Source: Tridacna crocea
Taxonomy: Eukaryota > Mollusca > Bivalvia > Cardiida > Cardiidae
Reading direction: 5' to 3'
Assembly: GCA_943736015.1 (NCBI GenBank)
Contig: OX031060.1
Span: 3,554,001-3,618,000, forward strand
Length of the DNA stretch: 64,000 nucleotides
Below the pieces are notes generated by a model. That model made no database searches, was not told the DNA's origin, and worked only from the letters and a program-made list of their open reading frames with translations. Below, in pieces: positions 1 to 64,000 of this stretch (positions within the stretch are counted from its first letter, which is position 1; every line of letters begins with the position of its first letter). The translations under genes and the position numbers were made by a program.

Positions 1-59
1 GATCTAGTCGTCATTGAAGAAATTTACATAGGAAAACTGACATGTTTTCAAATAATAAT

Positions 60-192
60 ACTGGTACTTGAATTGGTAGAAAACATTGTTGGAAAAGGAG
101 AAAATGCTGGTTACCAGCATTTTCTACTTTTCCCACAATGTTTTCAAAGGCCTTCTTTCTCTGAAAAGGCAGTATTGTGCGATAAAGGTTAA
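60..192. mobile_element. Hairpin MITE, left end decayed
   Basis: The hairpin around GCTGGTTACCAGC and a right end GATAAAGGTTAA are present; the left terminus is not recognisable. Confidence 0.6.
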
Positions 193-419
193 AATTAATG
201 CTCTGATGACTAGGGAATTCCTCCATACTTTACCCCCTCTCACTTCCTCCTGCATTGCCACTTCAAGCCTCACTCTATGTGTAAATATTGTAATCCTGGC
301 TATGCGTATGTAAAAACTAAAGCATATATTAGAAACTGTATTCGAAATTGTCCATTGCTAGGTAATGAGTCAACCACTGCTTGTTAGATTTGTAAAATCA
401 TGTTTTTATTATCTTACAG

Positions 420-527
420 CTCAAGCACAAAAACAGTTCCATGGAAAAATGACACAGAAATCATTTGAGCACTCAAGCCCAAGACAAAAAAATCAGAAGA
501 ATAAGGACCAAAATAAAGACAATACAT
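420..527 (+). CDS. DDX18: DDX18 exon (first visible, N-terminal basic region)
   Basis: Acceptor ATCTTACAG ends at 419 and donor ACAT|GTAAGG follows 527. It codes a Gln/Lys/Asn-rich segment ([13 protein letters not shown]). It begins with the last two bases of a codon, so at least one coding exon is upstream. This N-terminal part is poorly conserved in the family, so assignment rests on splice sites and on phase 1 at both ends, which fits the next exon. Confidence 0.6.
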
Positions 528-3500
528 GTAAGGCACCAGCTGGTGATAAGTATTTTTTCCTAAGCTATTTGCTTTGCCTATATGGATTAAAATTCTTAGA
601 AGATATTTTAGCACAACTGTTGAGGATGCAGAGGAAGGGGTCTTACAAGACTTAGTGTTTAAATCAATTTGATTTCTTATGCTTTTAGGAAGTCCAGTTG
701 CTGGAGAACTTCCCTTTAGCATGGCATTACAGTCTCTTCCCAAGTATAATACAAAGCCCTTAACCCTTTACTCCCTAGATACTCATTTTGATGTATGAAC
801 AACAGACAGTTTTTGAAAACATTGTGGGAAAAGGAGAAATTGCTCGTAACGAGCAATTTCTCCTTTTCCCACAATGTTTTCCACTCAGATATTTGTATCC
901 TCATTTGTCTCCATATTTTTGACATCATATATTTATTTGCTGCTGAAATGGAAGAGCCTCAAATTGGCATATCAGGTAAAGGTTAAAACCACTCCTTGTG
1001 ATAAGGTCTTAAGCCTCCTATTCAGAGAGCACTGTTCATTCCTATATTTACATTGTAGCTTTCAGCATGAAGAACTTCGGACAGAAACCTTCAAACCAAA
1101 CTCCACAACCTATGAGTCCATCCAAAAAACGAAAAAAGAAGAAATGGAATAATAAACAAGGTTATTGTCGTATAAGTTACAGTATTTATGCACATTTTTT
1201 CTTCCTTTTTGACTTCTCATCCTTTTACCACACTTTATCAAGTATTTTAAGTTGAAAGCATTTGTTGACAGTAAGTTATGCCCAGTAAAGGAATTTACTT
1301 TCGAAAATTTTGAAAAATATGGGAAAAAAGGCTAGTTGCCAGTGTTTTCAAGAGATACCTTTTTCAAGATTGTTTGTCCCTTTACCAGCCATTTCCTGGT
1401 TTTTCTGACCCTGAGATAAAGCCTTTTGAAAACATCGTGGGAAAAGAAGAAAATGCTGATAAACAGGATTTTCTCCATTTCCCGCAATGTTTTTTCCCTT
1501 CCTAAAACAAATTTCAGTTCTCTAGTCACATTCATTTTTTTTTTGTCTACAAACGCTTTCAATTTGGACCAGTTTAAAATTTTATTGTTTGGTAAAGAGT
1601 TGAAATGAAATTTTGTTGTATCCACTTAATAAATGAACGGTTACAAAAAGGAATAAACCTAAATAAGCACTTCCTGCCAAGTAATAAGACCCATATAATT
1701 GCAATGTCAAGATTACTATTGTCCAGCATGGCTTTGGAAGACAGGCAGTGTAGATCAAAGATCAGACTGCATATTTTGTGCAGTCTTATCTTGATGTACA
1801 CTGGCCACAAAAGCAGTATGGTATATCTTTATTTCTTTACCACAAAGCAAAAATGTAGATTTAAAGGTGGGTACTTAGAAATTTTACATCACACCAAATC
1901 AAAAAATATATATATCGCTAAAATTTATATGAAAAAACACTACAAATCATCAATAATTAAGAATCATAGAATTACCCCAAAAATTTTTTTTGATGGTATT
2001 CCCTTAAAAGACTACGTAGCCTCTTAAGATATTTTCAGATTTCACGCCAAAAATATAAAAAATGCATTTTGGGAATGTTAAGTGACTGGCATGTGATTAA
2101 TGACGCTTAAGTTCCATTACATAACAAACATGTAATTATTTTTCATAATATCTTCTTCGTACGCAATGTTTGAAGCTTCGTCTGTGTATTTCCAGTATGT
2201 AATTGAGCGAGTTGTTCATGTAAAAATAGAACGTGTTTCCCGTTGATGTCGACCTTGGCCATAGTAAATCTCTAATTTCTCGTGTTGTCGGATGGTTGTC
2301 GACTACTTTGGTTTTTTTGAATGACGATTATAAGGCTTTGGGAGTATAAGGATGATATTTTTTTATTTGTGTAAAATTTTCGTCCCAAATTCTGAAGGGC
2401 CACCTTTAACCAGATTGACAGTACTTACAGACAAAATTTCAGGGTGGTCCAAATTCAAAGCATTTGCAGACAACAAAAAAAACATCGCTTAAAAATTGAA
2501 ATTGTTTTGGGAGGGGTAGAAAACAATGCGGGAAAAGGAGAAAATGCTGAAAATGAAAGTTACCAGCATTTTTTCCTTTTCCCACAGTGTTTTTAAAAGG
2601 CCTCTTTCTCAGAGTCTTTAAAAGTCTTGGTTGTGTGGTAAAGGGATAAAATGATGATTTTTCTCTCATTGCAGGAAGTACCCCCCCACAGAGTGCAAAA
2701 CCTCAGGAAACGAATAAAAGAAAATTTGAGGATTTGAACGGTAAAATCGTTCTTTCTGTGTACCACATATATGGGATCTGAAATGAGTTGGCACTTTTTC
2801 ATGTTGTTATTGTTGTGTTAAAACATATCCATACATGTACCTGTGTATTGAAATTCACATGAAGCTTACTCATTTCTTTGATAGGTACTAAAAAGGTAAA
2901 AAGTAGTTCCGAAAAAATATAATTATACAGTAATGATTTTGTTTGAATCTAAAGATGACATAATCCACCTTTGTCATGATCACCTAGTTTTGGCACGTCA
3001 CTCTTTACCATATGAAAAAATTTTAGACTGGTCCAAATTGAAAGCACTTTCAGAAATGAATATAACTCAAAAATTGAAATTTGTTTCTAGCGGGGTAGAA
3101 AACATTGCGAGAAAAGCAGAAAATGCTGGTAACCAGCATTTTATCCTTTTCCCACAATAATTTCAAAAGGCTTTTATCTCAGGATCGTAAAAAATAGGGA
3201 TTGTTTAAAACAGTTAATTAGAACAGAAGTTTTTTTCTGGAATGTCTTAGAAATGAGTTGTATAACTAAACAGTGGTCTAAATATCACACTGTTGGCTTG
3301 TCTCAAGCTTTTGCAAGATTTCTTTATGAATGTATAACACTAAAACAAAGGTAGTAATAATGTTATAAATTGCATTTGCTCATGACATAAGATGTAGTGT
3401 GCTTAAAATAAGATAGAATGCAAACTTTTCGTTAAGATCCTTATCTGAACTTTTAAGACGATCCTTGGAAGCCAGTCGACCTTCCTGTAAACGCAAGTTT

Positions 3501-6500
3501 GGCATGTCCCGCTTATTATAGCGGTATATCGGTTGTCAAGCCTGACAAGCCAACGGAAAAATGGCGTTGAATACAATGAGAAAGAGCGTTTATTTCAGTT
3601 TTATTCTAGCTGATATTTCGCTCTAGGTTAATTACATTATTTTTTTTTTTTTAATTTTAATTGATTGATAACACGATAGCTGTTTTGAGAATTAAATAAA
3701 CACAATTAAGTTATTGCATGTATGTTAAAAAATTGTTTCAGACTTTTTTGTTTACATGAAGCCCAATGCTGCTTTTTCATTGGCCAATAAGACTTTGGAA
3801 GATGTCATCTTTCTGTAATGTTTCTTACCACAATTTTTCTTACCCTTTCAAAGGCATATTTCATAATTTGTGTAACATAATTTGTCCTCTTAAAATGCCT
3901 TCAATTTGAACCTGTCTAAAATTATTAGTTTTGGAAAGAGTTAAATCTTTACCAAATGACAATATTTTAGGCTAGTCCAAACTGAAAGCATTTGCAGACG
4001 ACAATTTAAAAGTGACTGAAAATTTGAAATTTGTTTTGGGAAGGGTAGAAAATATTTTTGAAAAAGGAGAAAATGCTGGTTACCAGCATTTTCTCCTTTT
4101 CCCACAATGTTTTCTAAAGGGTTCTTTGTCAGGGTCATTAAAAGTCGGGATTGTGTGGTAAAGAGTTAAAGTGAACAAATAATGAATGCAAAAGTGTTGG
4201 GGACAATTTGAAAACTTTGGAGAACAATTTGAAACTTTGTGATCAGCATTTAACAAAAGAGAGTGGGGTCAGAGTCTCAGAGAAAACCCTTGGCTAGTGA
4301 ATATTGCCCATGTATCTACCGGTATATTGTGAATTTGTCTTTAATTGCAGAGTCAAGAAGAAGTCCAAAGAAAATGAAGAAAACTGAAAAAATTGAAGAA
4401 GAAGATGACTCTGACCTTGAAGACAGTGACCTTGAAAATAATAACCTTGACAATAGTGACCTTGATAGCAGTGACCTTGAAAAAAGTGACCTTGAAAATA
4501 CTGGAGAAGACAATAAAAAAAGCACACAAGCAAAAGTGGAGACAAACAAAAAGTTTAACAAAAATAACTTAGTTGACAGAACTAAAATGGCAGGAAAAGC
4601 AGACTCTAATAAAACATCTAGAGAAAAGAAGGAAGTGAGTGTTGGTTTAATTAACAAAATGTTGGATGGTAAAAATAAAGGGAAACAAGCTCAGGATCCT
4701 GAGGAAGAGGAGGATGAGGAGGAAGATTCAGATGAAGAGGAAGATTCAGAGGAAGAGAGTATGGATGAAAGTAATGAAGGGGCAAAAAATAAGAACCATG
4801 ATGATAATGATGTGGCCAGTAATGATGATGATGAAGAAGATGATGATGACATTGATGAAAATGATGTAGAGGGAGATGATGATGAAGATAGTGAGAGTAA
4901 TGATGGAAATGATGTTGAAGATGATGAAGATAATGAGAGTGATGATGAAGATAGTGATGAGAAAGAGGATTCAGTCACTTCAAAGTCAGGGAGAAAGGAA
5001 AATTTAGTCACTTCAAAGGCAGAAAGAAAGGCAGAAGTAAAAGCCTTGCAGAAAAACAAGCAAGGCAATCAGAAGAATAGTAAAGGAGTTGAGCACATTA
5101 GAAAAGAGGAAGGGAATGATGACAATGATGATGATGATGATGATGCAGAAAGTGATGATGACAATGATGATGATGATGATGATGCAGAAAGTGATGATGA
5201 TGATGATGATATAGACCAAGAAGAGGAAAATATGGATGATGATAATGATAAAGATGATATAGAACAAAAGATTACCAAGAAGAAGAAAGAAACAACTGAT
5301 ATGGAGAATAAACAGCCAACTGAGATAAAACCCAGGGAAGAAAACCAGTGTAAGTACACCGCTCAAAAGAATGAAGGGAACACACAAATACCAAAATTCA
5401 AATCTTTCATTTTGGTGAACGCTCAGTCTATGTGCTCTGAAAACCATCAATTTCTTGCAAGATAAAATGGCCCAATACTTTTTTTTTTATTTAAAATACT
5501 GATAAGCTGTGTCTAGAAGAAAATCTAACAGTTTGTTTTCCTTGTTCTTTTGTCACTTAGTTTTCCAAGCTTTAGTTGATTTTTTTTTTTTTGTCCTATC
5601 ATAAGACAGAAGAAAAAGAGAATAAATATCATGACTGGTTCTCTTAACTCTGTACCAAACAACACATTTTTGGACCGGACCAAATTCAAAGCATCTGCAG
5701 ACAACAAATTAAATCTTTTTAATAGGATTTTGACTTGCACTTATCAGCTTGAGGGCAATACAAAAGTGTTCTAATCTGATTTTTCCTTCACTTAACTCTT
5801 TCCTTAACTACAAGTTTATGACCCTTACAAATTTAAATAATGTGCAGAAGACAAATTTAAGAATGGTGGAAATGAGTTATAGCCCTTTGATAGGGCAGAA
5901 AACATTGTAGGAAGAGAAGAAAATGCTGGTTACCAGCATTTTCTCCTTTTCCTAAAATGTTTAAAAAGTTGTCTTTTTCTTGGTCATAACAACCAGGTAT
6001 TGTTTAGTAAAGGGTTCAGTCTGATAAGTTAGCTCTATACTAGACAATCCTGAGTCTGAAAGAAAAGACTTTCGAAATATTGTTGGAAAAAAAGAAAAAT
6101 ACTGTTAACCAGCATTTTCTCTTTTTCCGTCAAAATTTTCTACCATGTCAAATACAGACATGGTTATTTTAACTCTTTACCAAACCACAAATCTTCAGAC
6201 TGGTTCAAATTGAAAGCACTTGCAGACGACAAATTAAATATAACTCAAAAACTGAAATTCGTTTCCAATAGGCTAGAAAAGACTTCTTTCTCAGGGTTAT
6301 AAAAACCAGGGCTTGTTTGGTAAAGGATTGAGTTATTGGAGAATGAGGTTTCAAAGAATACTATTGAGGCATCTGAAAAAAGAAGCTTATCAGGATAAAT
6401 GAAAACATGTATTAGTATCATCTTTTTCTACAGTGCCAGGGAGTTCTATAGGGGCTGAGATCCTCAGTGATGTCACATTTAAATCATTGGAGGGGAAAGT

Positions 6501-9500
6501 ATCCAAGAACACGATGGAAGCCATTGAAGACATGGGATTTACAAACATGACCGAGATACAGGCTAAATCTATACCCCATCTGCTGGAAGGACGGTATGAA
6601 GTTTTTTTTTTTTTGTTGTTGTTGTTTTTTTTTTGTTTAACCCTTTACCAAACAATCTCTTGCTTTCACAACCCTGAAGAAGAGGCCTTTTGAAAACATT
6701 GTGGGAAAAGGAGAAAATGCTGGTAAAGAGTTAAATAGGGTTTGATGCTTTTTTGGTTGATTAAATGACAGAAAACATTTTTGAAAAAAATTCAAAAATG
6801 GAGGAAAAGCTTGAAGATAGCAATGCTGTCATACCAAATAAATGTTTGTATGTCCCTTTAGCAGAAGACATAAATTTCTACTTGTCCAAATTGAAAGCAT
6901 TTGCAGATAACAATTTAAAGGTGACCAAAATAATAAGATTCGTCCTTGATAGGATAAAAGAAATCCAAAAAGGAGAAAATACTGGTTACCAGAACTTTCT
7001 CCTTTTCCCATATTTTTTAACCCTTTCCCAAACAATCCCTGGTTTTTGCGGGTCTGGAATAGTAGCCTTTTGAAAACATTGTGGGAAAAGGAGAAAATGC
7101 TGGTAACCAGCATTTTCTCCTTTTCCCACAGTGTTTTCTACCCTATCATAGACAGAAATCATCTTTTCAGCAAGAGTTGAATTTCCGTCTGCAAATGCTT
7201 TCAATTTGGTCTAGTCTAAAAGTTTGTCGTTTTGGAAAGGGTTAAAGGATTCTTCTGTTGGCTCATTCAAACTTGGGATTGTATGGTAACAGAGTAAGAG
7301 GTTTTAATCTTTTCAAGCCTTAAGCCAAAATTGGGACGTCATATAAACAGCATAGATCAAGATCAGACTACACAAATATATGCAGTTTACATGGTTGTCT
7401 CTGAAAGAGGAAGTGATGGTTTGATGAAAGAAATCAATAAATTGGTTTATTTTTCTGGTTTTACAGGGATTTAATGGGAGCAGCCAAGACAGGAAGTGGT
7501 AAAACCCTGGCTTTCTTAATTCCAGCTGTTGAACTTCTCTACAGCTTGAAGTTTATGCCTAGAAATGGTGAGTGAATGACTTTGTTTCATTGCAAAATAA
7601 TTCTATGTTTTTGTAACCGTGTCATACAATGCTAAGAAAAAGAAGAAAAGACTGTTGACCAGCAGGATGAGGAACAAGTTTGAATTTAAACATGATTCTT
7701 TCTGATACTTTCGTTATAGGTATTTATATGATAAGCATTCAACTCTTTACCTAACAATCCCGACTATTAATGACCTTGAGAAAAACACTTGTAGAAAACA
7801 TGGTGGGAAAAGGAGAAAATGCTGGTAACTGGCATTTTCTCCCTTTCCCACAATACTTTCTACCATACGAAAGTCAGAAATCATATTACCAAGATTTTAT
7901 TGGTTGTCTGCAGACGTTTTGAAAATGCTGGTAGTGAGAGGTAGGGGTCAGGTAGTCAGTACAATCTCCTGCAAACTGCTGTTACAGCAATTATTGTCCT
8001 GCATGGCTGAGTGAAGGTGTCAGACCTGGTTTGTTTGTGGGTAAAACATGTTCAAGCCCCAGCCAAGCAGTAATTAAACAAAGGAAAAAATTGAACAAGG
8101 AAGTTGTTGCTGTGTTATGTATGTATAATGTATAAAGCAGCACACATCATCATTTAGTTAACTCTTTACCACACGACAAAATTTCAGACTTGTCCACATT
8201 GAAAGCATTTGTGAACTACAGATTAGAGATGGCTCAAATGGTGAAATTCATTCTTGATAGTGGAGAAAACTTTGTGGGAAAAGGAGAAAATGCTGGTTAC
8301 CAGCATTTTCTCCTTTTCCCACAATATTTTCAAAAGCCTTCTCTTTCAGGGTCATTAAAATTTGGGATTGTGTGGTAAAGAATTAATCATTTGGAGCTAT
8401 CTTTAGCTATGTTTTCGAAAAAGTGTCAAAGTCTTGTATTTGCTCTGGGCTGGTGTGCTTGGTTGTGCTAAAACTTTTCATGATATCTGTAGTGCAACTG
8501 AAGACATTTGCTTCAAACTAGGGACTAGGTGTTAGCCATTTTTAAAACATTTTAGACAAATTTATGCCCCCAGTTTGTTAACTCTTTACCAAACAACAAA
8601 ATTTTTGACTGTTCCAAATTGAAAGCATTTGCAGACGATAAAATAAAAGTGACTGAAAATTTTAATTTTTTCTTGTGAAGAGTAGAAAACATTGTGGGGA
8701 AAGGAGAAAATGCTGGTACAGCATTTTCTCCTTTTCCCACAGTTTTTTCTAGAGGCTTCTTTCTCAGGGTCTTCAAAAGTAGGGATTGTGTGGTAATGGG
8801 TCAACTGCTTGTTTTCAAAAACTTTATACAACTTATAATATCTCTGTCAGTACTGAAAATATTTTCTTCAAACTTGGACACTAGGTTTTAACTATCAAAA
8901 GGGATATCCAAATCACACAGGCAGGTAAAGTTCAAAAAATTACTTTGTCCCTTTTTCAACTTAAAATTTCCGTAAAAAGAACTGGGGTAAAGCATTGGCA
9001 CCCTCATGCGATGTCGTTGTTATCTCTTGTATAGGCACAGGCGTGATTGTGATCTCACCCACAAGAGAACTCTCATTACAAACATTTGGAGTTGTGAAAG
9101 AATTACTGAAATATCACTGTCATACATTTGGCCTGGTTATTGGAGGTGCAAACAGGTCGGAGGAGGCCAAGAAACTGGGTAAAGGTGTCAACCTTCTGGT
9201 GGCAACACCTGGCAGGCTGCTGGATCATTTACAGGTAGGTTTGTGGGCTTCTTTCCGTGATTTTTTACCATATAATGAAATCTGATACATATGCACCTCC
9301 AGATTGAAAGCATCTGTAGACATTGAATTAAAAGTGGCTAAACTCATTACCACACAATCCATACTTTTGATGACCCTGAGAAAGGAGCCTTTAGAAAACA
9401 TTGTGGGAAAAGGAGAAAATGCTGGTTACCAGCATTTTCTTCTCTGTCCACAAGGTGATGTCCTCAGAGGTCATTAAAACTTTAATTATGTGGGAAAGGG

Positions 9501-12500
9501 TTAAACACCCAAATGTATAATGTAAGGCCCCGGGACCCTGTTTTACTAAGGTAGCTCTGAAAAAAATAGGCATAATTTTTATGTATTTATTGTATAGTGG
9601 CATTAATGCGCCACAAGATATATGATAACTGTCATGACTATTTTAGAAAACTATTGTAGTAAATCAGAGTTTACTGAAAAGTTATATAGTTAAAATGAAA
9701 AGATAAGATTTCCAGTAGAGTTTTATTCATCGCAATAATTTTCAAAAGTAATCATGATGATTATCTCATATCTTGTAGCAGGTTGATACCACTATACTAT
9801 AGTTACGTAAAACTTATGCAAATTTTATTTGTAGCTACCTTAGAAAAATGGGACCTGCTGGCGGTTTGTCTATCTTTCAGCATTATCCCTTTGGTCTGGT
9901 TTTGAAAATATTTCACACATGTATGCACTATGATGAGATGCGATGCAAATCAGAGGTTTCAGATGTAAGGTTTAAAGGTCAATGTTGAAGAAGGGGTCAA
10001 AGGTTACATGCTGGCAAATCTGTTTCTGTTTCTTATCTATTGAAAATCCACCTATATTTTAGATGGAGGGGGGAAATCCCCTTCAGTTTCAATTTTGTGG
10101 AATAGACACTGCAAGAGGACCATTCTACCTCCAGATTCAGTTGGCTATCATGGATTTTTTTTTATCAATATTTTTGCGACATCTTGCTTGATATAATGCA
10201 TCACAGGGAAGCATTACCCATTACCAAACAATCCCTACTTTTGACGCCCCTGAAAAAGAAGCCAGTAGAAAACATTGTGGGAAAAGGAGAAAATGCTGGT
10301 AACCAGCATTTTCACCTTTTCCCAAAATGTTTTCTACCCTTCACAGAACAAATTTCAAATTTGGACTCACTTTTATTTTGTCTACTGCAAATGCTTTCAA
10401 GTTGAACAAGTCTGTAATATTGTCGTTTTGTAATGAGTTAAACCTCCTTTTCATAGAGCATGGCTCAGTTATATGGCCTGCAACACACGAAAAGGGGCGT
10501 TCAAACATTTCCGTAAAGCGCTGTCTTGGATCAGCCTGCAGTGTTTGAGACGGCTCTTTACGGCTACATTAGATTTTGTCCTTCAGTAGATGTGCTTGAA
10601 ACAAAAAATTACATAAAAACGGAAAGTGTTGTTTCGGATCAGCTTGCGCGGACTGCGCAGGCTGGTCCGAAAAAACTCTTTACGCAAATATCCGAATGGG
10701 CCTTTTCGCATGTGTCAGGTCGTTTGATGTGTATGTTTCAGAATACAGACGGGTTTATGTTCAAGAACCTCCAGTGTCTCATTATTGATGAAGCTGACAG
10801 GATATTAGATATAGGATTTGAACATGACATGAAACAGATTGTCAAACTTCTACCTAGTAAGTTATTTTAGTATAATCTTTAACGGAGCTGTAGATAAGAG
10901 GGAGTGATAGTATTCCGTATCCATTATTTCTCTTCCAAACCCTATGTTGTGGGTACTCTTTAACAGCATAATCAGCTGGGTGTGTGTGATATTAACTCTT
11001 TCCCAAATGACAAGTTTTAGACTCTTTGAAACTGAAAGGTTTTGAAGACGACAATTTCAAATTTGATAAAAATGACACAAAGTTCTTGAAATAGGTAGAA
11101 AAAACTGAGGGAAAAGGAGAAATTGCTCGTTACGAGCAATTTCTCCTTTTCCCACAGTGTTTTCAAAAGACTTATACTGCAGACATGTAAAAACAAGGGG
11201 TTTTTTGGAATAGGTTAAAAATTATTGATTGATGATGGTGATTGCGACAGGATTCATTCTTTGCTCACAGCTGATGTTTGTATCAATGATGGTTATGTTG
11301 GAAAGCAGTCTGTGGATTGGGAAAAATATTGTGCAAAGCATTGGTAAAAGAAAGTGCAGGAAAGCACTGATAAATGCTCTTGCCATTGTGGTACAACTGA
11401 AAGAATGTTCAAAATTGGGGTCCAAATCTATAATGCCTCTGTACAAGTTTTGATTACTTCAAACATCTGTATTTTACATCGATTTTGAAACAAGTTCTTA
11501 CAACTTACACTGATCTCTATCGATCCTGCTTCCTTGAAACTACACAAGTACTTGAGCCGAATGGTTGGGCTAATGAAAAATCCCAAGGTTGACGCGGGCT
11601 CCAGGTTGTCGAACTCAGGACTTCATAGTTTAAGAGGACAACACCATACCTCACAACCACAGACAGCACATTTGACAAGTTATAGTTATATCATGAAAGA
11701 AATGTTGTCCCATAGTAATTTTCCTGGCTAATATTTGCTCTGGGCTGCATAGGTAAATTTTCACATCGCACTCAACATTTGGTCTTTACCCATGCAGCAT
11801 AAAAAATATAAGCACAAGGAAATCTACTAGAATAGTCATACCATTAACATTTTGTCGTAAAATTTACTGTCCATTGTCTCATGTGAGTGGTTTGGGGCCA
11901 ATCTGGCCCTCTTGTCTCTTTATCCATAGTATACTTTTTAAAAGATTTTGTCGGAAGGGTTCATTCAAACTCATTTGCTTGTCTACACCAACATTTTAAA
12001 GAATCTGCTCTAGGATAAAAAATATTATACTGTGTGTGTTAATTCTATACCAAATGACAAGATTTTAAACCAGCATTTTGAGACAAAAAAATGTTGAGCA
12101 GACAGTTGAATCAGTCAGTGAAAAAGTTGAAAACCTTGGGGGAAAAAGGAGAAAATGCTGATTACCAGCATTTTCTCCTTTTCCCAAATGGTTTTCAAAA
12201 GCCGTTTTTATCTTGGTCATTAGATCTTGTGCAGGGCTTCCCCTGCAAGTTTTAATTTTTGCGCCATCAAATTTTACACAAGTAGAAGGTTGAAATGTTA
12301 GAATTGTAATGTTTCAGAGAAGAGACAGACCATGCTGTTTTCTGCAACTCAAACCAGAAAGATAGAAGATTTAGCTAGAATATCCCTGAAAAAAGAGCCC
12401 TTATATGTAGGAGTGGATGACAGACAAGATAAAGCCACAGTGGAAGGTTTAGAGCAGGTAACACTTGTTTCTTGGTTGAAAATGCAGAGCCTTGAAGCTC

Positions 12501-15500
12501 AGTCCGTAGCATAGAGCTCTTTAGAATAGGGGGTTGCTTGTCTGATTTCTGGCTCGGCCAAGGTCTTTCCAAGGATTGATGATAGTCATTCAACAGTATC
12601 CATCCTCAACACCACTGAACACTGTTTTGTTGATAGTTGTTTGTAAAAGCAGCCACAGGCTTGGAAAAGAATATTCTAAAGTCAAGTTTCAGTTTTTGAG
12701 TTGTGTTTATTTTGTCAGACACTTTTAATTTGTACAAGTTTAAAATTTTGTTGTTTGGTAAAGAGTTTATTAAATTTGGTTGCAATACTTATTTATTATT
12801 GCCAGTTTGACAGAGTTGTCTCTATTTTAGCAATCTTGTCTTACAGCACAGAGTGATATTATCGGTACAGAACCTAAACAAATTAATCAAGTTTTTTCTG
12901 ATTTGACAGCTCCAATTGCAGATTTTCTTGAAATACTTGACCTTATAAGCTTTATGTGGCCTCATTTAGGTTCTTGTCATGTTAATAATTTTTCAATGAA
13001 TGCTAGATCTATAATTTCATTAAAGAGAAATACTGTCACCAGAATTATTTACTAGTTGGTGGCACTGGCGCTGGATCTAAATTAAAATTGTTGCATATAG
13101 CCTTATAGGACAACCTATAACTATTTTGGATTAACCCTTTACCAAACGGCAAAATTCTAGACTGGTCCTAATTGAAAGCACCTGCAGATGACAAAATAGG
13201 CGTAACTCAAAAATTGAAATTTGTTTCCAGCAGCATTGAAAACATTGTGGGAAAAGGAGAAAATGCTGGTTACCAGCATTTTCTCCTTTTCCCACAGTGT
13301 TTTCAAAAGGCTTCTATCTCAGGGTCATGAAAACCAGGGATTGTTTGGTAAAGGGTTAAGAGATCAAATGCTAGTGATCAGCCGCTTCAAGAAAGGCTAT
13401 ATGAGAAACGATATTTCTTTAACCCTTTAACAAACGACAATATTATAGACTTGTCCAAATTGAAAGCATTTGCAGACGACAAAATAAAAGTGACTGAAAA
13501 TTTGAAATTTGTTTTGCAAAGGGTAGAAAACATTGTGGGAAAAGGAGAAAATGCTGGTTACCAGCATTTTCTCCCTTTTCTACAATGTTTTCTAAAAGCT
13601 CCTTTCTCCGGGGTGTCAAAAGTAGGGATTGTGTGGTAATGGTTTAATCATTTGAAAGACAAAACAAACATATTACATGATCATAGGTGGATTCGTACAT
13701 ATCACTTGCAATGCAGGAAATTCTTGATCGGTTTGGAGGAATTCTAGTATATGTATCATTTAACAGACCGCACAATTTGCAAATCAACCAGATTGAAAGA
13801 ATTTGCAGACGACTATTTAAATGTAGCTTATTTGGTGTTTTAATCATGCATTAGAAAGGGTAGAAAACATAGTAGAAAAAGGAGAAAATGTTGGGTTACC
13901 ATGATTTCACCTTTTCCTAGCATTTACAATAGCCTTCTTTCTCATTTGTTTCTACTGGGGATTGAGCTGGGGATTGCATTGCAGAGTTAGGCCTATAATC
14001 ATATACTTGACCTACTATTGTATATAGGTCTAAATGGGCACTCAGAAATATTTAAGTAGTGAAAGACTTACTAATTTCATTATTAACCCTTTACCAAACG
14101 ACAAAATTTTAGACTGGTCCAAATTGGAAGCACTTGCAGACGACAAAATAAATGTAACTCAAAAACAAATTTTTTTCCAGCAGGGCAGAAAACATTGTGG
14201 GAAAAGGAGAAAATGCTGGTTACCAGCATTTTCTCCTTTTCTCACAATGTTTTCAAAAGGCTTCTATTTCAGGGTCATAAGAACCAGGGATTGTTTGGTA
14301 AAAGGTTAATGCAAAGCTGCAGATCTAGCTATATATTGATCATACATTACTCAATGTCATGAAATACCCAGGTAATGGCACAATCAAAGACCGAGTCGCA
14401 GTGTTCATGTTCATTGACTTAGTCTCGGTTTTAACCAATAAAAAATTTGGCAACTAAACATGTTTGGCCTGTGCAAACATAGATGATGTGACATGATATC
14501 ATTCCTTTGATTTTTTTCAAGATCTGGTTTGGTATATCAGAGCTCCAGATAAGAAGGAGCGATGGAATTTCTCAATCCATTATTTCACTTTCAAACCCTA
14601 TGTTGTGCGTACTCACAAGAATCGTCTCAATGAGACAATTTTAATGAGTACCCATAACATGAGGTTTAGTAGAGAATTATTAAATTTTCAATTTTGAAAT
14701 CAAAATCATGCCCTCTATCTGGAACTCTGGTATATTTGATATCGGAAACTTTTTTCAGGGGTATGTTGTATGTCCCTCGGAGAAAAGGTTTATGTTACTG
14801 TTCACTTTCCTGAAAAAGAACAGAAAGAAAAAAATGATGGTGTTTATGAGCTCCTGTGCAGCAGTGAAGTTTTTCCATGAGCTTCTGAACTACATAGATT
14901 TACCTGTCATGTCTATTCATGTAAGTATCCTTTATATTCTTAATGAGCTTTTGGACTACAAAGATTCACCAGTCTGCCTTGTAGCTCAGTCTGTAGCGTA
15001 CACAACTTCACTCTTTACCACACAATCCCGACTTTTAACGACCCTTAGAAAGAAGCCTTTTGAAAGCATTGCAGACCAAAGAGAAAATGCTGGTAACCAG
15101 CAATTTCTTCTTTTCCCACAATGTTTTCTACCCTACCCAAAGCAGATTTCAATTTTTCAGTCACATTAATTTTGTGGTCTGCAAATGATTTCATTTTGGA
15201 CCACTCTGTAATTTTGTTGTTCAGTAAAGAGTTAAAGCTAAGAGCTCATCTGTTTAGATCCCTATCTTGTTGAATTTCTTCTAATGGATTGATGGTAGTC
15301 ATCATGATCAGATTGATTTCTCTATCAGAGCTCATCATTGTTTCAACAATGGTTATATGGGAAAGCTGTCAGTAGCTTGGGAAGAGTATTATGGGATATA
15401 CCAGTCAAAGAAATGGTGGGAAAGCACTGACAGGTACATTAGACATCAGATTATTACTGAAATAAGGTTGAAAGCTGCACTTAACACCAAACAAACAAAG

Positions 15501-18500
15501 AAACAAAGACCTACCTTTCATTTTCATACATGTAAATCACCTTTCTATTTGCAGTTGCTCCATGGGCTTCTAAGCTTCTTGTATATTGATTTACCTGCCC
15601 ATATGTATTGGGCATTATATTTTTCTGCCTTTAGTGGAATGCCACCTTCTGACTTAACCCCAATTGATCCCTATGCTACTCTGTCACTATTGCATATCAG
15701 CAGCGTATGCAACAAAATTTCTTTACGAAGGTCAGTTGCCAATAACTGAGGCGTATTTGTTGAAAATTAAAGACACAGCATATGTCTGACGTTTTTCTTG
15801 TGTTCCTATGGCATGTCTGTTTTCATATGGAGTTTGAGAGACATAAAGTATGATGTACCGAGGTGCAAGCATGGTGTATGATGCGTTGCTATGGTGTTTC
15901 TGTTCCCATGCATAACTATAATTCGCTGTTACTGTGTAAGTGTAATGTAAGCTTCACATATTTGAGTGTGGACTTACAAAATGTGGCATCTCCACATAAA
16001 AAGAGATTGCGCCTCTTGCCAAAGTGTATTAGCTACAAAAGTTGACATTTCTGTGGTGTTGTCAGGGCGTTCCTTTCTTATCGCGATAATCCTTTCAAAT
16101 GCATGCCGATACACAATAGTGCAAAAGCATCTTTAGATTTTGCTGAATCCGGAAATAATAAACAGAAAAAGGGAGTATAGGGTGAATTTGATGTTCACAG
16201 TCTACTTAGTACCCAAAAATGAAAGCACATGTTGCAGAAGTTTTTATGCAACAAATATATTGATGGTATATCACTGTCTAGACAAGGGACACACTACCGG
16301 CAATTTATGTCAAAAGACACCTTATATATTGTGTGTGGAAAACTGGCAAACTGTGACAAAGTGGTAACCTGTTTCAGATCTTAGTATTAGATTTTTAAGA
16401 GAGATACTACAGTTACCAGTTTAATCTTATATCATAATTTACAAGGCGGAAATGAGATAAATCAAGAAGGACATGAGGATATATAATTAGATTCAAGCAT
16501 GTGATTTGCTTTAATAAGATTTAGGCCTTTGAGGTAGATTTCTTTCGTTCACTGTCTAAGAGAAAATGTGGGGAAATGTTGTGCACTGAACACTGAATCT
16601 TTGTAAATGAGTAAAATGGTCTCCACCCACCTTTTCCCTCTTGTTCTTTCTCCCACTCCCACTTTCCATTGGTCTGTGTCATCGGGTTGGGAAAAAATGA
16701 AAAAGTACAGTTGGGAGGCGGAATGTCTTTGGCAAAGACACTTCAGAGCCTCAACCAGTGAAACCCCGAAAAATACATATGTGAGCTGTGGCCATGATAT
16801 TATTGAAATGATTTTAGAGCTGTATAAAGCACCATTCAATATTATAACTGGTGCCCATATGATGCTTGCATTTTACCCTCTTAATTCTTTACCAAACCAC
16901 AAAATTTTAGACTAATCCAAATTGAAAGTGTATGCAGACGACATAATGAATGTTACAGAAGAATTGAAATTTGTTTTAGGAAGGGAAGAAAACATTGTGT
17001 GGAAAAAGGAATAAATGCTGGTTACCAGCATTTCTCCTTTTACCACAATGTTTATGAAAGGCTTCTGACTCCGGGTCGTAAAAAACCAGGGATTGTTTGT
17101 TAAAGGGTTAACTCTTAACCAAACAACAGAATTTTAGACTGTTCCATATTGTAAGCATTTTAGACGACAAAATGAAATTGAATCAAAATTTGAAATTTGT
17201 ATCGAGAATGGTAGAAAACATTATGGGAAAAGGAGAAAACGCTGGTTTCCAGCATTTTCTCCTTTTTCCACAATGTTTTTAAAAGGCTTCTTTCTCAGGG
17301 TTGTCTAAAGTCGGCATAATGTGGTAAATGGTTAAATTTGTGTAAGAGACAACGCAGTATCTTGAATTATTTTAGTTTGTTTGATCTTAGCCAAATTAAA
17401 AAAAATTATAGAGTGGTCTAAATTGAAAACATTTGCAGACAACAAATCAAGTGTGATTAGAAAGCTGAAATTCGCCTTTGAATGGATAGAAACCAAAACT
17501 ATTGTGAAAGATAAAAAGGAACAATGCTCCTTTGACATGCAGAAGATCTACATATCACAAAATTTTGACCCAGGCCAGCCTGTGCAGATTGTACAGGCTG
17601 ATATGGGTAAATGGTACCTTTTGCACTTGTATTTAACCCTATACCAAACAATCCAAAATTTTAAAGACCTTGAAGAAAAAGGGCCTTTGAAAATATTGTG
17701 GGAATGGGAGAAAATACTGTTTACCAGCATTTTCTCCTTTTCCTCTCATGTTTTCAAAAGGCTTCTTTCTCAGTCATTAAAACTTGGGATTATATGGTAA
17801 AGACTTAAGTATACCTTTAAAAGAGTGGAAAAGGCTGTTGAAATAGGAGAAAACGCTGTTTGTCAACATTTTCTTGTCTTTTAAACCCTTCCTCTTCTTT
17901 ATCAAACCTCAGGTTTGGTGAAACCTTACAAGCAGGACCCAACTTTAAAAACGCTTAGAAGAATAACTTTTGAAAAATATTCAGGTTAAAGGAAAAAAAA
18001 AAGTTAATGCTTGTGACCAGTTCCTCCCATTTCCACAATGTTTTTCTTCCCTTTAAACAACAGATCACATAAGCAGGATTTAAGCTCTTCAAATGCTTTC
18101 ATTGTGCACAATTGAAAAATTTGATTGTCCGACAAAGAGTTAAGTCTGTACCACAGAATCCCGAGTATTAACGACCCTGGGAAAGAAGTCTTTTGAAAAC
18201 ATTATAGGAAAAGAAGAAAATGCTGGTTACCAACATTTGCTCCTTTTTCCACAATGTTTTCTACCCTGGCACATACAGAAATAGTTATTTTAGCCACATA
18301 CAGAAATTGTTATTTTAGCTACATTCAATCTATCGTCTGCTAATGCTTTGATGGCAAAGAGTTAAGAGAAGGATCTAGATTTCGGCATTTCTTGGTTTTC
18401 CCACAACGTCTTCTACCCTACCAAAGTGATTCCAATTTCTTTCTGCCACACTTGATACAACCTCTGTAAAGATTTGAATATGGACCAAAAATTCTTGTTG

Positions 18501-21500
18501 TCAAAAGGTAGCGTGATAACTGATTGTAAATCAGAAGTATAATTGATAGATTGGTATCTGTTAAAATCAGGGCTTATCAGCTCAGCTAGGTAAGAATGCC
18601 TGTTTATTGATGAATTGTTTAACCCTTTACTTCCATAGATACTCATTTTTATGCATTGCTTGTAGGAGCCTTTGGAAAACTTCGTGGCAAATGGTGAAAT
18701 TGCTCGTGACGAGCAATTTCACCTTTTGTCACAATGTTTTCTATGCTATCAAAGGGTGTACTATACACATAAAAAACGGCTTCCTCCTTGCTGTTATTTA
18801 GGGTCAATTAGAGATACATATAGAAATACCTGATGGTGTAAAGGGTTAATAGTTTGTTTAACCCATTACCACAAAATCCCTACTTTTGACGACCCTGAGA
18901 AAGATGCCTGTAGAAAACATTGTGGGAAAAGGAGAAAATGCTGGTAACCAGCATTTTCTCCTTTTTCCCCATGATGTTTTCTACTCTTCACAAAACAAAT
19001 TTCAAATTTTCAGTCACTTTTATTTTGTCGTCTGCAAATGCTTTCAATTTGGACAAGCCTAAAATATTGTCGTTAGGTAATGAGTTAAGATGCATGATAG
19101 TACAAATTACGATGTATTTAGCATTCATGCCCACAGGGTATTAGATAAAAGACTGCAAAATTGGAACATTTTTTTTTTTCATGCGTTCATAGCGTTTTTT
19201 TGTTGCCTGCATCTACCAGGAATGAGGCTTTTATGAAAAGTATCATTAATACAGTTTTGTGGTTTAATTATATTCACATGACTGTATGTGCAAGTCAGTA
19301 TAAGACAGAAATTTATCAACTGCAGAAGTAAAACTTTTACTAAACAAGATATCTTGGACTAGTCCAAATATTAAGCATTAGCAGACAACAAGTTATATGT
19401 GGCCCAAATGATGTGATAAAAAAGAACCCGATAGGGTGAGAAATATTTTGTAAAACAAAGATATTGCTGGTTACCAGCAATTCCTCATCTTCCATTAATG
19501 TTTTCCCAAGCCTTGTATTACAGCATCATGAAATTTAGGGCTCTTGACAGAGGGTTAAGAGGTCACATTCACCATTTGCGGTTAAATTCTGGTTCAAATT
19601 TTTAAGACTTGCAACATTCTGTTTCAACCTATAGTATAGATTGTCTAAGGAGTAGTTAACCCATTGCCACACAATCCCTACTTTTGATGCCCCTGAGAAA
19701 GAAGCCTTTTGAAAACACTGTGGGAAAAGGAGAAAATGCTGGTAACCAGTATTTTCTCCTTTTCCCACAGTGTTTTCTACCCTTCCAGGAACAAATTTCT
19801 ATTTTTTTAGTCACCTTTATTTTGTCCTCTGCAAATGCTTTCAATTCGGACCAGTCTAAAATTTTCTTGTGTTGTAAAGAGTTAACAGAATGAAATAAAA
19901 GATGGTTGCTGTAGAAAGTCACATGTATCATACCCACCAACCATCCTAAGTTTAATTTTTAACTGACCTGGGCAAAATCCAGAAAGAGCTATTGCACTAA
20001 CCCTTTGCTTTAGCAACCATGGTTTTTGCCTTTGTCCACAATGTTTTGTATCTTTCCAAAACAAATTTCAGATTTTTTAGTCACATTTATTTTGTTGTCT
20101 GCAAATGCTTTCAATTTTGCACCAGTCTAAAATTTTGGTTTTTTTTGTAAAGAGTTAAGTTGTTAAACTCTTTACTACACAAAAAAAGCAGGCTTGCCCA
20201 ATGTCTATTGAAAGCATTTGCAGATATCAAAATAGACATTATTAAGAAATCAGAATTAAAATTTTGTTTTGAGCAGGGTAGATGACATTGCGGGAAAAGG
20301 AGAAAGTGCTGGTTACCAGCATTTTCTTTTTTACCCACCATGTTTTTAACTCTTTACCAAACAATCCCTGGTTTTTACGACCGTATTTGGGCATATATGC
20401 ACTGCTCTGCAAAAACTCTTGTTTCCTTGGTTTTTACAACCCCGAGATGGAAGCCTTTTGAAACATTGTGGGAAACGCTAGCATTTTCTCCTTTTCCCAC
20501 AATTTTTTCTACTCTTTTAAAGTCAACTTTCAATTTTTTCTTCACATTTATTATGTCGCCTTTAAATGCTTTCAATCTAGACAATGCTTTCAATCCCAGG
20601 AGAGGAACTTTATAAGCTAGTAGCTTTCGTTCCAATCCTTTTCACGTAACTTTACCTACCAGAACAGTATCATGTATGTAAATATTATATTGAATAAAAT
20701 ATGTTTAAACTAATCTAGACAAGTCTAAAATTTTGTTGTTTGGTAAAGAGTTAATAACTAGTCTTAAAAACCAAGGATTGTTTGATAAAGGTTATTGAAG
20801 GATTAGCATTTTTTTCTTAATTTTGACAATTTAGTTAAGCAGCTCATGGCTGCTGAAGAACATTGTAAGGAGTATTGATAAGAAAATAGCAAGGAAGGCA
20901 GGGATAGGTATGATATAACTGAAATAATAAAGAAAAAAAATTCATTATGTCAGCAAACAAACAATAACAAGCATAACTAAGAAGAAGAGTTATTAGTACT
21001 TTATTGTATTTTATAACCTGTAATCTGGTTATAAATTCATCAGTAATAGTGAAAAAACAGGAAGATATTGTTGTTATTTCAGCATTCTAATGTGTTGCCA
21101 ATAACCATGGATTTATTGGGATAGGGAACTTGGCCCTTTACTTACCAATTCTGTGTTTTTTAGGAAGACCACTTTTTTTTAACCCATTGCCACACAATCC
21201 CTACTTTTGACGACCCTGAGAAAGAAGCCTTTGGAAAAAAAATTGTGGATAAAGGAGAGAATGCCGGTAACCAGCATTTTCTCCCTTTCCCACAATTTTT
21301 TCTACCCTTCACAAAACAATTTCAAATTTACAGTCACTTTTATTTTGTTGTCTGCAAAAGTTTTAGATTTTGACAATCCTAAAATTTTATTGTTTGGTAA
21401 TGAGTTAAAACATAGTTAGAAAAGGAGAAAATACTGATTATCACTGATTTTGTGCTCTTTCCACAATGTTTTCTATACTATACAAGAAAACTGTTGACAA

Positions 21501-24500
21501 CATTTAGGACAGACAAGAAAACTCAGGTAAGCAGAAAAAGATACAAGATTTTCTCCTTTTTCGACAATGTTTTTGACATTTTCGAAGAAAAAATCTCACA
21601 AGTTTTGCCACATTAAATATTTTGTATGCAAAATTTTGTTGTTTTGTAAAATGTTTTCTTTTGTTGAAGAAAAGGGGAAAGGAAGGTTTACTATTATTTC
21701 ACCCTTTAGCATACAATCCAGAATGAAGATGACCTTGAGTACCTATAGAGTTCCAAATAACAGTGAGTGATGGTATCCGAAATCATTTATTTCTCTTCCA
21801 AACCCTATGTTATGGGCACTCATAAGAATCATCTTGATGAGATGATTATAATCAGTACATAAGTTTAACTCATTACCACACAAGAAAATTTTGGACTGGT
21901 CCAAATTGAAAGCATTTGCAGACGACAAAATAAAGGTGACTGAAAAATAGAAATTTGTTCTGGGAAGGGTAGAAAACACTGTGGGAAAAGGAGAAAATGC
22001 TGGTTACCAGCATTTTCTCCTTTTCCCACATTGTTTTCAAAAGGCTTCTTTCTCAGGGGCGTCAAAAGTAGGGATTGAGTGGTAATGGGTTGAGAATAAT
22101 TAATATTTTCAATTTTGAAATCAAAATCATTTGCTCTATCTGGAGCTCTGGTCTTTTGAAAGAAAGTTGTGTCAGTACTGCTGTGAGAAAGCAAGGAAAC
22201 ACATGTTTTTGTAACTGACTGCCATGATAACACAGAACCTGTTAATCCTTTGGCTGCTAATCGCGACTCACTGACCTTTAACGGGCAGTGTAGATCAAGA
22301 TCAGACTGCACAAACGTGCAGTCTGATCTTTGATCTACACTGTCCGCAAAGGAGATATTTCTCCCATAAAAATTAATTTTGAAATAGCAACTCTTGAGTT
22401 TCTACTCTCCACTTTAAGATATCATTGAACTAACACAGCAGGATAAGGGTTAAAAATCCATAAACAACAAAGCGTTGGACTGGACAAAATTCAAAGCATA
22501 TGCAGACAATAAATTAAATCTTGTTAACCCTTTACCAAACGACAAAATTTTAGACTGGTCCAAATTGAAGGCACTAGCAGATGACAAAATAAATGTTACT
22601 CAAACATAGAATTTTTTTTCCAGCCTGGTAGAAAACATTGTGGGAAAAGGAGAAAATGCTGGTTACCAGCATTTTCTCCTTTTCCAACAATGTTTTCAAA
22701 AGGGTTCTATCTCAGGGTCGTAAAAACCAGGGATTGTTTGGTAAAGGGTTAATATGATGATTTCTGACTTTGATAGGGTTGAAAATATTGTGGGATAAGG
22801 AAAAAATGCTGGTTAGCAGCATTTTCTGCTTTTGCCACAATGCTTTCTATAGGGTTATTTCTGAGCTTCGTCAAAAGTCAGGATTGTGTGGTAAAGAGTT
22901 AAACTGCAATACAAGTCAAACCAATCTCAATCTGGCCAAGTGTGAAATTTTGTCGTAAGGTAAAAAAATTGATAATGAAGACCTAGTAGTAAGTACATCA
23001 CGATCTTGAAAGAGAGATCTTGAAAATATATTGGAAAAGGGCATTTTTTCCTCCCACAATCTCCTGTTTCCCTTCACAGACCAAATCTCAACTTTTGAGC
23101 TATGGTTAAAGTGCCCTCTGCTAATGCTATCAATTTGGATACGTCAAAAATTTTGCTGTTTGGTAAATTTGTTAAATATTCTGAGGTGCAGGTTGTGGGT
23201 TCAATCCCTGGCTTGGCCAATTTATTTCTTAGGAACGATGATAGTCATTACGACAGAATTCATTCTTCCCTCGTCACTGACCATTTTTTTGAGGATGGAT
23301 ATGTGGGAAAGCAGCCAGTGGCTTGGAAAGGAAATTATGCAGAGTAAACTCCAGGAAAACATGGTTGGGTGTACTGGCAGCAGTGATATAATTGAAATAA
23401 TGTTGAAAAACAGCATTGACCCTTTACCAAACTATCCCTGGTTTGTACGACTCTGAGATAGGAGCCTTTTGAAAACATTGTGGGAAAAGGAGAAAATGCT
23501 GGTTACCAGCATTTTCTCCTTTTCCCACAATATTTTCTACCCTACTGGTAATGAATTTCAATTTATGAGTTAAGTTTATTGTGTCGTCTGCAAATGCTTT
23601 CAAGTTTGACCAGTTTGAAATTTTGTCGTTTGGTAAAGAGTTAACTTGTTACCAAACGACAATATCTTAGGCTTGTCTAGACTGGTGTCAGTCCGTTAAA
23701 TAGAGCCTTTTCATTAAAACAAAATCATCAAGTAAAACTGCAAAACGAAATCTCTGAGTTCTCAATGTTCTGATGTCTGTATTTCAGAAGAAGGGCAAGT
23801 AATAACACATATTTCTGTGAGTTGATGTAGTTGTGTACCTTGTTTATCAGAATGACTTAAATGCAGGGCCTGAATGCCAGGCTAAGGCTTGTCCAAATCG
23901 AAAGTATTTGCAGAAGACAAAAGTGACTGAAAATTTGAAATTTGTTTTGTATAGGGTAGAAAACATTATGGGAAAAGGAGAAAATACTGGTTACAAAATG
24001 CTGCTTAGCAGCATTTTCTCCTTTTCCCACAATGTTTTCCAAAGGCCTCTTTCTCAGGGTCGTCAAAAGTAGGGATTGTGTGGTAATTGGTTAAACACCA
24101 TACAACTATACAATTAAATATTCCGAGGAAGAAAAGGGTGAAATAAGATTTATTTAGGGACAGAAAGCAATGGGATGTTTGTAGATGTCAGAAGATTGTT
24201 GTTTCCTTTGAATAACAGTAAATTCTGTTGTCAGACAACAGTAATGGACATGACAAGAGTATAAACAACACGGTAAAAATAACCCAAACTGCCATGGTTA
24301 TGAATACTGTGATTATTTTTGCCAAGGTATTTGGTATACTGATACCCTGCACTGCCAATGAGCCGTTTCCCTCCTTTTATCAGTAGGTATCCATAGAAAG
24401 TGATTCTCCACAGCAAAATCAAATGGGGTAGCCGTGAATATCTTTAAATCTTTACCAAACGACAAAATCACTGACTTGTCCAAATTGAAAGCATCTGCAG

Positions 24501-27500
24501 ACAACAAATTAGATGATGCACAGACTGTTTTTTTTTTTTCTATGAACTGCTAGAAAGCATTATAGAAAAAGGAGAAAATGCTGGTTATCAGCATTTTCTC
24601 CTTTCCCATGATGTTTTCAAATGGTTTTTTTTCTTTGGGGTCTTATAAACCTGGAATTGTTTGGTAGAGGGTCAAGATGGAACTGTTAGTCTTTACCACA
24701 CCTGAGTTTTTAACAGGCCTAAGGAAGAAGGCTTTTGGAAAATTGGTATCAACTCTTTACCAAACGACAGAATTTTAGACTGGTCCAAATTGAAAGCATT
24801 TGCAGACTACAAAATAAAGGTGACTGAAAAATTGAAATTTGTTCTGGAAAGCGTAGAAAACACTGTGGGAAAAGGAGAAAATGCTGGTTACCAGCATTTT
24901 CTCCTTTTCCCACAGTGTTTTCAAAAAGCCTCTTTCTCAGGGGGTGTCAAAAGTAGGGATTGTGTGGTAATGGGTTAAAGGAGAAAATGCTTTTTCATGA
25001 AGGTCATTAAAACTCAGGATTGTGTGGTAAAGGGTTATATCTTGTTCACAGGACGAAATTTTAGACGGTTCAAAATTGGTAACATTTCCAAAGGACAAAG
25101 TAAATCTGACACAAGTTATTGGATATGTTGGTACAGGCATTTTCTCCTTTTCCTGCAATGTTTTCAATGGGCTTTATCATCAGGGTCTTGCAAATTCGGG
25201 ATAGTATGGTAGAGTGTTAAGGGGTGCTAACAGATTCGGCTGGGTGAAGTAATTGTAACCTTGTAGAGCTATTTGCAAACATGGTTCTGACATTTGTTTC
25301 AATGTGCAAAACTCATTAACTGCCTGTGATGGTTGAAAAAAAGCGATTACCGATCCCACAATGCACCAGTTTAGTCACATGTCTTTCATTCCACTTTGAA
25401 AAGTGATATTCCACCTTGGAAGTAAGTCAGGTTTTGTTCCACAAAGGTAAACGAGGGCACAAGGTATTGTACTTCAAATGAATGGCTTGAGAAATGCAGG
25501 GGAAAAATACTTTTTAACCCATTACCAAACGACAATATTTTGGACTGGCCCAAATTGAAAGCATTTGCAGATGACAAAATAAAAATGACTGAAAATTTGA
25601 AATTTCTTTTGTGAAGGGTAGAAAACATTGTGGGAAAAGGAGAAAATGCTGGTTACCAGCATTTTCTCCTTTTCCCACAATGTTTTCTAAAGGCTTCTTT
25701 CTCAGGGGCGTCAGAAGTAGGGACTGTGTGGTAATTGGTTAATCCTTTCTCATACGACAAAATTAAGACTCTTCTTGAGAGTTTTTGAGAGCGTCTGCAT
25801 TCTGCAGTCAATAAGTCTAAATGTGGTGCAACAGTGCAAATAAAATGAAGGTCTTTGAAAGGGTAGAAAACATTGTGGGGAAAGTAGAAAATGCTGATTA
25901 CCAGCATTTTCTACTTTCCTCACATTGTTTTTAAAAGGCTTTTACCTCAGAGTTGTTTAAACCTGGGAATTGTTTGGTAAAGGGTTAAACAGAAGCAAGA
26001 CATTTTTAGGACCTTGCACACTTTTGGCCAACAAAATGTTATAAATGTCAAAATTTGAAGCATTTACAGAAGACAAAATTAAAGTTCACTCAAATAACAG
26101 ACTTTACCTTCAATTGAATATTTACATAATGGGAAAAGGAAAAAAAAATTTTTTTTTTTGCCATACTGTTTTAAAAAGCCTTCTTCAAGGTCCCTTGACA
26201 CTATGGTCACATTGTGAAACTGCCGATTTTTAGACATCGGTGGATTCTTAAAGTTATATGCCGCCGGCCGATATTTTTTTACAAATCTGTGAGAGTGCTC
26301 ATAAATAACTGCCAGTAAAAGGCCGCCTGGCAGTGGTTCCAGGCGGCGCCAGGCAGTTTGTTAAGTTCGAGGGGTGTGGGGAGTCATCAGGGTGTTGGCA
26401 GGTGGCAGTTAGGCGACAGGCCGGCAGCCAGCAGATTTTACCTGCCACCACCTGGCGACCTGCCGGACACCGACCATTTACATCTGACACCAGCCGGAGA
26501 TCAGGCGTTTAAACTGTCACCGCAAGGCGCCCGCCCGATAATCTGATGGCGGCAGGCTGGTTTAAGGGGGATATATAAAGCTAGATTGCTCTCGTATCAC
26601 TTCAAAGTATCCATCATTATTATAAACCACAAGATAAACAGATCTAATTTCTAAGAAATTTTTCCTTCCAACAGGTTGCCCCCTAAAGGCAAGGGGCAGG
26701 GCAAAGCACCAGCACCAAAGCACAAGAGACCAGAGCCCAACCCAGCAATACGCAAGTCTCTGAATCGCTATGGTGTTGTAAGAATCACCATGACAACAAT
26801 TTTTTATTGTGAATAGCCTCAGATTTATGTTCAGGGGCCTGGGAGTCTGCACTCAGCAGATCGTCGTCCTGCCACCTACCAACACTGACAGTTGCTTTCC
26901 ATCTACTTTTCAATGTCCGCCCTGCCGCCGGCAGATATTTTGAAATCGCACGGTGGCATGTCGGTAGCATAATGGTAGCAGACCGAATGCTGGAGAGTGG
27001 CAGTTAGTTGCTACTGATTGCCGGCCAAAGATTGAAGGCCCTCGAACCCCGTGACAAATTTTAACTTTTTCTTAAAACTTCAGTGGCGTCCTTGAGGTGT
27101 CTAAAATGCCGCCTGCCGATTGTGCCTGCCATTGAGCTGCCACTGGCCGAATTTGAGTGAAAACTGGCAGTTACCACGCCGACAGGTGGCATTTACTGAT
27201 TTGTGACTGTACAATAAATTGGGAATTTCATGTAGAAGAGTTAATATGAAAAGGAAAATTTTAGAATTGTCCATATTGAAAGTGTTTAGTTTGCACATTG
27301 CAAATGATTGTGGTTTAAATGGTGAAAATGGCCTATTACCGGAAGACAAAATTTTAGGCTGATCCAGATTCAAATAAGTTGCAGACAACAATTCAAATTG
27401 AGTGTAAATTGAAAAATTTGTATCTGTTGGGGTAGAGAACACTGGAAAATGAAAAAAATGCTTGTGACAGGCAACTTTTCCTGTTCCTATGTGTTTTCTA

Positions 27501-30500
27501 TAATATTATTTCTCAGGTTCTTAGGGTTATCACTACAAAATAATCAGAACCAGGACCCCAAAACAATAATACACTAATGCATTATCGAAATTAAGACTTG
27601 GGTTTAATAACACTGCTGGAGGCATTTTTATGTGATGATATAAATTTTTAAGCAATGATTTTGCAAAGTTATATTCAGGACAAGGAGTGCGTAAAGGCGA
27701 AATGTCACAGAGATGGAATCAGTTACTATTGCATGGCAAGCGTTTTACCAATGGTTTTCTTTTTTTCTTCCTTAGGGCAAACAGAAACAAGCTAAAAGGA
27801 CCCAGACATTTTTCCAGTTTTGTAACGCAAAGGAGGGTATAATACTGTGTACTGACGTCGCTGCCAGAGGTCTTGATATTCCTGCCGTTGATTGGATAGT
27901 TCAGTTTGACCCTCCAGATGACCCTAAAGTAGGTCAAAGACTTTCTTATCTCTACCAGGGCCCGTATTCACCAACCATTCTTAACTCTTTACCACACAAT
28001 CCCTAGTTTTAACGACCCAGAGAAAGCAGCCTTTTGAAAACACTGTGGGAAAAGGAGAAAATGCTGGTAATCAGCATTTTCTCCTTCTCCCACGTTTTCT
28101 TTATTTTCAGGATCAAGTTTCATCATTTTATTGGCATTTATTTTGTTGTCTGCAAATGCTTTCAATTTGGACAAGTCTAAGCGATCGTTGTGTGGTAAAG
28201 AGTTAAGAACGTTCTTTGTCTTATTCTCCAGAACTTTCTTCATATATAAGTAAGACATCTTCTAATTGGCTGAACCATTTGGTTTAGCCAATCAGAGGTT
28301 GTGTTACCTATGAATTTAGAAAACTTTGGAGAATAAGACCAATGATATTCTTATTCCGGCCCAGGGTCCAAAATCACAACCATTCTTAACATCATTCTTT
28401 GTCTTATTCTCCAAGGTTTAGTAAGTTAAAAGTTACACTACTTCTGACTGGCTGAACCATTTGATTTAACCATGTTGTCAACCAAACAGAAGTTGTGTTA
28501 CTTTCACATTTAGGAAGTTGGAGAATTAGATAAATAATGTTCCTGAGAATGGTTGGCGAATGTGAATCTAGATGTCAAAATTTTAGACTTGCAAAATCCT
28601 TTACCAAACAATCCCTGGTTTTCATGACCCAAAGAAAGAAGCCTTCTGAAAACATGGTGGGGAAAGGAGAAAATGCTGGTAACTAGCATTTTCTCCTTTC
28701 CCCACAATGTTTCCTACTTTTTTAAAGTCAAGTTTCAATTTGTGAGGTGCATTTATTTTGTTGTCTGCAAATGCTTTCAATCGGGAAAGTCTAAAATTTT
28801 GTCATTTGGTAAAAAGTTAAAGTAATTATAGAAGCCAAAAGTGAACAAAGTAGGTGTTGAATTGCATTTAGATTTATACCGGTAATACCATTTAACCCTT
28901 TACCAAACCACAAAATTTTAGACTAGTCCAAATTGAAAGCACTTGCAGACGACAAAGTAAATGTAACTCAAAAGTTGAAATTTGTTTCTAGCAGGGTAGA
29001 AAACGTTGTGGGAAAAGGGGAGAATGCTGATTACCAGCATTTTCTCCTTTTCCCACAATGTTTTCCAAAGGCTTCTATTTCAGGGTCGTAAAGACCAGGG
29101 ATTGTTTGGTAAAGGGTTAAAGGTGTGCAAACTATTGTGAAGATTGTTAAGAATTAAAGATGTAGCAAACAAATCCATTGCATTTATACTGGACCCGATA
29201 ATGATCCAGTGTTGGTGAAAAAGAGCGTAAGTGAGTAATGTGAAAAATAAGTGTGAAATGAATAAAACAGAGAGCTCAAGAGGGAGTGATTGTATTCTAA
29301 AATCATTATTTCTCTTTGAAACCCTGTGTTGTGTGTACTCATTAGAATCGTCTCAATGAGACGATTCTAATGAGTACGCACAACATAGGGTTTAGTGTAG
29401 AATAATAAAGATTTTCAATTTTGAAATCATAATCACTGCCTCTATCTGGAGCTCTGAAACCTGATTAACCTATTACCAAGTACCGGTAATCATGAGTTTT
29501 GAACACACTGAAGAAGAGGACTGGTAACCAGCTTTTTCTACCTTTTCCCACAATGCTTTCTACCAATTTTAGACAGAAATCATCATTTGAGCAATATTGA
29601 ATTTGTCATGTGCCATTGCTTTCAATTTGGTCATATCCAAAACTTTGGATTTTGGTAAATAGTTCAGATATGAAACACAAATATGAATTCAATGATAGAA
29701 AGTCATCAATGGGTTTCTTACTCAATTTTACATCATGTCTGTAACAACTATTTTATTACCCCATTACCACACAATCCCTACTTTTGACGACCCCAAGAAA
29801 GAAGCCTTGAGAAAACATTGTGGGAAAGTGCTGGTTACCAGCATTTTCTCGTTTTCCAACCATGTTTTCTACATTTCACAAAATAAATTTCAAATTTTCA
29901 GTCACATTTATTTTGTTGTCTGCAAATGCTTTCATTTTGGACAAGCCAAAATTATTGTTGTTTGGTAATGAGTTAAAGAAACATAGTACCGGTAACTACC
30001 AGTAGAGCAAATTCAGATCCCCATGAGCCTCTTATTATATGATAGTACTAACATAATGATTTTATTACAGGAATACATTCACAGAGTGGGTAGGACAGCA
30101 AGAGGAGAGGGAGCTAGAGGCCACGCCCTTCTTATTCTGCGCCCAGAGGAACTTGGGTTTCTACGATTTCTGAAGAATGCCAAAGTTCCATTAAATGAAT
30201 TTGAGTTTTCATGGAACAAGATATCGGACATTCAAATACAGGTAAACCAGGCCCTGTGAAAACAATATAGACCCAGGTATAGACCCATGTATAGACCCAG
30301 CTTAGCCTGTCCAGTAATTATGGTAATCTGTTCAGATTGAATAATCAATTAACTCATTACCAGACGACAAAAGTTTAGGTTTTTCCAAATCGAAAGCAAT
30401 TGCAGACTACAAAATAAAAGTGACTGAAAATTTGAAAATTGTTTTGTAAAGGGAAGAGAACATTGTGGGAAAAGGAGAAAATGCTGGTTACCAGCATTTT

Positions 30501-33500
30501 CTCTTTTTCCCACAATATTTTCTAAAGGCTTTTCAGGGTCATCAAAAGTAGGGATTGTGTGGTTATGGGTTTATCCAACAATTTTACTGATGATCAGTGA
30601 TAATTGATTATTTTATATATCCCTGTCTAAAATGGACAACAACAAAGGATGAAGCCTTTACCACACAATTCTGACTTTTAACAACCTTGAAAAAGAAGCC
30701 TTTTGAAAACATTTTGGGGAAAGGAGAAAATGCTGGTAACCAGCATTTTCTCCTTTTCCCACAATGTTTTCTACCCTTCACAAAACAAATTTCAAAATTT
30801 GGTCTAAGATTTTCATGTTTGATGAAGAGTTACAGAAGTGAAGTGATACTGGGCAGTCATGGTCCTCATGTCTTTTTTTTTTTTTCAGCTGGAGAAGTTG
30901 ATGGAGAAGAACCATTTCTTGAACCTGTCTGGGAAGCAAGCGTACAATTCATATGTCCGGGCATACTCATCACACAGCTTGAAAAGCATTTTTGACATCG
31001 AGCAGCTGGACCTGAAGAAAGTAGCCCTTTCCTTTGGGTTCAAAGTGCCACCTTTTGTCAACTTTGGTATCCTTTTCAGTCAAAATTGGTTTTTATTACA
31101 ATACTTAATTATATACCTGTGTATATACAACCTCAAATGCATGCGTCACATTCATATGAATATAAAATATCATGTTGTAGTTACTTTGCTAGTGATTTTA
31201 TTTGGTTTGATCAGCCTAAGAAAATTATGATGATATGCAAGACTAAAGGTCAACTGAGATGTCAAAATTTTCTTATGCAGTGAGAAGCAAATACAAGCAC
31301 CAGAAAAATACTACAACATGATTTTCCCTTTATTATGTACCTACATGTTTCAACAACAAAATTTGCAATTACTGATATTTTATTTGAAAATAGTAAACAA
31401 ACGTGACAATTAATGTAGAGTAATAATAAACTTATTTTCTCATTCATCTCAAGCAAGTTCAAACATAATGCAAGTTACTCTAACCCTTTACCAGATGAGA
31501 AACTTTTAGGCTGATCATCGCTTTCAAGCAGGGTAGAAAACTTTGTGGGGAAAGGAGAAAATACTGGTTACCAGCATTTTCTCCTTTTTCCACAATGTTT
31601 TCTATTCTTCCAAAGTCAGGTTTCAGTCTTTGAGTTATGTTTATTTTGTCGTCTGCAAGTGCTTTCAATTTGGAAGAGTCTAAAATTTCGTTGTTTGGTA
31701 AAGGGTGAAAGGGTGATGAACCTGCAATATAATTTTGATGAAAAAATCCAGATATGACTTATTGCCACATGTGGTTTTGTAATGCTTATTGTTTAAATAT
31801 AATTAGCGTGTTACCCACTATTGAACGCATTCTCTTTCCTGGAGCAGACTAATTTCTGATCAGCGCGGCAAAAGGAATAAGTATTTGAAACACTTTCAAA
31901 GCCAGCAGAGCCCCATTTAGCACTGTTAGTGTAGTATATTGGACTTGAGAACAGGGGAATTCTTTTCCAAGGATTGTTGGTATTCATTGCAACAGGGTCT
32001 TTTCCTCTCCCACTGCTGATTATTGTTTTGAAAGTTTTTATGAGGGAAAGCAGCTGATGGCTTGGTAAGACCTTAGCATGTAAACTACTGGTAGGCAGAA
32101 TCTCTAGGAAAAACATGGATAGGTGCACTGTTGGCCACAATATAACTGAAATAATTATGAAAACAGTGTTAAAGACCAAAATACTGGTTAGCATACAATC
32201 TTGAGTTTTAACCACCCAGAGAAAGAAAGCATTTGAAAACACTGTAGGTAAGGGAGAAAATGCAGCATTGTTCCCTTTTCCTGCAATGTTTTCTACCCTT
32301 TTCTGAGAGAAATTGCGTGTTTTGAGCCCCATTTGATTTGGCAAATGCTCTTAAATTGGACAAATCAAATATTTTATCCTCTGGTAAAACTTAAAGGAGA
32401 AAATGCTGATAAAAAGAATTTTCTCCTTTTCCCACATTGTTTTCTTCCCTATCAAAGACAACTTCAACAATTTTGGTCACATTTAATTTGTCCTCTACGT
32501 ATGCTCTTGGTTTGGCCAAGCCTCAATTTTTGTTGTGTGGTAAAGGGTTAACTCATTACCAAACCACAAAATTTTAGGTTTGTCCAAATTGAAAGTATTT
32601 GCAGATGGCAAAAATGAAAGTGACTGAAAATTTGAAATTTGTTCTGTGAAGGGTAGAAAACATTGTGGAAAAAGGAGAAAATGCTGGTGACCAGCATTTT
32701 CTCCTTTTCCAACAATGTTTTCCAAAGGCTTCTTTCTCAGGGTCATCAAAAGTAGGGATTGTGTGGTAAAGAGTTTAGAGCTCTGAAAGTATTGACTTTA
32801 GTTTGATTCTCACTTTGAGGCTCTAACTTCACTGATAGTACTGGGTGTTTTGTCAGAGTACCCTTTGGCCATACACTTCACATCCCATCTTCTTGGTTGT
32901 AAATTGATTCATTGATTGTATGGTGTTTATTGCCATTTTCAACAGTATTTCAGTTATATCATGGTGGCCATTGCAACTATGCATGCTTTCCTGGAATCTC
33001 GTTAAACAGTACTCGGTGCTATTTTCTTTTTTTTTTTTCCAGTGGCTGCTTTCCCACATAGCCAAAATTGAAATAATGGTCAGCGGTGGGATAGGAATGA
33101 AACCTATCATCAGTTCTAGGAATGAAATTGGCCAAGCTAGTGATCGAACCCATGACCCCCTGTTCTTAGGTCTTGCATGTTACTGACTGAGCTACCAGGG
33201 CTTGGCTTCTTGGTTGTTAAAACACAGGATTGTTGGGTAAAGGGTTAACCCATTACCAAACGACAATATTTTAGACTGGTCCAGATTGAAAGCATTTGCA
33301 GATGACAAAATAAAAGTGACTGAAAATTTGAAATTTGTTTTTTGAAAGGTAGAAAACATTGTAGGAAAAGGAGAAAATGCTGGTTACCAGCATTTTCTTC
33401 TTTTCCCACAGTGTTTTCTAAAGGCTTCTTTCTCAGGGGCGTCAAAAGTAGGGATTGTGTGGTAAAGGGTTAATAAGAACAGACAGGACATGCACAAAGT

Positions 33501-35334
33501 AATGGTACAGCAGGAACCAAGAAAATTCCAAAGTGGCAATAAATGTTGTGTCTAGTCCATCAACATCTTGAGTAGTGATTTATAGATGACATAGTTACCC
33601 TTATCTGTTGTACCAGTGTTTTTGCTGGTCTGTTTTTTTTTTGCTCCCCTGAGCACAAAGTGCTCATGGTGAGCTATTGTGAGATCTCATGCTTTGTCCA
33701 TCGCGCGTTGTCTGTCATGTATTGTCCGTCATCCACTTTTTACCTTGTGTACGCTCTAAAGGCCACATTTCTAGTCCAATACTCATGAAACTTGGTCAGA
33801 ATGCTTGTCTCAATAAAATCAGGGATAAGGTCGAAAATGGGTCATGTAGGGTCAAAAACTAGGTCACTAGGTAAAATCTTAGAAAAATGTTTTGTGTATG
33901 CTCTAGAGGCCACAATTTCAGTCCAACACTCTTGAAACTTGGTCAGAATGTTCGCCAGGAAAATTTCTCGGACGAGGTCGAAAATGGGTCATGTCAGGGC
34001 AAAAAACTAAGTCACTAGGTTAAATCTTAGAAAAACCTTGTGTACGCTCTGGAGATAACAATTTCAGTCCAATACTTAAAAAGATGGTCAGAATATTTGT
34101 CTTGATGATATCTTGGATGAGTCAGAAATTAGGCTATGTCAGGTCAAAAACTAGATCACTAGGTCAAATCTTAGGAAAATCTTGTGTACACTCTCGAGGC
34201 CACATTTTCAGTCGAAAACTCTTGAAAGTTCTTCAAAATGTTTGTCTTGATTATATCTTGGATGAGTTCAAAAATAAGTCATGTTGGTTCAAAAACTAGG
34301 TCACCAGGTCAGATCTGAGAAAAACCTTGTGAACGCTCAAGTCACCACATTTACAATCTAAACCTCGTGAAAGTTGGTCAGAATGTTTGTCATGATGATA
34401 TCTCAGGCAAGTTCGAAAAAGGGTAATGTTTGGTCTTGTTATAGAAAAACCTTGTTTACGCTCTTGAGGACACATTTCCAGTCTGATACTCTTCAAACTT
34501 GGTCAGAATATTTGTTTTGGTGATATCTCAAAAGACTGTGATATGGGGTAATGCCAGATAAAAAACTAGGTCACTTGGTGAAATTTTAGAAAAACCTTTT
34601 GTACGCTCTAGCGGCCACATTTTCAGTCCAATACTCGTGAAACTTAATAAGAATGTTTTTCTAAGTGATATCTTGTTTGATAATGGGTAATGTCTGATCA
34701 AAAACTAGGTCATTAGGTCAGATCTAAAAAGAAAAGTTTGTATGCTGTAGAGGCCACATTTTTAGTCCAAAGATGTTGAAAATTAGTCAGAATGCCTTGA
34801 TAATATCTTGAAAGAGTTCGAAAATTGGTAATGGCGCATCAAAACTAGGTCGCTAGGTCAACTCTTCAAAAACCTTTACTCTCTAGAGGCCTCATTCAAA
34901 ATGCAATACTAATGAAACTTGGTCTAAATGTTGGTCTTGCTCCAGTTTGCAAGTGGGTCATTTCGAGTCAATAACTCATGAAAATCTTGCTAGAATGTTT
35001 GTCATATTATCTCAAAAGAGATTGAAATTGGGTCATGTTTGGTCAAAAGACTCAGGTGAGCAATTTCAGGGCCATCATGGTGCTCTTGTGTAGAATGGTC
35101 TGGTGCCAAGGATCAAATGTATTGAATCATTTCTTAGAAATGCATATTTTATCTGTATTTTCATGACTCTGACCCAATATAGAGGTTTTCCTTAACAGTG
35201 CTATAGATAGAAATGTAGGACCAACTGTGAAAGGCAGAAACTCCAGTAGTGGTGCAGGATACCAGAATCAGAAGAAATTCAAACAGAGTAAAATTTACAA
35301 AAATGTTGGCTACAAGAAAAAGTTTACTCGCTGA
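420..35334 (+). CDS. DDX18: ATP-dependent RNA helicase DDX18 (Has1 family), 14 coding exons, 5' end outside window
   Basis: Spliced from exons 420-527, 1059-1160, 2675-2740, 4351-5349, 6434-6593, 7467-7567, 9035-9234, 10742-10856, 12318-12457, 14759-14920, 27776-27928, 30071-30241, 30889-31066 and 35207-35334. Intron phases agree at every joint and the frame stays open for about 926 residues to TGA. Numbered from the first whole codon, the helicase motifs are: Q motif (GFTNMTEIQ, 459-467), I (AKTGSGKT, 484-491), Ia (PTREL, 520-524), Ib (TPGR, 569-572), II (DEAD, 594-597), III (SAT, 625-627), V (TDVAARGLD, 743-751) and VI (HRVGRTAR, 772-779). The C-terminal DUF4217-type domain and FGFKVPPFV match DDX18/Has1 rather than other DEAD-box proteins. 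The known family role is nucleolar: ATP-dependent remodelling of pre-rRNA and snoRNA in large and small ribosomal subunit assembly. Human DDX18 is about 670 residues; the excess here is the acidic exon 4. The first readable exon starts in phase 1, so the initiator ATG must lie upstream, probably beyond base 1. Confidence 0.93.
760..986. mobile_element. Hairpin MITE, GCTCG-core subfamily
   Basis: TTAA at both ends, left terminus CCCTTTACTCCC, hairpin core GCTCGTAACGAGC. Its internal arms differ from the main family and match the copy at 18619. Confidence 0.8.
1059..1160 (+). CDS. DDX18: DDX18 exon (Lys-rich N-terminal region)
   Basis: Codes [13 protein letters not shown] followed by [15 protein letters not shown], a probable nuclear or nucleolar localisation signal. 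The acceptor ACATTGTAG at 1058 gives phase 1, joining the previous exon as TCT; the nearby AG at 1065 would be out of phase. The donor CAAG|GTTATT is a weak match to consensus. An in-frame ATG at 1067 could be an alternative start if the previous exon is not used. Confidence 0.6.
1374..1604 (-). mobile_element. Hairpin MITE
   Basis: Ends CCCTTTACCAGC and GGTAAAGAGTTGA; the hairpin is partly mismatched (GATAAACAGG core). Confidence 0.7.
1744..1806. repeat. GATC-type foldback repeat (GTGTAGATC palindrome)
   Basis: Arms GTGTAGATCAAAGATCAGAC and their near complement around TGCATATTTTGTGCA. Related palindromes lie at 22284, 45036, 57681, 61615, 62722 and 62917. Confidence 0.75.
1812..2430. other. 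Intron 2, no recognised feature
   Basis: AT-rich intron sequence between exons at 1059 and 2675. I see no hairpin or coding signal here. Confidence 0.5.
2431..2649 (+). mobile_element. Hairpin MITE beside the exon at 2675
   Basis: Left end truncated. The hairpin carries an extra insertion in its loop (GCTGAAAATGAAAGTTACC). It ends GTGGTAAAGGGATAA, about 25 bp before the exon. Confidence 0.75.
2675..2740 (+). CDS. DDX18: DDX18 exon
   Basis: A 66-nt phase 1-1 exon with a strong acceptor (TTCTCTCATTGCAG) and donor AACG|GTAAAA. It codes [21 protein letters not shown]. Only this frame is open through the exon. A hairpin MITE ends about 25 bp upstream, so the polypyrimidine tract lies directly beside the element. 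Confidence 0.7.
2999..3218 (+). mobile_element. Hairpin MITE
   Basis: CTCTTTACCATATG left end, hairpin GCTGGTAACCAGC, degraded right end near CAGTTAA. Confidence 0.75.
3219..3890. other. Intron 3 interior, no recognised feature
   Basis: AT-rich sequence with a T-run near 3640. At 3893-3944 a truncated MITE end (GGAAAGAGTTAA) abuts the next copy. Confidence 0.45.
3941..4169 (+). mobile_element. Hairpin MITE, full length
   Basis: TTAA at 3941-3944 and 4166-4169; hairpin nearly perfect. It shares its left TTAA with the end of a truncated copy. Confidence 0.88.
4351..5349 (+). CDS. DDX18: DDX18 exon coding the long acidic linker
   Basis: A 999-nt exon after acceptor TTTAATTGCAG, ending at donor CAGT|GTAAGT. 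It opens with [14 protein letters not shown], then a run of five-residue SDLEx-type repeats (about 4411-4500), a Lys-rich stretch, and long Asp/Glu runs coded largely by GAT/GAA triplets (about 4695-5265). It ends in EIKPREENQ. Acidic and basic low-complexity N-termini are usual in nucleolar helicases, but 332 residues from one exon is far longer than in human DDX18. Reading frames on the other strand here are shadows of the repeat. Confidence 0.85.
5644..5715 (+). mobile_element. Hairpin MITE, left fragment
   Basis: TTAACTCTGTACCAAAC followed by the typical left arm; no hairpin or right end. Confidence 0.6.
5794..6017 (+). mobile_element. Hairpin MITE, diverged
   Basis: Both ends recognisable (TAACTCTTTCCTTAAC and AGTAAAGGGTTCA), hairpin core GCTGGTTACCAGC. 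Confidence 0.75.
6173..6328 (+). mobile_element. Hairpin MITE lacking its hairpin
   Basis: Left arm and right end are intact, but the sequence jumps from GGCTAGAAAA to GACTTCTTTC, removing the whole central palindrome. Confidence 0.8.
6434..6593 (+). CDS. DDX18: DDX18 exon with the Q motif
   Basis: Acceptor TTTTTCTACAG, donor GGACG|GTATGA. Codes [16 protein letters not shown], then [12 protein letters not shown] and [18 protein letters not shown]. The adenine-specific Q motif glutamine is in TEIQ, with the upstream aromatic residue in VTF. Phase 1 in, phase 2 out; the Arg codon is split CG|G with the next exon. Confidence 0.93.
6639..6735 (-). mobile_element. Hairpin MITE, half copy
   Basis: Left terminus and left hairpin arm run straight from AATGCTGG into TAAAGAGTTAA; the right arm is deleted. 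Confidence 0.75.
6856..7015 (+). mobile_element. Hairpin MITE, right end replaced by the next copy
   Basis: Left arm and hairpin with a mismatch (ACTGGTTACCAGAA); cut off where the copy at 7017 begins. Confidence 0.65.
7017..7246 (-). mobile_element. Hairpin MITE, full length
   Basis: TTAACCCTTTCCCAAAC to GGAAAGGGTTAA; hairpin perfect over about 48 bp. Confidence 0.88.
7467..7567 (+). CDS. DDX18: DDX18 exon with Walker A (motif I)
   Basis: Acceptor GGTTTTACAG, donor AAATG|GTGAGT. Codes [20 protein letters not shown], then [21 protein letters not shown] is the ATP-binding P-loop. The wording around it ([15 protein letters not shown]) is typical of DDX18/Has1. Confidence 0.95.
7740..7930 (-). 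mobile_element. Hairpin MITE, right end lost
   Basis: Left end AACTCTTTACCTAAC, hairpin GCTGGTAACTGGC; no right terminus. Confidence 0.7.
8158..8386 (+). mobile_element. Hairpin MITE, full length
   Basis: TTAA at both ends, ends CTCTTTACCACAC and GTGTGGTAAAGAA, perfect hairpin. Confidence 0.88.
8578..8804 (+). mobile_element. Hairpin MITE, full length
   Basis: Left TTAA, right TCAA; hairpin loop shortened to GCTGGTACAGC. Confidence 0.85.
9035..9234 (+). CDS. DDX18: DDX18 exon with motifs Ia and Ib
   Basis: Acceptor TCTTGTATAG, donor TTACAG|GTAGGT. Codes [20 protein letters not shown] through [17 protein letters not shown] to [16 protein letters not shown] and TPGR contact RNA in this family. 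The run reads straight through from the Walker A exon without missing residues. Confidence 0.95.
9342..9504 (-). mobile_element. Hairpin MITE, internally deleted right half
   Basis: Left arm and hairpin present; the right arm is short and ends GTGGGAAAGGGTTAA. Confidence 0.7.
9505..10180. other. Intron 7 interior, no recognised feature
   Basis: Ordinary AT-rich intron sequence between two MITE copies. Confidence 0.45.
10213..10441 (-). mobile_element. Hairpin MITE, full length
   Basis: CCCATTACCAAAC left end, GTAATGAGTTAA right end, hairpin GCTGGTAACCAGC. Confidence 0.87.
10485..10722. mobile_element. Foldback element of the GCGCAGGC palindrome family
   Basis: Terminal inverted repeats CGAAAAGGGGCGTTC and GAATGGGCCTTTTCG enclose GCTTGCGCGGACTGCGCAGG. 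It matches the copy at 48644-48899 and ends about 20 bp before the DEAD-box exon. Confidence 0.75.
10742..10856 (+). CDS. DDX18: DDX18 exon with the DEAD box (motif II)
   Basis: Acceptor TGTATGTTTCAG, donor CCTA|GTAAGT. Codes [20 protein letters not shown], then [22 protein letters not shown] coordinates Mg-ATP and catalyses hydrolysis. The lysine after LLP is split over the junction. An element of the GCGCAGGC palindrome family ends about 20 bp upstream. Confidence 0.95.
10888..10965. repeat. Half of the GAGCTCC palindromic MITE
   Basis: GGAGCTGTAGATAAGAGGG through AACCCTATGTTGTGGG; the second half is absent. Confidence 0.65.
10992..11218 (+). mobile_element. Hairpin MITE, GCTCG core
   Basis: TTAA both ends; hairpin core GCTCGTTACGAGC combined with main-family outer arms. 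Confidence 0.85.
11225..11410 (+). mobile_element. SINE-A body, 5' truncated
   Basis: GATTGATGATGGTGATTGCG and ATGGTTATGTTGGAAAGCAG match the body of the tRNA-headed family best seen at 32900-33207. Confidence 0.65.
11411..12038. other. Intron 8 interior, no recognised feature
   Basis: No coding or foldback signal seen. Confidence 0.4.
12039..12233 (+). mobile_element. Hairpin MITE, right end lost
   Basis: TTAATTCTATACCAAATG left end and a well-kept hairpin (GCTGATTACCAGC). Confidence 0.75.
12318..12457 (+). CDS. DDX18: DDX18 exon with motif III (SAT)
   Basis: Acceptor TAATGTTTCAG, donor GAGCAG|GTAACA. Codes [20 protein letters not shown], then [20 protein letters not shown] and VEGLEQ. 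SAT couples ATP hydrolysis to unwinding. A decayed SINE begins about 30 bp downstream of the donor. Confidence 0.95.
12487..12680 (+). mobile_element. SINE-A, decayed
   Basis: AAGCTCAGTCCGTAGC resembles a tRNA A-box; GGCTCGGCC and GATTGATGATAGTCATT follow as in other copies. It lies just downstream of the exon at 12318. Confidence 0.6.
12688..12768 (-). mobile_element. Hairpin MITE, right-end fragment
   Basis: Ends TTGTTTGGTAAAGAGTTTA; hairpin absent. Confidence 0.6.
13131..13359 (+). mobile_element. Hairpin MITE, full length
   Basis: TTAACCCTTTACCAAAC to GTTTGGTAAAGGGTTAA, a textbook copy with a perfect hairpin. Confidence 0.92.
13419..13647 (+). mobile_element. Hairpin MITE, full length
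   Basis: TTAA at both ends; one hairpin arm has CTCCCTTTTCTAC in place of CTCCTTTTCCCAC. Confidence 0.88.
13759..13988 (+). mobile_element. Hairpin MITE, old
   Basis: Left arm ATTTGCAGACGAC is clear; the hairpin has several mismatches and the right end is weak. Confidence 0.6.
14083..14309 (+). mobile_element. Hairpin MITE, full length
   Basis: TTAA both ends, consensus termini, hairpin with a single arm mismatch. Confidence 0.9.
14538..14729. mobile_element. GAGCTCC palindromic MITE (~190 bp)
   Basis: Ends CAGAGCTCCAGATAAG and TATCTGGAACTCTG with GTATAT directly repeated on both sides. The whole body folds back around AATCGTCTCAATGAGACAAT. Other copies are at 21757, 29268 and 47033. Confidence 0.82.
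14759..14920 (+). CDS. DDX18: DDX18 exon, start of second RecA-like domain
   Basis: Acceptor CTTTTTTCAG, donor ATTCAT|GTAAGT. Codes [39 protein letters not shown] and [22 protein letters not shown] is the motif IV region. Phase 0 at both ends. The intron that follows is by far the longest in the gene. Confidence 0.95.
14975..15515 (+). mobile_element. SINE-A interrupted by a hairpin MITE
   Basis: tRNA-like head TTGTAGCTCAGTCTGTAGC at 14980, then a MITE (15007-15235), then the SINE body (GATTGATGGTAGTCAT; GGTTATATGGGAAAGC) and an AAACAAACAAAG tail. Confidence 0.7.
15007..15235 (-). mobile_element. Hairpin MITE inserted in SINE-A
   Basis: CTCTTTACCACAC left end, AGTAAAGAGTTAA right end; the hairpin has a mismatched outer stem. 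Confidence 0.83.
15516..16880. other. Intron 10 interior, no recognised feature
   Basis: About 1.4 kb with no hairpin MITE. Open frames here are short and show no conserved domain or codon pattern that I recognise. Confidence 0.45.
16881..17111 (+). mobile_element. Hairpin MITE, full length, tandem with next
   Basis: TTAA at 16881-16884 and 17108-17111; the right TTAA is also the left TTAA of the next copy. Confidence 0.88.
17108..17335 (+). mobile_element. Hairpin MITE, full length, sharing a TTAA
   Basis: Begins TTAACTCTTAACCAAAC inside the previous copy's target duplication; ends GTGGTAAATGGTTAA. Confidence 0.88.
17385..17535 (+). mobile_element. Hairpin MITE, decayed
   Basis: Left arm ACATTTGCAGACAACAAATC is clear; the hairpin is reduced to AAGGAACAATGCTCCTTT. 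Confidence 0.5.
17633..17807. mobile_element. Hairpin MITE with two like ends
   Basis: Both sides carry the short ATCCC-type arm (left ACAATCCAAAATTTT; right ACTTGGGATT), so the long arm is missing on both sides. Confidence 0.7.
18140..18365 (-). mobile_element. Hairpin MITE, TTAA shared with an older right end
   Basis: TTAAGTCTGTACCACAG to GGCAAAGAGTTAA, with an internal 27-bp duplication (CACATACAGAAAT twice near 18275-18305). Confidence 0.8.
18619..18849. mobile_element. Hairpin MITE, GCTCG-core subfamily
   Basis: TTAACCCTTTACTTCC to GTGTAAAGGGTTAA. Hairpin arms both read GGTGAAATTGCTCG, where relatives have GGAGAAATTGCTCG: a paired change. Confidence 0.85.
18858..19088 (-). mobile_element. 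Hairpin MITE, full length
   Basis: TTAACCCATTACCACA to GTTAGGTAATGAGTTAA, hairpin well kept. Confidence 0.88.
19328..19557 (+). mobile_element. Hairpin MITE, old
   Basis: ACTTTTACTAAAC left end and ACAGAGGGTTAA right end; hairpin degraded outside GCTGGTTACCAGC. Confidence 0.65.
19656..19885 (-). mobile_element. Hairpin MITE, full length
   Basis: TTAACCCATTGCCACAC to GTTGTAAAGAGTTAA; hairpin core GCTGGTAACCAGT. Confidence 0.88.
19997..20158 (-). mobile_element. Hairpin MITE lacking most of the hairpin
   Basis: The left end passes straight into CCACAATGTTTT; the right arm and GTAAAGAGTTAA are intact. Confidence 0.7.
20162..20343 (+). mobile_element. Hairpin MITE, right end replaced
   Basis: TTAAACTCTTTACTACAC left end and hairpin, cut by the next copy. 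Confidence 0.7.
20346..20585 (-). mobile_element. Hairpin MITE with partial internal duplication
   Basis: CTGGTTTTTACGACC and TTGGTTTTTACAACC both occur in the left arm; the hairpin is shortened to AACGCTAGC. Confidence 0.65.
20597..20712 (+). repeat. Promoter-like repeat shared with 53.7 kb
   Basis: GAGAGGAACTTTATAAGC and TATTGAATAAAATATGTTTA match 53732-53838. A TATA-like box followed about 100 bp later by AATAAA suggests an LTR fragment; unproven. Confidence 0.45.
20850..20970 (+). mobile_element. SINE-A tail fragment
   Basis: GATATAACTGAAATAATAAAG and an AAACAAACAATAA tail match the 3' part of other copies. Confidence 0.5.
21179..21408 (-). mobile_element. Hairpin MITE, full length
   Basis: TTAACCCATTGCCACAC to TGTTTGGTAATGAGTTAA; hairpin core GCCGGTAACCAGC. 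Confidence 0.88.
21757..22154. mobile_element. GAGCTCC palindromic MITE split by a hairpin MITE
   Basis: Left half GTGAGTGATGGTATCC to AGTACATAAG and right half AATTTTGAAATCAAAATC to TCTGGAGCTCTGG flank the hairpin MITE at 21865-22093. Confidence 0.78.
21865..22093 (+). mobile_element. Hairpin MITE nested in the GAGCTCC MITE
   Basis: TTAACTCATTACCACAC to GAGTGGTAATGGGTTGA, hairpin perfect. Confidence 0.9.
22284..22347. repeat. GATC-type foldback repeat
   Basis: A 64-bp near-perfect palindrome, arms GCAGTGTAGATCAAGATCAG, centred on ACAAACGTG. Confidence 0.82.
22524..22752 (+). mobile_element. Hairpin MITE, full length, tandem
   Basis: TTAACCCTTTACCAAAC to GTTTGGTAAAGGGTTAA; flanked by partial copies on both sides. 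Confidence 0.92.
22749..22902 (+). mobile_element. Hairpin MITE, left arm lost, sharing a TTAA
   Basis: Hairpin core GCTGGTTAGCAGC and right end GTGTGGTAAAGAGTTAA. Confidence 0.75.
23172..23420 (+). mobile_element. SINE-A
   Basis: B-box-like GGGTTCAATCCC at its head, body GATGATAGTCATTACG and GGATATGTGGGAAAGCAG, tail AACTGAAATAATG-like. A hairpin MITE begins at its 3' end. Confidence 0.72.
23416..23644 (-). mobile_element. Hairpin MITE at a SINE-A 3' end
   Basis: TTGACCCTTTACCAAAC to GTTTGGTAAAGAGTTAA; hairpin perfect. Confidence 0.88.
23854..24094 (+). mobile_element. Hairpin MITE with a loop insertion
   Basis: Between the arms stands ACTGGTTACAAAATGCTGCTTAG, longer than usual; right end GTAATTGGTTAA. 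Confidence 0.75.
24095..24443. other. Intron 10 interior, no recognised feature
   Basis: No foldback or coding signal seen. Confidence 0.4.
24444..24675 (+). mobile_element. Hairpin MITE
   Basis: TCTTTACCAAACGAC to TTTGGTAGAGGGTCAA; hairpin core GCTGGTTATCAGC. Confidence 0.82.
24749..24978 (+). mobile_element. Hairpin MITE, full length
   Basis: TCAACTCTTTACCAAAC to GTGTGGTAATGGGTTAA; perfect hairpin. A right-end scrap of another copy follows to about 25037. Confidence 0.9.
25038..25220 (+). mobile_element. Hairpin MITE, decayed
   Basis: Only the right hairpin arm (GCATTTTCTCCTTTTCC) is well kept; end ATGGTAGAGTGTTAA. Confidence 0.6.
25514..25742 (+). mobile_element. Hairpin MITE, full length, tandem with next
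   Basis: TTAACCCATTACCAAAC to GTGTGGTAATTGGTTAA. Confidence 0.9.
25739..25988 (+). mobile_element. Hairpin MITE with paired hairpin changes, sharing a TTAA
   Basis: Hairpin arms GAAAGTAGAAAATGCTG and CAGCATTTTCTACTTTC both differ from consensus at the same paired position; ends TTTGGTAAAGGGTTAA. Confidence 0.82.
26255..27200. repeat. GC-rich block with CCGGCAGG-type motifs
   Basis: Base composition departs sharply from the AT-rich surroundings. GCCGCC, CCGGC and TGGCAG words recur on both strands. Perhaps one old inserted element; I cannot define its ends. Confidence 0.4.
26675..26777 (+). other. Exon-like segment of unknown origin inside DDX18 intron 10
   Basis: A 103-nt open stretch bounded by TTCCTTCCAACAG and GTGTT|GTAAGA. 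It reads [19 protein letters not shown], then [15 protein letters not shown] in the frame opening one base in. It is basic and protein-like, but its phases (2 in, 0 out) do not fit the phase-0 DDX18 intron around it. It could be a captured exon of another gene or chance. Confidence 0.2.
27238..27530 (+). mobile_element. Hairpin MITE remnants
   Basis: Two degraded left arms (GGAAAATTTTAGAATTG; GACAAAATTTTAGGCTG) and hairpin traces; no clean ends. Confidence 0.45.
27776..27928 (+). CDS. DDX18: DDX18 exon with motif V
   Basis: Acceptor TTCTTCCTTAG, donor CCTAAA|GTAGGT. Codes [34 protein letters not shown] and [17 protein letters not shown]. It continues the protein directly from SIH in the exon at 14759, so nothing conserved is missing across the 12.9-kb intron. 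Confidence 0.95.
27957..28369. mobile_element. CCGTATTCACC foldback MITE split by a hairpin MITE
   Basis: GGCCCGTATTCACCAACC at left, the palindrome around GGCTGAACCATTTGGTTTAG with its complement, and GGCCCAGGG at right. The hairpin MITE at 27981-28206 interrupts it. Confidence 0.7.
27981..28206 (-). mobile_element. Hairpin MITE nested in a foldback MITE
   Basis: TTAACTCTTTACCACAC to GTGGTAAAGAGTTAA; hairpin core GCTGGTAATCAGC. Confidence 0.9.
28364..28563. mobile_element. CCGTATTCACC foldback MITE, second copy
   Basis: AACCATTCTTAACATCATTC at left and GAGAATGGTTGGCGAATG at right are inverted. Other relatives are at 36217, 49830, 53028 and 56267. Confidence 0.65.
28597..28820 (-). mobile_element. 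Hairpin MITE with paired hairpin changes
   Basis: GTGGGGAAAGG pairs with CCTTTCCCCAC, where consensus is GTGGGAAAAGG with CCTTTTCCCAC: a compensated change. Right end GGTAAAAAGTTAA. Confidence 0.85.
28892..29120 (+). mobile_element. Hairpin MITE, full length
   Basis: TTAACCCTTTACCAAAC to GTTTGGTAAAGGGTTAA. Confidence 0.9.
29268..29458. mobile_element. GAGCTCC palindromic MITE
   Basis: AGAGCTCAAGAGGGAGTG to TATCTGGAGCTCTG, folding at AGAATCGTCTCAATGAGACG. Confidence 0.8.
29465..29666 (-). mobile_element. Hairpin MITE, old
   Basis: TAACCTATTACCAAG to GGTAAATAGTTCA; the left hairpin arm is mostly lost. Confidence 0.6.
29754..29976 (-). mobile_element. Hairpin MITE, left hairpin arm shortened
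   Basis: CCCATTACCACAC to GTTTGGTAATGAGTTAA; left arm GTGGGAAAGTGCTGG lacks GGAGAAAA. Confidence 0.82.
30071..30241 (+). CDS. DDX18: DDX18 exon with motif VI
   Basis: Acceptor TTTTATTACAG, donor ATACAG|GTAAAC. Codes [39 protein letters not shown] and [26 protein letters not shown] holds the arginine finger. Phase 0 at both ends. Confidence 0.95.
30349..30574 (+). mobile_element. Hairpin MITE
   Basis: TTAACTCATTACCAGAC to GTGTGGTTATGGGTTTA. Confidence 0.85.
30654..30833 (-). mobile_element. Hairpin MITE, right arm shortened
   Basis: CCTTTACCACAC left end, clean hairpin; the long right arm is partly deleted before the exon at 30889. Confidence 0.75.
30889..31066 (+). CDS. DDX18: DDX18 exon, C-terminal domain
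   Basis: Long T-tract acceptor ending TTTTTCAG, donor ACTTTG|GTATCC. Codes [36 protein letters not shown] and [15 protein letters not shown]. This is the helicase-associated C-terminal domain; FGFKVPPFV is diagnostic of DDX18/Has1. Exit phase 1. Confidence 0.93.
31067..31480. other. Start of intron 13, no recognised feature
   Basis: AT-rich, no foldback or coding signal. Confidence 0.4.
31481..31708. mobile_element. Hairpin MITE with two long-type arms
   Basis: The left end carries the long-arm start (GAGAAACTTTTAGGCTG) and the right end carries the complementary long arm (GTCGTCTGCAAGTGCTTTC), a recombinant copy. Confidence 0.75.
31905..32178 (+). mobile_element. SINE-A
   Basis: CAAGGATTGTTGGTATTCATT, GAGGGAAAGCAGCTGATGGC and AATATAACTGAAATAATTATG are in the family order; the tRNA head is decayed. 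Confidence 0.65.
32180..32394 (-). mobile_element. Hairpin MITE, hairpin degraded
   Basis: Left arm CTTGAGTTTTAACCACCC; stem shortened (AATGCAGCATTG). Confidence 0.6.
32391..32551 (-). mobile_element. Hairpin MITE, left arm lost, sharing a TTAA
   Basis: Starts inside the hairpin directly at TTAAAGGAGAAAATGCTG and ends GTGTGGTAAAGGGTTAA, which is shared with the next copy. Confidence 0.72.
32548..32777 (+). mobile_element. Hairpin MITE, full length
   Basis: TTAACTCATTACCAAAC to GTGTGGTAAAGAGTTTA. Stem change GGAAAAAGG is only partly matched by CCTTTTCCAAC. Confidence 0.87.
32900..33207 (-). mobile_element. SINE-A, the most complete copy
   Basis: On the minus strand it starts AGCCAAGCCCTGGTAGCTCA, with A-box TAGCTCAGTCAG and B-box GGTTCGATC (RNA polymerase III promoter), a body with TGTGGGAAAGCAGCCACTGG, then ATATAACTGAAATACTG and an ATTG-rich tail. 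A tRNA-derived SINE of about 300 bp. Confidence 0.82.
33245..33473 (+). mobile_element. Hairpin MITE, full length
   Basis: Inserted at the TTAA of a right-end scrap (33208-33248); ends GTGTGGTAAAGGGTTAA. Confidence 0.92.
33641..35096 (+). repeat. Tandem-in-transposon repeat, ~145-bp units, in DDX18 intron 13
   Basis: Opens with the stem GAGCACAAAGTGCTCATGG and closes with GGCCATCATGGTGCTCTTG. Between them are about nine diverged units containing TTGTGTACGCTCTAGAGGCC and AAACTAGGTCACTAGGTC. It codes nothing recognisable and ends about 100 bp before the last exon. Confidence 0.8.
35207..35334 (+). CDS. DDX18: DDX18 terminal exon and stop codon
   Basis: Codes [20 protein letters not shown], then [22 protein letters not shown] and TGA at 35332-35334. 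GYQ-K/F-K-KIYK parallels the human tail (GFGYQKTKKVEKSKIFK). The acceptor must be CTATAG (35205-35206) to keep frame. A stronger-looking TTAACAG ends 8 nt upstream at 35198 but would shift the frame. Confidence 0.85.
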
Positions 35335-35505
35335 TGTTATGTTAATATGTTTAAGAGATTGTTAGAAAAGAGTAGATAATCCTTAGAAATTACTACTTTT
35401 TTCCAAAATGTTTTTGAAAATTATTGTCAAGCCTGAATTCAACCAGAGTTCAAATCTATATACATGTATATTTGGTAGAGGTAATAAATCTTGATTTCTC
35501 TATAT
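35335..35505 (+). other. DDX18 3' UTR with polyadenylation signal
   Basis: AATAAA at 35483-35488 lies about 150 nt after the stop codon. A second AATAAA at 35565-35570 is a weaker alternative just before a hairpin MITE. The cleavage site itself cannot be read from sequence. Confidence 0.5.
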
Positions 35506-35576
35506 CATTAACTGCTGACATAACTGTTTAGTCTTGTCCATATTGAACAGTATTGCAGATAAATAATAAAGTGCAT

Positions 35577-35805
35577 TTAACCCTTTACCACACAGTCCCT
35601 GGTTTTTACGACCCTGAGACAGAAGCCTTTTGAAAACATTGTGGGGAAAGGAGAAAATGCTGGTAACCAGCATTTTCTCCTTTTCCAACAATGTTTTCTA
35701 CCCTGCTGGAAACAAATTGCAATTTTTGAGTAATGTTTATTTTGTAGTCTGCAGGTGCTTTCAATTTGGACCAGTCTAGAATTCCGTTGTTTGGTAAAGG
35801 GTTAA
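35577..35805 (-). mobile_element. Hairpin MITE, full length, just past the DDX18 3' end
   Basis: TTAACCCTTTACCACAC to GTTTGGTAAAGGGTTAA. Confidence 0.9.
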
Positions 35806-35944
35806 GGAAAATAAAAAAAGTGGATTTTGTCTTTGAAAGGGGTACAGATATTGTGAAAATGGGTGAAAGTGAGGAAAATTGATGGTTACCAGCATGTTCA
35901 CCTATTTCCGCAGCGTTTTCGAAACCTGTCTTTCTCAGGGTTGT

Positions 35945-36172
35945 TTAACTCATTACCACCCGAAAAAATTTGGACTGGTCCAAATTGAAAGCATTTGCAG
36001 ACGACAAAATAAATGTGACTGAAAAATTGAAATTTGTTTTAGGAAGGATAGAAAACACTGTGGGAAAAGGAGAAAATGCTGGTTACCAGCATTTTCTCCT
36101 TTTCCCATAGTGTTTTCAAAAGGCTTCTTTCTCAGGGTCGTAAAAAGTAGGGATTGTGTGGTAATGGGTTAA
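35945..36172 (+). mobile_element. Hairpin MITE, full length
   Basis: TTAACTCATTACCACC to GTGTGGTAATGGGTTAA; an older hairpin remnant with half-matched arms precedes it at about 35820-35940. Confidence 0.9.
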
Positions 36173-36216
36173 GCAGATTGTTTGACTTAGGGTACAGTGG
36201 CTGTAACAAAACATTA

Positions 36217-36373
36217 TTCTGGGCCTGTTTTCTTGGAAGTTTTCCAACTTGCAAAGTAAAGCATTTTTTGATTGGGTAAACCTAATGGTTCAACTAATCA
36301 GATGTTGTGTTACCTACTAAATCTAGAATAAGGCTTCAAGTTCAACCTAGAATGATTGTTGAATACTGGCCCT
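36217..36373. mobile_element. CCGTATTCACC foldback MITE, diverged
   Basis: GGGCCTGTTTTCTTGG to GTTGAATACTGGCCC, with the palindrome around GGTAAACCTAATGGTTCAAC. Confidence 0.6.
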
Positions 36374-36397
36374 TGCTGATCATTAGTGGAAGTTATT

Positions 36398-36621
36398 TTA
36401 ACCCTTTACCAAACCACAAAATTTTAGATTGGTCTAAACTGAAAGCATTTGCAGACGACAAAATAAAGGTGACTGAAAAATTGAAATTTGTTCTGGGAAG
36501 GGTAGAAGACATCGTGGGAAAAGGAGAAAATGCTGGTTACCAGCATTTTCTCCTTTTCCCACAATGTTTTCTAAAGGCCTCTTTTTCAGGGGCGTCAAAA
36601 ATAGGGATTGTGTGGTAATAA
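36398..36621 (+). mobile_element. Hairpin MITE
   Basis: TTAACCCTTTACCAAACC left end; the right end stops at GTGTGGTAATAAAATAA. Confidence 0.88.
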
Positions 36622-36754
36622 AATAAGTAATAAAATGGTGGAATATCTGGTCGAAAACTGTTTTGAACTTGAATAAAACATTAAGCTTTCTATGTGGTGT
36701 GGAATTGTCTTTATCTTATCCATCTTTTCCTGTTCACATTTTAAATTGTAATTT

Positions 36755-38512
36755 GCTCTAGTGGCTGAAAGCCAGCAGAGCTTAATAATATGTCATTGGG
36801 GGTTTCTGTAGTCCTTCCGTCTGTTAGTCCTTTTCTTGTTTACGCGATAATGTATGCATTTATTGTCAGATTTTGGTGAAACTCGCACAGTTTATCTCAT
36901 CGATAGCTTCAACCCTATTGATTTTGAAAAAATCCAACAAACAGTAGGGGAAAAATAGCCATTTCAAGTTGAAAATTTCCAATTCTTGTTTATGGGATAA
37001 AGTCTGCACTTCTTGTCAGATTGTTGTGAAACTCAGTTGCTTTGTCTCATCAGTACCTTCACTTCTATTGATTTTGAAAAAAATCCAATAAACAATATGG
37101 GAAAAGTAGTCATTTCAAGTTGAAAATTTCCAATTTTTAGCTCCACTGGCCGAAGGCCAGCGGGCTTATGTCATGGCCCATTGTCCGTCGTGCATCGGTC
37201 CGTCCGTCTGTGCGTGCGTCCGTCTGTGCGTTAACTTTTATTTCAAACATCTTCTTCTCTGAAACTACCCATCCAATTTTGATGAAACTTCACAGAAATG
37301 ATCCTGCCATGGTCCTCTTCAGAATTCCTTGAAAGAATTTTATTCCTTCAAAAACTCTGGTTGCCATGGCAACAAAACTGAAAAATATTGAAAATTTTTA
37401 AAAATCTTCTTCTCTGAAACCATAAGGCCTAGGGCTACCAAATTTGGCATGTAGCTTTATCTAGTGGACCTCTACCAAGTTCCTTCAAATAATAGCCCTG
37501 GGGTCAAAATTGGCCCCACCCCGGGGGTCACAAGTTTTATATGGGCTTATATAGGGAAAACTTTAAAATCCTTCTAATACCTAGCCATAGGGCCTAGGGC
37601 TACCAAATTTGGCATGTAGCTTTATCTAGTAGACCTCTACCTAGGGTGCCCAAATGATAGCCCAGAGGTCAAATTTGGCCTGGCCCCGGGGGTCACAAGT
37701 TTTATATGGGCTTATATAGTGAAAACTTTAAAAATCTTTTCGTACCAAGCCATAAGGCCTAGGGCTACCAAATTTTGCATGTAGCTTTATCTAGTGGGCC
37801 TCTACCAGGAGGGCCCAAATTATAGCCTTAGGGTCAAGTTTGTCCCAACATCAGGGGTCACAAGCTTTACATGGGCTTTTGTGGTGAAAACTTTCTAAGT
37901 CATCTTGTTACTAACCATAATAAAGACTAGGACCACTAAATTTAGCCTTGTCTCATGGATTTTATGTTTTACAGGGCCTTTTATTGAAAATTTGAAAATC
38001 TTCTTGTTTATAACCACACATTCTAGACCTGTATTATTTAGTATGGGGCTTTATCTTGTAGACCTCCACTAGGATTCAAGTAATTATAGCTTTGTGGTCA
38101 AAATTGGACTTGCCTAGGGGTCACAACTTTTTTGTAGGTTTTTATGAAAAAAAAATTGTATGCCCTCAAGTTTGAAACCAGTTTGCCAAATAATGTAATG
38201 TTTGCCTTGTAGTGTTTTTACGAATTAGCCAGTGGAGCGATACAGGGCCATGATGGCCCTCTTGTTGTTTACATGATAAAGTCTGCATTTGTAATCAGAT
38301 TTTTGCGACACTCACACATTTGCTTTGTCTCATCAAGAGCTTGAATCCCATTGATTTTGAAAAAAATCCAACAAACAATATGGGAAAAGTAGCCAATTAA
38401 AGTTCAAAATTTCTATTTCTTGTTTACATGATTAGGTCAGCATTTTGGCTGGATTTTCATGAAACTTGCACAGTTGCTTTGTATCATAAACAGCGTGAAC
38501 CCTATTGATTTT
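36755..38512 (+). repeat. ~155-bp tandem array interrupted by another repeat
   Basis: Units with CCTATTGATTTTGAAAAAA and GTTGAAAATTTCCAATTC occur at 36830-37138 and again at 38262-38512. The gap is filled by the element at 37138-38262. Confidence 0.72.
37138..38262 (+). repeat. Tandem-in-transposon repeat, ~165-bp units (GGCCGAAGGCC type)
   Basis: Opens CTCCACTGGCCGAAGGCCAG, then CCGTCCGTCTGTGCG-type text. About four to five units follow with GGGCTACCAAATTTGGCATG and GGGGGTCACAAGTTTTATAT. It closes GGGCCATGATGGCCCTCTTG. Confidence 0.8.
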
Positions 38513-40647
38513 TAGCTCACCTTAGCACAAAGTGCTAAAGGTGAGCTATTGTGATCGCCCTTTGTCCATCGTCCGTCAACAATTTCTTTAAACATCTTCC
38601 TCTCCTAAACCACTGGGCCAACCTTAAAGAAACTTTGCAGGAATGTTCCTTGGGTGAAGCTCTATCAAAATTGTCCGAAAAATTGAATTCCACTCATAAC
38701 TCTGGTTGCCATGGCAACAAAAGGACAAAATACAAAATCTTTAAAAATCTTCTTCTCTGAATCTTGAAGGCATAGAGCTTTGATATTTGGTATGTGGCAT
38801 CTGCTAGTGGACCTTTACAAAGTTTGTTCAAATGATGCGCCTGGGGTGAAACCTGGCCCCACCCCGGGAGTCACAAGTTTTAGCATAGGAGCAAAGAAGG
38901 AAAATTTTAAAATTTTTCTCCTCTAAAACTTGAAGGCGTAAGGCTTTGATATTTGATATGTAGCATCTCGTATTGGACCTCTACTAAGTTTGTTCAAATG
39001 ATGCCCCTGAGGTCAAAACTGGCCCCACCCCAGGAGTCACAAGTTTTAGCGTAGGAACAAAGAAGGAAAACTTTAAAAATCTTCTCCTCTAAAACTTGAT
39101 TGCGTAGAGCTTTGATATTTGGTATGTAGCATCTCCTAGTGGACCTTTACTAAGTTTGTTCAAATGATGCCCCTAGGATCAAAACTTGCCCTGCCCCGGG
39201 GGTCACAAGTTCAAACTTTCAAATTCTTCTTCTCTAAAACTAGAAGGCATAGAGCTTTGAAATTTGGCATGTAGCAATTCCTTGTGGACCTCTACTTATT
39301 TTGTTTAAATGATGCCCCTGGGGTCACAATTTTGAGCATAGGAACAAAGGAAAACTTTAAAAATCTTCTCCTCTGAAACTAGATGGCATAACGCTTTGAT
39401 ATTTGATATGTGGCATCACTTTGTGTACCTCTACCAAGTTTATTCAAATGATGCCCCTGGGGCAAAAATTGGCCCAAACCCGGGGAACACAAAATTGGAC
39501 ATACGAACAATGAAGGAAAACTTTTAAAATCTTCTCTGAAACTAGAAGGTGCAGAGCTTTGATATTTGGTATGTAGCATCTCGTAGTGGACCTGTACCAC
39601 GTTTTTTTTCAAATTATGCTCCTGGGGTCAAAACTGGCTCAGCCCTTGGGGGTCATAAGTTTGAACACAGGAACAAAGAAGGAAAACTTTAAAAATTTTC
39701 TTCTCTGAAACTTGATGGCGTAGAGCTTTGATATTTTGGTATGTAGCATCTCCTAGTGGACCTATACCAAGTTTGTTCATATGATGCCCCTGGGGTCAAA
39801 ACTGGCCCTGCCCCGGGGGGGGGGTCACAAATTCAAACATAGGAACAAAGAAAGAAATTTTGAAATTCTTCTTCTCTAAGACTAGAAGGCATAGAGCTTT
39901 GATGTTTGGCATGCAGCAGTTCCTATCAAGTTCATATTCTGCTCTTGGGGTCAAAACTGGCTATTTCAACTTTCACTTTGAGCTTTGATATTTTGTATGT
40001 AGCATCTCCTAGCGGACTTCTTCCAAATTTGTTCATATAATGCCCCCTGGACCGAAACTGGCCCCGCACTGGGGGTCACAAAATCTAAACATAGGAACAA
40101 AGAATGAAAACTTTAAAATTCTTCTTCTCTGAAATTGGAAGGCGTAGAGCTTTGATATTTTACATGTAGCATCTCCTAGTGGATGTCTACCATGTTTGTT
40201 CATATGATGTCCCTGTGGCCGAAACAAGTCCCACCCCAAGGGTCACAAGTTTGAACATGGGAACAAAAAAGGAAAAGTTTAAAAATCTTCCTCGCTGAAA
40301 CTAGGTGTAGAGCTTGGATATTTGTTGTGTAGCATCTACTAGTGGACCACTTCCAAGCTTGTTCATATAATGCCCTTGGGGCCAAAAGTGGCCCCGCACC
40401 AGGGGTCACAAAATCGAAACATAGATCTAGGAACAAATAATGAAAACTTTAAAATTCTTCTCTGATCCTAGAAAGCGTAGAGCTTTGATATTTTGTATGT
40501 AGCATCTCCTAGTAGACCTCTTCCAAGTTTTTTTTCATGCACTGCCCCTGGAATCAGAACTGGCCCCGGCCCCAGGAGTTACAAGTTTGAACATGGGAAC
40601 AAAAGAAGGAAAAAAGTATCAAATTCCTCTCAGAAACTAGAAGGCGT
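38513..40647 (+). repeat. Tandem-in-transposon repeat, ~165-bp units (GCACAAAGTGC type)
   Basis: Opens TAGCACAAAGTGCTAAAGG; about twelve units follow with GCGTAGAGCTTTGATATTTG and GGGGTCACAAGTTTGAACAT. The 3' end is missing and a hairpin MITE starts where the array stops. Short open frames across it are not genes. Confidence 0.8.
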
Positions 40648-40855
40648 GGAAATTTCAGACTTGTCCAGACTAGAAGTATTTGAAGACGACAAAATAAACG
40701 TAACTCAAAAATTGAAATTTGTCTCTAGCAGTGTATAAAACATTGTGGGAGAAGGATAAAATGCTGGTTACCAGCATTTTCTCCTTTTCCCACAATCTTT
40801 TCAAAAGGCTTCTCTCAGGGTCGTAAAAACCAGAGATTGTTAGGTAAAGGGTTAA
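40648..40855 (+). mobile_element. Hairpin MITE, left end lost
   Basis: Joins the tandem repeat at TTTCAGACTTGTCC; right end GTTAGGTAAAGGGTTAA. Confidence 0.82.
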
Positions 40856-41077
40856 TCTGCTATATATTGATTCCCCGTGTCGACAAATGTAGAAATCACT
40901 TTATAATTGGACAACGTCGGAAGTTTTGTTTGAAGAACAATAAAAACTTGAAAGGCAATAAAACCCCGAGATTGCATCCTGAATTTATGAGTGCATTCCC
41001 ATTCTGGAGAATACGGTAGAAATAAATACTAGGACGCTGCAGACGACCGTTTAGCCTGGCCGTTTTCGATTGGTTCC

Positions 41078-41425
41078 ATTATCTCCCGCTAGATGGCATT
41101 CTATAAATACTCATCTATCTAATCTGGGCATTCTGGGTACAGAACCGAACCACTTTCCTACGCGAAAACCGTTGTTTTGAATTTCAAACTAAAATGTTTA
41201 CTTAATAAAACGCTACCTCGTGCAATTCACTCAGCTATGATCAGCATTTTAGAGACATCTAAAGCTAAAGCAGGTCTCATTTCCCCTCAAACGTATTGAT
41301 AAAAAGCTATTTCCTACATTGCTACTTTATAGAGCGTAGTATTACAGTCTGCCCGTTTTTAGGGCTAGTGATGCGTCATATAAGACAGGTAGAATCTTCG
41401 AAGAATAAGACATGCGCAGACAACG
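41078..41425 (+). repeat. ~350-bp dispersed repeat F, copy 1
   Basis: Starts TTATCTCCCGCTAGATGGC, holds AATAAAACGCTACCTCGTG, ends ACATGCGCAGACAACG. Copies also lie at 46311, 47320, 48205 and (minus) 59242. There are no clear terminal repeats, so its class is unknown. Confidence 0.82.
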
Positions 41426-41509
41426 GGTTGGTTCAGCTGCGCTTGCTTTGTCTTTTTTACAGTTTTCAATACTCTTTGACATGCAGTGAATTCATCAGTG
41501 GCGAAAATT

Positions 41510-41568
41510 ATCGACCCAGGTCAGCCTGCGCGGACCGTGCAGGCTGACCTGGGTCGATACTTTCCCAA
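41510..41568. repeat. Perfect palindrome of the GCGCAGGC family
   Basis: ATCGACCCAGGTCAGCCTGC and its complement around GCGGACCGTGC, a ~56-bp near-perfect foldback. Degraded relatives lie at 17565 and 43485. Confidence 0.8.
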
Positions 41569-41569
41569 A

Positions 41570-42267
41570 TGGTTTAAGCATGGCTCATACCGAAAAAAAA
41601 AATGTCAGCGGTATACGAGAGGAGTCTTGCTTGCAACACTGACTACCATCAAGTGTTGGAAAAAATGGCCGAGCTTTGGAGTCGAACTTTAGACCCCTTG
41701 GTATCAAGTACTGCAAGAACCGACAGAGGTAAATGGGCCCAGCTGTACAGTTTTCGAACACGTGGTCATCATTGGCGTCGTGCAAAATCCTTACAATATT
41801 TTTCTTTGGTATTTTGTCATTATTGAAGCTAAATGCTCATCCTTCAAACTTGGACAAATGCAGATCGTTAAGATGTTAAATATATGAAACGAAAATTTCC
41901 TCTGAATTGCAAAAACCGAAATATTGTCATTTCGAAGTTTTGTGCAGTCTGAAATTGGTCTACGTTGTCCCCTAGAGGTGTTTTTAGCACATGTTTTTAA
42001 TCACTACAATAAGTAGGCTACGGAGAAGCAGCCGAATTAATCTATTGATCTCCTTCAAGCATTGACTTGAAAATAATTCCTACATGTCCAAAACCATTTG
42101 ATCCATTGAGACCTATTTCGAAGACATCCAGTTCAGTTCACAGAAACTAAAGGTGATCTGAAAAATAATTATAGAGGAAAAAAGAAATAGGAAATAGTTT
42201 AGAATCTTTGCCAAATGAGTTGTCAGCCATTTTACTATTTTGGGATTTTATTTTCGTTCCCTGTCAG
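41570..42267. other. No recognised feature
   Basis: Unremarkable sequence; short open frames only. Confidence 0.35.
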
Positions 42268-42493
42268 TATTTTGGAAGCAATATCAAGAACAAAAGCTTT
42301 CGAGCAAAGACGTGTACCATTCAGGTGGAACCTGACGGTAAGTGCGTAATCATTTTTTAACCAATCAAATCCAGGCATTAATTCACGTGGTACAGTCTAT
42401 TAGTAATCACATTTGTTTTTGTTTTAATCTTCTTGAAATCTTTCAGGGTATCGAGACAAACAGAATAAAACTAATTATACCTTTGAGAGATGA
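42268..42493 (+). other. Two exon-like segments of an unidentified gene (42268-42337, 42447-42493)
   Basis: The first lies between CGTTCCCTGTCAG and GACG|GTAAGT and reads YFGSNIKNKSFRAKTC, then TIQVEPD. The second follows GAAATCTTTCAG, joins in phase 1 and reads GYRDKQNKTNYTFER, then TGA. Splice signals and phases agree, but both are short, I recognise no family and no partner exons were found. May be chance. Confidence 0.2.
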
Positions 42494-42619
42494 AATGCTA
42501 AAAGCAGTCTATTTTATCCCAGGGTTAAACGCACTGAAAGCAATAATTTTCTATGCGGGAACCCTCCTTTTTTTGATAGCCTTTCTTTTAAAATCAGAAG
42601 CAAATCGCTGGCAAATCGC

Positions 42620-42848
42620 TTAACTCTTTACCAAACCACAAAATTTTGTAGTCTGCCAAACTGAAAACATTTGCAGACGACAAAGTAAATACAGCGCAAA
42701 CAATTTTTTTTTTTTTTTTTGTCATTAATAAAGTAGAAAAAACTGAGGGAAAAGGAGAAAATGCTGATTATCAGCATTTTCTCCTTTTCCCACTATGTTT
42801 TCAAAATCTTTCTTCCTCAACGTTTAAATTCGGAATAGTGTGGGTCAG
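42620..42848 (+). mobile_element. Hairpin MITE
   Basis: TTAACTCTTTACCAAACC left end, T-run in the arm, right end GTGTGGGTCAGGAA degraded; hairpin core GCTGATTATCAGC. Confidence 0.82.
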
Positions 42849-43135
42849 GAATATCTCTAAGATTTCACAAGTCTTCTGTGGCTGATTTTGTGATCCATTT
42901 AGATTCAGATCAGATTGCTAATCCATGTAGATTCCGATCAAAGTACAAATAGTGTACAGTTTGATCCTGTTACTACACCGTACAATATAGTTAGTGATGA
43001 ACTGGTAAAAAAAAAAAAGTCGTATATATAAGAAGAAAGTGACTTGGATTTTTTCACAGCTGGCTATTTTAATTTCAACTTTTACGGCGCCCTAGAAATA
43101 AAATTTGATGAGTTGAATTTATAAGCACATAAAGT

Positions 43136-43325
43136 TAATCCTTCAGTGCACAATCCCGTTTTTTAATGACATTAGGATAGAGACGTTTGAAAACATTGAG
43201 GGAAAAGAAGAAAATGCTGGTAACCAGCATTTTCTCCTTTTCCCACAATGTTTTCTACTCTTTCAGTGGTAAATTATATCATTTGAGTCAATTTTTTAAT
43301 TTATCGTCTGCAACTAATATTTGAG
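43136..43325 (-). mobile_element. Hairpin MITE, right end lost
   Basis: TTAATCCTTCAGTGCAC left end; hairpin good; fades out near GTCTGCAACTAATATTTG. Confidence 0.7.
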
Positions 43326-43484
43326 CCATGCCCTGACAAAAGGGAGCTTTATGCATCTCCGTGATCCATGACAGCAAGAAAGTTAGTTATGGACCCATAA
43401 TAGACATATTTTTGAACAACCGACTTAATCAATAGGTAGAGTTGGTCTTGGGCATACAGGAAAGTGATCAATAGCGAAAAGTTT

Positions 43485-43545
43485 CGGTCCAGGTCAGCCT
43501 GCGCAGTCCGCGCAGGCTAACCTGGGTCAAAATTTTTCGCAGATG
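43485..43545. repeat. Palindrome of the GCGCAGGC family
   Basis: CCAGGTCAGCCTGCGCAG and CGCGCAGGCTAACCTGGG form the stem. Confidence 0.75.
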
Positions 43546-43734
43546 CATTAAAACCCCGTTTCACAGCACACACATCATTAATTTTGACCAGTCTACGATT
43601 ACGAGTAGAGGGATTAATATAGATATTGCACCTGTATACAGAATGTATAAGGCTGCATTCTATGGCTATGAAAAGAACATGGTAAGGGAGTTGAGGTCTA
43701 TCTTTTTTGTGTGTGTGTGCCCACATTCTTGTGT

Positions 43735-43850
43735 GGATTGATTGGTTGTGTAACGCCGTTTGCAAAAATTTTTCATTGATATCGCAGCGGCCACTGCACA
43801 TTTTCATGCTTTCCGAGAGACTCTTTTACTAGTACTCTTTACAATTTTCC
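43735..43850 (-). mobile_element. SINE-A fragment
   Basis: The minus strand gives AAAATGTGCAGTGGCCGCTG and ATATCAATGAAAAATTTT, matching the 3' part of the family. Confidence 0.4.
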
Positions 43851-44101
43851 TTCAAATATTCCCAACCTTGTAATGAGTACTCTCCGTTCAATCCATAGGG
43901 TATTCATTTGTTTAGTTGGTTCACTTTCAAGGCATTATTTGAATAATATTTCTCTTTTTCTGTCAAGTTACCAATTTCACACAATGGCTTCCATGACAAA
44001 TACCACTTCAGCGTTTTCACTGCTTTGATTAAAGTATCTAGATGGTTCTATAATATTAAAGCTTGCACGACGACAAACTAATTGGGAATTCTGGTAACCA
44101 G

Positions 44102-44360
44102 CATCCTCGGATACCCCGGGGTCTCCCTTTTTGCTACGCTACATGGACCCCTGGGACAATTAATTGAATTTCCCTCGTTTTACCGCTGGCCGAATGCTGG
44201 CTTTTCATTGGTTCCAGCATCATTTTGTGATGGGCGAGTGGACTGTACGCTGTGACGTTTCGTATCGATTTTCGGCGGGTGATTCAAAGTTTTATTAGTC
44301 AATTGTCCCAGGGGTCGATGTAGCGTAGCAAATAGGGAGACCTCGGTGTATCCGAGGATG
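44102..44360. mobile_element. 259-bp element with ~60-bp inverted ends and a 9-bp target duplication
   Basis: Ends CATCCTCGGATACCCCGGGG and GTGTATCCGAGGATG are inverted and flanked on both sides by GGTAACCAG (44093-44101, 44361-44369). A 9-bp duplication and long inverted ends suggest a Mutator-like MITE. It sits in the hairpin loop of an old hairpin MITE. Confidence 0.82.
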
Positions 44361-44715
44361 GGTAACCAGTATCGTTTCCTCATCCCTCAATATTTCTAAA
44401 AGCTGTCTTTCACAAGGTCTTTAATACACGCGATTATTTCTTTTTTTATAAAAAGTTGAAAAGGGTCCACGTGACAAGATTTCTGTAGCTTACCACATGT
44501 AACGAACCCATAAATAATATATTTAAGGAGAAAACATGTCAAATGGAAGTCGGCCTATTTTCTAATATGCCTGCAAATAAACCCTTGTTTCTTTTACAGA
44601 TGATGTAGATCAAGACTAAACTGTAAAATTCGTGTTGTGTTGTCTGATCCTAATCACCAAATCTGCTATTTTCTAATATTCTCGAACCCAGGAAACCGAC
44701 GTGATACTGCCTTCT

Positions 44716-44930
44716 TTAACCCTTTACCAAAACGATCCTGCCATAGAAGCCTTTCGAAAACATTGTGGAAAAAGGAGAAAATGCTGGTAACCAGCATTTT
44801 CTCCTTTTTCCCACGATGTTTTCTACCATGCTGGAAACAAATTTCCATTTTTGAGTTTTGTTTATCTTGTCGTCTGCAAGTGCTTTTGATTTGGACCTGT
44901 CTCAAGTGGTTTTGTTTGGTAAAGAGTTAA
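44716..44930 (-). mobile_element. Hairpin MITE, full length
   Basis: TTAACCCTTTACCAAAAC to GTTTGGTAAAGAGTTAA. Stem arms read GTGGAAAAAGG and CCTTTTTCCCAC, a lengthened A/T run on both sides. Confidence 0.9.
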
Positions 44931-45035
44931 CCTTTACTCTGCAAGTTGAATTCAAATAAAACTTTCAAACCAAACTGAGAGTAACATATTTCCATTTCAC
45001 ATGTGTTATTAATGGGAAAGACATCTCCTAATCGA

Positions 45036-45099
45036 ACAATGTAGTTCCAAGATCAGATTGCATGTTCTGTGCAGTCTGATCTTGATCTACACTGTCCAC
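45036..45099. repeat. GATC-type foldback repeat
   Basis: CAATGTAGTTCCAAGATCAG with complement ending CTACACTGTCC. Confidence 0.7.
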
Positions 45100-45980
45100 A
45101 AAAGGTGAGTTGCGCTCAATCGCGTAAGGTTTAACATCCGGGGTCCTTTTTACCGACGGAAAACTTTCCGAGATATTTATGTGGCATTGGAAGCGATAAC
45201 TGTAATATATGGAAGTGTCCCAGACAATGGACCACCACTACTAGATTTATGACTCCTTTTTTATTGTCTAATGATGCGATCTAGGCTGTATTTTGACCGG
45301 CATATTTTCTGCGAAAGACACTTTGATATACATGTATGTTTACTACCAGTTGTGGTCTCCAGGTTGTTATGCTTACATTTATATTGAGGGAGAGGGATTT
45401 TGAAACGTAAATGAAAAAAATGGAGAAAATATTGGTAACTCTGTCAAGTAGATAAACTGCTATTTTAGCAACATTAATTATGTTATCTGCAAAATCAGTG
45501 CTCTCAGGTTGGGTCCACTCAAAGTTTTGTCTTTTGATAATGAAATTTTGCCATTGATTTAGAAGGAAAAGTCCAAGATTACAGAGTTTTTCTGTTGGAA
45601 TAGTTTACCAAATTTTTGGTTTAAGGTGATACAATTAACACTCCAGTGTCAAGTTTTTTTAAATATGTCCCACAGTTATGCAGAAGGAAAATTTTCAACA
45701 GACAAATTGACCGCAGGACGTGACGGACAGGTGGGAAGGGAAAGACGGACGGACAACGCCGACACAACGCCATGCTGCCTTTGGGGAAGAGATAGCAGCT
45801 AGATGTAGCGCGTCAGCGACTCTCTTCTCGTACAAGAACAGGCGTCTGAAGCTCCATTGGTTTATCAAGGAACAGAAAAAAATTCATTGGTCGGTCATTG
45901 AACACTGTTACTAAAAATAGCACAAATTTGCACATTCCCACGATATCGTATATAATACCTGTTAATATATAAAGGGTTGG
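45100..45980. other. No recognised gene
   Basis: Contains a degraded hairpin-MITE trace near 45390-45540 and a slightly GC-rich run near 45715-45790; nothing else identified. Confidence 0.35.
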
Positions 45981-45983
45981 CCA

Positions 45984-46212
45984 GCCCGCATAGCTCAGTT
46001 GGTTGAGCGTGGGATGTTTTGGAGGTGTGGGTTCGATTTCCATGGCAGGCCATCTACAAATACTAAAAAATCTTTCGGATAAGTCGTACGGCAAAAAACC
46101 AGGTTTCGTCCCGTATCCGCACTTTCCCCCGTAACAATATTAATAGCCTTTAGGGGGCGTCACCCATATGAGCAACCGATGGCGACGATAAATAAACGTA
46201 AATTCAATCAAA
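45984..46212 (+). mobile_element. SINE-B, tRNA-derived
   Basis: tRNA-like head GCCCGCATAGCTCAGTTGG (A-box) and GTGGGTTCGATTTCC (B-box) ending GGCAGGCCA. The body runs through GGGGGCGTCACCCATATGAG and GATGGCGACGATAAATAAA. The acceptor stem is imperfect and a non-tRNA body follows, so it is a SINE rather than a tRNA gene. Not related to SINE-A beyond the head. Confidence 0.75.
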
Positions 46213-46310
46213 TTCGATATAGGCTGTTGCCAATGTGCTATATTTAGTAACGGTGGCCGTTGATCGAGCAATGAAAATTTCAGTATTTCATGGAGTTTCA
46301 GTGGCCTACA

Positions 46311-46646
46311 TTATCTCCCGCTAGATGGCATTCTAAAATATACATCTAATTTGGGCATTCTGGGTACAGAAGCAGAGTTTTTCTTTTCAAAACAACAACC
46401 GTTACTTCGAATTTCAAATTTAAAAAATGTTTACTCAATAAAATGCTACCTGGTGCCATTCATTCAGCTATGACCGGCTAGCCTATAGCTTATGCACCGA
46501 CTGCTTATTAAAACAGCCCCTACGTGATTGGGTAACATGCTAATAGCATCGATATAACCCCTACTTTTCCCAGGTATACTGGGGATGTGTGATGCGTCAT
46601 AGCAGACAGGTCGAATCTTCGAAGAATATGACATGCGCAGACAACG
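46311..46646 (+). repeat. Dispersed repeat F, copy 2
   Basis: TTATCTCCCGCTAGATGGC to ACATGCGCAGACAACG; contains a short unrelated stretch near 46470-46545. Confidence 0.8.
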
Positions 46647-47032
46647 CAGGGGCCTATTGTAATTTTAATTGATATACTGTTTTTCCCAGAATGCGGTTGG
46701 TCGGGTATGTAGGTCAATGGTAGGCCTGTAAATAATGCGCCCATTCAAGTCACGCTCGTTTTGGTCTATATAATGATGCAAATAGACGTGGGAAACCATT
46801 TTAACATCTTGTTTATGGCAGCCAAGACGTAATCGCAGCATATCAACGCGATGACTGTGTATCTATATTCTGCTGAGAAATGTAGTAATTGCTCATAAAA
46901 CATTGTAGCTATGTCGAAAAACTTATTTCCTTCATATAAACACGTTTGACACTTGTTTTCAGAGAATGGCCTTTGAAAAGATTTTTACAAAAGGAGATAC
47001 TGTACACAGAAGCATTATCGTACTGTTAGTAC

Positions 47033-47223
47033 CAGAGCTCGAGATAGAGGGAGTGATTTTAATTTCAAAATTTAAAATATTAATTATTCTTCACTAAACC
47101 CTATGTTATGGGTACTCATTAGAATCGTCTCATCGAGATGATTCTAATGAGTACACACAACATAAGGTCTGAAAGAGAACTAATGGATTTAGAATACCAT
47201 CACTCCCTCTTATCTGGAGCTCT
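47033..47223. mobile_element. GAGCTCC palindromic MITE, best copy
   Basis: CAGAGCTCGAGATAGAGGG to CTCTTATCTGGAGCTCTG; nearly the whole 191 bp folds on AATCGTCTCATCGAGATGAT. Confidence 0.87.
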
Positions 47224-47434
47224 GCCGATACGATGTATGTTTCCTTGCAACCACCTTACCGGAAACAGCCCGCTGAAGCACCACGGGAACCAGAGTATTT
47301 GCTTGTTATAATTACACCATTATCTCCCGCTAGATGGCATTGTATAAATACTTATCTATCTAATCCGGGCATCCTGGGTACAGAACCGAACCACTTTCCT
47401 ACGCGAAAACCGTTATTTTGAATTTCAAACTAAA

Positions 47435-47585
47435 ATAAATTTTAGACAATTTTAGATTTGGAGAAAATGGCAGAAAGTAAGGAGAAATTGCTCGTTACGA
47501 GCAATTTCTCCTTTTCCCACAGTGTTTTCAAAAGACTTTTACTGCAGACATGTAAAAACCAGGGCTTGTTTGGGAAAGGGTGAAT
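47435..47585 (+). mobile_element. Hairpin MITE, GCTCG core, shortened
   Basis: Perfect hairpin around GCTCGTTACGAGC; right end TTTGGGAAAGGGTGAA; left arm mostly deleted. Confidence 0.75.
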
Positions 47586-47719
47586 AAAACGCTACCTCGT
47601 GCAATTCACTCAGCTATGATCAGCAGTTTAGAGAAATCTGAAGCTAAAGCAGGTCTCATTTCTCCTCAAACGTATTGATAAAAGCTATTTTCAACATTAC
47701 TACTTTATTGGGCGTAATA

Positions 47720-47969
47720 TACTCTCTCAAAAAAGAAACGCAACATACAGAAAATAGGAAATTTACTTCATATATTATTTTCATAATTTATGATATAAAT
47801 AATTTACACAGGAATGCAAAAATTGGCACACTTCTTGTTCATGAGTTCTTTTACCTTGGAATATCACAGTTTGTCACATATTGTCAATAAATCACTCATA
47901 AATTGTCAATATCTGGTATAATATTTCAAAAAGATAATCTGTATGTTGCGTTTCTTTTTTGAGAGAGTA
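47720..47969. mobile_element. 250-bp Tc1/mariner-like MITE
   Basis: Ends TACTCTCTCAAAAAAGAAAC and GTTTCTTTTTTGAGAGAGTA are ~30-bp inverted repeats with TA duplicated on each side (47718-47719, 47970-47971). Repeat F copies elsewhere show the empty site. No coding capacity. TA duplication points to the Tc1/mariner superfamily. Confidence 0.87.
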
Positions 47970-48204
47970 TATTACAGTCTGCCCGCTTTTGGGGCTAGTG
48001 ATGCGTCATATAAGACAGGTAGAATCTTCGAAGAATATGACATGCGCAGACAACGATAATTACACGTTATTGGTTTTTTTCTCTTGCAATCTTAAGTATT
48101 GTCAAATAACTGAAAGGTGTTCAGGCAAGAGGGGGTTTAATGGATCTCTATGATGCAATAGTACAAGTTATCTATCGTATGAATTAGTGATCCATATAAT
48201 CCAC

Positions 48205-48554
48205 TTATCTCCCGCTGGATGGCATTCTACAAAAAGACATCTATCTAATTTTTGCATCCTTGGTAAAAAACCGGACTACTTTCCTACGCGACAACCATTA
48301 CTTTGAATTTCAAACTAAAATAAACGTTTACTCAATAAAACGCTACCTGGTGCGATTCATTCAGCTATGATCAGCAGTTTAGAGACATCTGGAGCTAAAA
48401 CAGGCTTGATTTTTCCTCAAACGTATTGATAAAAGCCATTTTTTCGATTGCTACTTTATAGCACGTGTTCCTACAATCCCTCCTAAAATGGGGGGAGTGA
48501 TGCGACATAAAAGACAGGTCGAATCTTCGAAGAATATGACATGCGCAGACAACG
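48205..48554 (+). repeat. Dispersed repeat F, copy 4
   Basis: TTATCTCCCGCTGGATGGC to ACATGCGCAGACAACG; more diverged than copies 1 and 3. Confidence 0.82.
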
Positions 48555-48643
48555 ATAAAATTCATTATTTGTAACAACCGAAAAAAAAATATAGAAAATT
48601 GACTGATTGTACAAATTACCCGTCTCAGTTCCATATAATTGGC

Positions 48644-48899
48644 TTGCAACACGGTAAAAAGGACATTCGGACATTTACGTAAAGTGTCGCTTCGGATCAG
48701 CCTGCACAATCCGCGCAGGCTGATCCGAAACGACACTTTCCGTTTTAATGTATTTTTCTGTTTTATGCAAGTCTACTGAGGGACAAAATCTAATGTAGTC
48801 GTAAAGTGCCGTCTCGGATCACCCTGTGCGGACTGCGCAGGCTGATTCGAGATGGCATTTTACGCAAATGTCCGAATGCCCCTTTTCATGTGTTGCAAG
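48644..48899. mobile_element. ~255-bp foldback element of the GCGCAGGC family
   Basis: Ends GGCTTGCAACACGGTAAAAA and TTTTCATGTGTTGCAAGC are inverted. Each half also has its own GATCAGCCTGC...GCAGGCTGATC stem, giving nested hairpins. Confidence 0.8.
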
Positions 48900-49189
48900 C
48901 TATATAGGCCAAAGCAAGGGCGGTTTAAGACGGCATACAACAAGACAAAGTTCTGTGCAGTCTGATCTTGAGCCGTTCGCTTACTTACAGTATTCAAACT
49001 TTCTGGATCTTGGTTCTATTTCCAGCCGTCGACGGAGTGCCAGTTTACAGATATATTTGGCGATGAAAGATGAAAAAGACACTTTTTTGGGGGGTCATGT
49101 GTTCGTCTTATACATTTAGTACGTATGGCGTTACATGTCGTTTGAAGCTTTCGCAAAACATCAAACAAACTACATGTACCTAAAATGTT

Positions 49190-49217
49190 TTTTTCTCTCT
49201 CTCTCTCTCTCTCTCTC
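49190..49217. repeat. (TC)n microsatellite
   Basis: An uninterrupted TCTC run; a shorter one is at 50517-50535. Confidence 0.9.
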
Positions 49218-49389
49218 CACCAAATAAATAAGTTCATCCATCGGATAAATTTACACACGCGGATGTGAAAGAAAATAAGATAGGAAACGTGGCAGACGAA
49301 CGGAGCGGCTATTTCTAGATTTATTGTTCCATTTATTGTTCCATAGATCAAACGAGCACCATTGCCTTTCTGAACAATTTGTCAGAGTT

Positions 49390-49605
49390 TTTGCTCTTAC
49401 CAAACCATTATGCTTTAGCAACTTTGCTTGGGGAGGCTTATGAAAACATTGTAGAAAAGGGAAAAGAAATGCTGATAACCAGCAATTTTAAAAAGTATTT
49501 TTCAAAAATTGTTTCAAAAAATAGTCAGATTATCTAACTTGTCGTCTGCATGTTCTTTCATTTTGGACAGGTCTAAATTTTTCACGCCTGGTACAGAGTT
49601 GTCTT
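49390..49605 (-). mobile_element. Hairpin MITE, old
   Basis: CTTACCAAACCATTATG left end; the hairpin's right arm is replaced by AATTTTAAAAAGTATT. Confidence 0.55.
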
Positions 49606-49614
49606 GAGTGACGT

Positions 49615-49832
49615 TTAACCCATTACCACACAATCCCTACTTTTGACGACCCTGAGAAAGAAGCCTTTAGGAAGCATTGTGGGAAAAGCAGAAAATGCTG
49701 GTAACCAGCATTTTCTCCTTTTCCCACAATGTTTTCTACCCTTCACATAAGAAATTTCAAATTTTCAGTCACAGTCTGTAAATGCTTTCGATCCGGACAA
49801 ACCTAAAATTTTGTCGTGTGGTAATGCGTTAA
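49615..49832 (-). mobile_element. Hairpin MITE, full length
   Basis: TTAACCCATTACCACAC to GTGTGGTAATGCGTTAA. Confidence 0.9.
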
Positions 49833-49990
49833 GGACGTTATTCTGCCGTTATTCTTTACTGAAGTTCTAATTCATAACTTTAAAACTCTACATCTGATTG
49901 GCCGAGACGATATGTGTTGTTAGTCAATCGGGTGGCTTGTCCTCGTATTTAGTACTTTTTTTACAAACACTTTATGGAATGGTTGATGAA
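49830..49990. mobile_element. CCGTATTCACC foldback MITE, diverged
   Basis: CTACATCTGATTGGCCGAGA and TTAGTCAATCGGG are the inner arms; GGAATGGTTGATGAACATC at right. Confidence 0.5.
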
Positions 49991-50214
49991 CATCGCATCA
50001 GCTGATGTTATCTAGGGGAAGTTCTTTAGATGTGTTTTTTTCTGCCCGTGAAACCGACAGATATTATGACTAGAACACAGCTTTAAATGTTGTTGTTGTT
50101 GGCTTTTGTTGCTGTTGTTTTAGCCATTGATGTTGTCGATGTACTCAAGAAAGCGTAGATCACGATCAGAATTCCGTCAGTCTTCGTATACATTATTGAT
50201 GAATGAATTGTTTA

Positions 50215-50310
50215 TCTACAGATTTGTTGTTTGTTTTTGCCACTGCTGCTGCTTCTGTTGTTTTTGTTGTTTTTCTTGATGATGATGATGATGATGATGA
50301 TGATACAGAA
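50215..50310. repeat. Triplet microsatellites (TTG/CTG and GAT)
   Basis: TTG-rich text passes into nine GAT repeats (50278-50304). Confidence 0.85.
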
Positions 50311-50329
50311 ATAAAAATAATGCAAGAAA

Positions 50330-51140
50330 TAAAAAAAAATATTTGGCAGGGGGACTGAATGGGTTAGTTATTAGTTCACTGAACATCATGGTAGGAAAAA
50401 TCAGGAAAAGGGAGAAAACACTGGTGGCCTTCATTTTTTCCTGTTCCAACAATTTACTCAAAAGCCGTTAATCGCAGGGTAGTTAAAACTGTGATGTATT
50501 TTGTTAAGGTTTAACGACTCTCTCTCTCTCTCTCTTAGAACAATTAAATATACACGAGTATTCTACTGTTATTCCCTCCCGACAAATCTTGATCTATGTA
50601 GGTCTGCACTTTCCGCAAATAGCACTCAAACATGCTTGCAGCAGTCTTGGAGTTAACAAGCCTGAGAACGTAAGTAGGTATTTTGCAAGGCAGTAGACCA
50701 GGTTCAGACTGTTAGTAACGAGATATGAAATCCTAAGCACATACCAATATTTTTTTTTTGAGTGAATATTCTGACAGAGATTTCTCGAACACGGGAAGAA
50801 TGTGGTTACTCTTTACGGAGTGAATAATTCCATTAACAGATCTACAAGGATTTAAGACTGCTATTATCCGTGTTTAAATCTCCTATTCTGTCTTTAATCT
50901 TAAGTAATTCGGAAATTCCATTTTCAGTCACGCGTCACAGTTGCCATTTTTACAGCACTCAACCGGAAGTGCAGGAAGCATTACTGCCAACATAATGTAC
51001 TTCCGCGATAAAATGTAAATCTTTAACGCCATTAGTGGATTTCAATAATTGCTATCTGTAGTGTAACCAGATGCTGTATTTGGATATTTTTTCTACATAT
51101 CTATTGTGACTCTCTGTCGATGCTTTCATTCTTGTTTAAG
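50330..51140. other. No recognised gene; one degraded hairpin MITE
   Basis: A worn hairpin lies at about 50380-50470 (GGGAGAAAACACTGGTGG). The remainder shows nothing identifiable. Confidence 0.35.
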
Positions 51141-51144
51141 TATT

Positions 51145-51350
51145 CTATCCCTTTACGACACCATCCTGAGTTCTAAAGACCTTTGGGAACAATTGTTTGA
51201 TGCATATTTTGCGAAAAGAAGAAAATTCTGACAGCCAGCATTTTCTCGTTTTCCCGCAATGCTGTTACATCTACCGATACCAAATATAAATTTTTGAGTC
51301 GCATTAAAGTTTGTCGACAGCAGATACCTTGAATTTGTCATGCTAAGACT
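51145..51350 (-). mobile_element. Hairpin MITE, old
   Basis: ATCCCTTTACGACACC left end; stem GAAAAGAAGAAAATTCTG with GCATTTTCTCGTTTTCCCGC; right arm worn. Confidence 0.6.
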
Positions 51351-51564
51351 TACGAGGCCGAATAATAAAAGGTCAAGAGTAATTTCAAACAGCTTAAGGA
51401 CCATTTCATGAATACAAATCTTTAGCTGACAAGGGGATCATATGTTCTAAGCAATGAGTACAGCTTTACAATTTATTTGCTAACTATCTAGTATCAGTGA
51501 CTTTATCATGAAACAACTAGACAGGGCCTCTCTTAACTCTAGTTCCGACTGTAGTTGTGTTTGG

Positions 51565-52330
51565 TAGGAATAACAGAACAGATCGGTGTCTTCCCAGTTT
51601 GCCCAATTCCATTTCGCCCATTCCCATTTCGCCAAACTTTTCTTCCCATTTCGCCCTTTGCCGTCTTGTCCCCTACCCATTTTACCCTTTTTCATTTTGC
51701 CCCATTGCCACCTCGCCCAATCATCTTTTCGCCCAATTACCGTTTCGCCCTTTTGCCAATTCACGCTTTGCCGATTCGCCCAATGCCATCTCGCCCCTTT
51801 ATCATTTCGCCCCTTCACCACTTCGCCAAATGCAATCTCGCCCCTTTATCATTTCGCCCCTTCACCACTTCGCCCAATGCCATTTTGCCAAGTTATCAGC
51901 TCGCCCCATCAACATTTTGGCCCTTACATGTTGTAGCGTACACCCTGTTCCTTTACCACAGGCCTATAAAAATAACCCTCAAAATAAGGTCCATAAATTG
52001 AGGAATTAACTTATTAGAGAACTTTTCCCCAGTTTTGGCCCAGATATCAGAAAAATGGCATTTGGGCGAAATGGGAAGGGGCCTTGTGAGAAAAGGGCGA
52101 AATGGTCTTTGGGCGAAATGGGAAAGTTGGGCGAGATGGCTTCTGGGCGAAATGAAAAGTGGGAGAAAATGAATTTGGGCAAAACGGGAAAAGGGCAGGA
52201 CAGATATTTGGCGAAATGGGAAAAGGGCGAAGTTGGAAAGGGCGAAAAAAGAATGGGCGAAACGGGAAAAATTCTGGCGAAATGGGAGTGGGCGAAATGG
52301 GATTGGGCGAACTGGGAATAAACCGAACAG
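51565..52330. mobile_element. ~770-bp foldback built from TTTCGCCC minisatellite
   Basis: The left arm repeats CATTTCGCCC-type units of about 13-16 bp; the right arm holds the same units inverted (GGGCGAAATGGG). Outer ends GAACAGATCGG(T) and CCGAACAGATC also match in inverted form. Both strands give long artefactual open frames rich in Pro/Phe or Gly/Lys. A ~100-bp unrelated spacer lies at 51940-52045. Confidence 0.8.
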
Positions 52331-52340
52331 ATCACTCACT

Positions 52341-52827
52341 GCTCATTAAACCACTTTCTGTACCATTTGAAAAACCATTGGACAGTTTTAAGAGAGCTGA
52401 ACAAATAAATCAGAGGATCAAATGCAATGATTTTCACAATGATTTTAATTGTACCAATACTGTACCAGTGTAACACCAGATAGATGCTTCTCTTGTCCGA
52501 GTTTCTCAAGAAGCGTCCACTGTTAGGAGTGCTATGACGGTTGACAAATAGCGTCACACGTTATGTTGACAAATGTAAGATTATGAATGGTTCTTTGCAA
52601 GAATTACTTAAAATAATTTTCTGAGTGAAAACTTCTCAAAGAAGAAAGTATTTTCACCACAGACTTGTAAGATTAAGTATCCAAGCTCAAAAATCGGGAG
52701 AGTTAGCTTTTCATAGAAGTAGTTTGGTAGTCGCCCCTTTGTAACAACACACAACATGGTTTGTACGTTACTAGTATTGATAACCGGATATTGTTATAGA
52801 CATAACACTAAGTTGGATCCCATAATT
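52341..52827. other. No recognised feature
   Basis: No coding or foldback signal seen. Confidence 0.35.
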
Positions 52828-53037
52828 CTAAACCATTACCACACAATCCCTACTTTTGACAACCCTGAGAAAAAAGCCTTTAGAAAACATTGTGAGAAAA
52901 GGAGAAAATGCTGGTAACCAGCATTTTCTCCTTTTCCCACAATTTTTTCTACTCTTCACAAAACAAATTTAAAATTTTCAGTCACTTTTATTTTGTCGTC
53001 TGCAAATGCTTCGATTTGGCCAAGCCTAACATATTGT
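52828..53037 (-). mobile_element. Hairpin MITE, right terminus lost
   Basis: AAACCATTACCACAC left end, strong hairpin; after CCAAGCCTAACATATTG it passes into another foldback. Confidence 0.83.
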
Positions 53038-53137
53038 TTAGCCAATCAGAAGTTCTGTTACTTTCACAGTTAGAAAATATTGAAGAACAAGACAAAGAAT
53101 GGTCTTAAGGATGATTGGTGAATACAGAGCCTGTTGT
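53028..53137. mobile_element. CCGTATTCACC foldback MITE, right half
   Basis: TAGCCAATCAGAAGTTCTG and GATTGGTGAATACAGAGCC match the right half of the copy at 56267. Confidence 0.6.
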
Positions 53138-53731
53138 TTGGATCTTATTTCGTGTCCTGAAATTTTCTTTGTGTTTATTTTGCGTTCCCAAGGTTAAAAT
53201 AGCCATTAACTAACCTGTCACTTTCACAATCCTGTCACAGTCCACCGGAAATAAGAAACATGTCAAAAACAAACCGTGTATTCCAGACTTGCTTGAGGCG
53301 CACCTTCTCATATCTGATAAAGATGCAGGTTGTAGAATTCTGAAGGAATTCGTTTTTTATTTCCGAAGAAAACTGTAAAGGTTCGCACCAAAATTGCGCA
53401 AAATTTTTGAAGTTCCATTCACTGTCATGGTCTTAATAGAAGATACAAATCCTCTAGAAATTGGTGAGTACACGGCACAAATATTTTGTGAGAAATATAC
53501 GGTTTATACATAAACATAATTTTAAAAAAATAAAGTATTTGACAAGGATCGACAGGGGCATAGAAAATTTGACCAGCAGCACAAACTTCCTATCCAGGTC
53601 AGCCTATTATTTTTTTTTTCATTCCTCATTTTTTCACCGTTGCTCTTTAAATCTTTCACTGTCAGTTCATTATTTTGGTGTCTTTATTTATTTTTCTTTA
53701 CTGTAATTGTCACAGCACGTGATTTTCTTTA
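53138..53731. other. No recognised feature
   Basis: AT-rich; short open frames only. Confidence 0.35.
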
Positions 53732-53838
53732 GGGAGAGGAACTATATAAGCTTTGATGCTTTCGTTCTAATCCTATTCGCAGTATGTTGTTGTACATGAT
53801 AATCTGTTATTATATTGAATAAAATATGTTTAAACAGG
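53732..53838 (+). repeat. Promoter-like repeat shared with 20.6 kb
   Basis: GAGAGGAACTATATAAGC and TATTGAATAAAATATGTTTA, in the same order and spacing as 20597-20712. Confidence 0.5.
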
Positions 53839-54238
53839 TCAGCCTGCGCGGACTGCAGTTTTTGCAGGTGCATTAAGGTAGTGGCCCGTCATAGAAAACA
53901 ACTATTTCCTCTATAATATTATCCTGCAAAAATGTCTAAAAATTAAAAATCTGTATTATTGTACTACTTTAGCCGAGCCACTTTTTCCTTTTTTTCCTTC
54001 TTAAAATTATTATTTATGAATCTAAAACCACTATATTCTCATTACAAATGGAGATGATAATTACCTCCCTTTTCTGGAAACTAACGAAAGTATCAACAAA
54101 TAATTTCAAGATAGATTTCAAAGGAATTTCTGGCGGGTTAAAAATGTGCAAGAGTACTATATCTCTATAAATCCGTATTTATCAACTACCAAGAAATTTT
54201 CTACCATGCTGCACTAGAAGTATTACGGGTCTACTTCT

Positions 54239-54467
54239 TTAACCCATTACCACACAATCCCTACTTTTGACGGCCCTGAGAAAGAAGCCTTTTGAAAACA
54301 CTGTGGGAAAAGAAGAAAATGCTGGTAACCAGCATTTTCTCCTTTTCCCACGGTGTTTTCTACCCTTCCCAGAACAAATTTCAATTTTTCAGTCACCTTT
54401 ATTCTGTCGTCTGCAAAAGCTTTCAATTTGGACCAATCTAAATTTTTCTCATGTGGTAAAGAGTTAA
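54239..54467 (-). mobile_element. Hairpin MITE, full length
   Basis: TTAACCCATTACCACAC to ATGTGGTAAAGAGTTAA. Confidence 0.9.
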
Positions 54468-54631
54468 ATTCCCTTTTCATACGGGTCATGTATAATTTAC
54501 GAGACACATTCTAGGATACGGTAAAGTAGTATTGGCACCTAATTTGCATAGAGTTCCTTTTGCCATCCTTCTATTTTTGTAAATTCATGCACATCACCAA
54601 AATTAATTCTGAGGAAGATCGCAGAGCCACC

Positions 54632-54860
54632 TTAACCCATTACCAAACAACAATATTTTAGACTGGTCCAAATTGAAAGCATTTGCAGACGACAAAATTA
54701 AAGTGCCTGAAAATTTGAAATTTGTTTTCTAAAGGGTAGAAAACATTGTGGGAAAAGGAGAAAATGCTGGTTACCAGCATTTTCTCCTTTTCCCACAATG
54801 TTTTCTAAAGGTTTCTTTCTCAGGGGCGTCAAAAGTAGGGATTGTTTGGTAATGGGTTAA
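54632..54860 (+). mobile_element. Hairpin MITE, full length
   Basis: TTAACCCATTACCAAAC to GTTTGGTAATGGGTTAA; its right half is duplicated at 55394. Confidence 0.92.
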
Positions 54861-55843
54861 AATAACAGTGGCATCTTAAAAAATGTTTTAAACACACGTT
54901 AACAAATTCCAAAGGAAATTATAAATAAACATCTGAACCATTCTTCCAGCAAAAAAAAAATGAATATGAAAATTCTCAGAAAAATCGTTAAATATTTGTT
55001 TTCACCTTTTACCACACAATCACCACTTTTAACGACCCCGAAAAAGAAGCCTTTTGAAAACATTGTAGGAAAAGGAGGAAATGCTTTGAGCAACACTTCC
55101 AGCTTTATTGAAACTATAAATACAACAGCAGTTTTGAAATTAAACTTACGGACTGAATAGTTGTTCTGAAATCTTGGGTTTGTCCGACTCTCTATGGTTA
55201 AAATGATTAATGGCATTAGCTTTGAAAGGGAGCATGGCGCTTTCTGATTGATTTTTAAAAAAGGGATAGTAATGCTTAAAACCTTGATTACATAACAAAG
55301 ATGTCAGACCAAGATCAGAGTGAACGTTCTTATAGCCTGATCTTGGTTTTCGTTCTTTGTAAAAAGACCATGAGAAGTCGGTGTATGCGGAAACTGGTTA
55401 CCAGCATTTTCTCCTTTTCCCACAATGTTTTCTAAAGGTTTCTTTCTCAGGGGCGTCAAAAGTAGGGATTGTTTGGTAATGGGTTAAAATAACAGTGGCA
55501 TCTTAAAAAATGTTTTAAACACACGTTAACAAATTCCAAAGGAAATTATAAATAAACATCTGAACCATTCTTCCAGCAAAAAAAAAATGAATATGAAAAC
55601 TGAATAGTTGTTCTGAAATCTTGGGTTTGTCCGACTCTCTATGGTTAAAATGATTAATGGCATTAGCTTTGAAAGGGAGCATGGCGCTTTCTGATTGATT
55701 TTTAAAAAAGGGATAGTAATGCTTAAAACCTTGATTACATAACAAAGATGTCAGACCAAGATCAGAGTGAACGTTCTTATAGCCTGATCTTGGTTTTCGT
55801 TCTTTGTAAAAAGACCATGAGAAGTCGGTGTATGCGGAAACTG
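54767..55843 (+). repeat. Tandem segmental duplication (627 bp then 450 bp)
   Basis: Unit 1 is 54767-55393 and unit 2 is 55394-55843. They appear identical wherever they align, except that 54973-55152 (180 bp, with half a hairpin MITE) is absent from unit 2. The junction falls in the MITE loop at CTGGTTACC. Confidence 0.88.
55296..55375. repeat. GATC-type foldback, diverged (also at 55743-55825 in unit 2)
   Basis: AGACCAAGATCAGAGTGAAC with complement GCCTGATCTTGGTTTTCG. Confidence 0.6.
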
Positions 55844-56266
55844 AAAGAAGTCAATATTCAGTCTGTCTGTTCCCCAATTACATCAAAGTTTCATCACTGG
55901 AATTGAATTTTGTAATAAGAGACTTTGTAACCGGGGCAAATACGTCATTTCCAGAGTGACAACCATGCAAAATTAAAACGTGCTTCATTTAATTTTAGGC
56001 AATTGTAAACAGGAACTGCGAAATTTTGAAAAACGTCTTTTAATGTCTCCAGCAGTCATCCAAACCGTCCGTCTTGTTGTTTTACGTCTTCAATTGAGGA
56101 TAAATTTTTAGACTTGTCAAAATTCAAAGTATTTGCAGGCAGTATAATAAATGCACTTGATATTAAGAGGTTTATCTCAGATGTGTTAGAAAACAATGGT
56201 AACCCCAAACAACGCAATTCTTATGGATTGCGTGGTTTAGGTTAAATAATGTTTTCTGGTAACCAG
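55844..56266. other. No recognised gene; a worn hairpin-MITE arm
   Basis: GTATTTGCAGGCAGTATAAT near 56128 is a left-arm remnant. Confidence 0.35.
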
Positions 56267-56402
56267 GGCCCGTATTCATCAACCATTCTTGTTCTTGGTC
56301 TCAGTCTCCAGAATTTTCCAAATTTGAAAGTAACGCAACTTCTGATTGGCTAAACCATTCGGTTTAGCCAATCAGAAGTTGCGTTACTTTCAAATCTAGA
56401 AA
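56267..56402. mobile_element. CCGTATTCACC foldback MITE, best palindrome
   Basis: GCAACTTCTGATTGGCTAAA and its exact complement around CCATTCGG; the stem extends over GTAACGC on both sides. Confidence 0.78.
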
Positions 56403-56552
56403 TTCTGGTGCCCAGCATTTTCTGCTATTTCCCCACAATGCTTTCTTCTATTACAGGGAGCAATACTACCATCTGACCCACATTTATTCTGTCATCTCCA
56501 AATGCTTTCAACTTTGGACAAGTCTTTAACTTTATCGTCTGTTAAAGAGTGA
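56403..56552 (-). mobile_element. Hairpin MITE, right half only
   Basis: CCAGCATTTTCTGC through CAAATGCTTTCAAC to CGTCTGTTAAAGAGTGAA. Confidence 0.55.
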
Positions 56553-57150
56553 ACACATTGAAGGTACATGAAACTTTTTTTCACTAATAATTAACAAGAA
56601 AAACAAAATGTTCATTAACATCATTGCATAGTGCCTCAACAGTAAAGATGGCGTCCTGTTCGCTATGAATCCGTTTACGCATGTGCGAAACAAATCAGGT
56701 GCGTGCTCCTAATTTTGATCATCTAACATAGCGTTACTAACACTAAAAGAAAAATTAAGGGATTTTTTAATGAAAAGGGGTTCATTTTTTTGTCTGATTC
56801 TTTTACAAACTAGTCAAATAATTTCGTTCATCAGGATGAAATAAAGTTTACAACCGATTTCGGCTTTTTTTTATTTTCACTTCTCGAAATCTAGTTTGAT
56901 GTTCCTTTAAAGATTTCTGGCTGGAGCTTCTTGGTAAAACGGGATGGACAATTTGATCTACCCTCACCACGACTTTGGTCTAGGTTTTCTGAGATGCATT
57001 TTTCGAGATTTAATTAAATAAGTGGTTCAACTTGTTTCACGATTGATGTAAAATAGATAAATTTCATCTAAAATAGATATCTTAATTTTCGTATGATTCA
57101 CATCCTCTTTCTAAAATTGAATCTAACCTTTGTACCAGACTATTCCGTGT
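56553..57150. other. No recognised feature
   Basis: AT-rich; no coding or foldback signal. Confidence 0.35.
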
Positions 57151-57373
57151 TTAATCCATTACCACACAATCTCTACTTTTGACGACCCTGAGAAAAAAGC
57201 CTTTAGAAAACATTGTGGGAAAAGGAGAAAATGCTGGTGACCAGCATTTTATCCTTTTCCCACAATGTTTTCTACTACTACACAAAACAAATTTCAAATT
57301 CTCTTTTATTTTGTCGTCTGCAAATGTTTTCATTTGGACGAGCCCAAAATATTGTCTTTTGGTCCAGAGTTAA
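57151..57373 (-). mobile_element. Hairpin MITE, full length
   Basis: TTAATCCATTACCACAC to TTTGGTCCAGAGTTAA; a further worn hairpin follows to about 57475. Confidence 0.86.
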
Positions 57374-57680
57374 GCGACCTTGAGGAAGAAAAAAAAAATC
57401 TAGGAAAAAAATATGAGAAAATGCTATTAACCAGCATTTTCTTCTTTTCAAAAATTGTTTTCAACTCTATATAAGACTATACCTTGATTCGAGCCAAAAA
57501 AACGAGTATACGATTTTTTTCAAAGGGTCTTTTTTTTATTTCCACCACTCATTTTATAAGTATATGACCCAAGCTGTGTGAAAAAAAAAGACTTGACTCT
57601 TTACCAAACGACAAAATTTAGGAATTGACGAAATTAAAAGCATTTTCAGACGACAAATCAAATGTGGTTCAAATAATGAA

Positions 57681-57732
57681 AAGATCAGAGTGCACGTTCT
57701 GTGCAGTCTGATCTTGATCTATTTTGTCCGCA
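57681..57732. repeat. GATC-type foldback repeat, left arm shortened
   Basis: AAGATCAGAGTGCACG with GTGCAGTCTGATCTTGATC. It interrupts or abuts a hairpin-MITE left arm at 57594-57680. Confidence 0.65.
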
Positions 57733-57759
57733 CAAGCAAAGTGAATCGCGATAAGCAAC

Positions 57760-57988
57760 TTAACCCATTACCAAACGACAATGTTTTAGACTGGTCCAAA
57801 TCGAAAGCATTTGCAGACGACAAAATAAAAGTGACTGAAAATTTGAAATTTGTTTTGTGAAGGGTAGAAAACACTGTGGGAAAAGGAGAAAATGCTGGTT
57901 ACCAGCATTTTCTCCTTTTCCTACAGTGTTTTCAAAAGGCTTCTTTCTCAGGGGCGTCAAAAGTAGGGATTGTGTGGTAATGGGTTAA
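57760..57988 (+). mobile_element. Hairpin MITE, full length
   Basis: TTAACCCATTACCAAAC to GTGTGGTAATGGGTTAA. Confidence 0.92.
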
Positions 57989-58247
57989 GGGTGAAGAAAC
58001 TTGTCTCTCTTCTTTCGTCTTTTCCAGCGTCCGTAGCAGACGACTTATTGGTATATAATTTAGGATGGGATACAATCTATCATTCTAATATCGTTACAGA
58101 CATGGGCCAATAGTCTATGTTATTCCAAGTATGATTTTTTTTATTTGATTATTAAGTTGCGAATTAATATAATCAAAAGATATGCGTATTACTTTATACT
58201 GAAGAATTGAAACAGACAAGAGATCCACGTGACCATCGCTGAGACTG

Positions 58248-58476
58248 TTAACCCGTTATCACACTTCAAAATTTTAAACCTACCCATATTCAAAACATTT
58301 GCAGACAACAATTTCAAAGTGGCTCAAATGGTGCAATTTTGCTATGATAGGATAGAAGACTTTGTGGGAAAAGGAGAAAATGCTGGTTACCAGCATTTTC
58401 TCCTTTTCCCACAATGTTTGCTAAAGGCTTCTTTCTCATGGTCATCAAAAGTAGGGATTGTGTGGTAACGGGTTAA
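58248..58476 (+). mobile_element. Hairpin MITE, full length
   Basis: TTAACCCGTTATCACAC to GTGTGGTAACGGGTTAA; the terminal change CCCGTTA/TAACGGG is paired on both ends. Confidence 0.92.
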
Positions 58477-58687
58477 AGGTACAGTAGGGACAAAATGTGA
58501 ACAAAGTGGTTCTTAAAATGCATTTCATTTCTTCTCATTCCTTTTAAAATCATGGAAAATAGACCTTTCTGAAGAAGACTTTCAGTGGCGCCGCCATGTA
58601 TAAAATCACGTGATTCCATTCTTACTGCTATTCAATGTTTGTGATGATGACTATGTTGGGGAACCAGCTTGGGAAGTATATAGTGCG

Positions 58688-59217
58688 CAGGCCCGGAGGA
58701 TACAATTTTGGATTGGGGGGGGCCAAGGAAGCAATTTTGGATTGAGGGGGCCAAAATTTCCAGAATCGGCTTGTTGTCCCGATTTCATATAGAAATCTAT
58801 ATTGCGTTTGGTTATGCAGTGAGAAATAATCCACCTACTAATACTATGGACCGAAATAGAAGGAAATTTGTTCAACAATGTGGTGAATTATGTATTTTAG
58901 AGAAAAAAAATAAAGCAGAAAATCACACTGAATGAAATGTGACCTCAGAAATTATTAGGTGTCTATCAGATGACAAAAGTAGATGAAAAATTCCTTGGTT
59001 CGCAGCAATTTGTTTAGAACTATTTTATTTTGTTTCAAATTTTCTATCAGTATATATATAAGCTATTCTGAAATATCATTTCATCCTCTTTATATACGAC
59101 GATTTTCTAGCAATATTCAGCCGAACACTGACACGGTATTTTTTTTTTTTTTTTTTTGGTGATCAAATTATTGGGGGGGGGCGGCCCTCCCTGGCCCCCC
59201 CTGTTCCTACGGCCCTG
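58688..59217. mobile_element. ~530-bp DNA transposon remnant with hAT-like ends
   Basis: Left CAGGCCCGGAGG and right CCTACGGCCCTG are imperfect inverted ends flanked by GTGCG on both sides (58683-58687, 59218-59222). The interior is AT-rich with G-runs and C-runs near each end. CAGGG-type ends are usual for hAT, but a 5-bp repeat is shorter than the usual 8. Confidence 0.55.
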
Positions 59218-59241
59218 GTGCGAACAGAAAAGTATTTTAAG

Positions 59242-59589
59242 CGTTGTCTGCGCATGTCATATTCTTCGAAGATTAGACTGTCTTATATGACGTATCACTA
59301 GACCCAAAAGCGGGCTGACTGTAATATTACGCTCTATAAAGTAGTAATATAGAAAATAGCTTTTATCAATACGTTTGAGGAGAAATGAGACCTGCTTTGG
59401 CTCCAGATTTCTCTAGACTGCTGATCATAGCCGAGTGAATTGCACGAGGTAGCGTTTTATTGAGTAAACGTTTATTTTAGTTTGAAATTCAAAGTAACGG
59501 TTGTCGCGTAGGAAAATGGTTCGTTTCTGTACCCAGGATGCCCAAATTAGATAGATGAGTATTTATAGAATGCCATCTAGCGGGAGATA
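59242..59589 (-). repeat. Dispersed repeat F, copy 5
   Basis: Reads CGTTGTCTGCGCATGTC to GCCATCTAGCGGGAGATAA, the reverse of the other copies. Confidence 0.83.
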
Positions 59590-59944
59590 ATGGTATTTTA
59601 AGTGCGCTGGTCCCCGCCATATAACAAAAACGGTGTTTAAAATGGCCTTAAACACCCTACAAGCAAAACACCGAAATAAATCTCCATCATCCCCGGGTTT
59701 GACAAAAACTGAAAACAACTGATAACGTTTTGCCATTCTATTGATCTGGCATAGACGTGAGACACCGCTGTGACTTAAATTAACCGTAAAATAATTCTTT
59801 TGATGTCTTCATTCGTTTAGCTTTTCACTAGCAATGTCTCGTTTTGCCGCGGTATTTTCATAAGTGCCTTAATCTGTGACGATTACCCCGTATACAAAGA
59901 TGTTTCTGAACTTCTTTGTTTCAGATTTGTTGCACCAAGCCCCG
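59590..59944. other. No recognised feature
   Basis: No coding or foldback signal seen. Confidence 0.35.
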
Positions 59945-60150
59945 GTACCGTTGTCATTAGCGTACAGAACTTGAGAACTGGAAGTCACTGGTTCGAATAC
60001 CGAGCTCGGGCACTTTCTATCCGAGGATTGCTGATGGTTATTGTGGTAAATGATCGTGGTTTCGATGATTGATTTCGGGAGAAAGCAGCCAGTGGCTTTG
60101 AAAAAATATTATGCTAGGTATTGGAAAAAAGAAACTCTATAAAAGCATAA
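59945..60150 (+). mobile_element. SINE-A, old
   Basis: B-box-like CTGGTTCGAATACC, then GAGGATTGCTGATGGTTATT and GAGAAAGCAGCCAGTGGC. Confidence 0.62.
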
Positions 60151-60173
60151 ATATGGGTATTAGCCGCCACGTA

Positions 60174-60317
60174 TAGCCTAGGTTCCAGTCCGATCATGTT
60201 TTCCTTTTATATATTCGGACTTCACTATGTCAAAAATGACAAAGTACTTTGTCATTTTTGACAAAGTGAAGTCCGAATATATAAAAGGAAAACGTGATAG
60301 GACTGGGACCCAGGCTA
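60174..60317. repeat. 144-bp near-perfect palindrome
   Basis: Arms CATTTTTGACAAAGTGAAGT / ACTTCACTATGTCAAAAATG extend to TAGCCT and AGGCTA, with the centre in AAAGTACTTT and no spacer. Confidence 0.88.
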
Positions 60318-60419
60318 GCCGCCTCGATAATTATAGCAAGTGGCATGAAGTTGAAAACAGCTTTAAATACTTAACACTCTATCATTTAATCAGATTTGTT
60401 GCATTTTAAAACCAATCAA

Positions 60420-61112
60420 GTTTTTACCACACGACAGATTATTGACTGAACCAAATTGAAATGATATCCAGACGACAAAAAGCTGCAGATCTCTTGCAGA
60501 TAAGGAATGGTGTGCTGCAGGGTTACGTGTAAAATAAAATCGTTTCTGACGTTATTGACAGGAATGACGGTCCTGTTGATTGTAAATTTCATTAACCGAC
60601 TTCCGGTATAAAAACAAATCTTTTTTAAAAGATGGCGGAAAATCTTATATCCATGTTATTTGAAGGTTCATGCCCAGCTTCGTGTAGCTAGAGCTCCAGT
60701 CAGATTATTTTTTCCCCTTACGTATCCAGACGTTAGTTTGTCATAAATGTAGAAAACTTTACGGAACCGATAAACAGTTTTGCCACAGATCTGCTCAGGC
60801 CATAAAAGGAGCCCGCAGGAAAAAGCAATGAAAACAATACCATATACACCTCCTGAAGCAGCTGAGCAAAGAGGTGAAAGTGATCTGATGGTCTCAGAGT
60901 CGATCCTCGTCGAAGTGCTTTGGTTTTCGTGCGATTCTTTGGTAAGACACTTTAGAACCCTGGCCTAGTTCTAACAAACCTAGTTAGACTGATATGAGAT
61001 GTCTGACCAAAGAGTTTAAAACCATAGTGAGAATCAAACCCTGGGTTTCCGGTGACTAATGCCATACATGTATCTTTTCCACTTAGCCACACATGCACCC
61101 CTCTTGATAACT
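60420..61112. other. No recognised gene; hairpin-MITE left-arm scrap
   Basis: TTTTTACCACACGACAG at about 60421 is a worn left end without a hairpin; nothing else identified. Confidence 0.35.
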
Positions 61113-61339
61113 AAACTCATTTACCAAACTACAAAATTTTAGGCTTGTCCAAAATGAAAGCATTTGCAGACGACAATATAAAAGTGACTGAAAATTTGAA
61201 AGTTTTTGTTTGGTGAAGGGTAGAAAACATTGTGCGAAAAGGAGAAAATGCTGATTACCAGCATTTTCTCCTTTTCCCACAATATTCTCTAAAGGCTTCT
61301 TTCTCAGAGTCGTCAAAAGTAGGTATTGTGTGGTAATTA
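61113..61339 (+). mobile_element. Hairpin MITE
   Basis: AACTCATTTACCAAAC to GTGTGGTAATTAACT. Confidence 0.87.
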
Positions 61340-61614
61340 ACTGAATTAACTTTTTTTGTTGATAAATTTGATCCGGATATGAAAACAGCCAGGTAAGTAA
61401 ATATCATCATAAACGACAAATGCTTTAAACGAGCTGAGTTTCTCTATTGTTCACGATGTTTTCAAAAGCGCTCTATGTCGGAATAGTTGAAGTATATCCA
61501 TATATACAATTAACCCTTACCGTGTGTAATAAACCTAGTGGACATTTTCATTCTAGAATAAGACTATGATAGTTTCTGATTCTGTCTCTGCCTGTATATA
61601 GTGTTTTAGCAAAA

Positions 61615-61682
61615 GCGGACAATGTATATCAAAGATCAGACTGCACGTTTTGTGCAGTCTGATCTTGATCTACACTGTCCGC
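61615..61682. repeat. GATC-type foldback repeat, best copy
   Basis: GCGGACAATGTATATCAAAG with complement ending CTACACTGTCCGC around CACGTTTTGTG. Confidence 0.8.
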
Positions 61683-62397
61683 AAAGCCAATTTTATTGGT
61701 GAAAGACGTTTCCAGGATTAAGAAGTCAAAATCTGTTGTTTTAGAATGTTTTGTTCGTCTGCAGTGAAACGTCTACCCCCTGCAGAATTATTCATATTTA
61801 CATTTTTGGTGGATGTATACATATGTTCAGTTAATTTGTACCAGGAAAAACAGGTGATTGTTATAGGTGCTGATGAGCCCAACAGGCGGAACACGCATGC
61901 ATTCTTTTACCTCATATGCAGTTTTGGACTGTACCATATTTAAGTAACAATGTAAACGAATAATAGATATACATGTAGCTCACATATACAAGTAAAAGAA
62001 AATGAAAATATTTAGTAATAATGCAACAAAAACAAAATTGATTTTGATGGTCACTTTCTTCATTTGATAAAGGACGTGCCCATAAAAATCATTTTTTTTT
62101 TAAATTTGAAATAATTATTTTAAACTTTATTGTGACCACAAAAATATCCCAATTACTTCATATGAAGACTCTTTCGTTTATAAAAATATCTTTTTTTTTT
62201 TGTCCTTATAAATTCCATAAGTAATATTGCTCCTTCGATTGTTTCAGGAATTGCATAAAAGTAATGGCAAACTAATTCCTATCCCCCTTTTCCCCTCAAA
62301 GACTGACACTTTTGCCCAAAAATTCAAAGAGATGTTGGTTTTTTTTCCATTGTTCGCTAATTGCAAATTGACTTTTTCCCTCCAAAATTTTCCAATT
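61683..62397. other. No recognised feature
   Basis: AT-rich with T-runs; no coding signal. Confidence 0.35.
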
Positions 62398-62624
62398 TAG
62401 TTCTTAACTAAACTACAAAATTTTAGACTGGTCCAAATTGAAAGCATTCGCAGACGACAAACTTAATGTGACTAAAAAACGAATTTTGTTTTGGGAAGGG
62501 TAGAAAACATTGTGGGAAAAGGAGAAAATGCTGGTTACCAGCATTTTCTCCTATTCCCATAATGTTTTCAAAAGACCTCTTTCCTCAGGGTCGTGAAAAC
62601 CAGGGATTATTTGGTAAAGGGTTT
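62398..62624 (+). mobile_element. Hairpin MITE
   Basis: TTCTTAACTAAACTAC left end, TTTGGTAAAGGGTTTAA right end; good hairpin. Confidence 0.87.
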
Positions 62625-62721
62625 AACGACCTTCGAGATAAACCATTTTCGAATGGTAACTTCCAGAGGTAACACTGCTTACAATTCTTTAGGTTGTTTT
62701 AATCCAGAATCCCTCTGTAAA

Positions 62722-62787
62722 GCGGACAATATGTATCAAAGAGAAGACTGTATATTTGTACAGTTGGATCTTGATCTACACTGACGG
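62722..62787. repeat. GATC-type foldback repeat, worn
   Basis: AGCGGACAATATGTATCAAAG with GGATCTTGATCTACACTGACG. Confidence 0.6.
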
Positions 62788-62916
62788 AAAATACAGCAAT
62801 AGTTGTGAAAGGGGCTTTATTCTTAGAGCGCCGATTAAACCCAATAGACATTTTTGGAGATAAGAACCAAATAGTGACAGTTTCAAGGCTGCCTTGGTCA
62901 AGAATGTCTCCGGAGA

Positions 62917-62983
62917 GCGGACAATGTAGGTCTAGAGTCACATTGAACGTTTTGTGCAATCTGACCTTCAACCTACACTGACC
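62917..62983. repeat. GATC-type foldback repeat, worn
   Basis: GCGGACAATGTAGGTCTAG with TTCAACCTACACTGACCG. Confidence 0.65.
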
Positions 62984-63025
62984 GAAATAGTAACTTGAGT
63001 TCTGACGGGCGTTTAAGGATGGGGC

Positions 63026-63178
63026 ACCCTAATGGGATTCGTGTAAAATCGCCTTTCGCCGTACGGATTCGGCTAAGACTCGGGTAATACGTAATCGATT
63101 ACGGATTACCCGAGTGTTAGCCGAATCCGTACGTTTTTCGCCGATGAAAGGCGATGCTACACGAATCCGCATTAGGAT
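63026..63178. repeat. ~153-bp foldback repeat
   Basis: CACCCTAATGGGATTCGTGT with ACACGAATCCGCATTAGG at the outside and CTCGGGTAATACGTAATCG inside. Several GTACGGATTCGGCTAA arms match exactly. Confidence 0.85.
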
Positions 63179-63880
63179 GACTTTGCCGTAAAGAGTTACC
63201 TGCTAATAGATGGAAATAGGTAACACTCTGTAGATCTGTTTGTTCTCCTCCTGCTTTCAACAGTTCTCGTCATTTCTGTGAAGGAAATGAACGTGTTTCC
63301 GCTTGTTTTCTTTTCAACAAATAGGCCGTGCTTTTTCGTAAACAATTACTTCACACAAGTAACTAATGAGCCTCATTAGAGTGTTCCTGCCAGTCCTTGT
63401 ATTGAATTACTCGGAACCGCTTCAACATCTCAGTTTTCACTTCAGTAATTGACCAATCAAATGCGTCATTAGATTCATGCAATTCATTCCAGGGTTCAGG
63501 GTGTGGATATAAAATGTATTTTCATTGACTGACATAATATGTTCTTTTATTTCATGCTTGCCGGTAGGATACCGAGAAATAGCAGTGAAAATATTTTCCG
63601 GCGATATTACACTGGTACGACCAGTGAAAATACCAATTTTCATGTTCTTGTTGCCTCGGTAAATTGCTCGTGCCTCACAACGAGATGGAAATATGCCGTC
63701 ATTTACCTTACATTTCTCGCGCTTGGCGTAATACTGTAATGTGTTGCTATTATGCGGGAGGGGTACGCCAAGGGGGAATAACAGAAAAGAACTGCACTGG
63801 ATTTTGATAAAGCTCCTCCCAGAAAGGGATAAAAACATGAAATAAATAGAATATTTTTTTATTTTTTTTTTATTCTTTTT
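63179..63880. other. No recognised gene
   Basis: Contains a short foldback around GGTACGACCAGTG near 63612 and open frames on both strands with no family that I recognise. Confidence 0.35.
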
Positions 63881-63883
63881 TTT

Positions 63884-63957
63884 GTGAAAGATCGTCAGTC
63901 GTGAAAATATTACCGATGGTGTTCAATCGATGAAATAAATTTCGATCTTTCACGGAA
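63884..63957. repeat. Small foldback at window end
   Basis: GTGAAAGATCG and CGATCTTTCAC, about 50 bp apart; preceded by T/A-rich low-complexity sequence. Confidence 0.65.
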
Positions 63958-64000
63958 AAATACAAAAATCCTTTATCCATTACAATACGGCACCTCCAGA

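Follow-up and report, generated by a model that had tools for sequence, protein, structure and literature searches.

The two arms of a palindrome at the centre of an abundant transposable element in the Tridacna crocea genome change together, and the single base in the loop between them is inverted in many unrelated copies. Most of the complementary double changes mark element families; beyond these, copies of the main family show a lesser, scattered excess. We favour hairpin-templated copying or flipping as the explanation of the paired changes and the loop inversion, at a confidence close to even but short of it; the main rival is selection on the source elements.

An abundant TTAA-ended element with a central palindrome

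The repeat, ~229 bp long and bounded by TTAA, has at its centre a 33-bp palindrome whose arms flank one loop base. Its copies make up 30.0% of the window (the whole stretch of 64,000 bases analysed) and 12.1% of 20 stretches elsewhere. Its core has ~450,000 matches genome-wide at ≤3 mismatches and was absent from the viral contigs searched; stems that are perfect over 22 pairs and unchanged occur at 88,271 places in the genome. The copies in the window on which the account below draws are as follows, the outer limits of the first palindrome being the centre ±33 bases and those of the other two approximate.

18619..18849, + strand: family C element with TTAA ends and its own flanks, third example of the original prediction (nhmmer, family C model, 228.8 bits)
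18675..18741, + strand: central palindrome of that copy, loop base at ~18708; arms GGTGAAATTG / CAATTTCACC at 18693-18702 / 18714-18723
25739..25988, - strand: first example, of family A; both arms changed in step at pairs 70 and 75, with 4 pairs mismatched
25866..25932, - strand: central palindrome of that copy; arms GGAAAGTAG / CTACTTTCC at 25879-25887 / 25911-25919
28595..28820, + strand: second example, of family A; both arms changed in step at pair 70, with 3 pairs mismatched
28648..28714, + strand: central palindrome of that copy; arms GTGGGGAAAGG / CCTTTCCCCAC at 28657-28667 / 28695-28705
10992..11218, - strand: family B element; pairs 63, 81 and 86 of its stem carry paired changes
47392..47583, - strand: family B element, partial
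760..985, + strand: copy without mismatched pairs that carries paired changes 81 and 86; best model A, left part also fitting the family C model
54631..54860, - strand: family A element, full-length and well preserved, with the consensus stem; the best match in the window (254.9 bits)
24750..24978, - strand: family A copy with paired change 63 TA>CG and 0 mismatched pairs
23416..23644, + strand: family A copy in which the loop A is inverted to T

Judged from its sequence, the element is best explained as a non-autonomous, piggyBac-like MITE. Family consensus lengths are 228-229 bp and contain no transposase gene, the small size expected of a piggyBac-type MITE. Among family A copies with both ends aligned, 62 of 77 carry TTAA at both ends and 76 of 77 at one or both, a putative target duplication. 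The piggyBac hallmark is CC[C/T]T directly inside the TTAA (PMC2872659); CCCT stands at the left ends of families A, B and C and at the right ends of B and C, and the consensus right end of A is CTCT. TTAA is the target of piggyBac and is also duplicated by Kolobok, whose ends read 5'-RR and YY-3' (PMC9587614). A Kolobok-type MITE was rejected because the ends of our element start with CC or CT, not RR.

Among the closest known systems is CMITE of Acropora corals, ~100 bp long, whose copy number in A. millepora was put at 1600 (Wang et al. 2010, PMC2872659). Both are small non-autonomous elements ended by TTAA, a target duplication in CMITE and a putative one here; inside it stand piggyBac-type CC[C/T]T ends in CMITE and, apart from the consensus right end of family A, CCCT here. 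Both can form tandem arrays, and both have an internal region common to families with different ends; here the stem is identical at 58-61 of 67 columns among the three families and the flanks at 43-70%. In the CMITE account on which we draw, however, the internal region is not described as a palindrome and paired changes are not reported, whereas here it is a 67-nt palindrome, with a core that has ~450,000 matches. Within one library of open-access papers, searches brought up no piggyBac-type MITE with a covarying internal palindrome.

Complementary changes in the two arms

The original prediction held that both arms carry matching departures from consensus in several copies. These are present in all three copies that it cited, with the ends of the matching segments shifted by a few bases to the positions listed above. 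Qualifications apply to these copies: the two family A stems are not clean hairpins, and the paired changes of the third are inherited, that copy belonging to a separate family. Taken over all aligned copies, such changes exceed chance. In the window alone (79 copies with a stem), both sides were changed in 62 cells at true partners, 44 of them complementary, compared with 21-34 both-changed cells across 16 sets of slid partners. When 291 kb of the same genome was added (238 copies, bait copies excluded), there were 246 both-changed cells, 180 of them complementary; the corresponding ranges over 20 slid sets, which are somewhat smaller (5,322-7,420 cells versus 7,649), were 74-129 and 15-36. 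The counts on 238 copies, those by pair type below included, precede the removal of 11 near-identical rows (≥97% identity), which had inflated some types; 227 distinct copies were left; the 85 TA>AT type consisted entirely of six L033 copies, five of which were removed in this way. Slid partners, together with the arm swaps described below, rule out chance and age alone for the whole set, and the paired changes are confirmed as real.

Most paired changes are inherited with families

Five pair types (63, 69, 76, 81 and 86) account for 102 of the 180 complementary cells, and they mainly track families or subfamilies with different flanks, namely A, B, C and a subfamily of A. The alternative that the original prediction set against itself, that paired changes define a few old subfamilies, therefore largely holds. 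The consensus stem of each family pairs at 33 of 33 positions. Families A and B differ in the stem at pairs 63, 81 and 86, and A and C at 69, 76, 81 and 86, in every case as paired differences with none unpaired. Over aligned columns of the two flanks, A and B agree at 26 of 39 and 62 of 89, and A and C at 18 of 39 and 47 of 90, the right flank of C aligning poorly to the A model. When 169 copies were placed on a tree built from their flanks, doubles at pair 81 required 4 steps for 17 copies, at 86 4 for 12, at 76 1 for 6 and at 69 2 for 5; those at pair 63 were only partly clustered (12 steps for 19 copies). Both sides have changed at no fewer than five pairs, so the accompanying statement that a single ancestral event is enough was too strong.

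Half-changed copies are few at four of these pairs (double/left-only/right-only: 28/3/4 at pair 81, 23/0/1 at 86, 15/2/3 at 76 and 14/2/1 at 69). At pair 63, 22 doubles stand beside 22 left-only and 6 right-only copies, and the left-only copies, examined as a possible intermediate, showed no clear flank haplotype. Family C also has a shared one-sided change: in 6 of 13 copies the T at column 110 faces G68 and does not pair with it.

Residual doubles and decay of resident copies

Within family A, 74 scattered doubles were counted, against 41.0 ± 5.9 (maximum 60 in 400 swaps) when arms were swapped between copies of like flank divergence. When copies were binned more strictly, by their own stem changes, the expectation rose to 51.8 ± 6.6 (maximum 77 in 500), and the excess showed no concentration near the loop; a scattered excess within the main family thus exists as a residual that is smaller and weakens with stricter bins. 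By class of change, the 41 residual transitions are near chance (23.3 × 1.46 from non-partner pairs), while the residual transversions number 29 against 7.9 × 1.49. Six of these 29 are family-marking types in odd or old copies, leaving 23.

Resident copies decay mostly one arm at a time, and the arms are not kept alike in place. In the least diverged third of copies, doubles versus singles numbered 1 versus 98 when copies were ranked by stem changes and 8 versus 163 when ranked by flanks, and among 176 stems of family A no more than 13 are perfect. Covariation also occurs at the terminal pair 8/222, whose columns lie 214 apart; a local hairpin need not explain it.

Inversion of the loop base

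Among 182 oriented family A copies that have a base at the loop, it is A in 147, T in 20, G in 9 and C in 6, compared with 2.4% T and 3.2% G in the other A columns of the stem; in family C it is G in 7 and C in 3 (n = 10). In one exact context genome-wide, the loop A is unchanged at 20,656 places, A to T at 1,713 and A to G at 598, so that in this context, with T and G counted, inversion is 2.9 times as frequent as transition and affects ~7.5% of places. Copies with loop T do not cluster on the flank tree (15 copies in 14 steps; mean after shuffling, 14.6), meaning that inversion is present in many unrelated copies. Complement-type variants are found in the flank columns too, at 20-36% of copies; by that measure loop T, at 11%, stands out within the stem but not within the element as a whole. 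Inversion was not seen in the 9 of 12 copies that oriented well in family D, a second palindromic family.

Explanations for the paired changes

The original prediction suggested copying between the arms or selection for a folded form. Its premise of covariation stands and the loop is inverted as arm copying would give, but most doubles mark families. Under hairpin-templated copying, the palindrome would fold as a hairpin or cruciform during replication, repair or transposition, and occasional template switching would copy one arm from the other; alternatively the hairpin may be cut and rejoined. Single changes would thereby become paired and the loop would flip, and new families may have been founded by copies whose arms matched again. 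There is a published precedent for template switching that makes and mends hairpins, with compensatory doubles and loop inversion as its expected footprints (Monttinen and Löytynoja 2022, PMC8794818). Compensatory change joined to loop inversion is extremely rare in the RNA genes treated there, in contrast to the frequent inversion in this transposon palindrome. In four of the five family-marking types the two bases of a pair trade places (A-T to T-A, G-C to C-G), a change with no wobble-pair intermediate, which, with so few half-changed copies, counts for this mechanism. The wholly paired differences between consensus stems, the scattered loop inversion and the arm-swap excess also speak for it. 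Against it are the scarcity of perfect resident stems, the shared one-sided variants, the shrunken excess, the family-marking types among the residual transversions, the few doubles in the least diverged third, the complement-type variants of the flanks, the missing inversion in family D and the covariation at pair 8/222.

Selection on source elements, under which the palindrome would act in transposition as a DNA structure or a two-fold protein site, only arm-matched elements would multiply and doubles would be two ordinary mutations, is quite possible, if short of likely. It accords with conservation of the stem sequence itself, beyond pairing, across families (58-61 of 67 columns versus 18-26 of 39 in the left flank) and, in the comparison of stem and non-stem change made within family A, with a divergence of 0.10 in the stem versus 0.21-0.22 in the flanks. 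It also accords with covariation at the terminal pair and in hairpin E, another palindrome of the genome (set filtered for at least 18 of 30 pairs and so leaning towards pairing). Hairpin D, filtered likewise, was set aside: its arms differ in length by one base, which inflated the counts. The one-sided variants at pair 63 and column 110 could be intermediates. PiggyBac and piggyBat ends hold palindromic sites bound by two copies of a cysteine-rich transposase domain, although these 19-bp palindromes lie near the ends (PMC11707139) and ours is a single one near the middle. Selection by itself does not account for loop inversion at 2.9 times transition, nor for the scarcity of half-changed copies where a pair has gone from, say, G-C to C-G.

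That the doubles were simply inherited from a handful of founders, the remainder being chance and unequal copy age, is improbable. The five family-following types and the near-chance transitions fit this account, as does the arm swap among the 227 distinct copies, in which a right arm taken from a flank neighbour kept 112.8 of 175 complementary doubles and one from any copy 49.1. It is opposed by the residual transversions, the arm-swap excess in the main family and the scattered loop inversion, and even founders must first have acquired their pairing at no fewer than five positions. It is very improbable that the hairpin is kept for a role as RNA, whether as a small-RNA or miRNA-like precursor or as a trigger of RNA surveillance. 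Consensus elements are predicted to form a long perfect hairpin (-83 to -105 kcal/mol, folded with RNA parameters), and copies lie between open frames resembling exons, which we take to be those of a helicase gene. Yet G-T pairs, which RNA stems tolerate, make up only 7 of the 246 both-changed cells, and a reading as a structural RNA family was rejected because the 64,000 bases gave no Rfam match at gathering score.

Implications

How long perfect hairpins survive random mutation is a standing question, to which template switching has been proposed as an answer. The many perfect stems and core matches in this one genome are natural replicates: at each stem position they could yield the rates at which bases change singly, change in pairs and the loop inverts, and so would separate selection on sources from copying in place. 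A broader proposal, which we consider rather unlikely, is that the palindrome is self-templating, copied or flipped through itself in source elements and resident copies alike, with loop inversion in several percent of copies as the direct footprint. If this is true, a mutational mechanism, not selection, would keep a transposon hairpin perfect, and other palindromic families in the genome would share that mechanism.

Abundance and structure of the element

The TTAA-ended element occupies 30.0% of the window (108 non-overlapping copies, 19,229 of 64,000 bases) and 12.1% of a sample from elsewhere in the genome (139 copies, 24,167 of 200,000 bases), which consisted of 20 stretches of 10 kb taken at round coordinates from ten contigs, two of the 20 being without copies. 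Searching the 1.05 Gb genome (31 contigs) with the 31-base palindrome core at up to 3 mismatches returned 451,808 forward and 450,216 reverse matches, which should largely coincide in place because the core is self-complementary save for its loop base; a 45-base core with 0 mismatches was found at 88,271 places (44,028 + 44,243).

From left to right the element comprises TTAA, a short imperfect terminal repeat, a left flank of ~39 bp, a 33-base arm, a single loop base, a second 33-base arm, a right flank of ~90 bp, the terminal repeat and TTAA, ~229 bp in total. TTAA was present at both ends in 62 of the 77 copies of the main family (A) that had both ends aligned. Most ends are CCCT, which gives the element the look of a piggyBac-type MITE, though tentatively so, since on its right side the family A consensus has CTCT. 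Assignment to Kolobok was rejected, since this requires RR...YY ends, as given in PMC9587614, and the element is mostly CCCT-ended.

Two tandem arrays at other loci (L033 and L049), with units of ~1.63–1.67 kb, carry one MITE copy per unit. MITE copies also lie between open frames of the window that look like the exons of a helicase gene of the DEAD-box type whose N-terminal part is acidic.

MITE copies in arrays and between open frames
L033, starts 1224, 2892, 4563, 6235, 7901 and 9569: six array copies, 100% identical
L049, lower ends 718, 2357, 3989, 5628, 7260 and 8899: six array copies, 98.7–100% identical
Window 6403–6693, 8965–9285 and 10517–10870, plus acidic 4254–5465: open frames, MITE copies in between

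Covariation of the arms and its descent in families

The original prediction held that the two arms change together in several copies, and its three example arm pairs are all present in the window. Among 79 stem copies there, 62 cells (one stem pair in one copy) were changed on both sides, 44 of them complementarily (doubles); 16 control sets, in which arms were slid to wrong partners, gave 21–34 both-changed cells. A set of 238 copies that leaves out the pattern search's bait copies yielded 246 both-changed and 180 complementary cells among 7,649 at true partners, versus 74–129 and 15–36 in 20 slid sets of 5,322–7,420 cells. Non-partner pairs, compared within one mutation class and without the family-marking types, exceeded independence only 1.4–1.5 fold. 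By both controls, therefore, the arms covary well above chance, as had been claimed. Columns 8 and 222 of the terminal repeat covary too (T-A 64, A-T 23, A-A 16, T-T 7).

Five types account for 102 of the 180 complementary cells (pair 81 AT>TA, 28; pair 86 GC>CG, 23; pair 63 TA>CG, 22; pair 76 AT>TA, 15; pair 69 GC>CG, 14), and they co-occur, mostly tracking the flanks: 63, 81 and 86 in family B, 69, 76, 81 and 86 in family C, and 63 in a subfamily of A. After removal of 11 near-identical rows from the 238, the best model score divided the copies among A (200), B (13) and C (14); consensuses were built on 200, 11 and 13, with three rows of B and C left out as poor or doubtful. Each consensus stem is paired at 33 of 33 positions. 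The stems of A and B differ at three pairs and those of A and C at four, every difference being two-sided, while the flank columns agree at 26/39 and 62/89 (A–B) and at 18/39 and 47/90 (A–C, where the family C right flank aligns poorly).

In a flank tree built with FastTree (169 copies), doubles required 4 steps for 17 copies at pair 81, 4 for 12 at pair 86, 1 for 6 at pair 76 and 2 for 5 at pair 69; pair 63 required 12 for 19 and is therefore only partly a subfamily mark. When right arms were replaced in the 227 distinct copies (175 doubles), a flank-neighbour donor kept 112.8 doubles, a like-age copy 81.5 and any copy 49.1. Because doubles mainly follow flank families in both analyses, the counter-explanation named in the original prediction itself, that paired changes mark a few old subfamilies, largely holds, and its example near 18690 is an ordinary family C member. 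The arms thus change together mainly through descent of a few families from perfect-stem founders.

The founders themselves underwent paired change, for which subfamily descent does not account. Four of the five family-level types (pairs 69, 76, 81 and 86) are base swaps within the pair (A-T to T-A or G-C to C-G), a path that does not lead through a wobble pair. Half-changed copies of these types are scarce (pair 86: 23 double, 0 left-only, 1 right-only); at pair 63, the 22 TA>CG doubles stand beside 22 left-only and 6 right-only copies. With five types sampled, chance may be all that lies behind the predominance of swaps. One-sided variants can also be shared, as with T at column 110 opposite G68 in 6 of 13 family C copies. 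The swaps exchange left and right and leave the number of hydrogen bonds unchanged.

Scattered doubles within family A

The 200 family A copies hold 74 complementary doubles outside the 63 type, versus 41.0 ± 5.9 (maximum 60, 400 runs) when right arms were exchanged among copies of like flank divergence, 51.8 ± 6.6 (maximum 77, 500 runs) when copies were grouped according to how many stem changes each carries, and 19.8 when right arms came from flank neighbours. Among the 186 copies that lack the double at pair 63, transition doubles (41) were near the prediction from non-partner pairs (23.3 × 1.46) and transversion doubles (29) above it (7.9 × 1.49); six of these 29 belong to types that mark families and stand in odd or old copies, window 760–985 among them. 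On these counts, a modest share of the doubles is private or confined to small subfamilies. A single copy (L050:7814–7937) carries two paired transversions and 0 mismatches.

Resident stems mostly decay: of 176 in family A, 13 are perfect, and the least-changed third of copies has 1 double for 98 singles (8 for 163 when ranked by flank). Any copying in place would be infrequent relative to point mutation.

Other palindromes and repeats

Scanning the same 355 kb that supplied the 238 copies recovered 223 palindromic repeats, 152 with the MITE motif and 71 without, though these 71 include a few decayed MITE copies. Hairpin E, which we take to resemble a bivalve repeat, was analyzed in 15 copies filtered for ≥18 of 30 pairs and apparently from two families: true partners gave 34 both-changed and 25 complementary cells, and 12 slid partners 7–27 and 0–6. 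Some hairpin E copies may have an inverted loop, the loop orientation seeming mixed in a part of the set. Good orientation was possible for 9 of 12 hairpin D copies, and all 9 share one loop orientation. The hairpin of a second TTAA-ended stretch was found again at other loci.

Other repeats
Window 41505–41563, 43474–43540 and 48677–48743, and other loci: hairpin E (..CAGCCTGCGC..GCGCAGGCTG..), arms covarying between copies
Window 22242–22453: other TTAA-ended stretch, ~212 bp, unrelated central palindrome at ~22298–22329, arms AGATCAGACTGCAC / GTGCAGTCTGATCT
Window 60186–60305; L048:7780–7906; L043:2931–3053: palindromes, arms ~60 bases
Window 48195–48517 and 59278–59600: inverted repeat pair, 323 nt, 82% complementary
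Window 51480–52342, both strands: short-unit repeats, repetitive open frames facing each other

Loop base inversion and the upkeep of founder stems

The strongest pointer to mechanism is inversion of the loop base and not the change of the arms. In flank-oriented family A copies (185, 182 with a base), the loop is A in 147, T in 20, G in 9 and C in 6; the remaining A columns of the stem have T at 2.4%, G at 3.2% and C at 1.3%. Family C loops are G in 7 and C in 3 (n = 10), family B loops A in 10 and C in 1 (n = 11), and among perfect-core bait copies the loop is inverted in 2 of 27 orientable ones, one further row being set aside. Genome-wide, the loop base after an exact match to GCCTTTTGAAAACATTGTGGGAAAAGGAGAAAATGCTGGT, which comprises left flank and arm, is A at 20,656 places, T at 1,713 and G at 598, T being 7.5% of A+T+G and 2.9 times G; a few loop-T places are elements of ambiguous orientation with the GCCTTTTGAAAACATTGTGGGAAAAGGAGAAAATGCTGGT flank on both sides (1 of 13 by eye, in the stretch common to two sets of matches listed). 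Complement-type variants occur in 20–36% of family A copies at several flank columns, so loop T stands out against the rest of the stem but not against the element as a whole, and its scatter weighs more. On the flank tree, 15 loop-T copies need 14 steps (shuffled mean 14.6, minimum 12), and a single loop-T founder therefore fails as an explanation.

Loop inversion is described in PMC8794818 as a footprint of hairpin template switching. Cruciform cutting and rejoining would likewise invert the loop. Raised mutability of the unpaired base is a possible alternative source of the inversion, in keeping with the somewhat elevated loop G and C in our sample. Both explanations put forward in the original prediction bear on how founder stems stayed perfect. 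Because loop inversion is scattered, we tentatively favor copying of one arm from the other, or flipping, through the hairpin, which would keep founder stems perfect and which we rate at slightly under an even chance; selection for the folded form could have kept them so, which we consider somewhat less likely. Neither the shared one-sided variants nor the family-marking types among the residual doubles alter this weighing. Founders owed their perfect stems to copying or flipping templated by the hairpin, to selection, or to the two together.
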